Assembly (NCBI RefSeq): GCF_002706795.1
Contig: NZ_CP017705.1
Location: 3,408,501 to 3,472,500 of the forward strand
Direction: 5' to 3'
Source of the DNA: Brevibacillus laterosporus DSM 25
Lineage (GTDB): Bacteria > Bacillota > Bacilli > Brevibacillales > Brevibacillaceae
Length of the DNA stretch: 64,000 nt
The notes under the pieces were generated by a model. That model searched no databases and was not told where the DNA came from. It saw only the letters and a list, made by a program, of their open reading frames with translations. Positions 1-64,000 of the stretch are shown here, one piece after another. The translations under genes were made by a program, and so were the position numbers. How positions within the stretch are numbered: the first letter of the stretch is position 1; each line of letters begins with the position of its first letter.

Positions 1-1
1 T

Positions 2-1459
2 TTACCTCAGTACCAGATTGAATCAAAGGATGCATTGGATGAGGGCATGGCGGTACTCTACAATACCATTGCCGATCAGATTGAGAAAAATCGATTCCTG
101 GATGGCGAGGAATATAGGGCATTGGTCATCGATTGTGGAGGAGGTACCACTGATCTGTCCTCCTGCCAGTTTTCCATTTTAGATGGGCATATTTCCTACA
201 AGATTGATATACATACAACCTATGAGAATGGTGATACCAACTTTGGCGGCAATAACATCACCTATCGTATTATGCAATTTATGAAGATTGTTTTTGCCAA
301 TTACTATACGAAAAGACGAATGAACACAGATATAGATGAACTGATTCCTATCCCAGCCACCGATCTATATCGCTATGTGGATGAATATGGTGTAGGGGCT
401 GTCTACGAAAACTTCGAGGCAAGCTATCTGGAGGCAGATCGGTTTATTCCGACACAATTTAAGCTGTACGAAAATCGCTCACGTGAAGAATATCACCGCG
501 TGCGCAACAACTTTTACTTCCTGTGGGAGCTAGCTGAGAACATGAAAAAAGAGTTCTTCCGCAGGACAGGTATCCTACGAAATCGATTCCAGTCTGCCGC
601 CAGCGAGGATTCGGACAATGATTTAAAAATCACAAAAATGGATCGTTGGTTCCTCTCTGTCCTTCATCAGGGAGTGTTTCGAGAGGAGTACGAATTCCCC
701 AATGTGGTATTTACCATTAGGGAAATCAGCCAGCTGATCCGTGCAGATATCTATGAGATTGTGCGTAAATTTTTGGATGAATATTACCAAGATGGACGCT
801 TACAAGACTTTTCCATCATTAAATTAACAGGTCAATCCTGCCGTATCGATGTGTTCCGTGAAGCGTTAAAAGAATTTGTTCCGGGGCGCAGTATTGAATT
901 CAAGCAAAAAATAGAGGAAACGGGCAAGGTTTCTGACCTCAAGCTGGCATGCTTACGCGGCTCTCTTCGTTATCTGAGTGCTAAAAAATCTGGGTTCATC
1001 GAGGCAAGCATCACGAACCACGCACCAATCATTCCTTATTCGGTGAGCGCATTTACCCATAATCAGCATGAAAAAACGTTAATCAACAGCTTAGAGCGAG
1101 CCAATCAGGTACAGGGCTTCATTTCACGCCCAATTGCTGTTAGAGAGATTCAGTTCTTTTTAAAGGATGCGAAGGGAAATCCACGGCATCACTACGTGTT
1201 TATCAATCAGCCTGAGAGCTATAAACAGATGGTCTACGAGCAGATCGCAAGCATCTATCCAGGTAAAATCCCGCAGGATGATACAGATTCAATCATTAAT
1301 GGGGAAGTTAAATTCTTTGTTTTTACAGATGAAAAGAGCTGGGGCTTCTATATAGTGCCAGTTGCAAGGCAAAACGAACAGCTTTATCTCGGTAAGAAAC
1401 AGTTTTTTGCGTTTGAAAACGACCTGTCTGAGCTGGATTTCTTTGATGGCCTAAAGTAA
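2..1459 (+). CDS. Hsp70/actin-fold ATPase-like protein, 5' end outside window
   Basis: The frame is open from base 2, before the first possible start (TTG at 35), so the gene begins upstream of the window and only its C-terminal part of about 485 residues is seen. The segment DCGGGTTDLSS, followed by a glycine-rich NFGG stretch, looks like the phosphate-2 loop of the actin/Hsp70/FGGY ATPase fold. A later KLTGQSCRIDVFREAL stretch resembles the adenosine loop of that fold. It stands first in a run of same-strand genes ending in VgrG-like, PAAR-like and Rhs genes, so a chaperone or assembly ATPase for that apparatus is a fair inference. Substrate and exact family are unknown. The ATP-binding fold is moderately sure, the role is not. 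Confidence 0.7.
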   Translation, partial: LPQYQIESKDALDEGMAVLYNTIADQIEKNRFLDGEEYRALVIDCGGGTTDLSSCQFSILDGHISYKIDIHTTYENGDTNFGGNNITYRIMQFMKIVFANYYTKRRMNTDIDELIPIPATDLYRYVDEYGVGAVYENFEASYLEADRFIPTQFKLYENRSREEYHRVRNNFYFLWELAENMKKEFFRRTGILRNRFQSAASEDSDNDLKITKMDRWFLSVLHQGVFREEYEFPNVVFTIREISQLIRADIYEIVRKFLDEYYQDGRLQDFSIIKLTGQSCRIDVFREALKEFVPGRSIEFKQKIEETGKVSDLKLACLRGSLRYLSAKKSGFIEASITNHAPIIPYSVSAFTHNQHEKTLINSLERANQVQGFISRPIAVREIQFFLKDAKGNPRHHYVFINQPESYKQMVYEQIASIYPGKIPQDDTDSIINGEVKFFVFTDEKSWGFYIVPVARQNEQLYLGKKQFFAFENDLSELDFFDGLK

Positions 1460-1548
1460 GTGGGGGAAGAATCGGACAGGTATAAATCGCTTGTCCTTGT
1501 CAGACAGCTTGCAGTAACAACCACGGCATGCATAAAGGAGGTCGCCAC

Positions 1549-2325
1549 TTGTTTACCCATCTGTATCCCAATTTTAATAAAGGCCGCATCTTAAAAACAG
1601 ACATGCTTGCCAATCTTCGAGATTACCCTCGCGATTTTCTCGATATTCAATACAAAGAGTATTCAGATGGGGTCATTACTGGATCAGAAATACGTATTGG
1701 AGAGCTAAGTATCACCATCACACCGGGGATTGTGAAGCATTCCGGGCGCTTGTATGTATTAAAGGAAGAGCATGAGCTTATGTATCAAGCCAACAATCGA
1801 GAAACTGTGGTCAAAATCAGGTTTCATGAACAGATGACAGACAGCGACTTCACGATTAACAGTTCGGAAATTGTGCTGGATGAACAGGTCGAGCTTGGTC
1901 AGAACGAACTAGAATTAGGTCGTTTTAAGCTAAAGGAAGGCGCCAAGCTACGCTCTGAATATCAGAGCTTTGTAGATTTGGCTACGGAATACAATACGTT
2001 TATCACAATTCATGTTCCTTATGCAAGTGAATCACAAAGTACACTTGCCCCGACCATCATGCGCTATTTTGCTAGAGAGCTAGTGAAAGGAACGAATCTG
2101 ACAGCGTTTGATATTAGTTTTGCTCTGCTATGTCTTAACGAAGGGACAGTTAATCGGGAGGTCATCCTTACCTATCTCGCCAACCGATTGGATACGGGGT
2201 TTAAGGAGTACAGCAATGGACAGATTCATAAATATTTGGGGCGCATTTTAGATGAAGTACGAGGTGGAGGCAAAGCAAGAGCCGATTTGCGTCAGGGTGG
2301 TTTTCACCGAATGATTGTGGACTAA
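1549..2325 (+). CDS. Uncharacterised protein of the VgrG/Rhs locus
   Basis: I do not recognise the family. The 258-residue product has a beta-rich first half, with glycine turns and alternating charged and hydrophobic residues (ITITPGIVKHSGRLYVL), and a helical second half from about residue 140. There is no signal peptide or membrane segment. The start is set at TTG 1549 because an AAAGGAGG ribosome site (1534-1541) lies 7 bases before it; an in-frame ATG at 1528 lies upstream of that site. It sits 90 bases after the ATPase-like gene and 31 bases before the next gene, so it belongs to the same transcription unit. A structural, baseplate-adaptor-like role would fit the beta-domain and the context, but this is inference only. 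Confidence 0.75.
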   Translation: MFTHLYPNFNKGRILKTDMLANLRDYPRDFLDIQYKEYSDGVITGSEIRIGELSITITPGIVKHSGRLYVLKEEHELMYQANNRETVVKIRFHEQMTDSDFTINSSEIVLDEQVELGQNELELGRFKLKEGAKLRSEYQSFVDLATEYNTFITIHVPYASESQSTLAPTIMRYFARELVKGTNLTAFDISFALLCLNEGTVNREVILTYLANRLDTGFKEYSNGQIHKYLGRILDEVRGGGKARADLRQGGFHRMIVD

Positions 2326-2356
2326 CAACAAAGAGTCTGGTAGGTAGGGAAGGTAC

Positions 2357-3049
2357 ATGGAATCATGCATGGACAAGGAAAGGATGGTGACTGTTATGGA
2401 GCATATGGACGAGAAGATTATCGCGATGTTACAGGAGCAGGATGAGAAAAAGGACGAACAAGGACCAAATGCACAGTTGGAAAAGGCGCAGGAACTAGAT
2501 CACAAATGGGCGTACGATCTGCGAAAATCGTTAGTAAAGATTGACGGTGAGATGATTTCATTTGCAGAGCGTAATTTGTTAGAGGAAAAAATAAGCATCC
2601 CTATGCCAAAAGCATTTACCCCAATGACGCCTGAGATGGCGGCAATAAAATACCCTTCAGAACGCAGGCCTACCCTGATTTTTACCAATAGCAATGGTTC
2701 CATTAATGTAGCGATTAATCACACCTCAACTCGATTGACGGATGCCGAAATGGAAGAGTTTACAGCTGCCATGGTGCAGCTGTTGCGTAAGACGCAGAAG
2801 CTTCTTCAATGGCACGGAGATGGTGTAAAAGAAGTGAATGGAAAACCGATTGGCTACTGCGAATTTTTGACACCAGCCTACAATGTTAATCTCTATAATT
2901 TTATGTTTTTTACGGAGCTAGATGGTAAGGCTTTGCTGTGTACGTTCAACTGCATAGAAGATGAGATGGAGGACTGGCGGCTTGTAGCCCGAGGCATGAT
3001 GGAAGCGTTAGTCATCCATAGTGACCAAAAAGGAGGAGAGGAAGAGTGA
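2357..3049 (+). CDS. DcrB/DUF1795-like small protein, possible effector chaperone
   Basis: The product has up to 230 residues. After a charged N-terminus it shows an alpha/beta domain from about residue 75 (IPMPKAFTPMTPEMA, then KYPSERRPTLIF, a strand-rich middle and a long C-terminal helix). This order resembles the DcrB/PsbP-like fold. That fold includes the EagR (DUF1795) chaperones which hold Rhs effectors against VgrG spikes in type VI systems. The assignment rests on pattern and context, not on a clear signature. The start is uncertain: ATG 2357 has a ribosome site too close, and ATG 2396 behind AAGGAAAGG is an alternative. Its stop overlaps the next gene's GTG by 4 bases, which points to coupled translation with the VgrG-like gene. 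Confidence 0.7.
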   Translation: MESCMDKERMVTVMEHMDEKIIAMLQEQDEKKDEQGPNAQLEKAQELDHKWAYDLRKSLVKIDGEMISFAERNLLEEKISIPMPKAFTPMTPEMAAIKYPSERRPTLIFTNSNGSINVAINHTSTRLTDAEMEEFTAAMVQLLRKTQKLLQWHGDGVKEVNGKPIGYCEFLTPAYNVNLYNFMFFTELDGKALLCTFNCIEDEMEDWRLVARGMMEALVIHSDQKGGEEE

Positions 3050-4470
3050 GTTCAACGGTAATTGCGTATCACAATCTCCAGGTTTCCCCTTATCAATTAG
3101 TCAACCTACAAGAGCTAGTCATGACCAAAACGATCAATGAGCATGCCAAAGTAACCTTTACGGGTATTGTGCCAGAGGAGCTAAAAGATAGCTACGTGGA
3201 AATGACGCAAGCCGAGACACCGCTTACGATCAGCCAGATTGACGAAAAGGGCGGAAGTACGCCTATCTTTAACGGACTCGTACTCCATATTGAAATTAAA
3301 GCAGTGCGGGGCATCTATTATATGCAGGTCGAAGCGGTTTCACATTCCTACAAGCTGGATATTAAGCGTAAAAAACGTTCCTTTCAAAATAAAAATATGA
3401 CCTACTCCGCGCTGATCAAACAGATTGCTGCCGACTATCCTGGACTAGATGTAATGGACAGTGTATCAAAAGGTGGTAAGCTCGGAGAATTTACCATGCA
3501 ATATGACGAGACGGATTGGCAGTTCCTCAAGCGAATGGCCTCTCGATTCAATGCAGGTCTCGCGCCAGCTTCCATTTTTGATAAGCCTAAGTTTTATTTC
3601 GGAATGCCAGAGGGTGGTTCCAAGGGCAAACTGGAGGATTTCCACTATAGCGTAAAAAAACGCATGTCTGCTTTCAGGCACTCCTCAGAGAATCATATCC
3701 CAGGTATTCAGGAGAATGATTTTATCTACTATGAAGTGGAATCGGACAGAGTGCTAGAGGTAGGACACGGGGTACAATTCCTAGGCAAAACGCTGTTTGT
3801 GGCGGAAGCCTATACAGAAATGAAAAAGGGGTTATTAAAGCATGTTTACACGCTTTGCACCAAAAAAGGAATGAGCCAAAACAAGCTTTTTAACTCGAAA
3901 ATCGTCGGAGCCTCCGTGCAAGGAAAGGTCATTGAGATTGCCAAGGATACGGTGAAGGTGCACCTCTCGATCGACGAAAACCAGAACAAGAGTGAAGCGC
4001 ATTGGTTCCCATATTCCTCGGTTTATACCGCAGAAGGAAACAGCGGCTGGTATTGTATGCCAGAGCTTAATGACCACGTGCGTGTCTATTTTCCTGGCAA
4101 TAAAGAAGGGGATGGGGTCGCTAGTAGCTCCGTTCGTCAGGATGCGGGAGAGGCTCAGAATAATAAGCTAGGCAATCCGGATATTAAATATTTCCGTACA
4201 CCTAATGGCAAGGAGCTCATGATGAGCCCTAGTGAGATCGTGATCACTGCTAAAGACGGTGAGATTTTTATCAGGCTAAACGATCAGGACGGTATTCAGA
4301 TCATGAGTAAGAAAAAAATCAAGATCATCTCTGAGGAAGACATCATGATGGACTCAGAGAAAAAGGTGATTATCTCTGCTAAGGAAGAGATCAACATAAC
4401 CTGCAAGGAGAGCAATATCAAGATGGATGGCAATACCATGATCATGGGGAATGAGACTAAGACAAACTAA
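3046..4470 (+). CDS. VgrG-like spike protein (phage late control D family)
   Basis: The 474-residue protein has the layout of VgrG and phage gpD/gp27-gp5 spikes. Residues 1 to about 240 form a gp27-like hub region. Residues of about 285-365 form a gp5-like OB-fold (VQGKVIEIAKDTVKVHLS, then HWFPYSSVYTAEG). The C-terminus is short-period beta strands (EIFIRL, IQIMSKKKIKII, VIISAKEEINITC), as expected of a beta-helix needle. It starts with GTG behind AAAGGAGGAGAGG. It is a clear paralogue of the N-terminal part of the giant Rhs protein downstream: both share SFQ(N/D)KNMTY, the ETDW.F.KRMASRF motif and FPYSSVY. In Gram-negatives such a trimer tips the type VI needle; what it docks on here is not visible. 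Confidence 0.85.
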   Translation: MSSTVIAYHNLQVSPYQLVNLQELVMTKTINEHAKVTFTGIVPEELKDSYVEMTQAETPLTISQIDEKGGSTPIFNGLVLHIEIKAVRGIYYMQVEAVSHSYKLDIKRKKRSFQNKNMTYSALIKQIAADYPGLDVMDSVSKGGKLGEFTMQYDETDWQFLKRMASRFNAGLAPASIFDKPKFYFGMPEGGSKGKLEDFHYSVKKRMSAFRHSSENHIPGIQENDFIYYEVESDRVLEVGHGVQFLGKTLFVAEAYTEMKKGLLKHVYTLCTKKGMSQNKLFNSKIVGASVQGKVIEIAKDTVKVHLSIDENQNKSEAHWFPYSSVYTAEGNSGWYCMPELNDHVRVYFPGNKEGDGVASSSVRQDAGEAQNNKLGNPDIKYFRTPNGKELMMSPSEIVITAKDGEIFIRLNDQDGIQIMSKKKIKIISEEDIMMDSEKKVIISAKEEINITCKESNIKMDGNTMIMGNETKTN

Positions 4471-4505
4471 TTGCCTAAGCTTCTATGAAAGAGAGGAGGG
4501 AGAGA

Positions 4506-5780
4506 ATGGACAGGACAGAAGCGATGCCGCATTTTTTGACAAATGTAGTGGAGCCTGCACGACTGCGAGCATTGATGCGCCTAGAGCAGGATTTTCAGAC
4601 CAATAAAACTGCTTTAGCTACAGAATGGACGATCGCTTTTCAACGGATTTGCAAGCAGCTAGGTGGCGAACAGATTCGAAAGGACAAACCGTTGATTGGG
4701 CATCTTACCTTTTCGTTGTTGCGAACCGAGTTAGCGGTAGGGCGAGCCATTTATTTAGTGGAGGCGACCGATAGCTCTTGGTTTTTTGATCGGAATCCTT
4801 GCCAAACAGAATATGATGCTAGCTGGGCATTACGCTATCTAGATCAGTTGAAGGATGAAATCAACAGCGGTAGTAAGGCCTATATGGGTGCTATTACACT
4901 ACCAGACGTGGAGCAAATCATCTTAAGAGAAGCCGTTCATTTTCATCAGTACGTAATTCAGTTAGCTAGATATGCCTTGCCGACAGCGATTGAATCACAG
5001 GAATTTGTAGAGTTATCCACAGAGGATGTTGTTGAAATACGTGTTGGTGAATACATGGACGTTAGCGAAGTCGTGTATAAAATAGATCGGCGAGCACGAG
5101 ATGCCCAATCAGTCAGGGAATGGATCGATGAAGGAAGCGAACAGGAATATGCCTATGAAGTTTTCGACCGTGTAGATTTGTCTAAAGGAGATTATTCGGA
5201 GCTGGATTTCCGCTATTCACGTTTCGAGCATAGTGATCTATCCGACGCTCGGTTCAACGGTTGTGTACTAATGGGCACAAGGTGGAATCATTCGCGACTA
5301 GCTCAGGCAGATTTCTCCTACAGCCTCCTGTTCGGAGCTAATTTTTATCAGAGTGAGCTATCAGGAGCAGACTTCAATGGAATCCAAGCTTCTCAAGGAT
5401 TGTTGGAGCCAGATAGTTGGGAAATGCCAGGCTTTTGGGAAATTTCCTTTACAGAAGCTAATTTGCCAGGAGCCAGCTTTGTCGGTGCTCACTTAGCGGG
5501 AGCCCAATTTAGTAGAGCCAATCTCGTGGGCGTGAATTTTGCTGGAGCCGATTTGACGGACGCCAGCTTCACAGATGCTAATTTACGTGGGGCAGTGTTT
5601 GTTGGGGCTAGTGTGGCATCTGTCGATTTTACTGGAGCGGATGTAGAAGGTGCATCCTTTTCAGCACGAGATCAAGGCAAGCTGAACGTAGACGAGCGAC
5701 AACAAGCCACTGTTATATGGATAGAAGCAGAGAGCGAGGGGGCGTACCTAGATGAGCTATTTTATTCTGTCCCAAGATAA
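4506..5780 (+). CDS. Pentapeptide-repeat protein
   Basis: The 424-residue product has an N-terminal part of about 200 residues without repeats, then a long run of A(D/N)LXX pentapeptides from about residue 215 to 395 (for example ANLPGASFVGAHLAGAQF). These fold as a right-handed quadrilateral beta-helix. The start is taken as ATG 4506 because the GAGGAGG ribosome site (4493-4499) lies between it and an earlier in-frame ATG at 4485. Pentapeptide-repeat proteins occur in VgrG/Rhs loci of other bacteria, where some act as adaptor or carrier parts. A DNA-mimic role, as in the Qnr proteins, is another known use of the fold. The partner here is unknown. The end overlaps the next gene by 29 bases. 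Confidence 0.85.
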   Translation: MDRTEAMPHFLTNVVEPARLRALMRLEQDFQTNKTALATEWTIAFQRICKQLGGEQIRKDKPLIGHLTFSLLRTELAVGRAIYLVEATDSSWFFDRNPCQTEYDASWALRYLDQLKDEINSGSKAYMGAITLPDVEQIILREAVHFHQYVIQLARYALPTAIESQEFVELSTEDVVEIRVGEYMDVSEVVYKIDRRARDAQSVREWIDEGSEQEYAYEVFDRVDLSKGDYSELDFRYSRFEHSDLSDARFNGCVLMGTRWNHSRLAQADFSYSLLFGANFYQSELSGADFNGIQASQGLLEPDSWEMPGFWEISFTEANLPGASFVGAHLAGAQFSRANLVGVNFAGADLTDASFTDANLRGAVFVGASVASVDFTGADVEGASFSARDQGKLNVDERQQATVIWIEAESEGAYLDELFYSVPR

Positions 5781-6309
5781 TCGCATATTAGACGCTGTGG
5801 AGCCTGCGGGACTTACCAACCTTCTAACCAAAGAGATGTTAACCGAGGAAAAGGTGCATCTTCTAGATGAATTGGTCTTGCAGGTTCCCATTCAGCAACG
5901 AGAGCATGTCACCTACGTGGATTTTATTCAACGTCCGATTCCCTTGTTGTCTGATCGCCTCAAACAGCTGGTGGTCAAATATGTACCAAAAATGCTGTGC
6001 AAGGCTGTGGTACTCGCAGATCGGGAGCAGATGAGACAGGATTTGTACTGGGTGTTTGTGCCCCCACGTATCGACTGCCTATCAGATAAGACCGAGTTTT
6101 ATCAGGACAATACAATGAAACGACTCATTTTAGATCAGAACAAGATTGGTAGACGATCATTTTTTCGCATAAACGGCATTCGTGAAGAGCATCTTGTAGT
6201 CAATCTGGGACTGGCGGAAAGTATTCTGCGCCGGGATTTTATAGGCATCCAGCTTCAAAAAGTAGAGCTGGAGGTCCAAAGAGAGGATGAGATGAAATGG
6301 CCCTCATAG
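5752..6309 (+). CDS. Imm11/Imm43 (DUF1629)-like protein of the Rhs locus
   Basis: The 185-residue cytoplasmic protein resembles the DUF1629/Imm11-Imm43 group of predicted immunity proteins. The pattern is an N-terminal YFIL start, a middle PLLSDRLKQLV(V) stretch that in this group aligns the 'P.vs..lk..le' motif, and a C-terminal VVNLGLAESILRRDFIGI helix-strand unit. It overlaps the pentapeptide gene by 29 bases and the PAAR-like gene by 13 bases, so the three are very likely translationally coupled. It lies before the toxin gene and between structural genes, which is unusual for an immunity gene. It may instead be an adaptor that borrowed the fold. The family call is moderate. Confidence 0.7.
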   Translation: MSYFILSQDNRILDAVEPAGLTNLLTKEMLTEEKVHLLDELVLQVPIQQREHVTYVDFIQRPIPLLSDRLKQLVVKYVPKMLCKAVVLADREQMRQDLYWVFVPPRIDCLSDKTEFYQDNTMKRLILDQNKIGRRSFFRINGIREEHLVVNLGLAESILRRDFIGIQLQKVELEVQREDEMKWPS

Positions 6310-6725
6310 AAGACGTGGAAGTAGAAGGTGGAGAAGGAGCCAAGAAAAGCTACGTGGTGGCAGGAGCCATTCTTACATGCACCTTTGGCACCCAAAAAAG
6401 TCGATTGAAAACCCCACTAAGCCATGGGGTATTTGTGAAAGAAAAGGCGCAAATGAACATCAATGATTTCGTGCCAAATGTAAACATCATGCCCTTTGGC
6501 AGATGCGGTAACCTAGCAAATCCAGAGGTAGCAGCGGCGACGGAAGCAAATGGCGGCTATTTAAAGCGTATGCCATGCATGCCGATTGTCACCATGCCAT
6601 GGATTGGGGGCAAAGAGGACAAGCTGATCGAAGACGCGCCCGTACTGCTCAACGATTGCACCAACATGTGCTTACATTGTGGCGGACAGATAAGCATCAT
6701 CGACGACGGACAGGAATTGGACTAA
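6297..6725 (+). CDS. DUF4280 PAAR-like spike-tip protein
   Basis: The 142-residue product matches the DUF4280 pattern: YVVAGAILTCTFGTQKSRLK near the start, a central NIMPFGRCGNLANPEVAAAT, then KRMPCMPIV and a C-terminal NDCTNMCLHCGGQI. The paired cysteines and histidine (C...C..C...CLHCGG) recall the metal-binding tip of PAAR repeats, and DUF4280 is treated as a PAAR-like family. Such proteins sharpen a VgrG trimer and attach effectors. It lies 42 bases before the VgrG-Rhs gene and overlaps the upstream gene by 13 bases. This placement, right before the effector, fits a tip that links the VgrG trimer to the Rhs toxin. Confidence 0.85.
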   Translation: MALIEDVEVEGGEGAKKSYVVAGAILTCTFGTQKSRLKTPLSHGVFVKEKAQMNINDFVPNVNIMPFGRCGNLANPEVAAATEANGGYLKRMPCMPIVTMPWIGGKEDKLIEDAPVLLNDCTNMCLHCGGQISIIDDGQELD

Positions 6726-6767
6726 ATCTGAATGAACCATACCACCCATCGGGAGGGGGGATTGTGT

Positions 6768-9700
6768 GTGAAAACGACAGCTAAAGTAGCGGGATACGGA
6801 AACCTTCAAGTCGTATCTCCCTACGATATACAAACATTGCAGGAGCTACAGCTAGTCAAAGAAGCAAACGACCACGCCAAGCTCTATCTAACCGGAATCA
6901 TTCCGGAAGAGAAGAAGGATAGCTACATCGCCATGGCCACGAGTAGCGATATCATCGAGGTCAACGAGGTAGAGGACGGAAGAGTGGTCCGGAATCTATT
7001 TACGGGACTCATAGAAAATATCGGCGTTCGAGCTGTCCGTGGCATCTACTATATCGAGCTAGAAGGCATCTCGCTGACAAGCCAGCTAGATATAAAAGAG
7101 AAGACTAGATCCTTTCAAGATAAGAACATGACGTACACAGCTCTACTAGATTTGATTCTAAAGGATTATCCAGGATCAGACTATCTCGATTATGCTACAA
7201 ACGGTGCCAAATTAGAAGGCTTTACGCTGCAATATAAAGAGACAGATTGGGCGTTTATCAAGCGAATGGCGTCACGTTTTGGTGCGGTTTTGTTACCAGA
7301 AACAAGCTCCAAGACGCCGAAGTTCTCACTTGGTGTGCCAGATGGAAAATTAGGACAACTACACGACTATCACTACGGTGTGGCACGATCATTAGACAGG
7401 TACACGGAAGCCACCACGGGACATGGTAGCGAGCTAGACGAGACAGCCTTCACTCACTATACGGCGGAAAGCGGACAGTATTTTGCATTGGGAGACAAGG
7501 TAGTATTTCAAGAGAAGGAGCTGACGGTAGCGGCATCTACAGCGCGTTTTATCGAAGGCGGCTTGTTATATGCCTACACCCTTTGCCAAGAGGAAGGCGT
7601 TTTGCAGAACCCGATTCGAAATGAACAGCTAACAGGTGTCTCACTCGAAGGAAAAATTATGGAGATTCGCAGAGATACTGTCAAAGTTCACCTCGATATC
7701 GATAAAACCCAAGACAAGGGCAAGGCCTGGTGGTTTCCGTATTCCTCTGTCTATTCAACAGAAGGTGCCGACGGCTTTCACTGTATGCCACAGGAGGGAG
7801 ATGCTGTCCAGGTTTATTTCGCAACCAGCCAGGAGGACGGGGCGGTAGCGATGAGCTCCGTGCGCAAAACAGGACAGGATTCACCGAAGATGGGCAATCC
7901 AAGCGAAAAATACTGGGGCACTAACTTTGGCAAGGAGATGAAGCTGGGCGGCTCTGATTTTGTGCTCACTGCAAAGGATACAAAAGAAGGCAAGATGTTT
8001 ATTAAGCTGGATGTAGAAGACGGCATCGAAATACATAGCGATAAGGCGATTATGTTTTCCGCGGAAAAGGACTTGGAGATTGAGACAGATACTAAGTTTG
8101 AGATTAAAGCACAGGAAGCGATTTATCTGCTGTGTAAGGAAAGCAGTATTGTGTTAGATGGGGAGACGGATATTCAGGGAACGGTGCTAAAAGTAGATGG
8201 CCTGATTAAATCCCCCGTTTCGGTGGCTGACCTAGAGCCGGAGCCAGAGCCAGAGGACCCAGCTCCTCCACCACCGCCGCCGGAGGAAGAAAAGGGCTTC
8301 TGGGGAAGCTTACTGGATGGCGTGCAGTTGGCGCTAGATGTAGTGGGGATGATTCCGGTAGTTGGGATCGTTGCCGATGTTGCTAATGCGGGGATCTCGG
8401 TAGCTCGCGGAGATTATGCAGGAGCGGCTCTTTCCTTAGTGGCGTGTATTCCATTTGCTGGAGCAGCCGCGACCGGAGCTAAGCTTGGAATGAAAGCCGC
8501 GAAGGCGTTAAAAATGGGAAAAACAGTAGCCAAAGTAGCTGATAAAGCCGCCGATGTAGCCAAAGTGGTCACAAAGGTAGCTGATGTAGTAGTTGGAAAG
8601 GTCTATACCGCCTCGCGTAAGCTAAAGAGCACTGTCAATCAATTAGCAGCTGTTCAGAAGATGAAAAGCAGTATGAAGCTCAAGGCAATGGCAAACAGTC
8701 GTGTTGGTAAAATTGGAAAAGCCATTACAAAAGAAGTCGCGACAGAAGCAGGATACCAAGTGCTAGAAGAAGTGGCTGGTAGTGGGGTTGCCACTGTTGC
8801 GGGCTTACTGGGTGGTAAAAGGAACCGACACAAAGGAAAGAAAAAGCTATCGAAAAAAGAGCGTAAAAAAGCCGCTCAAAAAGCAAGGAATGCAGAAAAG
8901 GCAAAACAAAAGAATCCGAAGAGCGCCAATGAAAAAAGCTGCCTACGTGATCCGATTCATGCTGGCTCTGGTGCGCAATTTATCATTCATCCTACCCTGA
9001 AGCTGTATGGAGCTGAGACATGGACATTCGAGCTACATTACAATTCGATGCTTCTCCAGCAGGGCGTGCTCGGAAAAGCTTGGACGCATAATTATGAGAT
9101 GCATGCCGACATGGAGCGTATAGACCAAGGTGAGATTACCATCTGGTGGAATACGGGCAGAAGAAATGTGTTTATGCAGACGAAAGCAGATCCTACTCTG
9201 TACCGTTCAACAGATGTTGATATGATGTTTTATGAGCTGCTCCAAACAGGAGATGGCTACGAACTATACAGTCGAAACACACGGGAAACGTACTTTTTTA
9301 AACGAAACGGGCAGTTAAGTAAACAAACGAACGCTTTGGGACAATCTCTTGTATTCAACTATGATTCTTATCATCGCCTTGTCAACATGAGAGATGCCAT
9401 TACAGGTCACTCTTTATCTTTGCAGTATGGACAAGACGGGTTATTATACCGTGTTCATGATGTCTCTCGCAGTGTACAATTCGACTACAACGAGTCGCAT
9501 CGCCTCAGCCAATTCATTGATCCGAATGGAACGGTCAGCGAACTAATATACACCGCTCAAGGACAGATCGAGTCACTTACTGTGAACGGAATCATGCAGT
9601 ACCAGAATACCTACGACCATGAGGGAAGGGTCATTGCACAAACGAATGCTTTGGGCCTAGCTTCTCACTTTAGCTACGACACACAAAGCATGCCTGGTTC

Positions 9701-12700
9701 CATGATTACGACTTTCACAGACAGCTTGGGTGTAACCGAGGTCTTGGTTCATGACGAGCGGATGCTACTAGTAGAGAAACAAGAAAAAGACGGTATCCGT
9801 GTGTCGTATGAATATAATGACCGAGGTCAAATGATTTCCGAAACAGTAGGAAAAGAAGAGACCACCACCTACGAGTACGATCAACGAGGCAATCTGATTC
9901 AAGTAATCGACCCACTAGGGAATCAAACCAGCTATGTATACAGCGAGGACGATCTACTGCTGTCCGAAATCAATGCGGAGGGTGGCATCACGAGCTACAC
10001 GTATGATGAGAGAGGACGTTTGGTAAGCATTACCCGCCCCGACGAAAGTCGCTCAGAGATTGGCTACAACGAGCACGGACAACGCGTAAGCTATACAGAT
10101 TCGAATGATGTGACGAGCCGTTATCAATACGATGACAAAGGCTACCTCACAGCTGTCTATGACGGAGAAGGTCGTGTCATACAGGTAGGCTACGACGAGG
10201 TTGGTCGTATTGCATCGTTCCAAGATGGACGGGGTGGCAAAGTACGCCGCACCTATGATGCTAACGATAACATCGTACAAGTAATCGATCCGCTTGGACG
10301 CCCGTATTCCTTTGCCTATGATGCCTTCGATCATCGTGTGGAAGAAACGATGCCTTCAGGAGCAACCACCCGTTATCGCTATCATGTGCTAGGACAAGTG
10401 GAGAGCATAACGGACGCGCTAGGACAAACAACCACCTATCGGTATGACGCAGAGGGCCAGTTGATAGCTGTTATCCAGCCAAATGAAGCGGAAATTCACT
10501 ATGAGCGGGATCAAATGGGGCGCATTATCTCCATTACAGATCCATTAGGGCGAACCGAGAAAGCCGCCTATGATGAAAACGGACGCCTCATTCAGGTTTG
10601 GGATGCACTGGGAAATAAGGTACAGGACGTCAGCTATGATGCAGGAGGCAATCTCGTTTCCGCTACAGATGCCTTAGGTCATACAACGCTGTACGGTTTT
10701 AATAAATTATACCAATGCACCAAAAAGACAAATGCCCTCGGACAAACCACAACCTACGCCTATGATGCTGTTGCTCGTCTAACCGAGGTTATGGAAAACG
10801 ACGCCGCGATCTATCGTCAGCAATATGACAAGGAAGGGCGCCTCATCAGCTATACCGATGCCAATGAAAACGAAACGACGCTTCGGTACGATCAAAGTGG
10901 GCTGGTGGTGGAGGAACAAAATGCCACCGGGGAAGCTACCCATTTTGCCTATGATGAACGAGGCTGGATGCACAAACGTACCAATGCCAGAGGACAGGAA
11001 ACTCACTATCGCTACGATACCGCCGGTCAGCTGATCGAGCAAAAGGATGAGGTTAGCACAGTTCGTAGAGAATACGATACAGACGGCAATCTCGTCAAGG
11101 TACAGGAAGAAGGAGCAGGAACGAAGCATCGGGAGTACGATCTGTTAGGACGTGTCACTGCTTGTACAGATAGCTACAGAAATACCATTCAATACCGATA
11201 TGACGAAAATAGTCAACTGACCCATCTCATCTATCCAGATGGGAAGATTGTTCAATATACCTACGATGTAGCTGGACAGCTCACGGAGGTAAAAGACTGG
11301 GCAGGACGTCGTACTACCTACACCTACGATGAAAATGGGCGACTGATCAAGACAGTTCGACCAAATGGAACCATCGAGCAGCGCAGCTACGATGCCGCCG
11401 GACAAATGCTGCGTCTGTGGGATCAAAGTCGCCAAGGCGTGATGCTTCAGAAATACCGCTACGTGTACAATGAGCTAGGGCAAATTGTGCAGGAAGAGGA
11501 AAAGCAGTACACCTATGACTCTCTAAAACGACTGGTAAGCGGTGAATGGCCGGGCGGACGCGTCTGGTATAGCTACGATCAAGGTGGAAACGTCACGGGA
11601 ATCGGGACGGTAGAGACCACACCGAAGAAAACGATGGGGTATGGAAAGGACAACCGACTTTCCCAAGTAAATGAGCATCCAGTAGAGATGGATGCAGACG
11701 GCAATCTACTCACATGGACAGAGAATGAAAAAACCCATACCTATGCATACGACGCCCGCAATTGTTTAGTCCGCACAGGTCAAGCACATTACACCTATGA
11801 TGCCGAGCACCTACGTACCTCGATGACGTGGAAGGGAAAGACGACACGCTATGTAGTCGACCAAGTCGAGGAGCTTAGCCGTGTACTTATGGAGCTAGGG
11901 GAAGACGGTAGTCCGAAAGCTTATTATGTGTATGGACAAGGCCTGATCGGTCGAGAGGATGCGCAGGGAAATTACTTGTCGTATCATACAGATATGCGTG
12001 GTAGTACCACGATGCTGAGTGATTGGAGCGGACGCGTCACTGACCGCTACAGCTATGGCGTGTATGGCGAATTAGAACAGCATGATGGTACAACCTCCCA
12101 ACCGTTTTGTTATAATGGTAGAGATGGTGTCATGACCGACCCCAATGGCTTGTATTACATGAGGGCGCGGTATTATCACCCCGGACTGAAGCGTTTCCTG
12201 AATCGAGATATTTTACCAGGGGACGTGACAGAAGGACAGACCTTTAACCGATTTGCCTATGTGAATGGCGATCCAGTTGGTTTTATTGATCCGTTGGGAT
12301 TGGCAGGGCTTGGGACTGGGCAGTGTAAGAAGGATGGAGAGAAAAAAGAACCTGTAGATATTCATTTCGGGGTTGATGAAGCGACTGCAAGAAAAGCAGG
12401 CCATGATAAAATGAAAAAATTTGCTGACCATTTAGCAGAACAAATGACAGAACTAAACTACCTATCTTTGCACAAAACCAATGATTTGGTTATGAATTTA
12501 AGTAATTTCCATAATACTCCACAAAAAATTAGAAATGCTATAATAAATTCAGCTAGAAGAATGGCTAATAAATGGTTAGGAGGTAAAAAAGGGGATGGAT
12601 TAGATGCCGCACATGCTCTAGATTCAGTAGCAGGAGGATATATTTATAAATTTATTGGTCTACGTGATGGATGGGCTAATCAGATGGTGGGAAGATTATG

Positions 12701-12803
12701 GAAGGATAGATGGCAAAAAATACAACCTGGTAAACAACATAATTTAATTCCGGGAGTAAATACAAAAGATGGTTTTGTACATCTCGAAGATTTCTTCAAA
12801 TAA
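6768..12803 (+). CDS. VgrG-Rhs polymorphic toxin with C-terminal type-15-like nuclease domain
   Basis: This giant protein has 2011 residues. Domains in order are: VgrG-like hub and OB-fold with beta strands (1 to about 480); an acidic/proline linker ending in six prolines (about 488-507); a hydrophobic, alanine/glycine-rich segment (about 518-570) that may cross a membrane; a lysine-rich stretch (about 683-723); the Rhs plug start DPIHAGSG (about 728); dozens of YD repeats (about 845-1700); and the Rhs core (GLYYMRARYYHP near 1800) ending in DPLGL at 1841-1845, the usual self-cleavage boundary. The last 165 residues are the toxin, with HALDSVAGG (HxxD at 1949-1952) and a WANQMVGRLWKDRW helix. 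This resembles polymorphic toxin type 15 (Ntox15), whose member Tde1 is a DNase. GTG 6768 is chosen because GGGAGGGGGG (6751-6760) precedes it; ATG 6732 lies before that site. Confidence 0.9.
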   Translation: MKTTAKVAGYGNLQVVSPYDIQTLQELQLVKEANDHAKLYLTGIIPEEKKDSYIAMATSSDIIEVNEVEDGRVVRNLFTGLIENIGVRAVRGIYYIELEGISLTSQLDIKEKTRSFQDKNMTYTALLDLILKDYPGSDYLDYATNGAKLEGFTLQYKETDWAFIKRMASRFGAVLLPETSSKTPKFSLGVPDGKLGQLHDYHYGVARSLDRYTEATTGHGSELDETAFTHYTAESGQYFALGDKVVFQEKELTVAASTARFIEGGLLYAYTLCQEEGVLQNPIRNEQLTGVSLEGKIMEIRRDTVKVHLDIDKTQDKGKAWWFPYSSVYSTEGADGFHCMPQEGDAVQVYFATSQEDGAVAMSSVRKTGQDSPKMGNPSEKYWGTNFGKEMKLGGSDFVLTAKDTKEGKMFIKLDVEDGIEIHSDKAIMFSAEKDLEIETDTKFEIKAQEAIYLLCKESSIVLDGETDIQGTVLKVDGLIKSPVSVADLEPEPEPEDPAPPPPPPEEEKGFWGSLLDGVQLALDVVGMIPVVGIVADVANAGISVARGDYAGAALSLVACIPFAGAAATGAKLGMKAAKALKMGKTVAKVADKAADVAKVVTKVADVVVGKVYTASRKLKSTVNQLAAVQKMKSSMKLKAMANSRVGKIGKAITKEVATEAGYQVLEEVAGSGVATVAGLLGGKRNRHKGKKKLSKKERKKAAQKARNAEKAKQKNPKSANEKSCLRDPIHAGSGAQFIIHPTLKLYGAETWTFELHYNSMLLQQGVLGKAWTHNYEMHADMERIDQGEITIWWNTGRRNVFMQTKADPTLYRSTDVDMMFYELLQTGDGYELYSRNTRETYFFKRNGQLSKQTNALGQSLVFNYDSYHRLVNMRDAITGHSLSLQYGQDGLLYRVHDVSRSVQFDYNESHRLSQFIDPNGTVSELIYTAQGQIESLTVNGIMQYQNTYDHEGRVIAQTNALGLASHFSYDTQSMPGSMITTFTDSLGVTEVLVHDERMLLVEKQEKDGIRVSYEYNDRGQMISETVGKEETTTYEYDQRGNLIQVIDPLGNQTSYVYSEDDLLLSEINAEGGITSYTYDERGRLVSITRPDESRSEIGYNEHGQRVSYTDSNDVTSRYQYDDKGYLTAVYDGEGRVIQVGYDEVGRIASFQDGRGGKVRRTYDANDNIVQVIDPLGRPYSFAYDAFDHRVEETMPSGATTRYRYHVLGQVESITDALGQTTTYRYDAEGQLIAVIQPNEAEIHYERDQMGRIISITDPLGRTEKAAYDENGRLIQVWDALGNKVQDVSYDAGGNLVSATDALGHTTLYGFNKLYQCTKKTNALGQTTTYAYDAVARLTEVMENDAAIYRQQYDKEGRLISYTDANENETTLRYDQSGLVVEEQNATGEATHFAYDERGWMHKRTNARGQETHYRYDTAGQLIEQKDEVSTVRREYDTDGNLVKVQEEGAGTKHREYDLLGRVTACTDSYRNTIQYRYDENSQLTHLIYPDGKIVQYTYDVAGQLTEVKDWAGRRTTYTYDENGRLIKTVRPNGTIEQRSYDAAGQMLRLWDQSRQGVMLQKYRYVYNELGQIVQEEEKQYTYDSLKRLVSGEWPGGRVWYSYDQGGNVTGIGTVETTPKKTMGYGKDNRLSQVNEHPVEMDADGNLLTWTENEKTHTYAYDARNCLVRTGQAHYTYDAEHLRTSMTWKGKTTRYVVDQVEELSRVLMELGEDGSPKAYYVYGQGLIGREDAQGNYLSYHTDMRGSTTMLSDWSGRVTDRYSYGVYGELEQHDGTTSQPFCYNGRDGVMTDPNGLYYMRARYYHPGLKRFLNRDILPGDVTEGQTFNRFAYVNGDPVGFIDPLGLAGLGTGQCKKDGEKKEPVDIHFGVDEATARKAGHDKMKKFADHLAEQMTELNYLSLHKTNDLVMNLSNFHNTPQKIRNAIINSARRMANKWLGGKKGDGLDAAHALDSVAGGYIYKFIGLRDGWANQMVGRLWKDRWQKIQPGKQHNLIPGVNTKDGFVHLEDFFK

Positions 12804-12830
12804 ATCAAATTACTTTTCTGGAGGTAATTA

Positions 12831-13394
12831 ATGAAAAAGGTATTTTATATGAAAACCAGAGAACGCACTGTGCAAGATAAGAATAATATGTTTATAGATA
12901 GAATTGGAGGTTTGCCTACTCATAGACCTGAAAAATTTCCATTATATTTTGAGGAGATAGAGTATGGTTTTTTAATGCAAATTTATTGCGATAGGGAGAG
13001 GTTTCCAGACATTGAAGGAGTTTTATGCTGGCAAATATATCAAGATATTAATGAACAAGATGATCCAATAATCATAGAAGTACCCTTAGGGGCAGAATTA
13101 AATACTGAAAATGAGGGTACTTCAATTAATAGATTAAGAGAACGTATTATTTATTATGAAGAAGGAATTGAGCCAGATGTACTAGAACTTGGTATAGAGG
13201 TATACTCAGAAGAAGCAGTCGAGTATTTTTCTTCTAAAATAGGTGGAGCTGTTCCAGAAGAGTATATTGATACAGAATTTGAATATCTTGGGTGTATATT
13301 TGAAAATCTTCCCGAAGAGTACGAACTGTATTTTGGTGTCGAGGCATTATATCTGGTTCGAAATCGTGACGGAGAAGTGGTATTAATGTCTTAA
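12831..13394 (+). CDS. Probable cognate immunity protein of the Rhs toxin
   Basis: The 187-residue acidic cytoplasmic protein starts 27 bases after the toxin gene behind a GGAGGT ribosome site. The segment FIDRIGGLPTHRPEKFPL, followed by GFLMQIYCD, faintly recalls DUF1963/YwqG-like proteins, which occur as immunity proteins. I do not recognise the family with certainty. The DNA is clearly more AT-rich than the Rhs shell, as is the toxin tip in front of it, as expected for a toxin-immunity pair swapped in by recombination. The role of neutralising the toxin is inferred from position and composition. Confidence 0.75.
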   Translation: MKKVFYMKTRERTVQDKNNMFIDRIGGLPTHRPEKFPLYFEEIEYGFLMQIYCDRERFPDIEGVLCWQIYQDINEQDDPIIIEVPLGAELNTENEGTSINRLRERIIYYEEGIEPDVLELGIEVYSEEAVEYFSSKIGGAVPEEYIDTEFEYLGCIFENLPEEYELYFGVEALYLVRNRDGEVVLMS

Positions 13395-13413
13395 AATAAT
13401 TGATTCTATATGG

Positions 13414-13458
13414 AAATACCTCTGATAAGATATCATTGATCATCAGGGGTATTTTATT
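13414..13458 (+). terminator. Rho-independent terminator after the toxin-immunity pair
   Basis: The arms AAATACCTCTGAT (13414-13426) and ATCAGGGGTATTT (13442-13454) pair with one G-U and run into a T-rich tail. It ends the long delivery-locus transcript after the immunity gene. The rest of the 334-base gap up to 13728 is AT-rich and shows no gene or remnant that I could recognise. Confidence 0.7.
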
Positions 13459-13728
13459 TGTTCCTTTTCTAGTGATAAGGGAAGAAAAAACTTTAGAGAT
13501 TGAATATTAGGATTAAAATATCAGATATTCAAGGAATATAACTCAATTTTAAATAGATGATTATCTATCTTTGTGACAAAATTATTTTTATCAGTTTGAC
13601 AGGTGTCTAAAACCATGATGGCATCAACAAAAGTTTGTTGCTTATGAATATATCAAAATAATTATGGTGGACTTGCAAGACAGATATACCTAGGCAATTG
13701 ATGAGTATTAACAGAAAGGGGAGTAAGT

Positions 13729-14240
13729 ATGAGTGATTTTGATTTTTTAAAACAATATATTATTGAGCCAGAAATGAAAATTGATTCCTCTAAAAAGCAT
13801 GTATTTTATAGACTTTCAGATGAACAAATTAAGGAAGCTGAAGATAGATGGGGACGAAAATTTCCAAAAGAACTTAGAAATTTTTTTAGTGAGATTGGAT
13901 ATGGGTTTGTTTGTCATAGTTTCCAATCAAGGTTTAACAGATTAATGGATCCAGAGGGTATTGTTGATTTTATTTTTGGAGAAGAGTTTTACACTGATAA
14001 TATCAGGCGAGATGACTATGATCAAGAAAATTTGCTTGTTTTTTTGAGATATCAGAAATTTCTTGTTTAACAATAGATTTATACAAAGAAAATAGTAATG
14101 GCCAATGCCCCATATATTATGAAGATGAGCTAATTGCTAACTCTTTAGAAGAATTTCTAATAAAAATGGATGAAGTTGATTTCTTTGAAAATAAAAGATG
14201 TTATGAACGAATACTTCAAATTAAGAAAGGAATACTTTGA
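13729..14240 (+). pseudogene. SMI1/KNR4 (SUKH) immunity gene broken by a one-base frameshift
   Basis: The first frame gives 113 residues and stops at 14070. It contains a typical SUKH start: LSDEQIKEAEDRWGRKFP, then ELRNFFSEIGYGFV. A run of seven T ends at 14045. If one T is added, the frame continues from GAG 14046 as EISEISCLTIDLYKENSNG and on to a stop at 14238-14240, giving 170 residues, the normal length for this family, with the usual NSLEEFLIKM C-terminal helix. So the gene is either inactivated, switched by slippage, or misread at the T run. It lies behind a good AAAGGGGAG ribosome site. It would protect against a toxin whose gene is not present in this window. Confidence 0.8.
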
Positions 14241-14721
14241 CAAAGGATTGGACTTTCTATTCAAAACAGAATACAACGAAGAAATTGACTCATTCATTTA
14301 TCAAGGTGAGATGGATGATGATGAAGAGATTTTGTGGAAACCGGTTGTGAAAAATACTAATCACCATTTAAAGGAAATCGAAGAACGGTTAGATATTAAA
14401 TTCCACTCTTCAGTTAATGAATATTTTAATTCATATTGGTTTGCTGATTTAGATGGGTTTATTGATAGTCATTATATTAGATTAGAAGCTGTATTGCCAA
14501 ATATCGAATTAGATTCTTTTGAAAGCACGTTAGAAGGATATAAAAACAATCATGGCAATAGACTTTATAAAATTCCTATAGGAATAGAAGGGAATGGCTT
14601 AATAGTTGTTCTAGATAATAAAAATGGGAGGATTGAATTAGGAGATTTTGGAAGGGGATCTTTTGATGTAATATCCAATAGCTTAATGGAGCTAATCTCT
14701 AGTTTAAGATTGCAAAAGTAA
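14203..14721 (+). CDS. Syd-family (SUKH superfamily) protein, likely orphan immunity protein
   Basis: The 172-residue product shows the Syd pattern: an N-terminal helix (MNEYFKLRKEYF), then ILWKPV, a HLKEIEERLDIKFHSSVNEY helix-turn, FADLDGFI, and a C-terminal LIVVLDNKNGRIELGDFG followed by a terminal helix. In enteric bacteria Syd binds SecY. In toxin loci Syd domains are part of the SUKH superfamily of immunity proteins, which fits here better. ATG 14203 matches the usual family start; ATG 14170 is possible. It overlaps the end of the broken SUKH gene. DNA is AT-rich like its neighbours. The matching toxin is not in the window. Confidence 0.75.
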   Translation: MNEYFKLRKEYFDKGLDFLFKTEYNEEIDSFIYQGEMDDDEEILWKPVVKNTNHHLKEIEERLDIKFHSSVNEYFNSYWFADLDGFIDSHYIRLEAVLPNIELDSFESTLEGYKNNHGNRLYKIPIGIEGNGLIVVLDNKNGRIELGDFGRGSFDVISNSLMELISSLRLQK

Positions 14722-14737
14722 CCATAAGGAACGCTTA

Positions 14738-14842
14738 TCGACAACCTTTTTGTTATGGGCAAGGCACTATCGTCCCAGGATGAAGCGTTCCCTAAATCAA
14801 GATATTTTATCTGGGGACGTGACGGATAGACAGCACAGCAAC
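14738..14842 (+). pseudogene. Remnant of an Rhs core (displaced toxin tip)
   Basis: A stretch reads RQPFCYG at 14738, like SQPFCYNG in the intact Rhs protein. After a deletion, bases 14763-14842 follow the intact gene's 12160-12245 closely, including AAGCGTTCCCTAAATCAAGA and GATATTTTATCTGGGGACGT. Translated, this gives an Rhs-core tail (MKRxLNQDILSGDVTD) with broken frames. It is a dead second copy of the shell end, the usual scar left when a toxin tip is replaced by recombination between shell sequences. Confidence 0.75.
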
Positions 14843-15031
14843 CGTCATCTTCAGATACGGATTCCAGTTTCGCTATGAAATTAACCATGCCATTTTGCAT
14901 TTCGATTGAAGTCTCATCCATATTCGTTTTATAGTTTTTTTTCTATCCGAGGATTTGTGGAATCTCATTTCAACATTGTACGTACTACCTTCTTTGGGAG
15001 GATTTCCATCCCATAATGCAACTCCTACAAA
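14835..15031 (-). pseudogene. Degraded reverse-strand coding fragment, possibly an immunity gene
   Basis: On the minus strand from 15031 a frame reads VGVALWDGNPPKEGSTYNVE and on to RKKTI. With one frame change it continues as NMDETSIEMQNGMVNFIA to about DDGCCAV. The polar beta-strand character resembles small immunity proteins, but a stop lies just upstream and there is no start codon or ribosome site. It ends against the Rhs remnant. I treat it as a possible fossil; chance cannot be ruled out. Confidence 0.3.
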
Positions 15032-15140
15032 TTATCGGTACAGATACTACAGCAAGTAATCTATTGTGAAGAAAAAGATAGCACGCAGTTTTAACGGATA
15101 CCTTCTGCCTGTATCCCCGATAGCTCTCTATAACATCTGT

Positions 15141-15177
15141 AACCCCGAGTGACTTTTAAGAACTCGGGGTTATTTTG
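15141..15177 (+). terminator. Terminator at the end of the toxin locus
   Basis: The arms AACCCCGAGT and ACTCGGGGTT (15162-15171) pair perfectly over 10 bases and are followed by ATTTTGAT. It separates the toxin and immunity remnants from the secreted protein gene downstream. Confidence 0.7.
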
Positions 15178-15318
15178 ATGAAGGGAAAAGCTAACTCATT
15201 TATCCCTCACCAAGTCGATTTTGTGCGTATCACCCATAAAAAAAGAAAAAACTGTAACCATTTCAAGCTTGGTTCGACTAATAGAGGTTAAAAAAGGTAG
15301 ACATTGAGGAGAGATAAG

Positions 15319-16512
15319 ATGAATACCCCCAAAAACAAAACCATGTCATTACACAGATTTATGGCAACTGCTTCCGTCATAACGCTACTTTCTGTACCGA
15401 TTTCATCGGTTTGGGCTATAGATACGAAGACGAATGGGAAAAAAACTACCTCTACACAAGGGCAAATTCCCCCGCAAGCTGATATCAATTGGCAGGTAAA
15501 GAGTGTGATAGAAAAGCTGACGCTAGCCTTTCCCGAAATCAAGGAGTATAACAATCAGAAGATTGAGCTTAAAAAAAGATGGAGTAAATTAATCGACGTA
15601 GAAGTAAGCAAAAATGGTGCAGGTAACACGCCACTCGTCAATATTCAACTGGACAAACAAACAGGAGAACTGCTATATTTCGGCTTTTTAGACCGCACAG
15701 AATATCCAAATGGGACAAGTGTTTACGCTTCGCCAAAGGGATTGGAAAAACAAATAACGGATGAAACTGCTAAACAACAAGCAGCTCTTTTAGTAGAAAA
15801 ATTATATGGAGGAAAGGCAAAGAACGACTCCCCTATTTCGGTATGGAGAGAAACACAAAAAGAGAAAGAAGTGGAAGGCAAGATAATCCCAGCTAAAACC
15901 CTGCCTCCGGTGGTCAATTTCCGAATTAGCCTACCAAATAAGAGTAATGTGGCAAATTACGTTTCAGTGCGTTTCGGTGAAAACGGTAAAATTGAAAGTT
16001 TGGATGCTGTAACAAAGCCAATTCTATTTGATAAATGGTTTGCGGCTGACCTCGAAAATCGGGAAATGCCAAATGACGAGCTGACAAAGCCGGCACAGGC
16101 TATGTTTGATCGGATGCACGTACTTTACCCGGAATTAAGAGATTATAACGTAAAAGAAATTAGCCTATCTAAGTATAATACTTTTTACGATATTAATTTT
16201 AAAAAGTCAAAGACTGACAAGAAAGAAGAGATCAGAATGCATATAGAGGAAGAAACAGGCAAGCTTGTATATATACATTTTGAAAAACGCCCATCAGGAA
16301 AAGGGGCATCCCCAGAGCTGGCCAAACAAAAGGCATACGAATTCTTACAGCGTGTACAAGGAGACAATGCAAAAAGCTACACAGTTGGGAATATGATCAT
16401 GACTGGAACAAATGGGGTAACGCTAGTCATCCTAGATGGTACAACTCCTGAAAAAAAGCATTATGCCTTTGGGGTGGGAGCAGACGGTAAAATCTATAGC
16501 TTTGATGGCTAA
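15319..16512 (+). CDS. Secreted YcdB/YcdC-type PepSY-like protein
   Basis: The 397-residue product has a lysine-containing N-terminus and a hydrophobic stretch (about residues 17-32) ending near VWAID, a likely signal peptide. The mature part holds two copies of one unit: FPEIKEYN...TGELLYFGF near residue 70 and YPELRDYN...TGKLVYIHF near residue 270. Such repeats are seen in YcdB/YcdC proteins, which carry PepSY-like folds. The start is ATG 15319, because the TTG 15304 lies ahead of the GAGGAGAG ribosome site (15306-15313). It precedes an ECF sigma operon whose second gene has a similar extracellular part. Function is unknown; a cell-envelope or protease-inhibitor role is known for some PepSY proteins. 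Confidence 0.75.
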   Translation: MNTPKNKTMSLHRFMATASVITLLSVPISSVWAIDTKTNGKKTTSTQGQIPPQADINWQVKSVIEKLTLAFPEIKEYNNQKIELKKRWSKLIDVEVSKNGAGNTPLVNIQLDKQTGELLYFGFLDRTEYPNGTSVYASPKGLEKQITDETAKQQAALLVEKLYGGKAKNDSPISVWRETQKEKEVEGKIIPAKTLPPVVNFRISLPNKSNVANYVSVRFGENGKIESLDAVTKPILFDKWFAADLENREMPNDELTKPAQAMFDRMHVLYPELRDYNVKEISLSKYNTFYDINFKKSKTDKKEEIRMHIEEETGKLVYIHFEKRPSGKGASPELAKQKAYEFLQRVQGDNAKSYTVGNMIMTGTNGVTLVILDGTTPEKKHYAFGVGADGKIYSFDG

Positions 16513-16706
16513 TTGTAAAATGACAAGTAAATCAAGGGTAGGGTAACCACGCGTTAAGAATACAGCCATATATAGGCTTGTTTAGTATGTTAGGAGACCT
16601 TATTAAACAATTAAACAAGAAACAGAGTAGCAGGATATTGGCAGTAAATGTTGCTTATGTAATCTGAGATATGTATCAACAAGAGCTTGTGAATGGAGGA
16701 ACTGCA

Positions 16707-17252
16707 TTGTATGACGAAGATATAAAACAGCAAGTATTGTTAATCTATGAGCAGTATTATTTAGATGTTTATCATTTTCTGCTGTACTATACTGGCAATC
16801 AAAATGACACAGAGGATTTGACACAGGAGGTTTTTGTCCGTGTGATCCGTTCTTTGGCACGCTATGAAAATAGAGCAAATATGAAAACGTGGCTATTTGC
16901 GATAGCGAAGCACATTGCTATTGATTATCATCGCAAGAAAAGATGGAAAAGTCTGTTTTCCATTGATGTACTAAAAAAACATGTGTCTTCAGATGGGTTA
17001 CCAGAAAAAGAAGTAGAGAGCTGGGAAGAGGAGCAGGAGCTGATCCGAGCGATCCAAAAGCTACCACAGCATTATAGAATGGTTGTCATCCTAAGGGGAA
17101 TTCAGGGATACAGCGTTAGGGAAACAGCCTCCATCATGGATTATTCGGAATCACAGGTGAAAGTGACCTTGCATCGAGCATTGAAAAAGCTTGAAAAGGA
17201 ACTAGCAGGACGGATAGGAGGGGAGCTGTACGATGGATTGGCAAAAAGATAA
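16707..17252 (+). CDS. ECF-type RNA polymerase sigma factor
   Basis: The 181-residue protein has the two ECF regions. Region 2 includes YYTGNQNDTEDLTQEVFVRV and MKTWLFAIAKHIAIDYHRKK. Region 4 includes LPQHYRMVVILRGIQGYSVR, then the helix-turn-helix ETASIMDYSESQVKVTLHRA. It directs RNA polymerase to a small set of promoters when released by its anti-sigma factor. TTG 16707 is chosen since GGAGGA (16695-16700) lies 6 bases before it; an in-frame ATG at 16671 has no such site. The last 20 bases overlap the next gene, the standard sigma/anti-sigma coupling. The target genes are unknown, but the neighbouring YcdB-like gene is a candidate. Confidence 0.9.
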   Translation: MYDEDIKQQVLLIYEQYYLDVYHFLLYYTGNQNDTEDLTQEVFVRVIRSLARYENRANMKTWLFAIAKHIAIDYHRKKRWKSLFSIDVLKKHVSSDGLPEKEVESWEEEQELIRAIQKLPQHYRMVVILRGIQGYSVRETASIMDYSESQVKVTLHRALKKLEKELAGRIGGELYDGLAKR

Positions 17253-18789
17253 GGAATTGCTCGTTCGATTAAGAAAATTACATACAAAGAATAAACCAAG
17301 AAAAGAGTTTGTAGAAACCTTACGTACCCAGCTAGAGTATCAGACAAATATTGTGGTGCACAGAAGAAACAGATTTTATCGACCAATTCAATTTGGGCTT
17401 GGACTAGCAAGCGTATTCGCACTTATATTGTACCTTTTTGCACCTTCAGTGAATAAAGAGGCTTTCCCACCTATGTCCAGCTATCCTACGAAACAGGAGT
17501 TTATTGCGAAACCCCCTGTTGAGGTATCAGAAAAGCAAAAACAAGAGCAAAAGCAGGAACAAAAACAAAAACAAAATCAACAGCAAAAGCTTGTATCTAA
17601 TCCAAAGACTTCTCTAAAGGAGTCACTTTCACAGAAGCAAACAGCCAAAGAAAAAGAAAAGAACGATGTGGTAACCCCAAAACCAAAAGCAAAAGATACC
17701 TATTTGCAGCAGCTTGGAGGTGAAGATTTAAAGGGATATCAAATAAATCCCGCACTCTCTGCCCCTGCTCGCGGATACATTTTCATGAATCGTATGGTAA
17801 ATGGAATCCCCTTTTTAGCGGATAGCTATAAAGTGGAATTAGATGAATCAGGTCAAATAAAACAATCAACCATCACAAAAAGCACAGATACAAATATGAA
17901 ATTTCCTTTGCCGCAGCAAGCTATATCCAAAGCGACTGCTAAACAATTATTTATGAAAGACATGAGGCTAGTTTACCAAGGGGATGAACAACCGCGGCTT
18001 ACCTATGAATTTAACTTTTCAGGCTATATTGATGCGGTCAGTGGACAAGTAAGAGAAGCGAAGGAAGAGGAGCAAAGCCAAGGATATAGTAAGCCTATTC
18101 CGATCGTAGCTCAGGGTAAAAAACTGATTGCGCATACTCCGGAAGAGGTTGTGAGAATCCTTCAACAGGAATTTGGAATCGTCGTATATGGACCTGGAGC
18201 GGTAGAGGATACTTTGTCTACCGATACCTATAAAGAATATTCCTGGCAAATCGAAGAAGGAAAAATAATTAAGGTAGAAACCCTTGATGGACAATTGATG
18301 GGATTTAGGATTAGTACTCCAGGTGTGAAAGAGAGGGATTCTTCTACCATCGCAGTTCACAAGGAATTGTCTGGAATAGCGAAGGGCATCATAGAAAGAT
18401 ATATGAATGTTCATACGAAAGAGCTTCTATTGATAGATGTTGAAAAAACAAGTTTGACTCAAACCTATCGATTTAGAAGGTCGTATCAAGGTATTCCCAT
18501 CATTAATCGAAGTTATTCTGTGACCCTTGATGCCAAAACAGAAAAGGTAATTGGACTTGATCTGGGCTATGGAGTACAAGGAACTACTAGCCTCCCGGAC
18601 AAATCGAAAGCAATGACACCAGACGTAGCTGCTACTATCTACTTGAAGGAACGCCCATTGTCTTTAGTCTATGTCATGCTAATGGATAAGAAGCAACAAA
18701 TAGCAGTTCCTCACTTGGTTTATCAGATATATTATCATGACACACCTAGGCTGTATGTTGATGCGATTACCGGTGAAGTGATTAGATAG
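17233..18789 (+). CDS. Membrane anti-sigma-like protein with extracellular YcdB/YcdC domain
   Basis: The 518-residue product has a basic cytoplasmic N-terminus of about 55 residues, one membrane segment (FGLGLASVFALILYLFAP, about 56-74), a lysine/glutamine-rich low-complexity linker (about 98-120) and a large extracellular part with YcdB/YcdC-type PepSY-like repeats. It overlaps the sigma gene by 20 bases, has the RKEFVETLRTQL helix often seen in such partners, and so is likely the anti-sigma factor that holds the ECF sigma and senses an envelope signal. No classic zinc-binding HxxxCxxC motif is present in the N-terminus. The ligand is unknown. Confidence 0.8.
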   Translation: MDWQKDKELLVRLRKLHTKNKPRKEFVETLRTQLEYQTNIVVHRRNRFYRPIQFGLGLASVFALILYLFAPSVNKEAFPPMSSYPTKQEFIAKPPVEVSEKQKQEQKQEQKQKQNQQQKLVSNPKTSLKESLSQKQTAKEKEKNDVVTPKPKAKDTYLQQLGGEDLKGYQINPALSAPARGYIFMNRMVNGIPFLADSYKVELDESGQIKQSTITKSTDTNMKFPLPQQAISKATAKQLFMKDMRLVYQGDEQPRLTYEFNFSGYIDAVSGQVREAKEEEQSQGYSKPIPIVAQGKKLIAHTPEEVVRILQQEFGIVVYGPGAVEDTLSTDTYKEYSWQIEEGKIIKVETLDGQLMGFRISTPGVKERDSSTIAVHKELSGIAKGIIERYMNVHTKELLLIDVEKTSLTQTYRFRRSYQGIPIINRSYSVTLDAKTEKVIGLDLGYGVQGTTSLPDKSKAMTPDVAATIYLKERPLSLVYVMLMDKKQQIAVPHLVYQIYYHDTPRLYVDAITGEVIR

Positions 18790-18936
18790 AAAGGTTATTT
18801 TATCTTATATACCAGTTTTCTTGTAAGTTCGCTTTCTTTCTCCTATAATTAAATACGATAGTTTCTTTTACGAGACAATTGTATTTCTTTAAGTTAGATG
18901 GAGGAGAGCAGTCCTCCCGTTCAAGAGGCGACACCA

Positions 18937-18975
18937 TCCCTAATCCGTCTGTTTGAAGGATTAGGGATTTTTTGG
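18937..18975 (+). terminator. Terminator hairpin between the sigma operon and the ABC transporter
   Basis: The arms ATCCCTAATCC and GGATTAGGGAT flank a short loop and are followed by TTTTTTGG. Just upstream (18900-18918) there is a smaller hairpin GGAGGA...TCCTCC. The pair stands 43 bases before the transporter start, so it may either end the upstream operon or act as an attenuator. I could not match the upstream bases to a known riboswitch. Confidence 0.65.
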
Positions 18976-19017
18976 TAGATATGATCGATAAAAATCGAGT
19001 GAAGAGAGGATATTTCC

Positions 19018-20022
19018 ATGAACAAAATGAAACATAGTCTAACAGCATTGCTAACAGTATGTTTAGCTGTTTCGCTAACCGCGTGTTCGGGTGGAACAAC
19101 ACCAAAGGACGGAGCACAATCTTCCCCAAATCAGAACCAAGCGACTGATTCGGCATCGGATAATCAAGCGACAGATACTACACTAAAAACCATCTATCCG
19201 CTCAAAGTAAAAGATGTGACGGGGGAAGAGTTCACCTTCGAAAAAGCCCCGGAGCGTATTGTATCAGTATCGCCTGCTGAAACGGAAACGTTATTTGCAC
19301 TAGGACTTGAGCAAAACATCATGGGAGTTTCTGACTACGATGATTACCCGGCATCTACTAAGGATAAGCCGAAAATGGGGAGCATTATGGCGCCGAACGT
19401 TGAGTCCATTTTGGCTGCCAAACCGGATATTGTCTTTACAGGGATTTCAATGAAAGAAGAGACGGTCAAGAAATTTCGAGAGCTTGGTGTAAAAATCTTT
19501 AAGGTAGAACCAAAGACGTATGATGACGTGATTGCAAATATGGAGTTGTATGGAAAAATTACCGATCATCAGGCTGAAGCGAAGAAAGTTGTGGACGAGC
19601 TTCAAAAGACTCGTGACGAGGTTTTAGCTGTTGTAAAAAATATGAACGAGAAAAAGAAAGTTTATCTTGAATTTTCTCCAGGCTGGACGGTTGGTAGCGG
19701 GGAATTTTTGAACCAAATAATAGAGCTTGCTGGTGGAATCAACGTGGCTGGTGACACAAAAGGCTGGGTACAAATTAATGAAGAGACCATCATTAAAAAA
19801 AATCCCGATGTTATTCTCTACACACTGGGAGTAATAGACTCTAAAACAAACCAATCCTTAGAGGATATTATACGTTCTCGTAAAGGCTGGAGTGGGATCG
19901 AGGCGATTAAAAACAACACAGTAGTAGGACTTGACCAGAATATCATCAGTCGTCCTGGACCACGCCTTGCAGAAGGCTTGAAAGAGATGGCGAAAGCAAT
20001 CTATCCTGATAAATTTAAGTAA
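19018..20022 (+). CDS. ABC transporter substrate-binding lipoprotein, BtuF/FhuD type
   Basis: The 334-residue product has a lipoprotein signal (LAVSLTACSGG, cysteine near residue 22), a serine/glutamine-rich spacer, then a class III periplasmic-binding fold with the helical backbone. The RIVSVSPAETETLFALGLEQ segment and MGSIMAPNVESILAAKPDIV are typical of corrinoid and siderophore binders, closest in my reading to BtuF/YvrC. The extracellular lipoprotein hands its ligand to the permease encoded next. No cobalamin riboswitch core is visible upstream, so an iron-siderophore or heme ligand stays possible. Confidence 0.85.
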   Translation: MNKMKHSLTALLTVCLAVSLTACSGGTTPKDGAQSSPNQNQATDSASDNQATDTTLKTIYPLKVKDVTGEEFTFEKAPERIVSVSPAETETLFALGLEQNIMGVSDYDDYPASTKDKPKMGSIMAPNVESILAAKPDIVFTGISMKEETVKKFRELGVKIFKVEPKTYDDVIANMELYGKITDHQAEAKKVVDELQKTRDEVLAVVKNMNEKKKVYLEFSPGWTVGSGEFLNQIIELAGGINVAGDTKGWVQINEETIIKKNPDVILYTLGVIDSKTNQSLEDIIRSRKGWSGIEAIKNNTVVGLDQNIISRPGPRLAEGLKEMAKAIYPDKFK

Positions 20023-20040
20023 GTGGGGCTGACCTCTAGG

Positions 20041-21111
20041 ATGAGTACAAATAACGCTTACGGACAGATGAATGGGAAAAAAAGAATGACAGCAGGAGCA
20101 GTGGGAATGATACTGCTCCTGCTGTCTGTTGTGGCTAGTTTAGCCATTGGTTCTGTTCTGTTGCCGATGGATGAGATTACACGTATTTTATTGCACCAGA
20201 TTCCTGGGATTCATTCATTTATTCCCGTTACATGGGATGAGTCCTCTACACAAATTATGCTAAACGTCAGATTGCCGAGGGTAATCTTGGCTTTGTTAGT
20301 CGGGGCTTCGCTTGGGATAGCAGGGGCAGCGTTTCAAGGTGTTTTACGCAATCCACTAGCAGACCCCTTTACTTTAGGAGTATCCTCTGGTGCTTCAGTT
20401 GGGGCGGCCATCCTTATTTACTTTGGCCTGCAATATGCTTGGTTGGGACAATGGACAGTGCCATTGACTGCCTTTGTGACCGGAGTTTGTACATTAGTGA
20501 TTGTGTTGCAGATGGCAAGAGAAAACGGAAAGATTCCGATTGAAACCCTGATTTTATCTGGGGTAGTTATGCAAGCCTTCCTAGGCTCGATTGTTTCTTT
20601 TCTTGTGGCAATGTCTAAGCAAACCATCAATGAAATTTTATTTTGGGTGATGGGAAGTCTGGCTATGCGGGGCTGGTCCTATACAAGTGTCTTATTGCCA
20701 TACTTAGTGATAGGACTACTGATTTTATTTGCATATGCTCGTCCCTTAAATATGCTTGCATTGGGAGAGAGACAAGCCGGGCATCTAGGTCTGCATGTAG
20801 AACGGACGAAGTGGATCGTGCTACTAACAGCTACTCTCGTGACGGCAGCTGCTGTATCCGTGGCAGGTGTGATCGGTTTTGTTGGATTGGTCGTTCCTCA
20901 TTTACTTCGGATGATCATAGGGTCTGATTACCGCTTATTGATCCCCATGTCTGCTTTAGGTGGTGCTATTTATGTGTTGTGGGCGGATACCATCTCCCGT
21001 ACCTTACTTGCCCCAACAGAGATACCACTTGGAGTAGTAACCGCCTTTATTGGTGCACCGTTCTTTGCCATGCTACTGATCCGAAATAAACGGAAGCGCA
21101 GGGGAGGATGA
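20041..21111 (+). CDS. ABC transporter permease, BtuC/FecCD family
   Basis: The 356-residue integral membrane protein has about ten hydrophobic segments and the FecCD signatures: RLPRVILALLVGASLGIAGA early, NPLADPFTLGVSSGASVGA, then GVIGFVGLVVPHLLRM (coupling region) and a final EIPLGVVTAFIGAPFF. It forms the transmembrane dimer of a type II importer. ATG 20041 is taken because the frame from GTG 20023 starts directly on the previous stop. It lies 18 bases after the binding-protein gene and 6 bases before the ATPase gene. Confidence 0.9.
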   Translation: MSTNNAYGQMNGKKRMTAGAVGMILLLLSVVASLAIGSVLLPMDEITRILLHQIPGIHSFIPVTWDESSTQIMLNVRLPRVILALLVGASLGIAGAAFQGVLRNPLADPFTLGVSSGASVGAAILIYFGLQYAWLGQWTVPLTAFVTGVCTLVIVLQMARENGKIPIETLILSGVVMQAFLGSIVSFLVAMSKQTINEILFWVMGSLAMRGWSYTSVLLPYLVIGLLILFAYARPLNMLALGERQAGHLGLHVERTKWIVLLTATLVTAAAVSVAGVIGFVGLVVPHLLRMIIGSDYRLLIPMSALGGAIYVLWADTISRTLLAPTEIPLGVVTAFIGAPFFAMLLIRNKRKRRGG

Positions 21112-21117
21112 TCGCTG

Positions 21118-22029
21118 ATGAAGAGCAGAGGACAACAAGTAACATCAGAACATAAGCTACAGCAAAATCGTGATTATTCCACATACTTCAATAGCCAGGA
21201 GACCTTGCAAAAAGAACAGAATGCTCCTGTCATTTCTGTCTGTGATGTCTCACATCGATATGGAAATCAATCGGTTTTGCAACAGGTGAGCATTGAGATT
21301 CGAGCGGGTGAGTGGCTAGGTATTATTGGACCGAATGGCAGTGGCAAATCTACCCTGCTATCTCTGATGTCACGAGCGGAGACGCCATCTGCTGGACAGA
21401 TTCTCGTATATGGAAAAGACATCAAGTCATATGGGAGAAAAAAACTGTCCCAGCATATGGCTGTTCTTCAACAGGAAACGATACCTGCGATTCATTATAC
21501 GGTGCAAGAAGTCGTAGAAATGGGACGTTTTCCATATCAATCCTGGTGGGGAACAGAAACTGAGGATAGTGGACCGTTTATCGATAGCATTATGGATCGA
21601 CTACAGTTGAAGAAGCTGGCAAACAAAAGACTAGACCAATTGAGTGGTGGACAACGACAGAGAGCTGCATTAGCCAAGTTAATGGCTCAGTCGCCTAGCA
21701 TCGTTTTGTTGGATGAACCAACCACTTATTTAGATATTCATTATCAAGTGCAATTCATGGACGTGGTGCAGGAGTGGCAGCAGGATTGCGGGGTAACAGT
21801 CGTATCTGTTTTACACGATCTGAATTTAGCTTCCCTGTACTGTGATCGGATTATTGTGCTACATGATGGTAGGATTTCGGATGAGGGAACACCGACTGAA
21901 ATGATGACCACAAAGCGACTTTCTGACGTTTTTCAAGTAAACACAGCGATTGTCCCTCATCCCAAGACGGAGCGACCTCAGGTACTGGTTTGCCCGAAAC
22001 AGCGATCAGAAAAGCTGACAGGTGAATAG
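21118..22029 (+). CDS. ABC transporter ATP-binding protein, BtuD/FecE family
   Basis: The 303-residue ATPase shows Walker A GPNGSGKST, Q-loop VLQQE, signature LSGGQRQR, Walker B SIVLLDEPTTYLD and the H-loop SVLHD. The N-terminus carries about 40 extra polar residues before the usual VISVCDVSHRYG start; an internal start is possible but no better ribosome site is seen. It energises the importer formed with the two genes before it. The transcript should end in the hairpin which the insertion element now splits. Confidence 0.9.
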   Translation: MKSRGQQVTSEHKLQQNRDYSTYFNSQETLQKEQNAPVISVCDVSHRYGNQSVLQQVSIEIRAGEWLGIIGPNGSGKSTLLSLMSRAETPSAGQILVYGKDIKSYGRKKLSQHMAVLQQETIPAIHYTVQEVVEMGRFPYQSWWGTETEDSGPFIDSIMDRLQLKKLANKRLDQLSGGQRQRAALAKLMAQSPSIVLLDEPTTYLDIHYQVQFMDVVQEWQQDCGVTVVSVLHDLNLASLYCDRIIVLHDGRISDEGTPTEMMTTKRLSDVFQVNTAIVPHPKTERPQVLVCPKQRSEKLTGE

Positions 22030-22162
22030 GCTTAATTACGCATATTTTTACCTCAAGATCAAAATTACTACATTATGATAGAGGATAGCGAAATAGTAAA
22101 ACCCCCAACAGAGTTTTCTGAACTGTGACCCTATTTGTAGACAGTTTTAAAAGAATACCTAA

Positions 22163-23011
22163 CTAGGCAGCTAAAAGATGACTTCTGAATTCATCAGGGG
22201 TCATCTTTTTTAATGACCACTGGTAACGTTCAGAATTGTAATAATCAATGTAACTGTCTACTCGATCCCTCAACTCTTGTATCGTTTGACATGTCTTATA
22301 TTCCAAATCGTCTTTCATATGACCAAAAAAAGTTTCCATGGAAGCATTATCCCAACAGTTTCCCTTACGGGACATGGACTGCCTAAAGCCTGCTTTCCTG
22401 ATTAAGCGACGGGTTTTAAAGTGGGTATAATGCAGACCTTGGTCTGAGTGTAGAATGGCTTCGGGGTGAATGTTGCCATCTAGACGTTGGAACAGTCGTT
22501 TCAAAGTAATCCTCACCAATGGAAGCTTTAAAGAAGAAAGATAGTGAGCTAAAATCTGTTTTGTTGCCCCATCCTTGACTACCGACAGGTAGGCACATTG
22601 ACCATTACCGTAATACATATACGTAATATCGGTGAGCAGTACTTTTTCAGGTTCTCCCTGATCAAACTGACGCTGCAACAGGTTGGGACATGTTTGGTGC
22701 TCTTGCGTTGCCTTAGCTAATTTTCTATAGGGATTGGCTTGGCGAATGGTAGCAACAAGTTTATACTTTCGCATCAATCGACGAATCTTTTTATGATTCA
22801 TGATCACTCCACTTTCACGCTCAAGTCGCATCTTAATAACTAATGCTCCTGCTTTACCACGAAGAGCGTCAAAGTGCTTCTTGATAAGTTTAATGTCATG
22901 TTCGTCCGCATCCTCTCGTAGCTGTCTAGTTTTCTCCGCACGAAGCCAACGGTAGTAGCCACTCGCACTAACACATGCAAGTTTACAAAGATATCGTGTT
23001 ACATCACGCAA
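22163..23011 (-). CDS. IS3-family transposase OrfB, DDE integrase domain
   Basis: The product has at least 282 residues, with an HTH_21-like start (GYYRWLRAEK) followed by the rve integrase core. The catalytic triad is visible: D in LLTDITYM, D in AILHSDQG and E in NASMETFFGHM, with the usual spacing. The frame stays open upstream of TTG 23011 to the A6G window at 23104-23110, so the real enzyme is probably the OrfAB fusion made by a -1 frameshift. The C-terminal YNSERYQWSLKKMTPDEFR is typical of IS150-like transposases. Confidence 0.9.
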   Translation of the reverse strand: MRDVTRYLCKLACVSASGYYRWLRAEKTRQLREDADEHDIKLIKKHFDALRGKAGALVIKMRLERESGVIMNHKKIRRLMRKYKLVATIRQANPYRKLAKATQEHQTCPNLLQRQFDQGEPEKVLLTDITYMYYGNGQCAYLSVVKDGATKQILAHYLSSLKLPLVRITLKRLFQRLDGNIHPEAILHSDQGLHYTHFKTRRLIRKAGFRQSMSRKGNCWDNASMETFFGHMKDDLEYKTCQTIQELRDRVDSYIDYYNSERYQWSLKKMTPDEFRSHLLAA

Positions 23012-23067
23012 ATTGTACTGACGTATGGTGCGATTAATGATTTGATAGCGCTCGGAGGGGGATAACG

Positions 23068-23505
23068 TTACCTCTGCAACTTCTGCTTTTCGAGCGCGTC
23101 GAGCTTTTTTAAAAAGTCGTTCTCCGCCTCTAAAAACTTGATACGCGCCTCAGCTCGTTTAAGCTTTTCCTCTACGGACAACTCCGTTGTCGAGGGTCTA
23201 CCCGTACTTTTCTTTCCTCGTTGTTCTTCTAAAAGGCCGATCTCTCCATGAATTTGATACACATTACGCCAACGTTTTAAGCATGTTTTTGGTTTGTTAT
23301 GACCAATAACGTCTATGTCAAAACCAGCACCACAAAAAATTTCCATAGGTGTTTGTCCCTCTTGATACGCTTTGACAGCTGCTACCTTAAATGCTGGTGC
23401 ATAAGTAATACTTTTGTACGTTACATGCTGAACATAAGGGTTAGCTTCAAGATGTTTCATTTCTTGTTCCGTGAAAACCTTTGAATTAGCTCTTGTTTTT
23501 CCCAC
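23068..23505 (-). CDS. IS3-family OrfA, helix-turn-helix DNA-binding protein
   Basis: The 145-residue protein has a helix-turn-helix region (FKVAAVKAYQEGQTPMEIF, then LKRWRNVYQIHGE) that binds the terminal repeats, and a C-terminal leucine-rich coiled coil (LKRAEARIKFLEAENDFLKK) for dimerisation. It starts at GTG 23505 behind GAGGAAAG. Near its 3' end A AAA AAG (minus strand, 23110-23104) lies in the zero frame and lets ribosomes slip by -1 into the orfB frame. Confidence 0.9.
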   Translation of the reverse strand: MGKTRANSKVFTEQEMKHLEANPYVQHVTYKSITYAPAFKVAAVKAYQEGQTPMEIFCGAGFDIDVIGHNKPKTCLKRWRNVYQIHGEIGLLEEQRGKKSTGRPSTTELSVEEKLKRAEARIKFLEAENDFLKKLDALEKQKLQR

Positions 23506-23628
23506 AATTCTTTCCTCGCTTTATTTTAATAAGTTGATTAAAACACAAAAGACCCGTAAGAAGGTCACTTTTTTCAAAATGTCCATCTTACGGGTCACAG
23601 TTCATTCGATCTGTTTGGGGGTTTTGTC

Positions 23629-24477
23629 TTATTTCTTTTGATAAACACAAACGACCATCTTCACAAAATACTCACGGAACAAAGACGTTTTTGCTAAATT
23701 AGCTACTACATTGCGCAGAGGGATTTCCTTTTCATACACAGCAGGGTAGTGAACGCCTTTTTGAATGTTGCGGAAACGTCTGATCGTCATGCGATTGATA
23801 TACGAGAAGTACTCGGAACCATCTGGACGTTTGCTGATACGAAAGCCTAGACGATCTTCCCCGTCTGGCAAATCTTGAACGAGTTTACGATACGCATCGA
23901 TCAAGGTTTGTTCAGAAAAGAAGGAGTGAACCCAGGGAAATCCAATTGCATCTGACAAGTGAGCGCCGTATGGATGGTAATACGGTGGGAAGTTAATGTA
24001 TAGATGACCGCCCTTTTTCAAGACACGAAAGCATTCCTCCAGCGTTTTCTCTGGATTATCTACGTGTTCCATCGCATCGTTCATGATGATTGTATCGAAT
24101 GTCTCGTCTTCAAACAACATTTTGGATGCATCACCTGTCATGAAGGAGGCGATGTTATCCAAGCCTTTTTCCCGAGCAAAGGCATTACCTTCTTCTGCAT
24201 AATGAGGAACAATGTCAATTCCGATAATCTTTTCTGGACCAAATGTAGCGTAATAGCAGGTTTTACCGCCACCGCCACAACCGATATCTAACACGGTCTT
24301 ATTTTTAAACATTTCTTCCTGAGAATGGAACGGCAAGAAGAATTGAATGGTCTGATCACCCTTGCGGAATTGCCATTCGGTATAGCTCATTTTACCGTCA
24401 TTCGCTAGATTGAACGGATGAACGGGCAAAGGAAACATTTTGTTTAACGCGATAAGTAATGACGAAGAGAGTGACAA
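23629..24477 (-). CDS. SAM-dependent methyltransferase, class I
   Basis: The 282-residue protein has motif I VLDIGCGGGGKTCYY, the acidic strand-2 end IIGIDIVPHY, a motif II region DTIIMNDAMEHVDNP and post-motif KKGGHLYINFPPYYHPYG, i.e. a Methyltransf_11-type fold. The long C-terminal part suggests a special substrate, possibly a sugar or lipid. TTG 24477 is chosen because AAGGAGG lies 9 bases before it; an upstream in-frame TTG at 24501 lies ahead of the site. It sits 31 bases after csaB on the same strand, so it may act on a cell-wall polymer; this is inference. Its terminator is the hairpin split by the insertion element. Confidence 0.8.
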   Translation of the reverse strand: MSLSSSLLIALNKMFPLPVHPFNLANDGKMSYTEWQFRKGDQTIQFFLPFHSQEEMFKNKTVLDIGCGGGGKTCYYATFGPEKIIGIDIVPHYAEEGNAFAREKGLDNIASFMTGDASKMLFEDETFDTIIMNDAMEHVDNPEKTLEECFRVLKKGGHLYINFPPYYHPYGAHLSDAIGFPWVHSFFSEQTLIDAYRKLVQDLPDGEDRLGFRISKRPDGSEYFSYINRMTIRRFRNIQKGVHYPAVYEKEIPLRNVVANLAKTSLFREYFVKMVVCVYQKK

Positions 24478-24508
24478 GATCTTTTGCCTCCTTACAAACA
24501 AACGACAG

Positions 24509-25612
24509 TTATTTCTTGCTGGCTAACGCTTGTAAAACTAGCTCACTACTTTTCATAGCTTCCGCTTTGAGCATGTCAGCTTTTTCACGGATGATAGCTT
24601 GCTCTCGATCTAGGTGTTGCATACGATCGTCAAGTAGCGAAAGCAACTGTTCTGATGTTAAATCCTTGATATGGCCCGCACAGGTCATGCCTGCACGTTC
24701 CACAAAACGATCAATTTTAGGATCATAGGAAATCCCGATAAACGGAATGTGAAGCATACAAGCAAGGATCAAAGAGTGAAGCCTCATCCCCACCACGTAA
24801 TCCGCTTGCTTCAAGATGCACATAATGTCATGAAAAGAGACATGCTCTTTCAGCATTGCCGCGCCCTTATGCTGCATCGCCTTTAAAATATCCTCAGAAG
24901 GGGCGATATCACTTGGGAAATGCATCGGTAGAAACAGCACGTTCCATCCGCGTTCCTGATAATAATCCGCAGCATCGGCAATCACCTGTTTGAAACGCGC
25001 TTCCGTTTTCCAATCACGAACGGAAAAGATCACAAGCGGTCGGGATGAATCTTCGAACATAGGTGATACCAGCTCAGCCCCTCGCTTATCTGAAATATCT
25101 TCAGGATGAATAGTGAGTGCAGGGTCCGCTGTAACATATAACGGAGCCTTGGTTACTCCACAAGCTTTAAAATCTTCACCTGATTCATGATCGCGTACAG
25201 TAATGACATCTACATGATTCACGACTGTTTTAATCATGGAACGGCTAAAGGATTTTAGGATGGGACCGAAGCCTTGGGCATAAAATACGACGGGTTTGCC
25301 TAACAATTTGGCAATGGTAACGATCCCGAGATAATAGAGTACACTGCGGGGGCTGGTAACGTCCTGCATGAGTGTACCGCCACCCATTACCAACAGGTCG
25401 CTTTGCTTTAATTCTCGCACAATCGTGGGGAGCTTCCAACGATTATGAGCGGATATCCCAAATAGCGATGTTGTCCGCTCAGGCGTATTTGACAACACGG
25501 ATAGGGAAATATTCGGTTGTTCTCGTCTGAGCGAGGTAATTATTCCATATAACACAACATCGTCCCCGGCATTATTAAAGCCGTAATATCCGGAGATGAG
25601 AATTCGCGACAT
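24509..25612 (-). CDS. csaB: Polysaccharide pyruvyl transferase CsaB
   Basis: The 367-residue enzyme adds pyruvate ketal to the secondary cell-wall polymer so that SLH-domain S-layer proteins can bind. Features are the N-terminal ISGYYGFNNAGDDVVLYGII, the LLVMGGGTLMQDVTSPRS loop, a central VTADPALTI, and the C-terminal VVGMRLHSLILACMLHIPFI with the conserved arginine-histidine. This whole pattern is that of the CsaB group of PF04230. The length fits. It is followed by the methyltransferase gene. S-layer anchoring of this type is common in Brevibacillus, Paenibacillus and the Bacillus cereus group. Confidence 0.9.
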   Translation of the reverse strand: MSRILISGYYGFNNAGDDVVLYGIITSLRREQPNISLSVLSNTPERTTSLFGISAHNRWKLPTIVRELKQSDLLVMGGGTLMQDVTSPRSVLYYLGIVTIAKLLGKPVVFYAQGFGPILKSFSRSMIKTVVNHVDVITVRDHESGEDFKACGVTKAPLYVTADPALTIHPEDISDKRGAELVSPMFEDSSRPLVIFSVRDWKTEARFKQVIADAADYYQERGWNVLFLPMHFPSDIAPSEDILKAMQHKGAAMLKEHVSFHDIMCILKQADYVVGMRLHSLILACMLHIPFIGISYDPKIDRFVERAGMTCAGHIKDLTSEQLLSLLDDRMQHLDREQAIIREKADMLKAEAMKSSELVLQALASKK

Positions 25613-25752
25613 GAGAGAACCTTCTTTCTATTCAAACGTACTGGTAACGTAACTGATAAGTAGTATACAATCATAAGTGCCGTTTTTCTAAATTGGGCAC
25701 ATCCTCAAGTATAATCGAGAGGCGATAGGTAAGTAAAGCGAAGGAGACAGAA

Positions 25753-25872
25753 CTACATAATATAGTAGATTCCTGCGGCAACTAACAACACACTAAGTAC
25801 GATAAAGCTAATCATTACATACAGGATGCCTTTGTTTTTTCGTCTTCGATAGAAAAACTCATCAAACATCAT
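25753..25872 (-). CDS. Small membrane protein, 39 residues
   Basis: The minus strand encodes MMFDEFFYRRRKNKGILYVM and a following hydrophobic helix of about 19 residues ending in YYIM and a stop. A GAGAGGGG ribosome site lies about 6 bases before the double ATG. The basic RRRKNK before the helix suggests that the N-terminus stays in the cytoplasm. It stands alone between csaB and the PrmA-like gene, which runs the other way. I do not recognise it. Confidence 0.6.
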   Translation of the reverse strand: MMFDEFFYRRRKNKGILYVMISFIVLSVLLVAAGIYYIM

Positions 25873-25965
25873 GTAGACCCCTCTCTTGAACACGCTCTAA
25901 TACCGTTCATATTACCATGTCTACACTAGAATATGCTAGATTTTTGGCAGAAAGGAACTTGTTGC

Positions 25966-26901
25966 ATGACAAAATATTGGATGAAATATACGCTTTCCCT
26001 ACCAGGAGAATTAGAGGAGATATTTTCCTATACCATTATGGAAACCGACTACACATTAGGGTGGATTGAACCCCAAGTAGAGGTCATTACGACTGACAAT
26101 GGCTACGATTATGCGGAATTAACTGAGAAACCGATGACCGCCTATCTGTTTGAACCACTAGCGACTACCGAGCAGGAACAGACAGCTAGACTACAAAGAT
26201 ATCTTGATCAATGGGAAGGCAGAATTAGAATTGCAGCTACTGAACAAGTTGAGGAGGAGAACGAATCGTGGAAAGATGAGTTTACCTCCATACAAATAGG
26301 TGATTGGCTAATAGCGCCTTCCTGGGAAGACGCGAAGGTGGTAGAGCAAGCGGCGCATGTGCTCTACATTGATCCCGGTGCTGCTTTTGGAACGGGGTAT
26401 CATGGAACAACTCAGGATATTTTGCGGTTTTTACAGGAGAGTCAATTAGCAGGCAAAACTATTTTGGATGTGGGAGCGGGGTCAGGGATTCTTTCTATCT
26501 TCAGCCTACTAAATGGAGCCGCATACCCTGTCTATGCAGCAGATATCAATCCAGAAACCGATTATCAACTAAAGCAAAATCTAGCCCTCAATCAATTATC
26601 TGATCAATCTGTGAAGGTATTGATAGGTGATGCATCAGTCGACGATAACCTATTATCCTTAGAAAAGCATTTTGATTTTATCTTCATTAATATTGGCGGA
26701 GAAGAAGTGATTCAGATGTTACCGCTAGTAAGACGTACCTTTAAGCCTACAGGCCGCTTGATCCTGTCAGGAATAGTAGAGTGGATTTTACCAAAAGTAG
26801 TAGAAGCTTATGAACAAGCAGGTTTTTATGTAATGGAACAAAAACAAAGTGAAGAATGGGTGACACTCTTATTGGAATTGTGCGACAATAAAGGAAAATA
26901 G
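25966..26901 (+). CDS. PrmA-like protein methyltransferase (ribosomal L11 methyltransferase family)
   Basis: The 311-residue protein has a PrmA-type N-terminal half and a methyltransferase domain with DPGAAFGTGYHGTTQDI and motif I ILDVGAGSGILSIFSLL, followed by VYAADINPE. In true PrmA the matching motif is usually FGTGxHPTT with a later NILA; here they read FGTGYHGTT and INIGGE. So it belongs to the family but may be a divergent paralogue with another substrate. ATG 25966 is chosen behind AAAGGAAC; ATG 25933 lies ahead of it. The next gene starts 23 bases after its stop. Confidence 0.75.
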   Translation: MTKYWMKYTLSLPGELEEIFSYTIMETDYTLGWIEPQVEVITTDNGYDYAELTEKPMTAYLFEPLATTEQEQTARLQRYLDQWEGRIRIAATEQVEEENESWKDEFTSIQIGDWLIAPSWEDAKVVEQAAHVLYIDPGAAFGTGYHGTTQDILRFLQESQLAGKTILDVGAGSGILSIFSLLNGAAYPVYAADINPETDYQLKQNLALNQLSDQSVKVLIGDASVDDNLLSLEKHFDFIFINIGGEEVIQMLPLVRRTFKPTGRLILSGIVEWILPKVVEAYEQAGFYVMEQKQSEEWVTLLLELCDNKGK

Positions 26902-26924
26902 TTGCATCCCCAAGGAGGAGTAGC

Positions 26925-28100
26925 ATGGCAGAGCCTATCGTAATTGTCGCAGCAAAACGGACGCCAATCGGAACATTTGGCGGCATGTTTCAAGATGTGT
27001 CAGCACGTAAATTAGCTGAACTAACGATTCGTGACATCATGGATACAACAGGGATTGACCCAGGAGAGATTGATGAAGTTATTCTAGGGAATTGTATTCA
27101 ACGTACGGATGAGCCGAATATTGCAAGAACAGCTCTTCTGGATGCTGGTCTGCCTCAGCAAGTGACAGGATTGACTGTTCAGCGACAATGTTCTTCCGGT
27201 ATGCAGGCAATTGTCTCAGGTCTGCAACAGATAGCTTTAGGCGATAGCGAGGTTGTGATCGCGGGTGGTGTAGAGTGCATGAGCCGTGCTCCTTATGTTT
27301 TAAAGCAAGCTCGTTTTGGCAAAAGGTTGATGCATGGTGAAATGACAGACGCTTTGTGGGACCTACTTACAGATCCGCATCACGATATTTTAATGGGTGA
27401 AACAGCAGAGCGTCTGGTGGATCGCTATGGGATTAGTCGGGAAGAGCAGGATGAGATCGCTTATTTAAGTCATCAGAAAGCGGCACATGCCACTAAAGAG
27501 GGACGTTTTGAGGACGAAATCATACCGATTGTTTTGAGTAAAAAAAATAAAACGATCACACTAGCCATAGATGAGCATATTCGTCCAGACATTACGCTCG
27601 ATGCTTTAGCCAAATTAAAGCCAACCTTTCGTGATGAGGGAACGGTTACACCGGGGAATGCTTCAGGCTTAAATGATGGTGCTTCTGCCGTGCTACTAAT
27701 GAAAGAAAGTAAAGCAAAACATCTTGGCCTTACGGTACTAGGTCGAATTGTCTCTTATGCATGGGCAGGTGTTGAGCCTGACTTAATGGGATATGGACCA
27801 GTCCCAGCAACGCATAAAGCTTTGAAGAAAGCAGGGCTTCGTTTACAAGACATACAACTGATTGAGGTTAATGAAGCTTTTGCTGCCCAGTATCTGGCGG
27901 TAGAAAAGCTATTGGAGTTGGATCGAACCATCACGAACGTAAATGGTAGTGGGATATCACTTGGCCATCCAGTAGGCTCAACTGGCTGTCGTCTAATCGT
28001 TACCCTCTTGCATGAAATGAAGAGACGCCAGTTACAGAGAGGGCTAGCCACTTTATGCGTAGGCGGAGGACTGGGTATGAGCATGATTGTAGAGCGATAA
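26925..28100 (+). CDS. Acetyl-CoA acetyltransferase (thiolase)
   Basis: The 391-residue enzyme condenses or cleaves acetyl-CoA and acyl-CoA units. The acyl-accepting cysteine is C89 in QRQCSSGMQ. The thiolase signatures follow: NGSGISLGHPVGSTG with the catalytic histidine, and CVGGGLGMS with the second cysteine near the end. Length and order are those of biosynthetic/degradative thiolase II (ThlA, PhbA, MmgA). It has an AAGGAGGAG ribosome site and lies just after the PrmA-like gene. The fatty-acid regulon begins less than 2 kb downstream, so a role in beta-oxidation or in C4 metabolism is equally possible. Confidence 0.9.
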   Translation: MAEPIVIVAAKRTPIGTFGGMFQDVSARKLAELTIRDIMDTTGIDPGEIDEVILGNCIQRTDEPNIARTALLDAGLPQQVTGLTVQRQCSSGMQAIVSGLQQIALGDSEVVIAGGVECMSRAPYVLKQARFGKRLMHGEMTDALWDLLTDPHHDILMGETAERLVDRYGISREEQDEIAYLSHQKAAHATKEGRFEDEIIPIVLSKKNKTITLAIDEHIRPDITLDALAKLKPTFRDEGTVTPGNASGLNDGASAVLLMKESKAKHLGLTVLGRIVSYAWAGVEPDLMGYGPVPATHKALKKAGLRLQDIQLIEVNEAFAAQYLAVEKLLELDRTITNVNGSGISLGHPVGSTGCRLIVTLLHEMKRRQLQRGLATLCVGGGLGMSMIVER

Positions 28101-28195
28101 AATGGCGTGAATAAACGATAGAGGATGATCCTAAGAGCTATACTAGGCTTGGTAGCTATTGCATAAATCGGACATTTTTTGACCATAGTATAAAG

Positions 28196-28220
28196 GACCC
28201 TGTATAGGGTTTCTTTTTTT
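28196..28220 (+). terminator. Weak terminator after the thiolase gene
   Basis: A short hairpin ACCC TGTATA GGGT is followed by TTCTTTTTTT. The stem has only four strong pairs plus possible G-U pairs, but the T-tract and the position between two genes support it. Confidence 0.5.
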
Positions 28221-28253
28221 GTAGACACTGCGATGAGGTAAGGGGAAGATCAG

Positions 28254-29291
28254 ATGCGAGCCAAGCAGAAAGAAACCGTAAAAAAAGTGATCATCATTGT
28301 CCTTTGCGTCTTATTTATAGCGTTGATCGCCTATCTAGGTACTGCTTTTCAACAATACAAGCAGATGACGCAAGATTGGTATGAGCCGCTTCCTCAGGTG
28401 AGCGGCTCTTCATTTCCAGACGATACCTCAATCATGCAGGCACCAGGGCTTCCCTCGGATCAGTCCTCCACCCTTACAGCAGAAGAGCTCTATCACAAAG
28501 AACAAACCCTTCAGCCCTTTAGTATGATGCTAATTGGTACAGATAGCAGGAAAGGGGAGCGTGCACGTTCGGATACCCTTTTGATAGCTACAATCAATCC
28601 ATTAACTCAACAAGCTCAATTGATCTCGATTCCTCGTGATACTTATATTAAAATTCCCGGCAAAGGCTTTGACAAAGTAAATCACGCAACTGCCTTTGGT
28701 GGACCTGTTCTGTTAAAAAAGACATTGGAAGACTACTTGTCAATCAAGATTGATCGCTATGCCACGATTGACTTTGATGGCTTCCGAAAACTAATTGACG
28801 AATTGGGCGGTGTAGAAGTAACCGTCAAGAAACGTATGAAGTATACCGACCCTAGTGATGGAACAAATATTGATCTATATCCGGGCAAACAAGTGCTGGA
28901 TGGCAAGCAAGCACTAGATTATGCACGCTATCGGAAAAGTGATTTTGGCCACGAAGACAGCGACTACGAACGAATTGCCCGTCAGCAAGAAATTATTCGG
29001 GCCTTAGCGAATAAAGGAAGCTCCATGGATGCTTTTTTAAAGGCATTTAAATTGATGGATATTTTAGGGAAACATATCAAGACAGACCTCACACAAAATG
29101 AAATTTCCTCGTTGCTTGTTACCTACTATGATCCTAAACAAAATCACATCACAACAGAAACAATTAAAGGACGTGATGAACGTATTTGGAATCATTCAAC
29201 ACTCGGATGGTACTATCTGGTTTCATCAGGTGAGCGAGAGCGAATCCAAGAAAAAATAAGAAAAGTATTGAAAACGAACGCAACAGAATAA
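28254..29291 (+). CDS. LCP-family (LytR-CpsA-Psr) cell-wall polymer ligase
   Basis: The 345-residue protein has a basic start, a single membrane segment (VIIIVLCVLFIALIAYLGTAF, about residues 13-33) and an extracellular LCP domain. The signatures are FSMMLIGTDSRKGERARSD, the arginine-rich QAQLISIPRDTYIKIPGKG, KVNHATAFGG and QALDYARYRKSDFGHEDSD. These bind polyprenyl-pyrophosphate-linked glycans and transfer them to peptidoglycan. Its partner polymer may be the pyruvylated wall polymer modified by CsaB, encoded 3 kb upstream, though this is inference. Confidence 0.9.
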   Translation: MRAKQKETVKKVIIIVLCVLFIALIAYLGTAFQQYKQMTQDWYEPLPQVSGSSFPDDTSIMQAPGLPSDQSSTLTAEELYHKEQTLQPFSMMLIGTDSRKGERARSDTLLIATINPLTQQAQLISIPRDTYIKIPGKGFDKVNHATAFGGPVLLKKTLEDYLSIKIDRYATIDFDGFRKLIDELGGVEVTVKKRMKYTDPSDGTNIDLYPGKQVLDGKQALDYARYRKSDFGHEDSDYERIARQQEIIRALANKGSSMDAFLKAFKLMDILGKHIKTDLTQNEISSLLVTYYDPKQNHITTETIKGRDERIWNHSTLGWYYLVSSGERERIQEKIRKVLKTNATE

Positions 29292-29530
29292 ACAGAGTTG
29301 TGCTCCTCATTTTTTAGAAAGAAGAAACATGTTAAAACCAAATAGTAGGAGAAGGAAAGGCATAACCATCAGTTGGAGCAGTTCGTTTTGTTTCGTTTTG
29401 CCTTTCCTCGCTGGAAAGATTAGTAAAAAAACTGGAAAAGTCTATCTGTTTAGAATAAAATAGACAATTAAGGAGAGATTGTGAATGTGAAGATGGGAAA
29501 GATGAGGTATCAAAGGTTGGAGGGAAAGCG

Positions 29531-31240
29531 ATGTTAATTGCCAAGCCTTGGTTATCTTGTTACCCAGCAGAAGTCCCCGCTACAGTGGAATACCCCCGTG
29601 TTCCATTGACTTACTTTTTAGAAAAATCAGCACAAGATTATCCACAAAATTATGCTCTTTCTTTTATGGGAAAGCGCATGACCTATCAAGAACTACTCAC
29701 CCAATCCTATCGTTTTGCTCATGTATTACGAGCGCGAGGCGTACAAAAGGGAGACCGCATTGCCATTATGCTGCCAAATATTCCGCAAACCATAATCGCT
29801 TTTTATGGAGCGATATTTGCTGGAGCGGTGGTTGTTATGACCAATCCTTTGTATACAGAACGTGAATTAACACACCAGTTAAACGATTCTGGTGCAGTGG
29901 TCATTGTAACCCTCGATCTCTTATACAACCGAGTACTGAATGTGAAGTCAAATACCAAATTACTTCATGTATTTCTAACCAGCATACGAGATTTTTTACC
30001 CCCCATGAAGAAAGCGCTTTACCCAATAGCTCAGAAATTTGATAAAAAAGCGGTGCCAGTACCAGCCATTCTCTATCAGGATGGGGTAGTGAATTTTGTG
30101 CGCGCTTTAAAGCAGGCACAACCTGATCCCATTCATATTGAAGCAAACTGGGAGGAAGAATTGGCCATCTTGCAATATACAGGTGGAACGACTGGTCTTG
30201 CCAAGGGAGTGATGCTTACCCATCGCAATCTGGTGGCAAACGCTGTTCAATGCAAGGCTGTTCTTTATAAGATGAGGCAAGGACAAGAGAAAATTCTAGG
30301 GGTCTTACCCTTATTCCATGTTTATGGACTGACTACCGTGATAAATTGCGGAGTTCAGATGGCTGCAGAAATAGTGCTGGTTCCACGTTTCGACGTTAAG
30401 CAAATCTTGCAATTAATACAGAAGGAGCGCCCGACTATCTTTCCAGGAGCTCCTACTATGTATATCGGTCTCATTAATCATCCAGACATTAAAAATTATG
30501 ATTTATCCTCTATTGAGGCCTGTGTTAGTGGTTCTGCTCCGTTGCCTTTAGAAGTACAAGAGCGATTTGAAGAAATTACGGGTGGCAAATTAGTCGAAGG
30601 ATATGGTCTAACCGAAACCTCTCCTGTTACCCATTCAAATAATCTGTGGGAAAGACGTGTCAATAGTAGCATTGGACTTCCGTGGCCAGATACAGAAGCT
30701 TGTATTATTGACCCAGCCACAGATGAAGCAATGCCTCCTAATCAGATTGGTGAATTGGCTGTTCGTGGCCCTCAGATTATGAAGGGGTATTGGAACCGTC
30801 CCGAAGACACGGCGATGGTTCTCAAGGATGGATGGTTACTGACCGGAGATATTGCGTATATGGATGAAGAGGGTTTTTTCTATATCGTTGATCGTAAAAA
30901 AGATATGATTATTGCTGGTGGATTTAATATCTATCCTCGTGAGGTGGAAGAGGTTTTGTTTGAACATTCTGCCATTCAAGAGGCTGCGGTAGTCGGTATA
31001 CCAGATCCATATCGAGGAGAGACGGTTAAAGCCTTTATTGTAGTGAAGGATTCCTATCAGGTGACGGAGGACGAGTTAAATGCATTCTGTCGTCAGCGGT
31101 TAGCTAGCTATAAGGTGCCGCGTTCCTACGAATTTAGGGAAGAATTACCTAAAACCATGGTCGGCAAGGTACTTCGTCGTCATTTGCAAGAAGAAGAGAA
31201 GAAACGTATGGAATTAGAAAGCACTAGTAAATTAGGATAA
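29531..31240 (+). CDS. fadD: Long-chain fatty-acid--CoA ligase
   Basis: The 569-residue enzyme activates fatty acids with ATP and CoA. AMP-binding motif YTGGTTGLAKGVMLTHRN is near residue 216; EGYGLTETSPVTH and GWLLTGDIAYMDEEGFFYIV follow, with the C-terminal lysine in LPKTMVGKVLRR. Length and the MLIAKPWLSCYP start match LcfA/FadD of Bacilli. It has a GGAGGGAAAG ribosome site. A terminator closes it, and fadR follows in the same direction, as in Bacillus subtilis (lcfA-fadR-fadB-etfB-etfA). No FadR palindrome was found in front of it. Confidence 0.92.
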   Translation: MLIAKPWLSCYPAEVPATVEYPRVPLTYFLEKSAQDYPQNYALSFMGKRMTYQELLTQSYRFAHVLRARGVQKGDRIAIMLPNIPQTIIAFYGAIFAGAVVVMTNPLYTERELTHQLNDSGAVVIVTLDLLYNRVLNVKSNTKLLHVFLTSIRDFLPPMKKALYPIAQKFDKKAVPVPAILYQDGVVNFVRALKQAQPDPIHIEANWEEELAILQYTGGTTGLAKGVMLTHRNLVANAVQCKAVLYKMRQGQEKILGVLPLFHVYGLTTVINCGVQMAAEIVLVPRFDVKQILQLIQKERPTIFPGAPTMYIGLINHPDIKNYDLSSIEACVSGSAPLPLEVQERFEEITGGKLVEGYGLTETSPVTHSNNLWERRVNSSIGLPWPDTEACIIDPATDEAMPPNQIGELAVRGPQIMKGYWNRPEDTAMVLKDGWLLTGDIAYMDEEGFFYIVDRKKDMIIAGGFNIYPREVEEVLFEHSAIQEAAVVGIPDPYRGETVKAFIVVKDSYQVTEDELNAFCRQRLASYKVPRSYEFREELPKTMVGKVLRRHLQEEEKKRMELESTSKLG

Positions 31241-31350
31241 ATCTCTAAAATGTGTCTAAAATGCGACGAAATTCGACGTAAGAAATGATTCTAGCACTTT
31301 TCTGGCTAGGAAGAATTGCCTATCTATTCAATCAGAGTTACAATTGTAGC

Positions 31351-31386
31351 AACGGTTTACCCTGAGATGGGGTAAGCCGTTTTTTA
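31351..31386 (+). terminator. Terminator after fadD
   Basis: The perfect 12-base arms AACGGTTTACCC and GGGTAAGCCGTT (the G/T and A/C steps pair as G-U or mismatch once) close a short loop and run into TTTTTATTTG. Confidence 0.8.
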
Positions 31387-31432
31387 TTTGTCTAATGCTT
31401 GACAGAGGTGCCTAGGTATTATAAAATTTTCT

Positions 31433-31450
31433 TGAATGAATATTCATTCA
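31433..31450 (+). promoter_or_regulatory. FadR operator upstream of fadR
   Basis: TGAATGAATATTCATTCA is a perfect 18-base palindrome. It fits the Bacillus FadR box (TGAATGA-4-TCATTCA). It lies 50 bases before fadR, so FadR probably represses its own operon until long-chain acyl-CoA releases it. Confidence 0.85.
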
Positions 31451-31500
31451 TTTATTACGAATTAAACAAGGACATCTAAGAAAGTAAAATGGAGGGCAAC

Positions 31501-32088
31501 ATGGCCAAAAAAACGGGGGAAAAGTATCAAGCCATTATAAATGCAGCCGTCACGGTGATTGCCAAGCACGGTTATCATAACGCGCAGGTATCGCGAATCG
31601 CTAAAGAAGCTAAGGTAGCGGACGGGACCATTTATCTCTATTTTAAAAACAAGGATGATGTCCTTATCTCGCTGTTTAACGAGAAGATGGGACAATTTGT
31701 AGAGAATTGCCGTGAGTTGACTTCTCAGGCAAACGATGTTTCTGAGAAGGTACGTATTCTCATTCGGAGTCATCTCAGCCAATTGGCGCAGGATCATAAC
31801 TTAGCGATTGTGACACAAATTGAGTTGCGTCAGATTAATCCTGAGGTAAGTCAGGGTATTGGAGAAGTATTGAAATCATACTTTAACCTGATTGATGCAG
31901 TCGTTCAGGAAGGGATGGACAGCGGTATCTTCCGTTCAGATATTGATGTACGGATGGCACGCACTATGATTTTTGGTACGTTGGATCAGACGGTAACTTC
32001 TTGGATTATGAAAGAATGTAAGTACGATCTCGTCTCTCTTGTGGATCCCATTCACAATCTCTTCCTAAAGGGATTCTGCAAAAACTAG
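31501..32088 (+). CDS. fadR: TetR-family regulator of fatty-acid degradation
   Basis: The 195-residue repressor has a TetR helix-turn-helix (AIINAAVTVIAKHGYHNAQV, then IAKEAKVADGTIYLYFKNKD) and a helical ligand domain. In Bacillus FadR (YsiA) binds palindromes and is released by long-chain acyl-CoA. ATG 31501 is chosen because GGAGGG (31490-31495) precedes it; ATG 31489 lies ahead of that site. The operator at 31433 and the downstream fadB-etfBA genes support the name. Confidence 0.9.
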   Translation: MAKKTGEKYQAIINAAVTVIAKHGYHNAQVSRIAKEAKVADGTIYLYFKNKDDVLISLFNEKMGQFVENCRELTSQANDVSEKVRILIRSHLSQLAQDHNLAIVTQIELRQINPEVSQGIGEVLKSYFNLIDAVVQEGMDSGIFRSDIDVRMARTMIFGTLDQTVTSWIMKECKYDLVSLVDPIHNLFLKGFCKN

Positions 32089-32229
32089 ACCCCATTTAAG
32101 CCTAGGAAATCTCAATACAACGTTTTTGAAATAATCTTGGTTATTTCACCTCAACAAAACTTGTAAAAAGACTTTTGTATAGAGATTTCCTCTGATACAA
32201 TGTTGCCTAGGTTCTATTTTGTACAAAAC

Positions 32230-32247
32230 TGATCGGGCGCTCATTCA
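32230..32247 (+). promoter_or_regulatory. Possible second FadR half-operator upstream of fadB
   Basis: TGATCGGGCGCTCATTCA keeps a full TCATTCA half-site and a partial TGA-half at FadR spacing. It lies 33 bases before fadB. The left half matches only 4 of 7 positions, so it is a weak site or chance. Confidence 0.35.
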
Positions 32248-32279
32248 TTCGCTCGTTCGGTGTAAAAGGGGGACAAAGC

Positions 32280-33056
32280 ATGTCGTATCCAAATCTTACG
32301 CTTGTAACAGAAGGAACTATCGCTATATTGACGATTAACCATCCGCCAGCCAATGCGTTAAATCAGGTTACACTCACCAGTTTGGCTCAGGTTTTAGACG
32401 ATTTGGAGCAAAATGATCAGGTCAGTGCCATTGTTATTACTGGCGAAGGCCGCTTTTTTATCGCAGGTGCTGACATTAAAGAATTTACTGAATTGGCTGA
32501 ACAGAGTCCACAGCAGGTGGCGGAGCGAGGACAACAATTGTTTCTGCGAATGGAGACTTTTTCTAAACCTATCATTGCTGCAATAAATGGAGCTTGCCTC
32601 GGCGGCGGGTTGGAGCTTGCTATGGCGTGCCACATCCGTTATGTAGCAAAGGAAGCGAAGTTAGGGCTACCTGAGCTTAATCTGGGTCTAATCCCCGGAT
32701 ACGGTGGTACTCAACGTTTGCCGCGTCTGATTGGACGAGGAAAAGCTACCCAACTAATACTGACTTCCGATATGATCGATGGTGAAGAAGCTCATGCTAT
32801 CGGTCTGGCAGAAGCTGTTTATCCAGTGGAACAGTTGTTGGAAGAAAGTAAAAAGCTAGCTCGTAAAATTTCAGAAAAGGGTGCGATTTCTGTCAAATAC
32901 GCACTGGATGCAATTCACAGTGGCGTAGAACTGGGTTTATCTGCTGGAACGAAGCGTGAAGCTGAATTATTTGGTCAGGTATTCACTACTGAAGATATGA
33001 AAGAAGGCGTGACTGCTTTTCTTGAAAAGCGCAAACCGCAATTTTCCAATCGATAG
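32280..33056 (+). CDS. fadB: Enoyl-CoA hydratase
   Basis: The 258-residue crotonase hydrates trans-2-enoyl-CoA in beta-oxidation. The oxyanion-hole signatures are GEGRFFIAGADIKEF and AINGACLGGGLELAMACHIR; the catalytic glutamates fall in LGLPELNLGLIPGYGGTQRL. Length and the 191-base gap after fadR, with etfB 12 bases downstream, match the Bacillus fadB (ysiB) context. Its ribosome site is AAAGGGGG. Confidence 0.92.
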   Translation: MSYPNLTLVTEGTIAILTINHPPANALNQVTLTSLAQVLDDLEQNDQVSAIVITGEGRFFIAGADIKEFTELAEQSPQQVAERGQQLFLRMETFSKPIIAAINGACLGGGLELAMACHIRYVAKEAKLGLPELNLGLIPGYGGTQRLPRLIGRGKATQLILTSDMIDGEEAHAIGLAEAVYPVEQLLEESKKLARKISEKGAISVKYALDAIHSGVELGLSAGTKREAELFGQVFTTEDMKEGVTAFLEKRKPQFSNR

Positions 33057-33068
33057 GAGGGTTCAACC

Positions 33069-33836
33069 ATGAAAATCTTAGTTGCGATGAAGCAGACCTT
33101 TGACACGGAAGAAAAGATCATTATTCAGGACGGTATCATTAGTGATGATGGTGTGGAGACGATTATTAATCCTTATGACGAATATGCCATTGAAGAGGCA
33201 ATCAAGCTACGCGATGACCTTGGTGGCGAGGTTATTGTAATGACCCTAGGCAAAGATGGAGCCGAAAAAGAATTGCGTACTGCTCTAGCTATGGGAGCTG
33301 ATCGAGCAGTTTTAGTAGATGATGAATCGTTATTTGGTGATGAATATACGACAGCAAAGGTACTAGCCGCAGTTGCCAAAAAAGAAGGATTCGATCTCAT
33401 CTTAGGTGGACAAATGGCTGTGGATTCGGGTGCAGGTCAAGGTGGTCCTCGTTTAGCTGAAGAGCTATCTATCAACCATGTTTCAACAGCGGTTAAAATT
33501 GACATTGATGGTACTACTGTCCGCGTGGAACGCGATGTGGAAGGAGATATGGAGGTAGTAGAAACCTCCCTACCTGTCCTTATTACGGCGCAGCAAGGCC
33601 TTAACGAGCCGCGTTATCCATCACTACCAGGTATCATGAAGGCGAAAAAGAAACCGTTCGATCGTCTGTCCGCAGATGATTTGGGGCTTACAGCAGAAGA
33701 TGTAGCAAGTAAGACCGAGATCGTATATCAATATGTACCAGAAAAGAAAGAAGCAGGTCGTATCTTGTCAGGTGATGTTCCGAGCCAAGTGGCTGAATTA
33801 GTGCAACTACTGCGTAACGAAGCAAAAGTGATCTAA
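33069..33836 (+). CDS. etfB: Electron transfer flavoprotein, beta subunit
   Basis: The 255-residue subunit begins KILVAMKQTFDTEEKI and has the beta-ETF AMP/FAD-supporting motifs, for example INPYDEYAIEEAIKL, LGGQMAVDSGAGQ and the C-terminal PRYPSLPGIMKAKKKPF. With EtfA it takes electrons from acyl-CoA dehydrogenases to the menaquinone pool. It starts 12 bases after fadB behind AGGAGG and is followed by etfA 14 bases later, in one operon under FadR. Confidence 0.95.
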   Translation: MKILVAMKQTFDTEEKIIIQDGIISDDGVETIINPYDEYAIEEAIKLRDDLGGEVIVMTLGKDGAEKELRTALAMGADRAVLVDDESLFGDEYTTAKVLAAVAKKEGFDLILGGQMAVDSGAGQGGPRLAEELSINHVSTAVKIDIDGTTVRVERDVEGDMEVVETSLPVLITAQQGLNEPRYPSLPGIMKAKKKPFDRLSADDLGLTAEDVASKTEIVYQYVPEKKEAGRILSGDVPSQVAELVQLLRNEAKVI

Positions 33837-33850
33837 GGGAGGACTTCCAA

Positions 33851-34813
33851 ATGAAAAAAGTACTCGTACTAACTGAAGCACGTGATCATCAATTGCGTAA
33901 CGTTTCCTTGGAGGCATTGGCTGCCGCCCAGATCATAGCAGAGGGTGGCGAAGTAGTAGCTGCTGCATTCGGTAGCGATGCAGATACATATGCCAATGCA
34001 CTGGGTGAATACGGAGCGACTAGCCTTTATGCAGTAAAAAATGAAACATTAGACCAATATGCTCCCGATGCATATGCACAGGCTTTTGTGAAGGTAATTC
34101 AAGAGGTGAATCCAGACGCTATCGTGGCAGGACATACAGCGATTGGACGTGATATCGCACCACGGGTTGCTGCTCGATTAGGATTAGGTCTGATCTCAGA
34201 TGTTACTAGTGTTGAAGCGGGTCCTGTCTTTACTCGACCTATTTATGCAGGGAAAGCATTTCAAAAGCGTATATTTTCCAGTGATAAAGTTTTCGTAACG
34301 ATCCGTCCGAATAATATTGCTTTGGGAGAAACAAAGCCAGGTCAATCTGCTACAGTGGTCACGGTAGACGTAGAACTAAAAGATTTACGTAGCATTATTA
34401 AAGAAGTCGTTCGCAAAACGTCTGGCAAAGTAGATTTATCCGAAGCGAAAGTAATTATCGCAGGTGGCCGTGGCGTTAAGAGTAAAGACGGCTTCCAGCC
34501 GCTGGAAGAACTAGCTGAGGTTCTAGGAGCAGCAGTTGGTGCTTCACGTGGAGCTTGCGACGCAGATTATTGCGACTATGCACTGCAAATCGGCCAAACA
34601 GGTAAAGTGGTAACTCCTGATTTATATATCGCATGCGGAATTTCCGGGGCTATTCAACACTTGGCAGGAATGTCAAACTCCAAAGTGATTGTGGCTATCA
34701 ACAAAGATCCTGAAGCCCCTATTTTCCAAGTAGCTGACTATGGCATCGTGGGTGACTTGTTTGAAGTGGTGCCATTGCTAACGGAAGAATTCAAAAAGGT
34801 AGTAGTAGGCTAA
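33851..34813 (+). CDS. etfA: Electron transfer flavoprotein, alpha subunit
   Basis: The 320-residue subunit binds FAD. It has the N-terminal alpha-ETF domain (VVAGHTAIGRDIAPRVAARL) and the C-terminal FAD domain with VIIAGGRGVKSKDGF, GASRGACDADYC, IQIGQTGKVV-like TGKVVTPDLYIACGISGAIQ and VAINKDPEAPIFQVADYG. Length and motifs are standard. A strong terminator follows, closing the fadR-fadB-etfB-etfA unit. Confidence 0.95.
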   Translation: MKKVLVLTEARDHQLRNVSLEALAAAQIIAEGGEVVAAAFGSDADTYANALGEYGATSLYAVKNETLDQYAPDAYAQAFVKVIQEVNPDAIVAGHTAIGRDIAPRVAARLGLGLISDVTSVEAGPVFTRPIYAGKAFQKRIFSSDKVFVTIRPNNIALGETKPGQSATVVTVDVELKDLRSIIKEVVRKTSGKVDLSEAKVIIAGGRGVKSKDGFQPLEELAEVLGAAVGASRGACDADYCDYALQIGQTGKVVTPDLYIACGISGAIQHLAGMSNSKVIVAINKDPEAPIFQVADYGIVGDLFEVVPLLTEEFKKVVVG

Positions 34814-34836
34814 AGTTTAATAAGGGCGGGTGTATA

Positions 34837-34869
34837 GACTACGGTTGCTTAGTTAGAACCGTAGTTTTT
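34837..34869 (+). terminator. Terminator after etfA
   Basis: The arms ACTACGGTT and AACCGTAGT (34855-34863) pair perfectly and are followed by TTTTTTG. Confidence 0.85.
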
Positions 34870-34986
34870 TGCTTTTGACGGGAATTTGGTTTAGATTAAA
34901 ACGAAGTCAAAAAATTAATGAAGAAACAAATAAGAATGGTATGCTGCGAATGAACTATAAAACAAGTGAGTCAGGAGAGGGAGAGA

Positions 34987-35841
34987 TTGCAGCAACTTGT
35001 ACAAATTTCAAAACGTATTTTATATGTCCCCCCCTATCAGGAAACGGATCGCCCCATTCTAGCAGCGATAGTGGGAGATGAAAAAACACTTTTGATTGAT
35101 GCGGGTAATTCTTCTAACCATGCGAAGATATTCCTAGAACAGTTAGGCGAAAAAGGTATCAAAGCTGACTGGTTGGTCCTTACCCATTGGCACTGGGACC
35201 ATGTATTTGGTTTAAACGAAATGGACATGCCGATCGTTTCACATAGCCAAACACTTCAATATATTAAAGAACTAATGGACCTAACCTGGACAGATTGTGC
35301 TTTAGATAAGCGTGTTGAGCTAGGAATAGAAATACCATTTTGTGCAGAGGCAATAAAAAAGGAACTGGGGACGAACCGAGATGTCACTCTGCGATTACCT
35401 GAGCTTATATTTGATAGTCGAATGACAATTCATTTAGGTGGGGTAAGCTGTGTAATTGAACATGTGGGAGGAGATCATTCATCTGATTCAAGTCTGATTT
35501 ATATCCCTGAAGAAAAAGTATTGTTTCTAGGTGATTGCCTATATCCGAATATCTATGCTAAAAAGTGGAATTACACAGTTGAGAAATCACGAAAATTAGT
35601 AGAACAGCTTGAAAAATATGATGCGAACATTATTTTTCTATCTCATCAAGAGGCTCCTTTAACAAAAGAGGAGTTTGAAGCAGAGCTTCTGCTATTAAAA
35701 AATACAGCCTTTTTTACAGAAAAGTTCAAGGGTAATCAAGAAAAAATCAGTAAAGGTATGACTGCACTCTTACATAGAGAATTAAATGAGGATGAGACAG
35801 AGACCGTTCGTTTTTTTGTTGATGGATTTGGGAAACTGTAA
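34987..35841 (+). CDS. MBL-fold metallo-hydrolase
   Basis: The 284-residue protein has the metallo-beta-lactamase fold: TLLIDAGNSSNHA, metal site THWHWDH (HxHxDH), a second histidine in VGGDHSSDSS, the aspartate in VLFLGDCLYP and a final histidine in IIFLSHQEA. So both metal sites are kept. The substrate is unknown; thioester and lactone hydrolases share this layout. TTG 34987 is chosen behind AGGAGAGGGA; GTG 34966 has no ribosome site. It stands alone between terminator-bounded units. Confidence 0.8.
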   Translation: MQQLVQISKRILYVPPYQETDRPILAAIVGDEKTLLIDAGNSSNHAKIFLEQLGEKGIKADWLVLTHWHWDHVFGLNEMDMPIVSHSQTLQYIKELMDLTWTDCALDKRVELGIEIPFCAEAIKKELGTNRDVTLRLPELIFDSRMTIHLGGVSCVIEHVGGDHSSDSSLIYIPEEKVLFLGDCLYPNIYAKKWNYTVEKSRKLVEQLEKYDANIIFLSHQEAPLTKEEFEAELLLLKNTAFFTEKFKGNQEKISKGMTALLHRELNEDETETVRFFVDGFGKL

Positions 35842-36003
35842 CGAATGGATTCAACCATTTTGTAGCAGGATAAGATAAGAATAGCAATTGTTTTTTCAAA
35901 GTATAATGAAAGTATTTTGAGTCATGGTCAATTTTGGCTGTAGATGATATACTTTCAGAAGGCTTTAAGTTATTTTTCTAAGAGTAAAGGAGGATTTTAT
36001 CCT

Positions 36004-36318
36004 ATGGCTATTACAAATGCGACGGATCAATCTTTTGCACAAGATATCGAACAAGGTACAGTATTGGTAGACTTTTGGGCTCCATGGTGCGGACCTTGCA
36101 AAATGATCGCTCCTGTGCTTGAAGATATGGATAATGAAGTCGGCGAAAAGCTGAAAATCGTGAAAGTGAATGTTGACGACAATCCAGAATCTGCTGGTAA
36201 ATTTGGCGTTATGTCCATCCCGACTTTGATTCTTTTCAAAGACGGTCAACCTGTGGACAAAATGGTTGGTTTTAAACCAAAAGATGCTTTGATGGAAACA
36301 ATCAACAAACATCTGTAA
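36004..36318 (+). CDS. trxA: Thioredoxin
   Basis: The 104-residue cytoplasmic disulfide reductase has the active site WCGPC at residues 28-32 (cysteines 29 and 32), the cis-proline in SIPTLILFK and the usual KMVGFKPKD end. ATG 36004 follows AGGAGGATTTTAT, an ideal ribosome site. In Bacillus trxA also lies between etfA and uvrC. A -10-like TATAAT stands at 35902-35907, about 100 bases upstream, without a clear -35. Confidence 0.95.
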   Translation: MAITNATDQSFAQDIEQGTVLVDFWAPWCGPCKMIAPVLEDMDNEVGEKLKIVKVNVDDNPESAGKFGVMSIPTLILFKDGQPVDKMVGFKPKDALMETINKHL

Positions 36319-36374
36319 GGTCGTTGGTAAGATCAAGTGCGTTTGATGCGGAAGTTACCATCATTCGTTCTAAA

Positions 36375-36409
36375 AGCCCGGCTCCTAAATAGGAGTGCGG
36401 GTTTTTTGT
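36375..36409 (+). terminator. Terminator after trxA
   Basis: The stem CCCGGCTCCT with AGGAGTGCGGG closes the loop AAAT and runs into TTTTTTG. One base bulges. Confidence 0.85.
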
Positions 36410-36555
36410 TTTCCACTCTTCCCATATGTTTTCCATCCCAATCTTTATAAGTAGGAAAAAGAGAACAAGTGTGCTAGGATAAAGGGTAGGAAAAAAGACA
36501 TTTCGGGTTCGGATGAGATTAATAATTTTACATACTCAGGAAGGGAGAACGCGAC

Positions 36556-38340
36556 GTGAGTCAAATAAAAGATAAACTTGCGATATTGCCGGATAAGCCA
36601 GGCTGTTATCTAATGAAAAATGCGAATGGCGACATTATCTATGTGGGAAAAGCTAAGGTATTAAAAAATCGCGTTCGTTCCTATTTTACTGGCAGTCATG
36701 ATGGAAAAACTCAGTTACTAGTAAATGAAATTGCTGATTTTGAATATATTGTGGTCTCTAGTCCAATAGAGGCGCTTATTTTAGAGTGTAATCTGATAAA
36801 AAAATATGATCCTCGATACAATATCTTATTAAAAGATGATAAGACGTACCCATATATTAAAATTACTAATGAGGCACATCCGCGTTTGGAGATCACACGT
36901 CGCATTTTAAAGGATAAAGCGAAGTATTTTGGACCATATCCCAATGCGACAGCTGCTCAGGAAGTAAAGAAGCTATTGGATCGTTTATACCCGCTTCGTA
37001 AATGCAAAAATATGCCAAAGCAGGTATGCTTGTATTACCACATGCATCAATGTATGGCACCCTGTGTGTTCGAGGTGGATAAGGCGGAGAACCTACGCAT
37101 TGTTGATGAGATCGCTAAATTCCTAGATGGTGGTCATAAGGCTACGAAAGAAATCTTAACGGAAAAAATGATGATGGCTGCAGAGAATATGGAGTTTGAA
37201 CGGGCAAAAGAATTTCGTGACCAAATTCATAATATTGAAGCAGTCATGGAGAAACAAAAGATTACACTGACTGATACGGTTGACCGTGATATCTTTGGTT
37301 TTCATACCGATAAAGGCTGGATGTGCGTACAGGTCTTCTATATGCGGGGAGGTAAGCTAATCGAGCGTGATACTAGCTCGTTTCCCTTTTACGGAGATGC
37401 CACAGAAGATTTCATGTCGTTTGTTGCACAGTATTATTTTGATAAACAGCAGGCTTTGCCAAAAGAAATTCTACTACCTGAAGAAAGTGAACCAGAGCTG
37501 ATTTCTGAATGGCTAGGAGTAAAAGTATTAACCCCAAAACGTGGGAAAAAGCATGAATTAATTGATATGGCAAAAGAGAATGCGCGTATTTCCTTAGCAG
37601 AGAAATTTGCCTTATTAGCAAAAGATGATGCCCGTACAGTGCAGGCTGTCCATAATTTAGGTAACATTATGGGAATAGGCACCCCTCATCGCATCGAGGC
37701 TTTTGATAACTCTAACATACAAGGAACCGAACCTGTGTCGGCCATGGTTGTGTTTACTGATGGGAAACCAGACAAGAAAGAGTACCGGAAATATAAAATA
37801 AAAACGGTAGAGGGCCCTGATGATTACGGCTCCATGCGAGAGGTTATTTTGCGGAGATATTCTCGCCTGTTAAAAGAAAATCAACCATTACCTAATCTAA
37901 TTGTTATTGATGGAGGCAAGGGTCAAATCAGTGCCGCTATGGATGTGCTAGAAAATGAATTAGGGTTGTTCATTCCCGTCTGTGGGCTCGCTAAGGATGA
38001 AAAGCATAAAACAGCGATGTTACTCTATGGTGACCCGCCCATGCCTGTAGAGCTTAAGCGGGATAGCCATGAGTTTTATCTGTTGCAACGTGTCCAAGAT
38101 GAGGTACATCGCTTTGCCATCACCTTTCATCGGCAGGCTCGTTCCAAAACAATGCTTTCTTCACAATTAGATGAGATACCAGGTATAGGAGAGAAGCGAC
38201 GTAAGAAGTTGTTTCAGCATTTTGGTTCATTGAAAAAGATGCGCGAAGCAACAGTGGAAGATTTCCGTCAGCTTGGTATTGGTGACAAATTAGCAAGAGA
38301 TATTATTACGCATGTAAGAGGATTGAAGGATGATAAATAA
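36556..38340 (+). CDS. uvrC: Excinuclease ABC subunit C
   Basis: The 594-residue nuclease cuts both sides of DNA lesions with UvrAB. It has the GIY-YIG N-terminal domain ([20 protein letters not shown]), the UVR coiled coil near residues 200-235 ([17 protein letters not shown]), the RNase-H-like C-terminal nuclease ([25 protein letters not shown]) and a helix-hairpin-helix end ([17 protein letters not shown]). The GTG start is preceded by GGAAGGGAG. Only two bases separate its stop from the stop of the facing SDR gene. Confidence 0.95.
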
Positions 38341-38342
38341 GC

Positions 38343-39332
38343 TCATTTCTTCAGTATTTTATGTAATTGCTTTTTTACAATCAGTTCTATGAATTTCCAT
38401 GGGAGCATTTTTTTACTAAATAATAAGTTTTTGACGCTTTTTCCAACAGGATAACGAAATGACGGTTCAGGAGTTTTTACGATACGTAATACGGTTTGAA
38501 CTACTTCTTCTGGATCACCGGAGTGAGTGGAGTTGTGTTTGGCTTGCTGTTGTAAATACACTAAAAGGGTATGGTAGGGAGACTCAGGTGAGAGCGCTGC
38601 TGCATCTACACTTTTTTGCCAGATATCGGTTCGATAAGACCCAGGCTCGATCAGGACAACTTGGACGCCGAATGGGAGCATTTCTAAGCGTAGAGATTCA
38701 CTGAAGCCTTCTAGTGCATGTTTGGAGGCGGTGTAGGGTCCAAGCATAGGAAATCCAAATTGTCCACTAATGCTGCTCATATTGATAATGAGACCGCTCC
38801 TCCGCTCACGCATGTGTTTTAAAACTGCTTGAGTAGTGGCTACTGCTCCAAAAAAGTTCGTCTCAAACTGTCTTCGCCATTCCTCTAGTGGTATTTCTTC
38901 AGTAAAACCACCGGTTGCATATCCAGCGTTGTTAATTAGTACATCTATCTTGCCAAATAGTCGGAGCGTATCGTCAATGGCCTGTGTGATACTATCTTGG
39001 TTAGTAACATCTAAGGGGAGAATGTGTAAACGATCTCCAATGTTTCGGGCTGATGCCTCTTGAAGAAGAGGCTCTTTTTTGGTTATATCACGCATCGTTG
39101 CGATTACTTGATAACCAGCTTCAGCAAGAGCTACACTAATTTGCTTCCCAAAACCGCTTGAGCAACCAGTGATAAGAACAACAGACGAGGTGGATTTCGA
39201 CTTCAAATGTACAGGGGAAGGAGTTTTATTGTGTGTATGTGTTCTAGTCTGCTTCTGCAACTGAGGCTTGGATAGCTGATCGGCTGTCCCTGTGTTAGAG
39301 CCAGAGTTCTGCAACGGGTAATTACACTTCAT
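38343..39332 (-). CDS. Short-chain dehydrogenase/reductase
   Basis: The 329-residue SDR has the NAD(P) motif ITGCSSGFGKQIS near residue 55, the NNAG motif LINNAGYATGG, the catalytic serine in NMSSISGQFGF and YTASKHALE with Tyr and Lys. An N-terminal tail of about 50 polar residues (many T, K, Q) precedes the fold and is unusual. ATG 39332 has AAAGGAGG 7 bases before it, so this long tail is probably real. The oxidised substrate is unknown. Its stop lies 2 bases from that of uvrC, with no terminator between them. Confidence 0.9.
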   Translation of the reverse strand: MKCNYPLQNSGSNTGTADQLSKPQLQKQTRTHTHNKTPSPVHLKSKSTSSVVLITGCSSGFGKQISVALAEAGYQVIATMRDITKKEPLLQEASARNIGDRLHILPLDVTNQDSITQAIDDTLRLFGKIDVLINNAGYATGGFTEEIPLEEWRRQFETNFFGAVATTQAVLKHMRERRSGLIINMSSISGQFGFPMLGPYTASKHALEGFSESLRLEMLPFGVQVVLIEPGSYRTDIWQKSVDAAALSPESPYHTLLVYLQQQAKHNSTHSGDPEEVVQTVLRIVKTPEPSFRYPVGKSVKNLLFSKKMLPWKFIELIVKKQLHKILKK

Positions 39333-39425
39333 AGGAAGCCTCCTTTCATGTTCCTTTTAAAAAGAGAACGAAAAACTTTACTCATTGTATCACGTGAATA
39401 TCTTTTTATATTTTTTTAAAAAGAA

Positions 39426-39454
39426 TTGTAACTAATAAAGTAACGTGATATAAT
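39426..39454 (+). promoter_or_regulatory. SigA-type promoter of lysC
   Basis: TTGTAA (39426-39431) and TATAAT (39449-39454) stand 17 bases apart. Transcription would start a few bases later and run straight into the lysine riboswitch. Confidence 0.75.
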
Positions 39455-39497
39455 TCTGAATAATCTCATAAGAAACAACCTCACTTCCCTATACAGG

Positions 39498-39800
39498 AGT
39501 GAGGTAGAGGCGCAAAAACCAAGAGTACCTTCCGGAGATATGGGAATCTATGATGGAGCTGGGAAAGGGGAATTTGCCGAAGTGTGCACGCGATACCCAA
39601 GCGGTGCATGCTGGGCTTACGTTAAATAAGCGTAAGACTGTCATTTGTATGTCATACCCGTCATGCAAATGGAGAGCTATCTCACCGGGCTGCTAAAGCT
39701 ATTATTATTTGCTTTGGCAATTCCGTGAATCAGGGGAAGGAGGGACCGTGTATGTCCAGTTAGGGCAACGACTAGGTATTTCCTTGTCGTTGCCTTTTTT
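39498..39800 (+). promoter_or_regulatory. Lysine riboswitch (L box) with terminator
   Basis: The aptamer begins GTGAGGTAGAGGCGC and closes at GAGCTATCTCAC (39674-39685), so P1 pairs perfectly. Inside are the L-box landmarks AAGAGTA, GGGAAAGGGGAATTTGCCGA, CTGGGCTT, TAAGACTGTCA and GGAGAGCTATCTC. The terminator GGCAACGAC...GTCGTTGCC TTTTTT ends at 39800. Lysine binding should stop transcription before lysC, which starts 95 bases later. Confidence 0.95.
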
Positions 39801-39894
39801 GCGATTCAATTATTAATAAAATACTTTCATGATAGATGAACTAAGGAAGGCATATGATCCAAACTAGAAGAATATACCAGAGGAGAGATTCGAA

Positions 39895-41133
39895 ATGGAA
39901 ATTGTGGTGCAAAAATATGGGGGAACGTCCGTAGGTTCTGCGGAGCGTATTCAAAAAGTAGCGGAGAGAATTATCCGCTATAAAGATGCCGGGCATGCCA
40001 TGGTGGTTGTGGTATCTGCTATGGGAAAAACAACAGATGTGCTGGTGGATTTAGCAAAGGAATTACATGAGAACCCACCTGCTCGTGAAATGGATATGCT
40101 ACTCGCAACAGGCGAACAGGTCTCCATTGCCCTACTTAGTATGGCACTACAGAGTAGAGGGTACGAAGCTGTGTCCATGACAGGCTGGCAGGCTGGTATT
40201 TTAACTGAGGAGAAACATGGTAAGGCTCGCATTAGTACGATTAACAGCCAACGGATTGAGCAAGAATTACAGCAAGGCAAAATTGTCATCGTAGCAGGTT
40301 TTCAAGGAGCTAGCGAAAACGGAGAAATTACGACATTGGGACGGGGCGGGTCTGATACGACAGCGGTAACAATCGCGGCTAGTCTACAGGCTACATGTTG
40401 CGAAATCTATACAGATGTATCAGGGGTATTTACAGCCGATCCGCGCATCGTTTCTCGTGCACAAAGATTAAGCTCCATTTCATATGATGAAATGCTAGAA
40501 TTAGCAACTCTAGGAGCTGGCGTATTACATCCGCGTTCTGTGGAAAGTGCAAAAAAATATCGAGTTCGTCTTGTGGTTCGCTCCAGCTTTACAGAAGAAG
40601 AAGGAACATTGGTTGAGGAGGAGACAAACATGGAATTAGGCAAAGTAATTAGCGGAATTGCTCACGATAAAGATGTGGCATCTATAACGGTTATTGGGAT
40701 GCCTGTAAAAGTAGGCATGCTATCTTCCTTATTTAAAGCATTGGCGGACGCTTCTATTAATGTAGATATTATTATTCAAAGTACCTATCATGACAAAGCC
40801 AATAATGTTTCCTTTACGATCTCCGCTGAGGATTTACATAGAACGCTGGAGACATTGGAAGCTCATCAGGAGGAGTTAGGCTTTGAGCATGTGGAATATG
40901 AATCTGGTTTAGCAAAGGTCTCAATTGTAGGAGCTGGTATGATTACGAATCCGGGCGTTGCAGCCGATATGTTTAGTCATTTGTCCAGTCAGGATATTCT
41001 CATTCGGATGGTATCTACCTCCGATATTAAGGTATCTTGCGTCATTCCAGCAGATAAAGTGTCGCAAGCTGTAGCTACATTGCACACGGCGTTTGGATTG
41101 GATGTTACTTCAGATGCTGTTGTGCATGCTTAA
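39895..41133 (+). CDS. lysC: Lysine-sensitive aspartokinase (aspartokinase II type)
   Basis: The 412-residue enzyme phosphorylates aspartate, the first step to lysine and diaminopimelate. The kinase part shows VVQKYGGTSVGS, TTLGRGGSDTTAV and the late GVLHPRSVE. Two ACT domains follow (from about residue 263: ITVIGMPVKVGMLSSLF, and about 345: VSIVGAGMITNPGVAADMF). A strong internal ribosome site GAGGAGGAG lies before ATG 40630 (codon 246), so a separate beta subunit of 167 residues is likely, as in Bacillus subtilis LysC. Its leader is the lysine riboswitch. Confidence 0.95.
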   Translation: MEIVVQKYGGTSVGSAERIQKVAERIIRYKDAGHAMVVVVSAMGKTTDVLVDLAKELHENPPAREMDMLLATGEQVSIALLSMALQSRGYEAVSMTGWQAGILTEEKHGKARISTINSQRIEQELQQGKIVIVAGFQGASENGEITTLGRGGSDTTAVTIAASLQATCCEIYTDVSGVFTADPRIVSRAQRLSSISYDEMLELATLGAGVLHPRSVESAKKYRVRLVVRSSFTEEEGTLVEEETNMELGKVISGIAHDKDVASITVIGMPVKVGMLSSLFKALADASINVDIIIQSTYHDKANNVSFTISAEDLHRTLETLEAHQEELGFEHVEYESGLAKVSIVGAGMITNPGVAADMFSHLSSQDILIRMVSTSDIKVSCVIPADKVSQAVATLHTAFGLDVTSDAVVHA

Positions 41134-41205
41134 TTCTCCAGATATACAAAACAGGATTTAGAATTGTTTAAGATGGATGAATAGGGATAGGGTTGGATTT
41201 ATCAT

Positions 41206-41232
41206 GAAGCTTGGTGGAGAGACTTCCACCAG
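41206..41232 (+). terminator. Possible terminator hairpin after lysC
   Basis: GCTTGGTGGA and TCCACCAGGC pair around a GAGACT loop. The following bases TTTACGTGG are only weakly T-rich, so termination efficiency is doubtful. Confidence 0.4.
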
Positions 41233-41321
41233 GCTTTACGTGGTTTATTCTGTTTTCTCTTGACAAGTAATACCTATTTTCAAATAATGGAGAGAAAAAC
41301 TTTTGGAGGGGGAAATACCAA

Positions 41322-42134
41322 ATGATACGAAAACTAACAGAAGCAGATCGAGAAGCATTTATCGACTTGGTAGCAAAAGAGAGAAGCTTGAACTTATTTC
41401 TTATTGGTGATGTTGAAAATTTTGGCTTCTCCACCCATTTTCAAGAATTATGGGGAGAATGGTCAGCAGATGACCAGACAAAGCTCTCTGCGGTACTACT
41501 GCGATATTATCATGCATATGTTTTTTATGCTCCGGCTAGCTTTGATCTCAAAGGTTTCAGTGAAATTCTACTAGCTGACAAGAAGCTGGAGGTTTTATCA
41601 GGAAAACAAGATTGTTTGCAGGCCTTTGCAAGCTATCTGCCGAAGCACGTGATCAAAACTACATATTTTGCAGAATTAGTGGACGACTCACAATTGCCTA
41701 AGGATGAAATCAATAAATTTGAGGTGAAAAAAGCCACGGTTCGTGAATTAAAAAAAATCGTGAATTTACGTAATCAAATTGAAGAATTTGGAACATCTGC
41801 TGATGCAGAGGAAACGTTGCGCCATACGTTGGAAAGCGGTACAGGGAGAACCTATTATGTAGAGATGAACACAGAAACGGTAGCCTGTGCCTCAACAACA
41901 GCCGAGTGTTCGACGGCCGCGATGATCGTTGGTGTTTGTACTCGTACAAACTATCGCAAGCGTGGCTATGCTAGTGCCTGTATGGTAGCACTGTGCAGGG
42001 ATGTTTTGGCGGAAGGGCGAAATCTATGTTTGTTTTACGATAATCCGGCAGCTGGAGCTATTTATAAACGTTTGGGCTTTCAAGACATTGGAATGTGGAC
42101 GATGTATCAAATAAAAAGAGAAGAATCCTTTTAG
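41322..42134 (+). CDS. GNAT-family N-acetyltransferase
   Basis: The 270-residue protein has a C-terminal GNAT fold: VACASTTAECSTAAMIVGVC as the beta4 core, TRTNYRKRGYASACMVALC as the acetyl-CoA loop (RKRGYA) and LFYDNPAAGAIYKRLGFQDI as the closing unit. The first 130 residues are a poorly conserved N-terminal domain, also seen in double GNAT proteins. The substrate is unknown. It stands between the lysC and metX riboswitch units and has GGAGGGGG before its ATG. Confidence 0.85.
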   Translation: MIRKLTEADREAFIDLVAKERSLNLFLIGDVENFGFSTHFQELWGEWSADDQTKLSAVLLRYYHAYVFYAPASFDLKGFSEILLADKKLEVLSGKQDCLQAFASYLPKHVIKTTYFAELVDDSQLPKDEINKFEVKKATVRELKKIVNLRNQIEEFGTSADAEETLRHTLESGTGRTYYVEMNTETVACASTTAECSTAAMIVGVCTRTNYRKRGYASACMVALCRDVLAEGRNLCLFYDNPAAGAIYKRLGFQDIGMWTMYQIKREESF

Positions 42135-42145
42135 TTGAAATAGAT

Positions 42146-42174
42146 TGACAATTCTTACTCAGAGAAGTATGATA
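42146..42174 (+). promoter_or_regulatory. SigA-type promoter of metX
   Basis: TTGACA (42146-42151) and TATGAT (42169-42174) are 17 bases apart, and the S-box aptamer starts about 19 bases later. Confidence 0.75.
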
Positions 42175-42192
42175 AACAAAATTATATAGAAA

Positions 42193-42355
42193 TCTCTTAT
42201 CAAGAGTGGTGGAGGGACTGGCCCGAAGAAACCCGGCAACCCCGCAAGAAGCGGAGAGGTGCTAAATCCAGCAGGCACGCATGAAGTAGTCTGGCAGATA
42301 AGAGCGGGTCTAGTCGATACGATCAAACCCCTCTTCTCCGGAAGAGGGGTTTTTT
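42193..42355 (+). promoter_or_regulatory. SAM-I riboswitch (S box) with terminator
   Basis: The aptamer runs from CTCTTATCAAGAG to CTGGCAGATAAGAG. Landmarks are GGTGGAGGGACTGGCCC, GAAGAAACCCGGCAACC, GGTGCTAAATCCAGCAGG. The terminator AAACCCCTCTTC...GAAGAGGGGTTTTTT follows at 42325-42355. SAM should shut off metX, whose TTG start is 54 bases further. Confidence 0.97.
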
Positions 42356-42408
42356 AGCACATATGTACCTGCGCTTTAGGGCATCAAGTGGAAATAGGAG
42401 GAATTGTA

Positions 42409-43509
42409 TTGAAAAAAGCAACGATTCACGACCTAGAGTTGGAATGTGGCGAGGTGCTCCGTCAAGTGGAAATCGGATATACGACAAGCGGTACGTACAA
42501 CTCTGAGCAATCGAATGCAATTTTGGTGTGTCATGCATTAACGGGAGACAGTCAAGTTGTAGGTGATGGTGAAAAGTCAGGCTGGTGGGATGGATTGATT
42601 GGGCCAGGGAAAGCGATTGATACCAATTTCTATTACGTGATTTGCGCAAACGTACTAGGTGGTTGCTACGGAACAACAGGTCCTGCAAGTATGAATAGGG
42701 AGACTGGAGAGCCATATGCGACTCATTTTCCTGTTGTGACCATCCGGGATATGGTGCGGGCTCAATATAAGCTCATCGAGCAGTTGGGTATCCCGCATCT
42801 TTATGCGGTCATAGGTGGTTCGATGGGTGGGATGCAAGTTTATGAGTGGGCAGTTGAATACCCACAGATGATGGATTTGGTGGTGCCAGTTGCTACCTGC
42901 GCACAGTTATCTGCTATGGCCATCGCTTATAATGATGTGGCAAGGCAAGCGATCTGCAATGATCCTGATTGGAATAATGGTCATTATTATCCGAATCAAG
43001 GCCCAATTCGCGGATTATCAACGGCGCGTATGGTCGGCATGATTACATACCGGACAGCTGAATTATTTGAAGAGCGATTTGGTAGGGCTCATCAAGGCAC
43101 CGTGCATGCCGACTTAGTGGAGACCACTTTTGAAGTGGAGAGCTATTTACGTTATCAAGGAGATAAACTTGTGCAACGGTTTGATGCAAATAGCTACCTC
43201 TATCTGCTAAAAGCAATGGATACACACGATATCGGTAGAGGAAGAGATGGAATTGAAAACGCACTGACACGCATCGATGCAAAGGTGGTCTGTATAGCTA
43301 TTTCCAATGATTTATTGTATCCAATTCCCCATCAGCTTTGGCTATCCTCTACATTAAAGAGACAGGGGAAAAACGTTGATTTTTTTGCGATTGACTCTGT
43401 ATTTGGGCATGATGGTTTTTTAGTTGAAATAGACAAAATGGCTCAACTGCTAGGGCCTTATTTTCCTGTGACAGTAAAAGGTCAACAAACATCACAATTA
43501 ATTGGATAA
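42409..43509 (+). CDS. metX: Homoserine O-acetyltransferase
   Basis: The 366-residue alpha/beta-hydrolase-fold enzyme makes O-acetylhomoserine for methionine. The nucleophile serine lies in VIGGSMGGMQ, with an NAILVCHALTGDSQVVG oxyanion region, the aspartate in AISNDLLYP and the histidine in VFGHDGFLVE. Some homologues use succinyl-CoA instead and the sequence alone does not settle this. TTG 42409 has AGGAGG at 42396-42401; ATG 42388 lies ahead of that site. The S-box in its leader supports the methionine role. Confidence 0.93.
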   Translation: MKKATIHDLELECGEVLRQVEIGYTTSGTYNSEQSNAILVCHALTGDSQVVGDGEKSGWWDGLIGPGKAIDTNFYYVICANVLGGCYGTTGPASMNRETGEPYATHFPVVTIRDMVRAQYKLIEQLGIPHLYAVIGGSMGGMQVYEWAVEYPQMMDLVVPVATCAQLSAMAIAYNDVARQAICNDPDWNNGHYYPNQGPIRGLSTARMVGMITYRTAELFEERFGRAHQGTVHADLVETTFEVESYLRYQGDKLVQRFDANSYLYLLKAMDTHDIGRGRDGIENALTRIDAKVVCIAISNDLLYPIPHQLWLSSTLKRQGKNVDFFAIDSVFGHDGFLVEIDKMAQLLGPYFPVTVKGQQTSQLIG

Positions 43510-43607
43510 CCAGCTTCTCTGCTCAAAAAAGTAGGTAGAAGATAGATAGGCAACAACGATAATGATTACTAGTAGCTGTTTTATGCGGATATAAGAGCTT
43601 GCACGTA

Positions 43608-43640
43608 AAAACAGGTTGTTACCCTGAGATAACAACCTGA
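43608..43640 (-). terminator. Terminator of yslB, stem includes its stop codon
   Basis: On the minus strand CAGGTTGTTA and TAACAACCTG pair perfectly around TCTCAGGG and run into TTTTTAC. The TAA stop of yslB is the first three bases of the second arm. Confidence 0.75.
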
Positions 43641-44098
43641 ATATGTGCAGTTGGTTCTTTTTTTTTGTCCTTTTCCAGGAGAGTGAGTGTGGCATTTGTC
43701 TCACGTTCTAACCAGTTACCAATAGATCCGGCAAGAAAGCCTGTTTCAAACTGTAGGGTACGTTCTAATCGGTTTGTCGTCTGCATGGTAAGATGGGGAT
43801 GTGTCAGTAGATACTCAATCTGTTTAGCTGTACAAGAGATTAGTTCAAGCTTTCCTAAGCCAAGTTGGATGAAGGCTAATATCAGATCCTCTGCTGCATG
43901 TATATGATAGGTCTCCCCTATCTCTTTTCCCATCCAATAAAGAATGGGACCTTCGCAATCTCCCAATAATTCCTGTGTGACTACATTTCGAAAAAAGAGA
44001 TGACCGGCAAAGGGCATGTTCATTTGTTGCATGCGCTGACGATCATGTGGTGAAAACGTAGGTAAAAGTTGTTGTAAGACATCAGTAGCTTGTCTCAT
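43619..44098 (-). CDS. yslB: YslB-like protein (DUF2507)
   Basis: The 159-residue protein shows the DUF2507 layout: PFAGHLFFRNVVTQELLGDC at the start, ILYWMGKEIGE, AAEDLILAFIQLGLGKLELI and a FETGFLAGSIG helix, which belongs to the wider V4R-like small-molecule-binding group. In Bacillus yslB stands just before sdhC. Here it is next to sdhC but reads on the opposite strand. Function is unknown; AGGACG is a modest ribosome site before ATG 44098. Confidence 0.85.
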   Translation of the reverse strand: MRQATDVLQQLLPTFSPHDRQRMQQMNMPFAGHLFFRNVVTQELLGDCEGPILYWMGKEIGETYHIHAAEDLILAFIQLGLGKLELISCTAKQIEYLLTHPHLTMQTTNRLERTLQFETGFLAGSIGNWLERETNATLTLLEKDKKKEPTAHIQVVISG

Positions 44099-44305
44099 TG
44101 TAGCTCGTCCTCCTTTTGTGCATGATTTCTATTCTATGAAGCAAAAAAACATTTATGCTAAGACTAAGAAATTGATAGGAGTAAATGAAGGGGAAGAGAG
44201 AGTATATCGATAGCTACGTGGTCATAATAAGTATAAATAATAATAAAAGATAGGATTGTTATAGATTACAATTAATCTAAGAATGTATTAAGTCTATTCA
44301 ATTGC

Positions 44306-44334
44306 TTGACGCTACTAAAAGGTAGGAGTACAAT
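44306..44334 (+). promoter_or_regulatory. Promoter of the sdhCAB operon; rest of the 513-base gap
   Basis: TTGACG (44306-44311) and TACAAT (44329-44334) are 17 bases apart. The transcript would carry a leader of about 270 bases before sdhC. The rest of the gap between yslB and sdhC (44099-44611) shows no gene, riboswitch or clear cre site that I can recognise. Confidence 0.65.
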
Positions 44335-44611
44335 TGTTTTGGTCACATAATTTCCAATCTTTATTCTTTATTTGGACACAACTCGTTTGCGCCCGCGGCT
44401 TTTTATGCGTTGGATTGACAGACTTTTGAAACCATTTCGCAAACTGGAAACATTTTGTTATTCCTATTGAGAGACTGGTTCTTCGTGCATAGAGGATGTT
44501 CTTCCAAAGTGGAAGCGGAGCGGAACATGTGTCTTGCTGAAACCTACAGGGTTAAAGCATAGGTATTGTAAGATAACATTTTCCACACATCAATGAAGGG
44601 GGGACCCAGGC

Positions 44612-45223
44612 ATGGCAAGTAAGAAAAACTTCGCTTTGCACAAGCTTCACACTCTACTCGGGTTGTTTCCGATCGGGTTGTTTTTACTGTTCCATTTAAC
44701 GGCGAACTTTCAAGCAACCAAAGGGCCGGAAGCATTTAACGAAGCGGTTGGTCTAATTGAAAAGGCACCGTTCTTATTGTTTATGGAATTTGCATTCATT
44801 TATCTCCCGCTGTTGTTTCACGCCATTTACGGTCTATATCTTGCATTTCAAGCAAAACCTAACAATGGCAACTACTCATTTTTCCGTAATCAAATGTATC
44901 TCTGGCAGCGTATTACAGGTGTTTTCACGCTGATTTTCGTAGCGTGGCATGTGTGGCAAACTCGTATTGCCAAAGCTCTTGGTACCGCCGAAATTAACTA
45001 TGACCTCATGCATGATATTTTTACTAACCCAGTAATGATAGCGTTTTACGCTGTGGGAGTTCTATCCGCTGTGTTCCACCTTTGCAATGGTGTATGGTCG
45101 TTCTTAGTGCATTGGGGCATTACAGTAGGGCCACGTTCACAACGTATGGCAACTTATTTCACCATGATCCTGTTCGTAGCATTATCCTACGTAGGCTTGC
45201 GTGCCGTATTTGCATTCGTGTAA
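44612..45223 (+). CDS. sdhC: Succinate dehydrogenase cytochrome b558 subunit
   Basis: The 203-residue membrane protein has five hydrophobic helices and the histidines that hold the two hemes, for example LHKLHTLLGLFPIGLFLLFH, LPLLFHAIYGLYLAF, FVAWHVWQTRIAK and AVFHLCNGVWSFLVHWG. It anchors the dehydrogenase and passes electrons to menaquinone. AAGGGGGG precedes ATG 44612. sdhA follows after 18 bases. Confidence 0.95.
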   Translation: MASKKNFALHKLHTLLGLFPIGLFLLFHLTANFQATKGPEAFNEAVGLIEKAPFLLFMEFAFIYLPLLFHAIYGLYLAFQAKPNNGNYSFFRNQMYLWQRITGVFTLIFVAWHVWQTRIAKALGTAEINYDLMHDIFTNPVMIAFYAVGVLSAVFHLCNGVWSFLVHWGITVGPRSQRMATYFTMILFVALSYVGLRAVFAFV

Positions 45224-45241
45224 GAGAAGGGGGAATAAAAC

Positions 45242-47005
45242 ATGGCGAAGGGTAAATTAATTATTGTCGGCGGTGGCTTGGCTGGACTTATGGCGACAAT
45301 TAAAGCAGCAGAAAAAGGGGTAGCCGTAGAACTTTTTTCCCTAGTTCCGGTTAAGCGCTCTCACTCTGTCTGTGCTCAGGGTGGTATTAACGGAGCTGTT
45401 AATACCAAAGGGGAAGGCGACTCTACTTGGGAACACTTTGATGACACGATTTATGGCGGTGACTTCCTAGCAAACCAACCACCAGTAAAAGCAATGTGTG
45501 ATGCTGCACCTGGTATCATTTATATGCTAGACCGTATGGGAGTTATGTTCAACCGTACTCCAGAAGGTCTGCTAGACTTCCGTCGCTTTGGGGGAACGAA
45601 GCATCACCGTACTGCATTTGCTGGAGCCACAACAGGCCAACAATTATTATATGCATTAGATGAGCAAGTACGCCGTTATGAGGCGGAAGGACTTGTGAAA
45701 AAATATGAGTACTGGGATTTTCTGGGGGCTGTTCTTGATGATGCTGGTGTCTGTCGTGGGATAACTGCACAAAGCATGCGTTCAGGTGAAATTAAAGCCT
45801 TCCATGCGGATGCAGTTATCATGGCGACTGGTGGACCTGGTATTATCTTTGGTAAATCTACTAACTCTATCATTAACACTGGTACAGCAGCATCTGCGTT
45901 GTATCAACAAGGTGTCATTTATGCAAACGGCGAATTCATCCAAATTCATCCAACAGCTATTCCTGGTGATGACAAACTACGCCTCATGTCTGAATCAGCT
46001 CGTGGTGAAGGCGGACGTATTTGGACGTATAAAGACGGTAAACCATGGTACTTCCTAGAAGAAAAATATCCTGCGTACGGAAACCTCGTACCGCGTGATA
46101 TTGCGACTCGCGAAATTTTCCATGTCTGTGTAGATATGAAATTGGGTATCAATGGCGAAAACATGGTGTATTTAGACCTGTCCCATAAGGATCCAAAAGA
46201 ATTGGATGTAAAACTGGGCGGTATCATTGAAATTTATGAAAAATTCGTTGGTGAAGATCCACGTAAAGTACCAATGCGCATATTCCCAGCTGTTCACTAT
46301 TCCATGGGTGGTATGTGGGTAGATTACAACCAAATGACGAATATCCCAGGCCTATTTGCTGCAGGTGAGTGCGATTATTCTCAACATGGTGGTAACCGTT
46401 TGGGTGCGAACTCTCTGTTATCTGCTATTTATGGTGGGATGGTTGCTGGGCCAAATGCAATCAATTATATCAACTCATTGGATAAGCTTTCAGATGATCT
46501 TCCAAGTGGCTTGTTTGACAGCTATGCGAAGCAGGAACAAGATAAATACGACAACATCTTAAAAATGGATGGTACAGAAAATGCGTACGTGATCCATAAA
46601 GAGTTGGGCGAGTGGATGACTGATAACGTAACAGTGGTTCGCTACAACGATCGATTGCAAAAAACAGATGATAAGATTTTGGAGCTCATAGAGCGCTACA
46701 AAAACATCAACATTCAAGATACGCAACAATGGAGTAACTCTGGAGCACAGTTTACACGTCATTTGTGGAACATGCTTGTTCTAGGGCGTGCTATTACAAT
46801 CAGTGCCTTGAAACGTGATGAAAGTCGCGGCGCACACTACAAGCCTGATTTCCCTGAGCGTGATGACGAACACTTCATGAAAACGACAATGGCGAAGTAT
46901 AACCCAGAAACAACTGCGCCAGAAATCTATTATGAAGATATTGACGTCTCTTTAATCAAACCACGTAAGCGTGACTATACCAGTGATAAAAAAGGAGGGA
47001 AATGA
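45242..47005 (+). CDS. sdhA: Succinate dehydrogenase flavoprotein subunit
   Basis: The 587-residue flavoprotein oxidises succinate. It has the FAD motif IIVGGGLAGLMATIKAAEKG, the covalent flavin histidine region RSHSVCAQGGINGAVN, the substrate/active-site residues in HPTAIPGDDKL, RGEGGRIW and VHYSMGGMWVDYNQM, and the C-terminal ESRGAHYKPDFPERDD. Length matches the Bacillus SdhA group (menaquinone-linked). It ends in a 4-base overlap with an sdhB ATG. Confidence 0.97.
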   Translation: MAKGKLIIVGGGLAGLMATIKAAEKGVAVELFSLVPVKRSHSVCAQGGINGAVNTKGEGDSTWEHFDDTIYGGDFLANQPPVKAMCDAAPGIIYMLDRMGVMFNRTPEGLLDFRRFGGTKHHRTAFAGATTGQQLLYALDEQVRRYEAEGLVKKYEYWDFLGAVLDDAGVCRGITAQSMRSGEIKAFHADAVIMATGGPGIIFGKSTNSIINTGTAASALYQQGVIYANGEFIQIHPTAIPGDDKLRLMSESARGEGGRIWTYKDGKPWYFLEEKYPAYGNLVPRDIATREIFHVCVDMKLGINGENMVYLDLSHKDPKELDVKLGGIIEIYEKFVGEDPRKVPMRIFPAVHYSMGGMWVDYNQMTNIPGLFAAGECDYSQHGGNRLGANSLLSAIYGGMVAGPNAINYINSLDKLSDDLPSGLFDSYAKQEQDKYDNILKMDGTENAYVIHKELGEWMTDNVTVVRYNDRLQKTDDKILELIERYKNINIQDTQQWSNSGAQFTRHLWNMLVLGRAITISALKRDESRGAHYKPDFPERDDEHFMKTTMAKYNPETTAPEIYYEDIDVSLIKPRKRDYTSDKKGGK

Positions 47006-47007
47006 TC

Positions 47008-47757
47008 ATGGCTGATCGTTTAATCCATCTGATCGTTACCCGACAAGACACACCTGATTCCACGCCTTATAAGGAAGAGTTTAAAATTCCATATCGTCCA
47101 AATATGAACGTTATTTCAGCGTTAATGGAGATTCAACGCAACCCAGTTAACTCTCAAGGACAGAAGACAAAACCTGTCATTTGGGAATCCAACTGTCTAG
47201 AAGAGGTATGCGGTGCTTGCTCAATGGTAATTAACGGAAAACCACGCCAAGCCTGTTCTGCTCTGATTGATAAATTGGAACAACCAGTGCGTATTGAGCC
47301 AATGAAAACGTTCTCTGTACAGCGTGACTTAACTGTAGATCGCAGTCGTATGTTCGATGCTTTAAAACGGGTTAAAGCATGGATTCCTATCGACGGAACT
47401 CATGATTTAGGACCGGGACCAAGAATGGCGGAAGTAGATCGCCAATGGGCATACGAATTATCTAAATGTATGACTTGCGGTGTGTGTTTAGAAGCATGCC
47501 CGAATGTAAATGATAAATCACCATTTATTGGGGCGTTTGCCATTTCCCAGGTACGTTTATTTAATGAGCATCCAACAGGAAAAATGAACAAGCATGAACG
47601 TTTAGAGTCCTTGATGGACGAGGGTGGAATTAGCTACTGCGGTAACTCGCAAAACTGCGTACAGTCTTGCCCGAAAGGCATTCCACTGACTACTTCAATT
47701 GCTCATATGAACAAAGAAACAACGAAGCATGCCATTAAATCCTTCTTCTTCTCGTAA
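47008..47757 (+). CDS. sdhB: Succinate dehydrogenase iron-sulfur subunit
   Basis: The 249-residue subunit carries three clusters: [2Fe-2S] ligands in SNCLEEVCGACSM with NGKPRQAC, [4Fe-4S] in CMTCGVCLEACPN and [3Fe-4S] in CGNSQNCVQSCPKG. It links the flavin to the heme anchor. ATG 47008 lies 9 bases after AAAGGAGGG; ATG 47002 is also in frame but closer. A terminator follows. Confidence 0.97.
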   Translation: MADRLIHLIVTRQDTPDSTPYKEEFKIPYRPNMNVISALMEIQRNPVNSQGQKTKPVIWESNCLEEVCGACSMVINGKPRQACSALIDKLEQPVRIEPMKTFSVQRDLTVDRSRMFDALKRVKAWIPIDGTHDLGPGPRMAEVDRQWAYELSKCMTCGVCLEACPNVNDKSPFIGAFAISQVRLFNEHPTGKMNKHERLESLMDEGGISYCGNSQNCVQSCPKGIPLTTSIAHMNKETTKHAIKSFFFS

Positions 47758-47796
47758 GAACAAGATAACTACTTACATTTTATACGACGTCACTTC

Positions 47797-47830
47797 AAAA
47801 AAGCCTTCTTTACGTGAGAGGGCTTTTTTT
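47797..47830 (+). terminator. Terminator of the sdhCAB operon
   Basis: The arms AAAAAAGCCTTCT and GAGAGGGCTTTTTTT form a stem of about ten pairs around TTACGT and end in TTTTTCTTTTTT. Confidence 0.85.
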
Positions 47831-47957
47831 CTTTTTTGCAAAAATTGGTAGTATGCTTTCTCCCCCCTTGTATTGGTAGTGGTGTATACCCATAAGCTTC
47901 CTTTGGCAAACTGATGAAGATACTACATGAAGAATTTTCACCAGGAGGGGGCTGCGT

Positions 47958-50900
47958 ATGAAGAAACAAATGATCAAAGTGTTTTGTGCGGGTGCAGTTG
48001 TACCGTTGCTATATTATCCGGTCAGTTACGTTGGAGCAGATACCGTTTTACATAACCACAAGACGATTGATAACACGCAGCAAATTATTTCACGTGAGCA
48101 AATTCAAAAAGATATTCAGGAGGCAACCAAGGCTTCTTTCCCCAAAAAAACAGTCGGTCATTCCCCGGGCAATCTTTTTAGCATGTTTCAGAACCAAGCA
48201 AACGAATGGAATGCCTTAAAGCATGTGATTAAAGGGGAATCGGTGTCTAAAGCTGGAAAATCTACTTTGTCTATGATAGAGGCAGATAGAGCTTGGCAGG
48301 AGTTAGGGGTAAAAGGGGAAGGGATGCTGATTTCCATTGTGGATACAGGTATTAATCATAAACATCCTGATTTTCCAGCACCCCATGATAAAAATGCAGC
48401 AAAACAAAAGGCTGGAACAACACAAAAGGTCATTACCGGATACAATTGGGCCGATCGCAATCAAATAACTCAAGACGTAGGGGAATCTCAGCATGGTGTT
48501 CATGTAGCCGGAATTGTAGCTGGAAATGGCAAGGTAAAAGGGGTTGCACCCGAAGCTCAACTGCTTAGCGAAAAGGTTTTTAGCAATTATCAAGGTAGTA
48601 TTTCTGGTCTTAGTGAATCCATCTTATTTGCGATGACAGATTCTATTGCCAAAAAGGCGGATGTAATCAATCTTAGTCTGGGGTCTTCTGCTGGATATGT
48701 AGATGAAACCAATACGGAACAGTATGCAGTCAGAAATGCTGTCGATAGTGGTGTTATCGTTGTCGCAGCAGCTGGCAATGATTCTTATTTTGGTAGTGAT
48801 AAAGTGAAACGAACCAATCCGGATTACGCAATGATCGGGACACCAGGATTGGCTCCAGATGCGTTTAGCGTTGCATCTGTTAACGCCACTACTTTTGCTG
48901 GCAATAGTTTTGCACTTGAGGGAGTAGATCAGCTACCGAGAGTGGTCTATTTGACAGGAATTCCAGTAAGCGGTAGTGCACTACAACCCGAACAGTATTT
49001 ATCACAGTCACATGAAATGGCATATGTCGGGAAAGGGAAGAAAGAGGATTACAATGTTAGTGTCAAAAATAAAGTAGTTTTAATTGAGCGTGGGGATATA
49101 ACGTTTGATGAAAAGCTACGTCTAGCAAAGGAAGCCGGTGCAGCTGGAGCTCTTATTTATAACAATCAAGCAGGCCCTTTTTTGATGAGTGGCAATGAGA
49201 GTAAAAATATACCAAGTGCTTCTATTTTAAAATCAATGGGCGAGGTTATGGCAACAAAATTAAAAAAAGGAAAAAAGGTAAAAATTACCTTTGATGGCCA
49301 ATTTGCACAAAATGAATTGCCATATCCAGAAGGTGGAACGATCTCGTCCTTTACCTCTTGGGGACCTACACCAGATTTACAATTTAAACCGGAGATATCC
49401 GCACCTGGTGGTGGAATTTTATCTACCGTTTCGCATGACGGATATGGAGTGAAAAGTGGTACATCAATGGCAACCCCGCACGTTGCAGGAGCGATGGCCT
49501 TACTAAAGCAGTATTATAAAAAGCAAGGATATGGTTTAGAAGGACGAGAGCTGGTTGAAACCCTAAAAGCGGTAGCCATGAACACAGCTCAGCCCGTACT
49601 TGATCCACGTCGTCCTATTTCATCTAAGACAAAAGACGAAAAGCTCCCACCTACTCCTTATTCTCCTCGTGTGCAGGGGGCAGGAATCATGCAGGTGGTT
49701 AAAGCAGCGAAAACTCCTGTCGTTATTACTAATAAAGAGGGAAAAGCAGGTGTATCCCTAGGTCAAATCGGTGAGAAACGAACGTTTAGCCTCAGACTTT
49801 CTAACAAATTCGGCAAAGAGCCAATTACGTATACACTAAGCGATGAATTCGGTGTGTTAACCGACCAGATAGAGAATGGCTACTTTAGTATGAAGGGAAC
49901 TCGATTGCCTGGAGCCAAGGTTCAATTCCAAACTCCAAGCGTCACAGTAGCTCCAGGTCAAAAACAAGAAGTTCAGGTGACCATAACTGTGCCAAAGACC
50001 GCTCCTAAACAAATGTTTGTAGAAGGATACTTGCTATTTACACCCAAACAAGCTCATGTACCTGCTCTACGAGTTCCTTACTATGGTTTTTATGGAGAGT
50101 GGAATGAACCTAGAATCATGGATGCTCCCATGTGGAGCGCTGAGAGTCAGGAAAAGCTGACCAGTGTAAAAACAACATGGTATCACGATAAAGAAAGCGA
50201 CAAATGGCGTTTTCGAGATGCGTTAGGTGTAAATGGTGTAGATGAGAATGGCCATGTTTTAATCAACCCAGACCATATTGCTTTTTCACCCAATGGAGAT
50301 GGTCATTACGACAAGGCAGCACCATCCATTACATTCTTACGTAATGCGCGTGAGCTTTCTATTAATGTTACAGATACAACAGGTAAAGTTGTTCGATCTC
50401 TTGTCAAAGATGCTAAAGTAAATAAATTTGACCAGTCTAAAAAAGGTGATTCCTTTTTCTTTACAGAGAAAGAAGAGTGGGCTTGGGACGGAATGATTTA
50501 TTCCTCAGATAAAGGGGCCTATATACCGGCGCCTGATGGAGCATATCGATTTGTCATCCGTGCCAAAAATGATGGGATTCACGCAAAATGGCAGACCCTT
50601 ACGCTACCTGTTCGTGTGGATCGCCAAGCGCCACAAATCACGGCACAGCTAAATAAAAATAAACTTCAGTGGCAGACGAAAGATAAGGATATTCAGGGTT
50701 ATCTGCTGTATGTAGACGGGAAAAAAACAGGGGGACCCTATGCACCGACTATTACGCAAACAGTAGTTAGCCAGCCACACAAAAAAATGACGCTGGTTGC
50801 CTATGATTACGCTGGTAACACTTCCTATACTCATATCAATGGACAAAGTGATATGACACCACCGGGCATCGAGTTTCCTGATCAGATCTTTCAACAAATC

Positions 50901-51755
50901 ATGGTTAGCAATCAAAATCATGTGGCTATTCGTGGTACGGTAACGGGTGAAGATATGATGAATCGGGTTAAGCTGACCATTAGAGAACAATCTGTGAAAG
51001 TGGAGCAAGACGGTCGATTTCAGACTGTACTAGACTTGCCAGAGGGGATACAATATGTGCCCTATAAAGTGACAGACGCGTTTGGTAACACCCGTGAATT
51101 TACGCAACGTATCATCGTGGATAAAACACCACCTGTCTTGCAATTTGTTAACGATGGTAACGAGGATATTATGTTTGACGCTACCAGCAAAAAGATCGTG
51201 GTTCCTCTTCGCTGGATGTATCGTGATATGAATTACAAAGGAAGAATAAAAATTAATGGTGAAATTATTGCAAGCTGGGAAGAGGATCAGATTGAGAAGC
51301 CTGTTCAGAAATACTTTTCGCATCAGATAGCTCTCAAGCATGGTGAGAATAAAATTTTGGTTGAGGCAATGGACGAAGCGAAGAATCTGACGACCCAAGC
51401 TGTTATATGCTATGCGGACGCAACGATAGGATCAGTGGTTGTGATGCAGGATCAAAAACGTATTACGTACAAGGCTCTTCCTGCTAAGCCTCTTTCTGTG
51501 GGCTTCGCGAAACCTAGCTATAACGATACAGCAGGCTCTACCCTTCAGGTGAGAGGGCGGGTCGTTAAGCAATCTAATACAGAACTATCCTTTTACTATG
51601 GTGATCAGCGCCTATATGGTGATGTAAGCGATCAAGGAGATTTTCTGTTAGAAATCCCACGGATAAAAGAAGGAAGAGTGACGATCACGGTAGTGGCACA
51701 CGATCTTTTAGGGCGTGAGACAAAGGCTCAGGCTATTGTGACGGGAAGTAAATGA
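47958..51755 (+). CDS. Subtilisin-like (S8) multidomain cell-surface protease
   Basis: The 1265-residue protein has a signal peptide (basic MKKQMIK, hydrophobic to about residue 27), a propeptide (to about 95) and a peptidase S8 domain with D129 in SIVDTGIN, H179 in QHGVHVAG and S503 in SGTSMATPH. A protease-associated (PA) insert of about residues 330-450 (GDITFDEKLRLAKEAGAAGA) makes it like Vpr and C5a-peptidase-type lactocepins. After residue 600 come Fn3-like and Ig-like beta domains (NPDHIAFSPNGDGHYD, about 770). No LPXTG, SLH or clear wall-binding end is seen. It has AGGAGGGGG before ATG and is a stand-alone gene. Role: breakdown of outside protein. Confidence 0.92.
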   Translation: MKKQMIKVFCAGAVVPLLYYPVSYVGADTVLHNHKTIDNTQQIISREQIQKDIQEATKASFPKKTVGHSPGNLFSMFQNQANEWNALKHVIKGESVSKAGKSTLSMIEADRAWQELGVKGEGMLISIVDTGINHKHPDFPAPHDKNAAKQKAGTTQKVITGYNWADRNQITQDVGESQHGVHVAGIVAGNGKVKGVAPEAQLLSEKVFSNYQGSISGLSESILFAMTDSIAKKADVINLSLGSSAGYVDETNTEQYAVRNAVDSGVIVVAAAGNDSYFGSDKVKRTNPDYAMIGTPGLAPDAFSVASVNATTFAGNSFALEGVDQLPRVVYLTGIPVSGSALQPEQYLSQSHEMAYVGKGKKEDYNVSVKNKVVLIERGDITFDEKLRLAKEAGAAGALIYNNQAGPFLMSGNESKNIPSASILKSMGEVMATKLKKGKKVKITFDGQFAQNELPYPEGGTISSFTSWGPTPDLQFKPEISAPGGGILSTVSHDGYGVKSGTSMATPHVAGAMALLKQYYKKQGYGLEGRELVETLKAVAMNTAQPVLDPRRPISSKTKDEKLPPTPYSPRVQGAGIMQVVKAAKTPVVITNKEGKAGVSLGQIGEKRTFSLRLSNKFGKEPITYTLSDEFGVLTDQIENGYFSMKGTRLPGAKVQFQTPSVTVAPGQKQEVQVTITVPKTAPKQMFVEGYLLFTPKQAHVPALRVPYYGFYGEWNEPRIMDAPMWSAESQEKLTSVKTTWYHDKESDKWRFRDALGVNGVDENGHVLINPDHIAFSPNGDGHYDKAAPSITFLRNARELSINVTDTTGKVVRSLVKDAKVNKFDQSKKGDSFFFTEKEEWAWDGMIYSSDKGAYIPAPDGAYRFVIRAKNDGIHAKWQTLTLPVRVDRQAPQITAQLNKNKLQWQTKDKDIQGYLLYVDGKKTGGPYAPTITQTVVSQPHKKMTLVAYDYAGNTSYTHINGQSDMTPPGIEFPDQIFQQIMVSNQNHVAIRGTVTGEDMMNRVKLTIREQSVKVEQDGRFQTVLDLPEGIQYVPYKVTDAFGNTREFTQRIIVDKTPPVLQFVNDGNEDIMFDATSKKIVVPLRWMYRDMNYKGRIKINGEIIASWEEDQIEKPVQKYFSHQIALKHGENKILVEAMDEAKNLTTQAVICYADATIGSVVVMQDQKRITYKALPAKPLSVGFAKPSYNDTAGSTLQVRGRVVKQSNTELSFYYGDQRLYGDVSDQGDFLLEIPRIKEGRVTITVVAHDLLGRETKAQAIVTGSK

Positions 51756-51815
51756 CAATCACAACGCATAAAGCCTAATCTGCAAGAATAAATGGATGCT
51801 TTTTATACCATCAAA

Positions 51816-51853
51816 AAAGAGTGACCATCAAAATCATGGTCGCTCTTTCTTTC
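51816..51853 (+). terminator. Terminator after the exoprotease gene
   Basis: The arms AAAGAGTGACCAT (51816-51828) and ATGGTCGCTCTTT (51836-51848) pair with one G-U, followed by CTTTC. Confidence 0.8.
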
Positions 51854-51873
51854 ATAACAAAGAGGTGAGGCTT

Positions 51874-52254
51874 TTGTTTTATCATGGCATTCATGAGAAA
51901 TATGTCATTGAACATTATCCAATCCTGTCACCAAGACGGACAGCTCCCTATAAACATGGCAAGGACTTAGCTGACAGGATGCATTTGATTGAGCAGTTTG
52001 GTCTTGAACCCATTCATTTGTTAGAAGAGAGTAAGGAGTATTCACAAGACACTTGCTTACGAGAGTGTCGTCGCTTTGGGAATGTCGTCTTTTCCTTCCG
52101 CTCGTTACCTACTCCTATATGGCAATTAAGTAAACATGAAATAGCTGTTCCAATTCTTGATTTGCGAAAAACAGTAGCGATTTATGCAACACAGGAGCAT
52201 GAGTCTATTAGAAGCTTATTCCCTTCCTTTCCTTATTTCATCATGTCATTCTAA
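51874..52254 (+). CDS. Uncharacterised small protein
   Basis: The 126-residue product (LLFYHGIHEKYVIEHYPILS) is rich in arginine and histidine and has no signal peptide or membrane segment; I do not recognise it. TTG 51874 is chosen because AAAGAGGTGAGG precedes it; an in-frame ATG at 51796 would lie ahead of the protease terminator, which argues against it. It sits between the protease and the Fur-controlled efe operon. The final SFPYFIMSF is hydrophobic. Confidence 0.55.
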   Translation: MFYHGIHEKYVIEHYPILSPRRTAPYKHGKDLADRMHLIEQFGLEPIHLLEESKEYSQDTCLRECRRFGNVVFSFRSLPTPIWQLSKHEIAVPILDLRKTVAIYATQEHESIRSLFPSFPYFIMSF

Positions 52255-52322
52255 GAAGATCCCTGCTATTACTCGGGCGTAATCGCTGCTACGGGACTTT
52301 GAAAATGGAAGTAAAAAATCTA

Positions 52323-52351
52323 TTGATAATGATTATCATTCGTATTATAAT
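52323..52351 (+). promoter_or_regulatory. efe promoter with overlapping Fur box
   Basis: TTGATA (52323-52328) and TATAAT (52346-52351) are 17 bases apart. Between and across them lies GATAATGATTATCATTCGT (52325-52343), which differs from the 19-base Fur consensus only at its last bases. Fur with iron would cover the promoter and stop the efe operon. Confidence 0.9.
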
Positions 52352-52397
52352 GTGGTACGAACTTATTTCTATTTCTAACAATTAAGGGGAGTTCTTC

Positions 52398-53264
52398 ATG
52401 AAAAAGTCTATTTTTACTCTATCAACAATATTTGTAGTGAGTGCATCACTTCTTGGATGCACGCAACAATCCCAGCCAACACAGGCAGATAAGCCGGTTG
52501 CCCAAACAGATGCTACACAAAAGGTAGAAGAAAAAAAGGATGCTTTAAAAAGTGTAACTGAAGCATATCGAACATATTCTATTGATCAAATCGATCAATT
52601 TGTGGTTTCTACTGAAAAATTCGTTACTGCTGTAAAAACAGGAGATTTGGAAACAGCGAAGAAATTATACGCTCCGTCTCGCATGTACTACGAGCGCATT
52701 GAACCAATTGCAGAATCCTTGGGAGACTTGGACCCTAAAATTGACGCTCGTGACGGTGACGTACCAAAAGAAGAATGGGGCGGCTTCCATAAGATAGAGC
52801 AAGGACTATGGGTAGACAAAACGACAAAAGGCTATGAAAAAGTGGCTGATCAGTTGCTTAATGATGTGAAGTTATTGCGTGCCAAAGTGGAAACAGTAGA
52901 AGTAATACCAGAGCTTTTAGTGACAGGTGCGGTTGATTTGTTAAACGAGGTATCATCCTCCAAGGTAACAGGTGAAGAGGAGCGCTACTCTCACACCGAC
53001 TTGTATGACTTTGCTGCCAATGTAGAAGGGGCGCAAAAAATTTATGAGCTACTTCAACCTGCCTTGGTAACAAGGGATCAGAAAGTATCAGATGAGATCA
53101 AAAAGCGCTTTGATGATGTATTTGGACTATTAGCACCTTTCAAACAAGGTGAAGAGTATGCTTCTTATACCGAACTAAAACCAGATCAAGTCAAAAAACT
53201 TAGCCAAGCGATTGATGCACTAGCCGAGCCACTGTCTAAAATTGGTGTTGTGCTGGAGGGATAG
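52398..53264 (+). CDS. efeO: Iron-uptake lipoprotein EfeO
   Basis: The 288-residue lipoprotein has a lipobox (ASLLGC, cysteine near residue 21) and a helical M75/imelysin-like domain with the HxxE motif in GGFHKIEQGLW. It lacks the N-terminal cupredoxin of Gram-negative EfeO, as in Bacillus (YwbM). It binds ferrous or ferric iron outside and passes it on to EfeU. efeB starts 6 bases after it, and a Fur box sits in the promoter. Confidence 0.92.
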   Translation: MKKSIFTLSTIFVVSASLLGCTQQSQPTQADKPVAQTDATQKVEEKKDALKSVTEAYRTYSIDQIDQFVVSTEKFVTAVKTGDLETAKKLYAPSRMYYERIEPIAESLGDLDPKIDARDGDVPKEEWGGFHKIEQGLWVDKTTKGYEKVADQLLNDVKLLRAKVETVEVIPELLVTGAVDLLNEVSSSKVTGEEERYSHTDLYDFAANVEGAQKIYELLQPALVTRDQKVSDEIKKRFDDVFGLLAPFKQGEEYASYTELKPDQVKKLSQAIDALAEPLSKIGVVLEG

Positions 53265-53270
53265 GCATTT

Positions 53271-54587
53271 ATGAAAGAAGAACGTGAGAAAAAACACCAC
53301 GAGCAACAGCAGAACACAACTTCTGATCAGAATGAGACGAAGCTTTCTCGCCGAGACATGCTTAAAATGGTAGGGGTTGGAGGACTTGGACTTTTAGTTG
53401 GAGCAAGTGGAATGGGCGGTGTCATTGCTGCAGCTAACCATTTGCAAGGTGACTCGGCCAAGACAAAAAACAAATCAGGTAGTATGAAAGATGATATTGT
53501 CCCCTTTTACGGGGAATATCAGGCAGGCATTACTACAGAGGTTCAAAACTTTGTATATGTAGCAGCCTTTGACTTAGTTACAACCAAACGCTCTGATGTA
53601 ATAGCCCTTTTTAAAAATTGGACAAAAGCTACAGAAAACATGACACAAGGTCTGCCAGTGGAGGATACGAAGACAAGTCAGTATCTCCCTCCGGTGGATA
53701 CGGGGGAAGCAGAAGGACTTGCTGCTTCCCAGCTTACCATTACGTTTGGCGTAAGCGCTCAGTTTTTTGTGAAGGACGGTATAGATCGTTTTGGGATTAA
53801 AGCGAAACGTCCGCAAGCTTTAATCGAACTACCACATTTCGCACAGGATGCTCTTCAGCCGGAATGGATGGGTGGAGATATTGTTGTACAGGTATGTGCA
53901 GATGATCAACAGGTGGCGTTTCATGCGTTGCGCAATCTCATAAGACGAGCGAGAGGTGTCGCTACCATGCGTTGGAACCAAGCGGGTTTCCAACGTACCA
54001 AGCAGGCTGATGTAAAGGGTGAAACGGTGCGTAATCTGTTTGGTTTTAAAGATGGCACAGGCAATCCTAATGTGAAAGACCCAGCACAGCTTAATCAACA
54101 TGTTTGGGTACAGCCTAATGACGGACCAGATTGGATGGTAGGCGGTTCCTATATGGTTTATCGCCGCATTCAGATGCGTCTTGAAGTTTGGGATCGAACC
54201 AATTTGAGTGATCAAGAACTGACATTTGGTCGACATCGAGCTAGTGGTGCCCCTTTAGGAGGGACAGACGAGTTTGAACCACTACAGCCAGAGAAATTAC
54301 CAGATGTGTCCCATGCCAGAATTGCGCATGGAGATGGTTCCATCAAAATTTTACGCAGATCCTATTCATATGCAGATGGTATGGATGGCAAAACGGGAAC
54401 TCTCAACGCTGGTCTACTGTTTTTATGCTACCAGAGAGACCCGATTAAACAATTTATCCCTATGCAGCACCGTTTGGCGAAGAATGATAAATTAAACGAG
54501 TATATTGTTCATCGCGGAAGTGGTTTGTTTGCTTGCTTCCCTGGGGTAAAAAAGGGAAGCTATATAGGTGAGGGCTTGTTCCGGTAA
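53271..54587 (+). CDS. efeB: Dye-decolorising (DyP) heme peroxidase EfeB
   Basis: The 438-residue peroxidase has a twin-arginine signal (SRRDMLKMVGVGGLGLLVG), so it is exported folded by Tat. The DyP signature GFKDGTGNP (GxxDG) and the distal VWVQPNDGPDWMVGGSY region follow; the proximal heme histidine is probably in RIAHGDG. It oxidises ferrous to ferric iron and can take iron from heme. It lies between efeO and efeU, 25 bases before the latter, the usual tripartite operon. Confidence 0.93.
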   Translation: MKEEREKKHHEQQQNTTSDQNETKLSRRDMLKMVGVGGLGLLVGASGMGGVIAAANHLQGDSAKTKNKSGSMKDDIVPFYGEYQAGITTEVQNFVYVAAFDLVTTKRSDVIALFKNWTKATENMTQGLPVEDTKTSQYLPPVDTGEAEGLAASQLTITFGVSAQFFVKDGIDRFGIKAKRPQALIELPHFAQDALQPEWMGGDIVVQVCADDQQVAFHALRNLIRRARGVATMRWNQAGFQRTKQADVKGETVRNLFGFKDGTGNPNVKDPAQLNQHVWVQPNDGPDWMVGGSYMVYRRIQMRLEVWDRTNLSDQELTFGRHRASGAPLGGTDEFEPLQPEKLPDVSHARIAHGDGSIKILRRSYSYADGMDGKTGTLNAGLLFLCYQRDPIKQFIPMQHRLAKNDKLNEYIVHRGSGLFACFPGVKKGSYIGEGLFR

Positions 54588-54612
54588 CGTAGATCTATAA
54601 GGAGTAGGAGTT

Positions 54613-56385
54613 GTGAGCCCCATGTGGTTTTCTAAGAGTAAACAGCGTATCATGGCCATGTTGATGGTGGCTGCTTTTTTGGTAGCGGCAAGTATGCCGG
54701 TCTGGGCTACAGAAGCGACAGATCGTCTCTTTGTCACGATGTCTGATGCTTTCTTGAAGCTGAAGGAGCAAGATTGGGCTCATGTAGAGACAACAATCAC
54801 CACTTTTGCAGGGGAATGGGCGAAAGAGAGAACGGATATTCCACAAGCAAAAGAGGTGGACAACGCCATCGCGTACGTGCAGGCAGAGTTACAGAAAGAG
54901 ACGAAGGACGATAAGGCAATTTATGCTGGTCTACAGCAGTTGTCCAAATCCTTAAGAACTTACGAAGAAACGATAGCCCCTCCAAAAAAAGAGGAAAATC
55001 AACAGAAGCTAAAAGATGTACTAGCTCAGCTGGAAAAATGGCAAAAAGATGTAAACCAACAAAGCCAACCAGAGATGCTTAAGGCCTATCAATCCTTGGA
55101 TAGAAATTGGACGAGAGCCGAATTAATTGTTCGAAACAAAAGTATCATGGCATACGGTGATATTGAGAAACAAATGGCTTTTGTACGCATTGCGTTAAAT
55201 GCCGAACCATTAGATTTGAAAAAGGTAGCTGAAAAAATGGATGGACTTCACCAGTCTATTCAAGCATTTTTAGATGGGAAAACAAGTGGAGAAGCCCCAG
55301 CAGAAGGGACATACTCTGTTCAGAGCTTGTTAGATTTGCTTTCGACCTCAATCTCTGCTATAGGGGCCAATGATAATGCTACTGCTATTGATACCCTAAA
55401 TCAATTTTTAACGATTTGGCCACTGGTCGAAGGTGAGATTATGACGAGGGCACCTAGCTTATATGCAAAAGTAGAGAATGAAATTCCACTAGCTATCAGT
55501 GAACTTAGCTCTAAGGTTCCTAAGACTTCACAGGCAACTGATCGATTGGCTCAGCTACAGATTGATCTGGCTCCATATGTGTCAAGTGGCTCTTATCATA
55601 TGTGGGATGCTGCGGTGATTTTATTACGTGAAGGATTTGAGGCTTTAATAATCGTGGCAGCCTTACTCTCCTTTTTGAAAAAAACAAACCACGCCCATCA
55701 ACAAAAATGGATTTGGGCAGGTGTGGGTGTCGGAATTATATGTAGTGGTTTGTTGGCTGTTGGTATCCAGATATTCTTTTCACAAGCGACAGCAGGTGCT
55801 AGCCGTGAATATTTAGAAGGAGTTTTCGGAATTGCGGCTGTTGTAATGATGGTGCTGGTAGGGAACTGGTTACACAATAAATCCAACATTCAAAATTGGA
55901 ATGTCTATCTTAAAGGTCAGGTAGAATCAGCAGTTGCTAAGGGCGGACTATGGGCCATGGCAACCGTTAGTTTTCTAGCGATCTTCCGTGAAGGCGCCGA
56001 AACAGTTATTTTCTATATCGGGTTGGCTCCATCCATTACGATGAAAGAATTGCTAGCGGGAATTGCCCTAGCGCTAGCTATCTTAGTGGTTGTTGGGTTT
56101 GTACTTATTCGTTACAGTGTAAAACTGCCGATTCGATTATTCTTTACGACGGCCACAGTTGTTATCTATGCGCTAGCTTTCAAGATTGTTGGAGTCAGTG
56201 TACATGCATTACAAATCACCAAATCCTTGCCTGTCCATCCAATAAGTCAGGTGCCGTTGTGGGAAGGAATTGGGTTATTTCCAACCATGGAAACAGTGCT
56301 GTCACAAGGTATTTTATTGATAATTGTGCTTGGGGTGTTTATTTGGACCCACAAACGAGCTAAAAAACCCGTGATTCCTGCATAA
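54613..56385 (+). CDS. efeU: Ferrous/ferric iron permease EfeU (FTR1 family)
   Basis: The 590-residue protein has a signal-like start, an extracellular helical part up to about residue 330 and an FTR1 membrane domain of about seven helices. The iron-binding REGxE motifs are LLREGFEALIIVAALL and AIFREGAETVIFYIGL. The long N-terminal part is typical for Gram-positive EfeU (YwbL). GTG 54613 (8 bases after AAGGAG) is kept; ATG 54622 is possible. A terminator closes the operon. Confidence 0.93.
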   Translation: MSPMWFSKSKQRIMAMLMVAAFLVAASMPVWATEATDRLFVTMSDAFLKLKEQDWAHVETTITTFAGEWAKERTDIPQAKEVDNAIAYVQAELQKETKDDKAIYAGLQQLSKSLRTYEETIAPPKKEENQQKLKDVLAQLEKWQKDVNQQSQPEMLKAYQSLDRNWTRAELIVRNKSIMAYGDIEKQMAFVRIALNAEPLDLKKVAEKMDGLHQSIQAFLDGKTSGEAPAEGTYSVQSLLDLLSTSISAIGANDNATAIDTLNQFLTIWPLVEGEIMTRAPSLYAKVENEIPLAISELSSKVPKTSQATDRLAQLQIDLAPYVSSGSYHMWDAAVILLREGFEALIIVAALLSFLKKTNHAHQQKWIWAGVGVGIICSGLLAVGIQIFFSQATAGASREYLEGVFGIAAVVMMVLVGNWLHNKSNIQNWNVYLKGQVESAVAKGGLWAMATVSFLAIFREGAETVIFYIGLAPSITMKELLAGIALALAILVVVGFVLIRYSVKLPIRLFFTTATVVIYALAFKIVGVSVHALQITKSLPVHPISQVPLWEGIGLFPTMETVLSQGILLIIVLGVFIWTHKRAKKPVIPA

Positions 56386-56405
56386 GTGCAATAAGATAAA
56401 GAAAG

Positions 56406-56438
56406 AGTCCGATCAGTATGGTGATCGGGCTTTTTTCT
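56406..56438 (+). terminator. Terminator of the efe operon
   Basis: The arms AGTCCGATCA and TGATCGGGCT close over GTATGG and are followed by TTTTTCTC. Confidence 0.85.
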
Positions 56439-56545
56439 CACTATTCATTTTCCATTGACCTCGTTTGAAAAGAAAGGTACGATCAAAAAAAGATTAGGAG
56501 CGATTCTGATAAGCATTTGTTTCAGCCTAAGGGAGGATCATTAGC

Positions 56546-57379
56546 ATGAAAATAGCCAAGGTTATTAACAACAATGTGATCAGCGTATACAACGATCAAA
56601 AGAAAGAACTGGTTATAATGGGCAGAGGGATTGCCTTTCAGAAGCGACCAGGTGATACAGTTGAAGAAGAAAAGATCGAGAAAATTTTCACATTAGAAAA
56701 TAAGGATATCTCCGAGAAGTTTAAAACGTTGCTTTATGAAATTCCGATGGAGTATATGGAAATCTCAGAAGAAATCATTACTTATGCAAAAATGAGCTTG
56801 GGCAAAAAGTTAAATGAAAGCATTTACGTTTCCCTTACTGATCATATTTATTTTGCTATTCAGCGAAACAGGGACGGATTAGATATTAAAAATGCATTGC
56901 TTTGGGAGATCAAAAGGTTGTATCAAGATGAATTTTCAGTTGGACAAAAGGCAATCAAACAGATCAATCAGAAATTGGGAGTTACATTGCCTGATGATGA
57001 GGCCGGGTTTATTGCTTTACACATTGTAAATGCTGAACTAAATGAAGAAATGCCAACGATTGTTACCATTACGAAGGTGATGCAGGAGATTTTAAATATC
57101 GTTAAATATCATTTCAATATCGAAGTGGACGAGGAATCGTTGCATTATTATCGGTTTATCACACATTTAAAGTTTTTTGCTCAACGCCTGTGCAAGGAAG
57201 CTCACATGGAGAGTAGCGATGATTTCTTATATGAGATGGTTAAGAGCAAGTATAAGGAAGCTTATGAGTGTACGAAGAAGATCAAGCGATACATTTCTAA
57301 GGAATATAAGCATGAGTTGACGAATGAGGAAGTGCTTTATCTAACAATCCACATTCATCGAGTGGTAAATAAAAAGTAA
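56546..57379 (+). CDS. licT: BglG/LicT-family transcription antiterminator
   Basis: The 277-residue RNA-binding protein has a CAT domain (1-60; IAKVINNNVISVYNDQ, then GRGIAFQKRPGD) and two PRD domains with the regulatory histidines in LTDHIYFAIQRN, ALHIVNAE, FITHLKFFAQR and LTIHIHRVV. The PTS transporter phosphorylates these to switch it off when no sugar is taken up; in its active form it binds the RAT hairpins. Two RAT sites lie right after it, before bglP. Confidence 0.93.
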   Translation: MKIAKVINNNVISVYNDQKKELVIMGRGIAFQKRPGDTVEEEKIEKIFTLENKDISEKFKTLLYEIPMEYMEISEEIITYAKMSLGKKLNESIYVSLTDHIYFAIQRNRDGLDIKNALLWEIKRLYQDEFSVGQKAIKQINQKLGVTLPDDEAGFIALHIVNAELNEEMPTIVTITKVMQEILNIVKYHFNIEVDEESLHYYRFITHLKFFAQRLCKEAHMESSDDFLYEMVKSKYKEAYECTKKIKRYISKEYKHELTNEEVLYLTIHIHRVVNKK

Positions 57380-57382
57380 GAA

Positions 57383-57419
57383 TGAAAGCGTTGACATTTA
57401 TAAAAGAGCATGATATTTT
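57383..57419 (+). promoter_or_regulatory. bglP promoter overlapped by a cre site
   Basis: TTGACA (57391-57396) and TATTTT (57414-57419) are 17 bases apart. TGAAAGCGTTGACA (57383-57396) fits the CcpA cre consensus and covers the -35 box, so preferred sugars would repress the operon. Confidence 0.8.
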
Positions 57420-57454
57420 ATAAGTAACTTCATAAGACAAGTTCTTATTGATTA

Positions 57455-57525
57455 GGATTGTTACTGGTTAAGCAGGCAAAACCTAAATGGTTGTTCATTT
57501 ATGTGGACAGCGATTTAGGTTTTTT
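57455..57525 (+). promoter_or_regulatory. First RAT antiterminator site and terminator
   Basis: GGATTGTTACTGGTTAAGCA and the following GGCAAAACC (57455-57483) match the RAT RNA consensus for LicT. Its last bases are shared with the terminator stem AAACCTAAAT...ATTTAGGTTT TTTT (57478-57525), so LicT binding and termination exclude each other. Confidence 0.92.
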
Positions 57526-57542
57526 TAAATTTCATACTACTA

Positions 57543-57627
57543 GGATTGTTACTGTAAGCCAGGCAAAACCTAAATGTTTATTCATGTGCGACTATGTTGT
57601 CGATACATGGGTAGATGTTTGGGTTTT
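57543..57627 (+). promoter_or_regulatory. Second RAT antiterminator site and terminator
   Basis: GGATTGTTACTGTAAGCCAG and GGCAAAACC (57543-57570) repeat the RAT. Its 3' end pairs over a long loop with AGATGTTTGGGTTT (57612-57625) through several G-U pairs, followed by a T-tract. The 345-base gap between licT and bglP is filled by these two units and the promoter. Confidence 0.85.
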
Positions 57628-57724
57628 TTTTATGAGATGATGTGAATCTTTTGATCAATTGGGCCCATTTGAACAAGTGCATTGCCTTTATCTCAGTCAT
57701 GTTAGGAAAAGGATGTGTTTTTCT

Positions 57725-59608
57725 ATGGATCAGGAAAAAGTAGCAAAAGAAATTGTAGCGCTTGTTGGAGGAAAAGAAAATATTGCACATGTCACCCACT
57801 GTATGACGAGATTACGCTTTAACTTGCATGACGATCAGCTTGCTAATAAAGAGATGCTGGAAAAGACAAAAGGTGTCATGGGTACCATGAAGAGTGGAGG
57901 TCAATTTCAGGTAATCATTGGTAACGATGTGGCGCAGGTTTATAAAGAGATCATGAAGAGTACCGATGTAACTACGAAACAAGGACATGATAAGGCTCCG
58001 AAAAAGAAGCAAAACCCGATAAGTGCTATTTTTGATGTAATTGCCGGGGTATTTACACCGATTCTACCAGCCATAGCTGGTGCTGGGATGATTAAAGGTC
58101 TTTTGTCTCTAGCGGCAACCTTTGGCTGGATGTCGCCAGACGATAGTACCTATCTGATACTAAATGCGATTGGAGACGGTGCTTTCTACTTCCTACCGCT
58201 TATCTTAGCATTTAGTGCGGCAAATAAATTTGGGAATAATCCTTTCGTTGCTGTTTCTGTCGCAGCTGCTGTCCTTCATCCTCAACTGACAGCCTTGTTA
58301 GGAACAGGTCAAAATACAAGCTTTCTTGGGATGCCGGTAACAGCCGTTACCTATGCTTCGTCGGTTATTCCAATCGTCATTACGATCTGGCTGGCATCTT
58401 ATGTGGAAAAAGCAGTAGATAAAGCAGTTCATAAATCAATGAAGCTGATTTTAGTACCCATGATTACCTTGCTCATTGTGGTACCGCTTATGCTCATTGC
58501 CATTGGACCAATTGGAACTATTATCGGAAATGGACTTGCCTCAGGGATTACCGCGTTGTTTGATCATGCAGGATTGTTTGCAGGTGTGCTACTTGGTGGA
58601 ACGATGTCCCTCATTATTATTACTGGCATGCACTATGCGCTTATACCGATTATGATTGGTACCGTCGCTCAGCTTGGCTACGATTACATTCTTCCGATTA
58701 TGTTCGTAGCTAACTTAGCACAAGCGGGAGCAGCCTTTGGGGTATTCTTGAAATCAAGAAACAAGGAATTTAAGTCAATTGCCATGTCTACAAGTATAAC
58801 AGCAACGATGGGTATTACAGAGCCAGCGATGTATGGGGTCAACATGAGACTGAAAAAACCATTCATCGCGGCGTTAATCGGTGGAGCCGTCAGTGGAGCC
58901 TTTATCAGCTTGTTTAATACGAAAGCGTATATTGTAGGAGGAAATGCAGGATTGCCTGGATTGCCTATCCTTATTGGCGAAACGTTCTGGTATGCGATTA
59001 TTGGTATGCTCATTGCCTTTGTTGTCGGAGCAGTTGTGACATATCTTCTGGGATTTGTTGATATTCCAAGCAACGAAGCTAAGGAAGAATCGAGAGAGAC
59101 AGAAGACATGATAGAGATAGAAAAAGTAGTGGAAATAGGACATACACTTGTTAAAAGTGAACAGATTTACAGTCCATTAGCTGGAGTTGTTCATCCATTA
59201 CAAGAAGTAAGCGATCCTACCTTTTCCAGAGAGATTATGGGAAAAGGAATAGCAATTGAACCCGCGGAGGGACGTGTTGTCTCGCCAGTGAATGGGACTG
59301 TTGTCTCGATTTTTAATACGAAGCATGCCATAGGATTAATCAGTGATGAGGGAGCAGAGGTATTGATTCATATTGGAATTGATACCGTTAAATTAGAGGG
59401 TAAACACTTTACAGCCCATGTACAGACAGGTCAGCAGGTCAAGGTAGGTGAGTTGCTCATCGAATTCGATCTTCATGAGATTAGACAGGCAGGCTTTGAG
59501 ACAATAACTCCTGTGATCATCACGAATACAGATCAATATCCAGAGATCCAACCTTCGACTCAAGCTGAAATGAAAGAGACAGAGCTGTTGCTCACCCTGC
59601 GTGTATAA
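57725..59608 (+). CDS. bglP: Beta-glucoside PTS transporter, subunits IIBCA
   Basis: The 627-residue protein joins IIB (C26 in HVTHCMTRLRF), IIC (eight to ten membrane helices, about 105-450, with GMHYALIPIMIGT and GITEPAMYGVN) and IIA (SPLAGVVHPL near 485; active histidine in VLIHIGIDTVKLEG). It imports and phosphorylates aryl-beta-glucosides such as salicin or cellobiose-like sugars and also sets LicT activity. ATG 57725 matches the usual MDxEKxAKEI start; AGGAAAAGG lies 12 bases ahead. Confidence 0.93.
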   Translation: MDQEKVAKEIVALVGGKENIAHVTHCMTRLRFNLHDDQLANKEMLEKTKGVMGTMKSGGQFQVIIGNDVAQVYKEIMKSTDVTTKQGHDKAPKKKQNPISAIFDVIAGVFTPILPAIAGAGMIKGLLSLAATFGWMSPDDSTYLILNAIGDGAFYFLPLILAFSAANKFGNNPFVAVSVAAAVLHPQLTALLGTGQNTSFLGMPVTAVTYASSVIPIVITIWLASYVEKAVDKAVHKSMKLILVPMITLLIVVPLMLIAIGPIGTIIGNGLASGITALFDHAGLFAGVLLGGTMSLIIITGMHYALIPIMIGTVAQLGYDYILPIMFVANLAQAGAAFGVFLKSRNKEFKSIAMSTSITATMGITEPAMYGVNMRLKKPFIAALIGGAVSGAFISLFNTKAYIVGGNAGLPGLPILIGETFWYAIIGMLIAFVVGAVVTYLLGFVDIPSNEAKEESRETEDMIEIEKVVEIGHTLVKSEQIYSPLAGVVHPLQEVSDPTFSREIMGKGIAIEPAEGRVVSPVNGTVVSIFNTKHAIGLISDEGAEVLIHIGIDTVKLEGKHFTAHVQTGQQVKVGELLIEFDLHEIRQAGFETITPVIITNTDQYPEIQPSTQAEMKETELLLTLRV

Positions 59609-61108
<1,500 letters not shown>

Positions 61109-61116
61109 AATGATAG

Positions 61117-61155
61117 AGGCGCTAGGTTATTTATAACCTTTGCGCCTTTTTATTA
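61117..61155 (+). terminator. Terminator of the bgl operon
   Basis: The stem AGGCGC-TAGGTTAT and ATAACCTTTGCGCCT closes with a small internal mismatch and runs into TTTTATTATTTT. Confidence 0.8.
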
Positions 61156-61254
61156 TTTTGATAGAAAAGTCATAAATAAAAATAAAATATATGGAGTGGT
61201 CTGGAAGTTTGATTCATGATATAGTACGCTCTTTACAAAGTGGAGGTGTAAGAA

Positions 61255-62118
61255 TTGTTCAAATTTTTAAAACAAATAATAATCATGCTTATTCTAGTGA
61301 TAATAATGGCAGGGTTACCACAGATGCTTGCCATTAATGAAGACGGATTATTGTTCATAACCCCAGAAAACGTAATCCTACAAACAGGGGCTCTTATACA
61401 CGATGTTTCTCAGGGAACCTTAGGACAATATACATCTGGTGCCAATATACGTAATATTTCAGAAGATATTTTTCCTTTTGCCAAACAATCATTTATTCTT
61501 TTGCTGTCCAGTTTACTCGTTTCTATCATTGTGAGTATTCTGTTCGGATTGTTTCTACACAGGTGGCGGATTATTACGTGGATAAAAAAAGTACTTGATT
61601 TCATTTCCATTATTCCTGATTTTATTTTAATTTTATTCTTTTTATTTTTGACGGTTACGATCTATAAAACAACGGGTGTCCGTCTACTTACCATCTCACC
61701 GTTAAGCAAGGATTTTTCAAGGATTTGGTTTCCAATCTTGGTTCTATCGATTGGACCCATGCTGTATTTAGTGAAGCTAGTTGATTTAAAATACAAGCAG
61801 GTCGGGGGAGAAGATTACGTACGGACCGCGGTTGCTAAGGGGCTCGGTGGATTCCATGTTCAATTGCACCACATGTATAAAAATATAAAACCGTTTTTTA
61901 TTGCTGATCTAAAGAAAGCGATCTCGATTTCTGTGACTAATTTGTTTATTGTGGAGTATCTTCTAAATGTGTCAGGAATCACTAGATTTATTTTCGGCAC
62001 ATACCAATTTAATATAGTTGTGATTGGTTTGTGTATTTTGTTACTGATCACAGGTCTAGCCTATGCCATTATTCGTTTTTTCCTATATTTGTTCGAGCGA
62101 GGGTTTATTTATGAATAA
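61255..62118 (+). CDS. ABC transporter permease, OppB/DppB-like
   Basis: The 287-residue protein has a signal-anchor and about six membrane helices. The coupling segment is GGEDYVRTAVAKGLGGFHVQ, in which EDYVRTAVAKGL keeps the EAA-type motif of binding-protein-dependent permeases. TTG 61255 follows GGAGGTGTAAG. It overlaps the next permease gene by 8 bases. No ATPase or binding protein is encoded beside it. It resembles Dpp/Opp/Nik inner-membrane subunits, but the substrate is unknown. Confidence 0.85.
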   Translation: MFKFLKQIIIMLILVIIMAGLPQMLAINEDGLLFITPENVILQTGALIHDVSQGTLGQYTSGANIRNISEDIFPFAKQSFILLLSSLLVSIIVSILFGLFLHRWRIITWIKKVLDFISIIPDFILILFFLFLTVTIYKTTGVRLLTISPLSKDFSRIWFPILVLSIGPMLYLVKLVDLKYKQVGGEDYVRTAVAKGLGGFHVQLHHMYKNIKPFFIADLKKAISISVTNLFIVEYLLNVSGITRFIFGTYQFNIVVIGLCILLLITGLAYAIIRFFLYLFERGFIYE

Positions 62119-63034
62119 GCAAAAAGGTAGAATTTCATTATGGTTGGGTTTCTTTATTGTATCAGTGCTATTCATTGTTGCTATTTTTGGACCAATGGTT
62201 GCTCCGTATGATATAGACTTTCAGGTACGAGCCGAATATGTAGAGGTAAATGGTACGCAAGTCATCGTTTCACCACCATTGCCACCCTCAGAGAAATATC
62301 CAATTGGAACAGATAAATGGGGACATGATATGCTAACTTCCTTGTTATATGGTGCAAGATATACGCTGTTTGTTACGATTGCTTGTGCCTTGTTGCGAGT
62401 TATGTTAGGAATGATCATCGGACTCAAAATAGGAATGGCAGATCGTCCACAGAGATGGTGGCTCAGTCTAGAGAATGCGTGGGGCCATGTGCCGCTGTTT
62501 TTACCAGTATACTTTCTGCTGTACCGCATTAATATCAATTCACCTTTATCTTCGTTTGACTTAGTGATGATTTTTACTATAGTTGTATCAGTGCTAGGTA
62601 TTCCAAGTGTTGTATCATCAGTTCGTCAAAAAACAGAGCAGTTGAAGGAAGCTCATTTTGTCACAGCAGCCATTTCTATTGGGGCTAGCAAAAATCACAT
62701 TATGCTCAGGCATATCCTTCCTCAACTAAAAGAGCAGATTATGATGCTTTTTGTTATGGAGATTATCGGGGTTATGACTTTGATGGGACAATTGGGTATT
62801 TTTAACCTGTTTATCGGTGGGACGATTCAGCAATTTGATCCGAGTATTTTTTTAACTAAAACGTATGAATGGGCTGGATTAATTGGACAAGCACGTGCTT
62901 TCCTACAAGCCAAGCAATGGATTTTCTTTGCTCCGTTAACCGCTTTTATGTTTGCGATTTTAGGTTTTACTCTAATTGTAAATGGAATGAAGAAGCGATA
63001 TGAAGAAGCATATAATCGGACCCCTTATGTCTAA
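62111..63034 (+). CDS. ABC transporter permease, OppC/DppC-like
   Basis: The 307-residue protein shows an OppC-type start (FGPMVAPYDIDFQ, then YPIGTDKWGHDMLTSLLYGA), several helices and the coupling loop AHFVTAAISIGASKNHIMLR. ATG 62111 lies in the last codons of the previous gene, behind GAGCGAGGG, showing translational coupling. With its partner it forms the two-subunit membrane channel for a peptide-, metal-chelate- or sugar-type importer. The matching ATPases must be encoded elsewhere, or this is a partial operon. Confidence 0.87.
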   Translation: MNKQKGRISLWLGFFIVSVLFIVAIFGPMVAPYDIDFQVRAEYVEVNGTQVIVSPPLPPSEKYPIGTDKWGHDMLTSLLYGARYTLFVTIACALLRVMLGMIIGLKIGMADRPQRWWLSLENAWGHVPLFLPVYFLLYRININSPLSSFDLVMIFTIVVSVLGIPSVVSSVRQKTEQLKEAHFVTAAISIGASKNHIMLRHILPQLKEQIMMLFVMEIIGVMTLMGQLGIFNLFIGGTIQQFDPSIFLTKTYEWAGLIGQARAFLQAKQWIFFAPLTAFMFAILGFTLIVNGMKKRYEEAYNRTPYV

Positions 63035-63044
63035 GGGAATGAAA

Positions 63045-63090
63045 AAATCCCCCCTTCTCTTCAAATATTTGAAGAAAAGGGAGGTATTTC
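63045..63090. terminator. Bidirectional terminator between permease and gerE
   Basis: CCCCCCTTCTCTTCAAAT and ATTTGAAGAAAAGGGAGG form a long hairpin with one mismatch. There is an A-rich flank on one side and a T-rich one on the other, so it can serve both converging units. Confidence 0.75.
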
Positions 63091-63100
63091 ACTCGAGCGG

Positions 63101-63322
63101 TCAAATTTTTAATTCGCCAAGCCTCACCAATTCTACTACGGCTTGTGACCGCCCTTTCACGCCCAATTTCTGCATGACGTTACTAATGTGATTTCTGACT
63201 GTTTTTTCGCTGATGAAGAGCTGTCCTGCTATCTCTTTTGTGGTCTTGTCTTGGACCAGGAGTTCAAACACTTCTCTTTCGCGATTAGTTAATAACGGTT
63301 TACTTTGGTCGCTACTCTTCAA
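63101..63322 (-). CDS. gerE: Spore coat transcription regulator GerE
   Basis: The 73-residue protein is a bare LuxR-type helix-turn-helix: PLLTNREREVFELLVQDKTT, then EIAGQLFISEKTVRNHISNV and QKLGVKGRSQAVVELVRLGE. It is nearly identical to GerE of Bacillus subtilis, which acts late in the mother cell on coat genes together with SigK. TTG 63320-63322 is the start, about 8 bases after AAGGAGGGG (minus strand). A SigK-like promoter lies about 60 bases upstream. Confidence 0.95.
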   Translation of the reverse strand: MKSSDQSKPLLTNREREVFELLVQDKTTKEIAGQLFISEKTVRNHISNVMQKLGVKGRSQAVVELVRLGELKI

Positions 63323-63380
63323 AACGTGCCACCCCTCCTTGTGGGCTCTACAGGAACAAGGTTGAGGGATACAGTCACCT

Positions 63381-63409
63381 TATCCTATGTCAGGGGGAGT
63401 GTGTTGGTG
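63381..63409 (-). promoter_or_regulatory. SigK-type promoter of gerE
   Basis: On the minus strand CATAGGATA (63389-63381) fits the SigK -10 pattern CATANNNTA. CACC (63409-63406), containing the -35 AC, lies 16 bases before it. gerE is a known SigK target in Bacillus. The rest of the gap from 63323 to about 63640 shows nothing else I can name. Confidence 0.7.
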
Positions 63410-63698
63410 CCGGAGTAGCAGGCTTTTTAGGCTTTTGCCTTACATACTATTCATAGCGTGAAAGGTGGGTACCTCGGCCTACTCAATTTCTGTTTTTCCA
63501 ATACATATTGTAAACATTTCTACTTATTCAACCTAATTTTTCTGTATTGGTAGAAGCAAAGTCATAACCTATAATCATGAAAAAAGGCAGTAGCAACGAA
63601 AAAACGTTGCATCAAAGATGTGCTTTGCAAAACATTCGTAATATGTTATGGTATTACTTGAATTTGTAACATTGAAAAACGAAATAAGCGTGTACTAA

Positions 63699-63879
63699 AC
63701 GGGGGCCGAGCAAATACGGCTGAGATTGTAACAGAATGCGTTACTAACCGTAGAACCTGAACTGGGTAATGCCAGCGGAGGGAGAGGTAGCTGACTTCAA
63801 GTGCGAAAGCTGTAGCTCTATCGTCGAGATGGGGTTGTATCGCCGAGTTGAGAACCATCCGTCTAAGGGTGGTTTTTTT
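63699..63879 (+). promoter_or_regulatory. TPP riboswitch (THI box) with terminator
   Basis: The core GGGGGCCGAGC, CTGAGATTGTAACAG, ACCGTAGAACCTGAACTGGG and TAATGCCAGCGGAGGGA matches the THI element. A terminator hairpin AACCATCC...GGGTGGTT TTTTT follows at 63853-63879. So the next gene, off the right edge, is probably for thiamine transport or synthesis. Confidence 0.95.
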
Positions 63880-63930
63880 GTGTGTAAAACATCAAAAACA
63901 CCTTTTTCACAACCAACTAGGAGATACAAT

Positions 63931-64000
63931 TTGCCCTTATTTTTATTTTTGGTCTATAAAAACTTGAGTTGGACCCTTTCTATTTCTGCTGCTTACATAC
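63931..64000 (+). CDS. Start of a gene under the TPP riboswitch, cut by the window end
   Basis: TTG 63931 lies 6 bases after AGGAGA (63919-63924), with no stop up to the window end. The 23 residues LPLFLFLVYKNLSWTLSISA look hydrophobic, like the first membrane segment of a transporter. The start is not certain, and the product cannot be named from this. Confidence 0.4.
   Translation, partial: MPLFLFLVYKNLSWTLSISAAYI

What the first reader, a model, noticed from the sequence alone, without database searches (positions are those of the whole stretch)
6768..12803. One polypeptide joins a VgrG spike, Rhs shell and toxin
The 2011-residue protein carries its own VgrG-like N-terminus, proline linker and hydrophobic segment before the Rhs cage. 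VgrG-Rhs fusions in a Firmicute would put the cage straight on the spike tip without a separate adaptor. The hydrophobic alanine/glycine-rich segment at about 518-570 resembles the pre-shell membrane helices that Rhs effectors use to enter target cells.
Basis: partly seen in the sequence, partly recalled or inferred. Interest (0 to 1): 0.7.

Follow-up and report, generated by a model that had tools for sequence, protein, structure and literature searches.

The report
VgrG-Rhs toxin spike in a Firmicute
A relative of Brevibacillus laterosporus makes one protein that joins a spear tip, a hydrophobic segment, a protein cage and an exchangeable toxin-like tail, and it belongs to a conserved gene set that looks like an undescribed injection machine of Gram-positive bacteria.

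Summary
One intact ORF (6768-12803, 2011 aa) encodes a VgrG spike, proline linker, hydrophobic module, Rhs shell and toxin tail. The tail is polymorphic: identity to two near relatives collapses just after DPLGL (1841-1845). VgrG-Rhs fusions are already known in Gram-negative bacteria. What is new is the context. The gene is the cargo half of a VgrG pair (bare A, extended B) that separates on a tree with moderate support, inside a conserved cluster of about 19 genes: DUF4280 tip, weakly Hcp-like tube, 722-aa candidate sheath, Hsp70-like and DnaJ proteins, kinase/FHA/PP2C regulators. VgrG and candidate sheath occur in the same 34 of 398 class genomes. No eCIS or T6SS marker was recognised in 18 cluster proteins scanned. 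[quoted passage not shown] this cluster is a likely candidate. That the 722-aa protein is a sheath, and that the machine contracts, is inferred: its fold model failed.

The parts
1..1459 (+). 3' part of the Hsp70-like gene (882 aa; starts upstream, at G000:C1:3407311)
   Evidence: ORF; Hsp70/DnaK matches of the in-window part E 0.006-0.0009, below cut-offs; many invariant columns in A5
1528..2325 (+). conserved 265-aa protein of unknown function
   Evidence: 79 of 80 related loci; no confident family
2357..3049 (+). conserved 230-aa protein of unknown function
   Evidence: 53 of 80 loci; no confident family
3046..4470 (+). VgrG-A: bare VgrG spike, 474 aa, no cargo
   Evidence: Phage_GPD 39.5 bits, cut-off 30.1; profile vs PDB VgrGs 9e-21; apart from VgrG-B on the tree
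4485..5780 (+). pentapeptide-repeat protein with a conserved N-terminal domain (possible spike chaperone)
   Evidence: Pentapeptide E 1.1e-27; 69 of 80 loci; no DUF2169 match among 19 members of the N-terminal alignment
5752..6309 (+). 185-aa protein; distant family members match Imm11
   Evidence: L110 3.6e-12 and L112 3.1e-9 to PF07791; the window copy and L152 have no hit; 64 of 80 loci
6297..6725 (+). DUF4280 PAAR-like spike tip
   Evidence: PF14107 114.9 bits, cut-off 26.3; 66 of 80 loci
6768..12803 (+). VgrG-B/hydrophobic module/Rhs/tail fusion, 2011 aa
6768..8234 (+). VgrG (gp27/gp5-like) part, residues 1-489
   Evidence: fold match over residues 11-485, Z 24.6
8235..8294 (+). acidic/proline linker, residues 490-509
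   Evidence: sequence
8295..8495 (+). hydrophobic Gly/Ala/Pro module, residues 510-576
   Evidence: KD maxima 521-539 and 551-571; motif found fused or in a separate neighbouring ORF
8934..12302 (+). Rhs shell, residues 723-1845, ending in DPLGL
   Evidence: DUF6531, 22 RHS_repeat stretches, Rhs_assc_core; PDB Rhs shells to 1.9e-51
12303..12803 (+). polymorphic C-terminal tail, residues 1846-2011 plus stop; weak Ntox15 likeness
   Evidence: identity collapses after residue 1850; Ntox15 E 0.0036, 17.8 bits, cut-off 22.5
12831..13394 (+). candidate cognate immunity gene, 187 aa
   Evidence: position and GGAGG ribosome site; no Pfam family; function untested
13729..14070 (+). SUKH-1 type immunity-like gene
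   Evidence: PF09346 36 bits, cut-off 25.4
14170..14721 (+). Syd/SUKH-2 type immunity-like gene
   Evidence: PF07348 59.7 bits, cut-off 25

Best explanation
The protein is the cargo-carrying spike (VgrG-B) of a conserved, so far undescribed injection machine of Firmicutes. Shown here: the gp27/gp5 fold of residues 11-485; the Rhs shell families; the exchangeable tail after DPLGL; the paired bare VgrG-A; the strict company of VgrG and the candidate sheath. Inferred: VgrG-B trimerises (alone or with VgrG-A) on a tube of the Hcp-like protein, the DUF4280 protein caps the spike, and a sheath made of the 722-aa protein drives it out. Linker and hydrophobic module trail from the spike; in or through the target envelope the module inserts in the target membrane and lets the Rhs cage or its content cross. 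The cage is cut near DPLGL (autocleavage on both sides of the shell is reported for Rhs1, PMC8636562 passage; the site here is inferred) and frees a nuclease-like toxin (weakly Ntox15-like) against rival bacteria. The downstream 187-aa protein or the SUKH proteins protect the producer. Hsp70-like and DnaJ proteins may do the recycling that ClpV does in T6SS, and the kinase/FHA/PP2C set may trigger firing.
For: Fold. Rhs. Tail exchange: 50-residue windows against G132 and G073 stay at 66-100% up to 1850 and are 0-27% after; the tail is found in 1 of 398 class genomes, its own. VgrG-A (E up to 1e-15) and the candidate sheath (E up to 0.001) occur in the same 34 of 398 class genomes, 8 of 145 genera (lists compared). 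Gene company in 80 named loci found with the Hsp70-like protein: sheath 73, tube 73, p231 80, p428 80, p265 79, DUF4280 66, also in permuted orders (L178, L184; G435, G727) and in a compact clostridial form. Tube: 12 of 16 members match Pfam TssD/Hcp, best 3.2e-5; the only PDB profile hit is Hcp1, E 0.037. VgrG pair: of 59 loci with two near-complete VgrG domains, 47 are bare+extended, 10 bare+short tail, 2 other; A and B part on one branch, support 87/96, 0 of 500 shuffles as low. Unfused ORFs with the same module next to VgrG-B in five loci.
Against: The sheath model failed (pLDDT 38.6), and no search or profile comparison linked the 722-aa family to TssB, TssC or phage sheaths; TssC against phage sheath failed in the same test, so it has little power. 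TssD matches of the tube are below the Pfam cut-off (best 24.2, cut-off 25.8); in a second set 7 of 10 match and the window genome's own copy does not. Company is not perfect within 10 kb: 7 of 80 loci show no sheath hit, of which L158, L164, L173 and L175 hold the full upstream flank; 7 of 80 show no VgrG hit, of which L133, L159, L184 and L188 hold both full flanks; G724 and G727 show no VgrG hit in the stretches fetched. Support for the A/B split is moderate (86% of 200 bootstrap trees). No membrane complex or ClpV was recognised in the cluster, so how such a machine would cross a thick wall is open. Ntox15 is below cut-off. In Serratia, VgrG1 and VgrG2 seem not to form heterotrimers (PMC4924876, passage), against a mixed A/B spike. 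Expression and activity are untested.
Confidence: 0.62

Rival explanations
1. The gene set is a machine, but not a contractile one: the 722-aa and tube-like proteins build some other assembly (for example a spore, envelope or storage structure) that uses VgrG and PAAR-like folds.
For: No sheath family is detected and the model failed; tube matches to TssD are sub-threshold.
Against: VgrG plus PAAR-like tip plus Hcp-like protein plus polymorphic Rhs tails with immunity-like genes is the make-up of injection machines.
Confidence: 0.17
2. The VgrG-Rhs protein is an orphan effector that rides on another contractile tail in the same genome (prophage tail, R-type bacteriocin or eCIS), and its neighbours are unrelated.
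For: The genome has three Phage_sheath_1 loci elsewhere; a P. polymyxa plasmid carries VgrG, DUF4280 and pentapeptide genes with no sheath annotated within the 35 kb shown (its DNA was not searched further).
Against: The same 34 of 398 genomes hold VgrG-A and the 722-aa gene, and none of the 398 has only one at the thresholds used; the nearest Phage_sheath_1 locus is over 400 kb away.
Confidence: 0.07
3. The machine acts inside its own cell or is released by lysis, as reported for Streptomyces cytoplasmic CIS (recalled), rather than being an anchored cell-to-cell weapon.
For: No TssJLM-type membrane complex in the scans; of 19 cluster proteins scanned for hydrophobic segments only the fusion and four regulators (FHA1, PP2C, PP2C-TPR, VWA) have one.
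Against: The membrane segments of the regulators, the immunity-like genes and the polymorphic tails fit contact-dependent antagonism.
Confidence: 0.2
4. A WapA-like secreted Rhs toxin carrying a relic VgrG domain, delivered without any spike.
For: Gram-positive bacteria encode WapA Rhs toxins (mentioned in PMC8636562, passage).
Against: The VgrG part is conserved across genera with intact fold, VgrG-A and DUF4280 are neighbours, and no Sec-like signal is seen at the N-terminus (by eye).
Confidence: 0.04

Closest known systems
VgrG-Rhs fusion, PDB 8qja_A (1879 aa, 'Putative type VI secretion system YD repeat-containing Rhs element Vgr protein')
   Same: Rhs shell match E 6.3e-35 and a weak VgrG-profile match at its residues 107-171 (E 0.018) in one chain
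   Different: Named as T6SS-associated; here the cluster has no recognised T6SS membrane complex or ClpV and lies in a Firmicute. Which paper describes 8qja is recalled (Kielkopf 2024, seen only as a reference entry)
PAAR-Rhs effectors such as Photorhabdus Rhs1/Tre23 (PMC8636562, passages)
   Same: hydrophobic segment before the shell, shell, cleaved C-terminal toxin
   Different: there the N-terminus is prePAAR-TMD-PAAR docked on a separate VgrG with an EagR chaperone; here the N-terminus is the VgrG and PAAR-like DUF4280 is separate
Phage_GPD-type VgrG next to PAAR_H2 in Firmicutes (PMC8651086, passages, section 8 read)
   Same: probably this very set: DUF4280 beside Phage_GPD VgrG, no eCIS or T6SS genes found; [quoted passage not shown]
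   Different: that section names no machine genes; here candidates for tube, sheath, chaperones and regulators are given, with co-occurrence. That the window's DUF4280 is PAAR_H2 rather than H1 or H3 was not tested
Tvp accessory proteins (DUF2169 plus pentapeptide) for DUF4150 tips (PMC13373197 and PMC11883445, passages)
   Same: a pentapeptide-repeat protein encoded beside VgrG and a PAAR-like tip
   Different: no DUF2169 match among 19 members of the N-terminal domain here

Membership tests
VgrG / gp27-gp5 spike | gp27-like plus OB-fold/beta-spike fold | tested here: met
   Foldseek 4.2e-24; VIA Z 24.6, 422 residues, model 11-485, rmsd 10.6
Rhs polymorphic toxin | RHS repeats and conserved core end | tested here: met
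   PF05593 366.8 bits; TIGR03696 61.2 bits, cut-off 32.5; DUF6531 42.9, cut-off 24.1
Rhs polymorphic toxin | exchangeable C-terminal tail behind a kept shell | tested here: met
   tail differs from G132, G073 and G303 while the shell is kept
Rhs polymorphic toxin | toxicity of the tail and a protecting immunity protein | not testable with these tools
   a 187-aa gene and SUKH-type genes follow
PAAR-like DUF4280 tip | PF14107 over cut-off | tested here: met
   114.9 bits, cut-off 26.3
Type VI secretion system | TssJ/TssL/TssM membrane complex and ClpV in the cluster (criteria quoted in PMC8651086) | tested here: not met
   none in Pfam scans of 18 cluster proteins (the Hsp70-like protein only in part, FHA2 not scanned; the rest of the genome not searched)
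Type VI secretion system | Hcp tube | tested here: inconclusive
   12 of 16 tube members hit TssD, best 24.2 bits, cut-off 25.8; own copy none
Type VI secretion system | TssB/TssC sheath | tested here: inconclusive
   hhalign TssB E 0.17 at residues 25-64; score of the N-terminal part reached or passed by 2 of 20 column shuffles; fold model failed
Extracellular contractile injection system (eCIS) | Phage_T4_gp19, Phage_sheath_1, Baseplate_J, DUF4255 in the cluster (criteria quoted in PMC8651086) | tested here: not met
   none in the same scans; Phage_sheath_1 only at three distant loci. One distant tube relative, L178, matches gp19 at E 0.079, below cut-off
Ntox15 nuclease toxin | PF15604 over cut-off | tested here: inconclusive
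   17.8 bits, cut-off 22.5; an HxxD (HALD, 1949-1952) lies inside the matched stretch 1944-1986, alignment not seen; HxxD and Imm-SUKH are listed for Ntox15 in PMC3482391 (passage)
DUF2169/Tvp chaperone | DUF2169 domain in the pentapeptide protein | tested here: not met
   no match among 19 members

The most novel reading that the evidence does not exclude
A third class of contractile injection system, native to monoderm Firmicutes and distinct from T6SS and eCIS: one 722-aa sheath protein that corresponds to TssB and TssC fused, an Hcp-like tube, no ClpV and no TssJLM but an Hsp70-like/DnaJ pair for sheath recycling, phospho-regulation by kinase/FHA/PP2C, and a bare-plus-cargo VgrG pair in which only one VgrG type carries the toxin. 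In the window that cargo is a whole Rhs cage behind a membrane module.
Probability: 0.42. Interest if true: 0.9.

Novelty: new variant of a known kind. Interest (0 to 1): 0.72.

Why it matters
T6SS is described as a system of Gram-negative bacteria; [quoted passage not shown] This locus gives a concrete gene list, co-occurrence of VgrG and candidate sheath in the same 34 of 398 genomes, named species in Brevibacillus, Paenibacillus, Lysinibacillus and others, and a ready effector to follow. A single gene deletion would test whether these Firmicutes fire VgrG spikes. The bare/cargo VgrG pair also gives a natural case for asking how many cages one spike carries.

Tried and rejected
Sheath identity: phmmer and profile searches of PDB gave short NS1-type matches at E 0.008-0.04, judged chance. 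NCBIfam, Pfam and PHROGs member scans gave nothing coherent (the commonest, an unnamed PHROG, matched 7 of 16 members, best 0.0018, and was not followed). AlphaFold on A6 failed; its 29 rows were alike (mean column identity 85%) and lacked the 26-28% members. hhalign against T6SS profiles from Leisingera, Phaeobacter, Rhizobium, Sphingomonas, Paracoccus, Pseudoalteromonas, Rahnella, Photobacterium and Thalassospira plasmids: VgrG matched (prob 95-97), the sheath, tube and other families did not, also not tube against Hcp. One search was run with the global flag by mistake and repeated. The N-terminal likeness to TssB (score 18.1) is reached or passed by 2 of 20 column shuffles, and TssC against three phage sheaths also fails, so this neither supports nor excludes.

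p231 had no PDB hit. The tail had no convincing PDB hit. A second use of the sheath family, as a profile, in phylum genomes found the same 13 genomes, no further ones. DUF2169 in the pentapeptide protein was considered and not found. An eCIS of the Afp/PLTS type, listed for Brevibacillus brevis (PMC4122934, passages), was considered: its marker families are absent from the cluster proteins scanned. Families not listed by VIA-align are not excluded.

Literature: nine searches, judged from listings and the passages cited, showed no description of this cluster as a machine. The library holds open-licence papers only, so subscription papers and preprints may hold one.
Full report
The observation. 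The ORF at 6732-12803 is intact; from the GTG at 6768, which follows a purine-rich GGGAGGGGGG stretch by a few bases, it encodes 2011 residues. Its layout is VgrG (1-489), acidic/proline linker (490-509), hydrophobic module (510-576, two Kyte-Doolittle maxima), basic stretch, Rhs shell (723-1845) and tail (1846-2011). Pfam finds Phage_GPD and Phage_base_V only weakly in the fused copy (6e-5 and 0.028, below cut-offs), but RHS_repeat (22 stretches) and DUF6531 strongly, and NCBIfam finds the Rhs core end at 1763-1845. The VgrG part is 45% identical to the neighbouring stand-alone VgrG. A profile of that VgrG family finds solved VgrG and eCIS spikes at 9e-21.

The model of residues 1-730 is good for about 11-330 (ten-residue pLDDT means 69-94), middling for 341-480 (52-87) and poor after that apart from 691-720. 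Foldseek ranks contractile-injection spikes first (4.2e-24). VIA-align gives Z 24.6 with 422 residues to Pseudomonas protegens VgrG1 over model residues 11-485 (rmsd 10.6, so the domains are placed differently) and Z 14.4 to T4 gp27. The gp27/gp5 fold is therefore present. The trimer and the complex with DUF4280 were not computed.

Polymorphic tail. Against the homologues of two close relatives (G132, G073) identity is 98-100% in the window 1801-1850 and 16-20% in the next; the break lies just after DPLGL. The homologue of G303, same family but another GTDB genus, breaks at the same point. The tail occurs in its own genome only among 398 class genomes. It resembles Ntox15 (17.8 bits, cut-off 22.5), a family listed with HxxD and SUKH immunity (PMC3482391, passage); HALD at 1949-1952 lies in the matched stretch. 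SUKH-1 and SUKH-2 genes lie at 13729-14070 and 14170-14721. The gene directly after the toxin (12831-13394) has no family.

The machine. Upstream, partly outside the window (G000:C1:3394381-3409959), lie in order a Ser/Thr kinase, a VWA protein (other strand), a 722-aa protein (first read as 758 aa; most aligned relatives begin near its residue 36), a 141-aa tube-like protein, DnaJ, two FHA proteins (the second named by eye only), PP2C, PP2C-TPR, p428, p231 and an 882-aa Hsp70-like protein, followed in the window by p265, p230, VgrG-A, pentapeptide, p185, DUF4280 and the fusion. tblastn shows this order in relatives. The 722-aa protein is found in 34 of 398 class genomes and 13 of 398 phylum genomes; copies in other genomes are 60-97% identical, except two at 28-30%. 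VgrG-A is found in exactly the same 34 class genomes. These are related genomes of 8 genera, so the 34 are not independent. A scan of named genomes with the Hsp70-like alignment gave 351 relatives, 80 kept, in Brevibacillus, Aneurinibacillus, Paenibacillus, Lysinibacillus, Cohnella, Clostridium, Pseudobacteroides and others. The nearest listed genome by this protein is B. laterosporus MSSRFCCT15 (95%). Component counts among these 80 are. Contig ends explain part of the gaps, but four loci with a full 10-kb upstream flank lack a sheath hit (L158, L164, L173, L175) and four with both full flanks lack a VgrG hit (L133, L159, L184, L188). The linkage survives rearrangement in L178, L184, G435 and G727, though G727 and G724 show no VgrG hit. 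A compact form exists in G637: DUF4280-like protein with a toxin-like extension (by eye), p185, 722-aa homologue, tube, VgrG, a 419-aa protein at the p428 place, p231, Hsp70-like, p265.

What the parts are. Tube: 12 of 16 members match TssD/Hcp of Pfam, best 3.2e-5, none over the cut-off, own copy none; Hcp1 is the sole PDB profile hit, at E 0.17 and 0.037 with two alignments; hhalign against proteobacterial Hcp gave nothing. p185: two distant members match Imm11 at 3.6e-12 and 3.1e-9. The 722-aa protein: no significant relevant match anywhere, and a failed model. I call it the candidate sheath because it directly precedes the Hcp-like gene, as tssC does hcp in 5 of the 10 T6SS records fetched (in another gene follows, and an unnamed one), because its length fits TssB plus TssC, and because with the tube and FHA2 it is among the best conserved proteins of the set. 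That is inference.

Two VgrGs. Among window plus 80 loci, 59 have exactly two near-complete VgrG domains: 47 with one bare (tail of 16 residues or fewer) and one extended (80 or more), 10 with one bare and one short-tailed, 2 in which the second is cut by the end of the locus. On a tree of 30 of these pairs, picked by hand for spread and labelled by tail length, bare and extended copies fall on the two sides of one branch (support 87/96, moderate; 86% of 200 bootstrap trees; 0 of 500 label shuffles as low). The tails of the second VgrG range from under 100 to over 1500 residues, so VgrG-B is the exchangeable cargo carrier. In B. dissolubilis VgrG-B ends at 496 aa and the next gene is a 374-aa protein that begins with the same hydrophobic module, followed by a SUKH-like gene (by eye). 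In Lysinibacillus fusiformis the module lies inside a 517-aa neighbour. This fused-or-adjacent pattern is evidence that such effectors act with VgrG-B.

Against known systems. Pfam scans of 18 cluster proteins (FHA2 not scanned, Hsp70-like only in part) show no TssJ, TssL, TssM, ClpV, Phage_sheath_1, gp19, Baseplate_J or DUF4255, the markers used in PMC8651086 to separate T6SS from eCIS. [quoted passage not shown] VgrG-Rhs fusion itself is not new: PDB 8qja appears to be one, PMC13324451 says Rhs proteins are less commonly fused to VgrG (passage), and PMC3482391 mentions VgrG fused to toxins (passage).

Judgement. The finding is real and under-described. The fusion is a variant of a known effector design; what deserves follow-up is the machine it points to. 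The weakest link is the sheath assignment, and the strongest are the fold of the VgrG part and the co-occurrence.

Noticed in passing
L118:7972-9270 (-), own genome C1 about 1577972-1579270: A displaced fragment: 69 residues 91% identical to the N-terminus of the fusion (with a similar upstream leader, by eye), run into what looks like an ABC-transporter remnant in one ORF.
   Followed up: partly
L213 (NZ_CP133769.1) 11220-18606: A Paenibacillus polymyxa plasmid carries a pentapeptide, VgrG, DUF4280 and extended-VgrG module with no sheath gene annotated within the 35 kb shown, so cargo modules may move apart from the machine.
   Followed up: partly
L164: Paenibacillus sp. 2.1: kinase and VWA genes are followed directly by PP2C; sheath, tube, DnaJ and both FHA genes give no hit within the full 10-kb upstream flank. 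A lost or moved machine half beside a kept VgrG half.
   Followed up: no
L086 (G241:C1:1466001-1486000): Two tandem p185-DUF4280-VgrG-B-module cassettes, one leading to an Rhs shell and one to another cargo.
   Followed up: no
G000:C1:4683184 and 4692500 (L016, L017, L028): Further RHS-repeat matches in ORFs of 541 and 197 aa far from the cluster.
   Followed up: no
L112:111-2579 (G637): A second Hsp70-like ORF (822 aa, by eye) just upstream of the compact clostridial cluster.
   Followed up: no
L128, L134, L179: Gene order swapped: the extended VgrG precedes the bare one, in Paenibacillus tianmuensis, P. tyrfis and Paenibacillus sp. A3.
   Followed up: no
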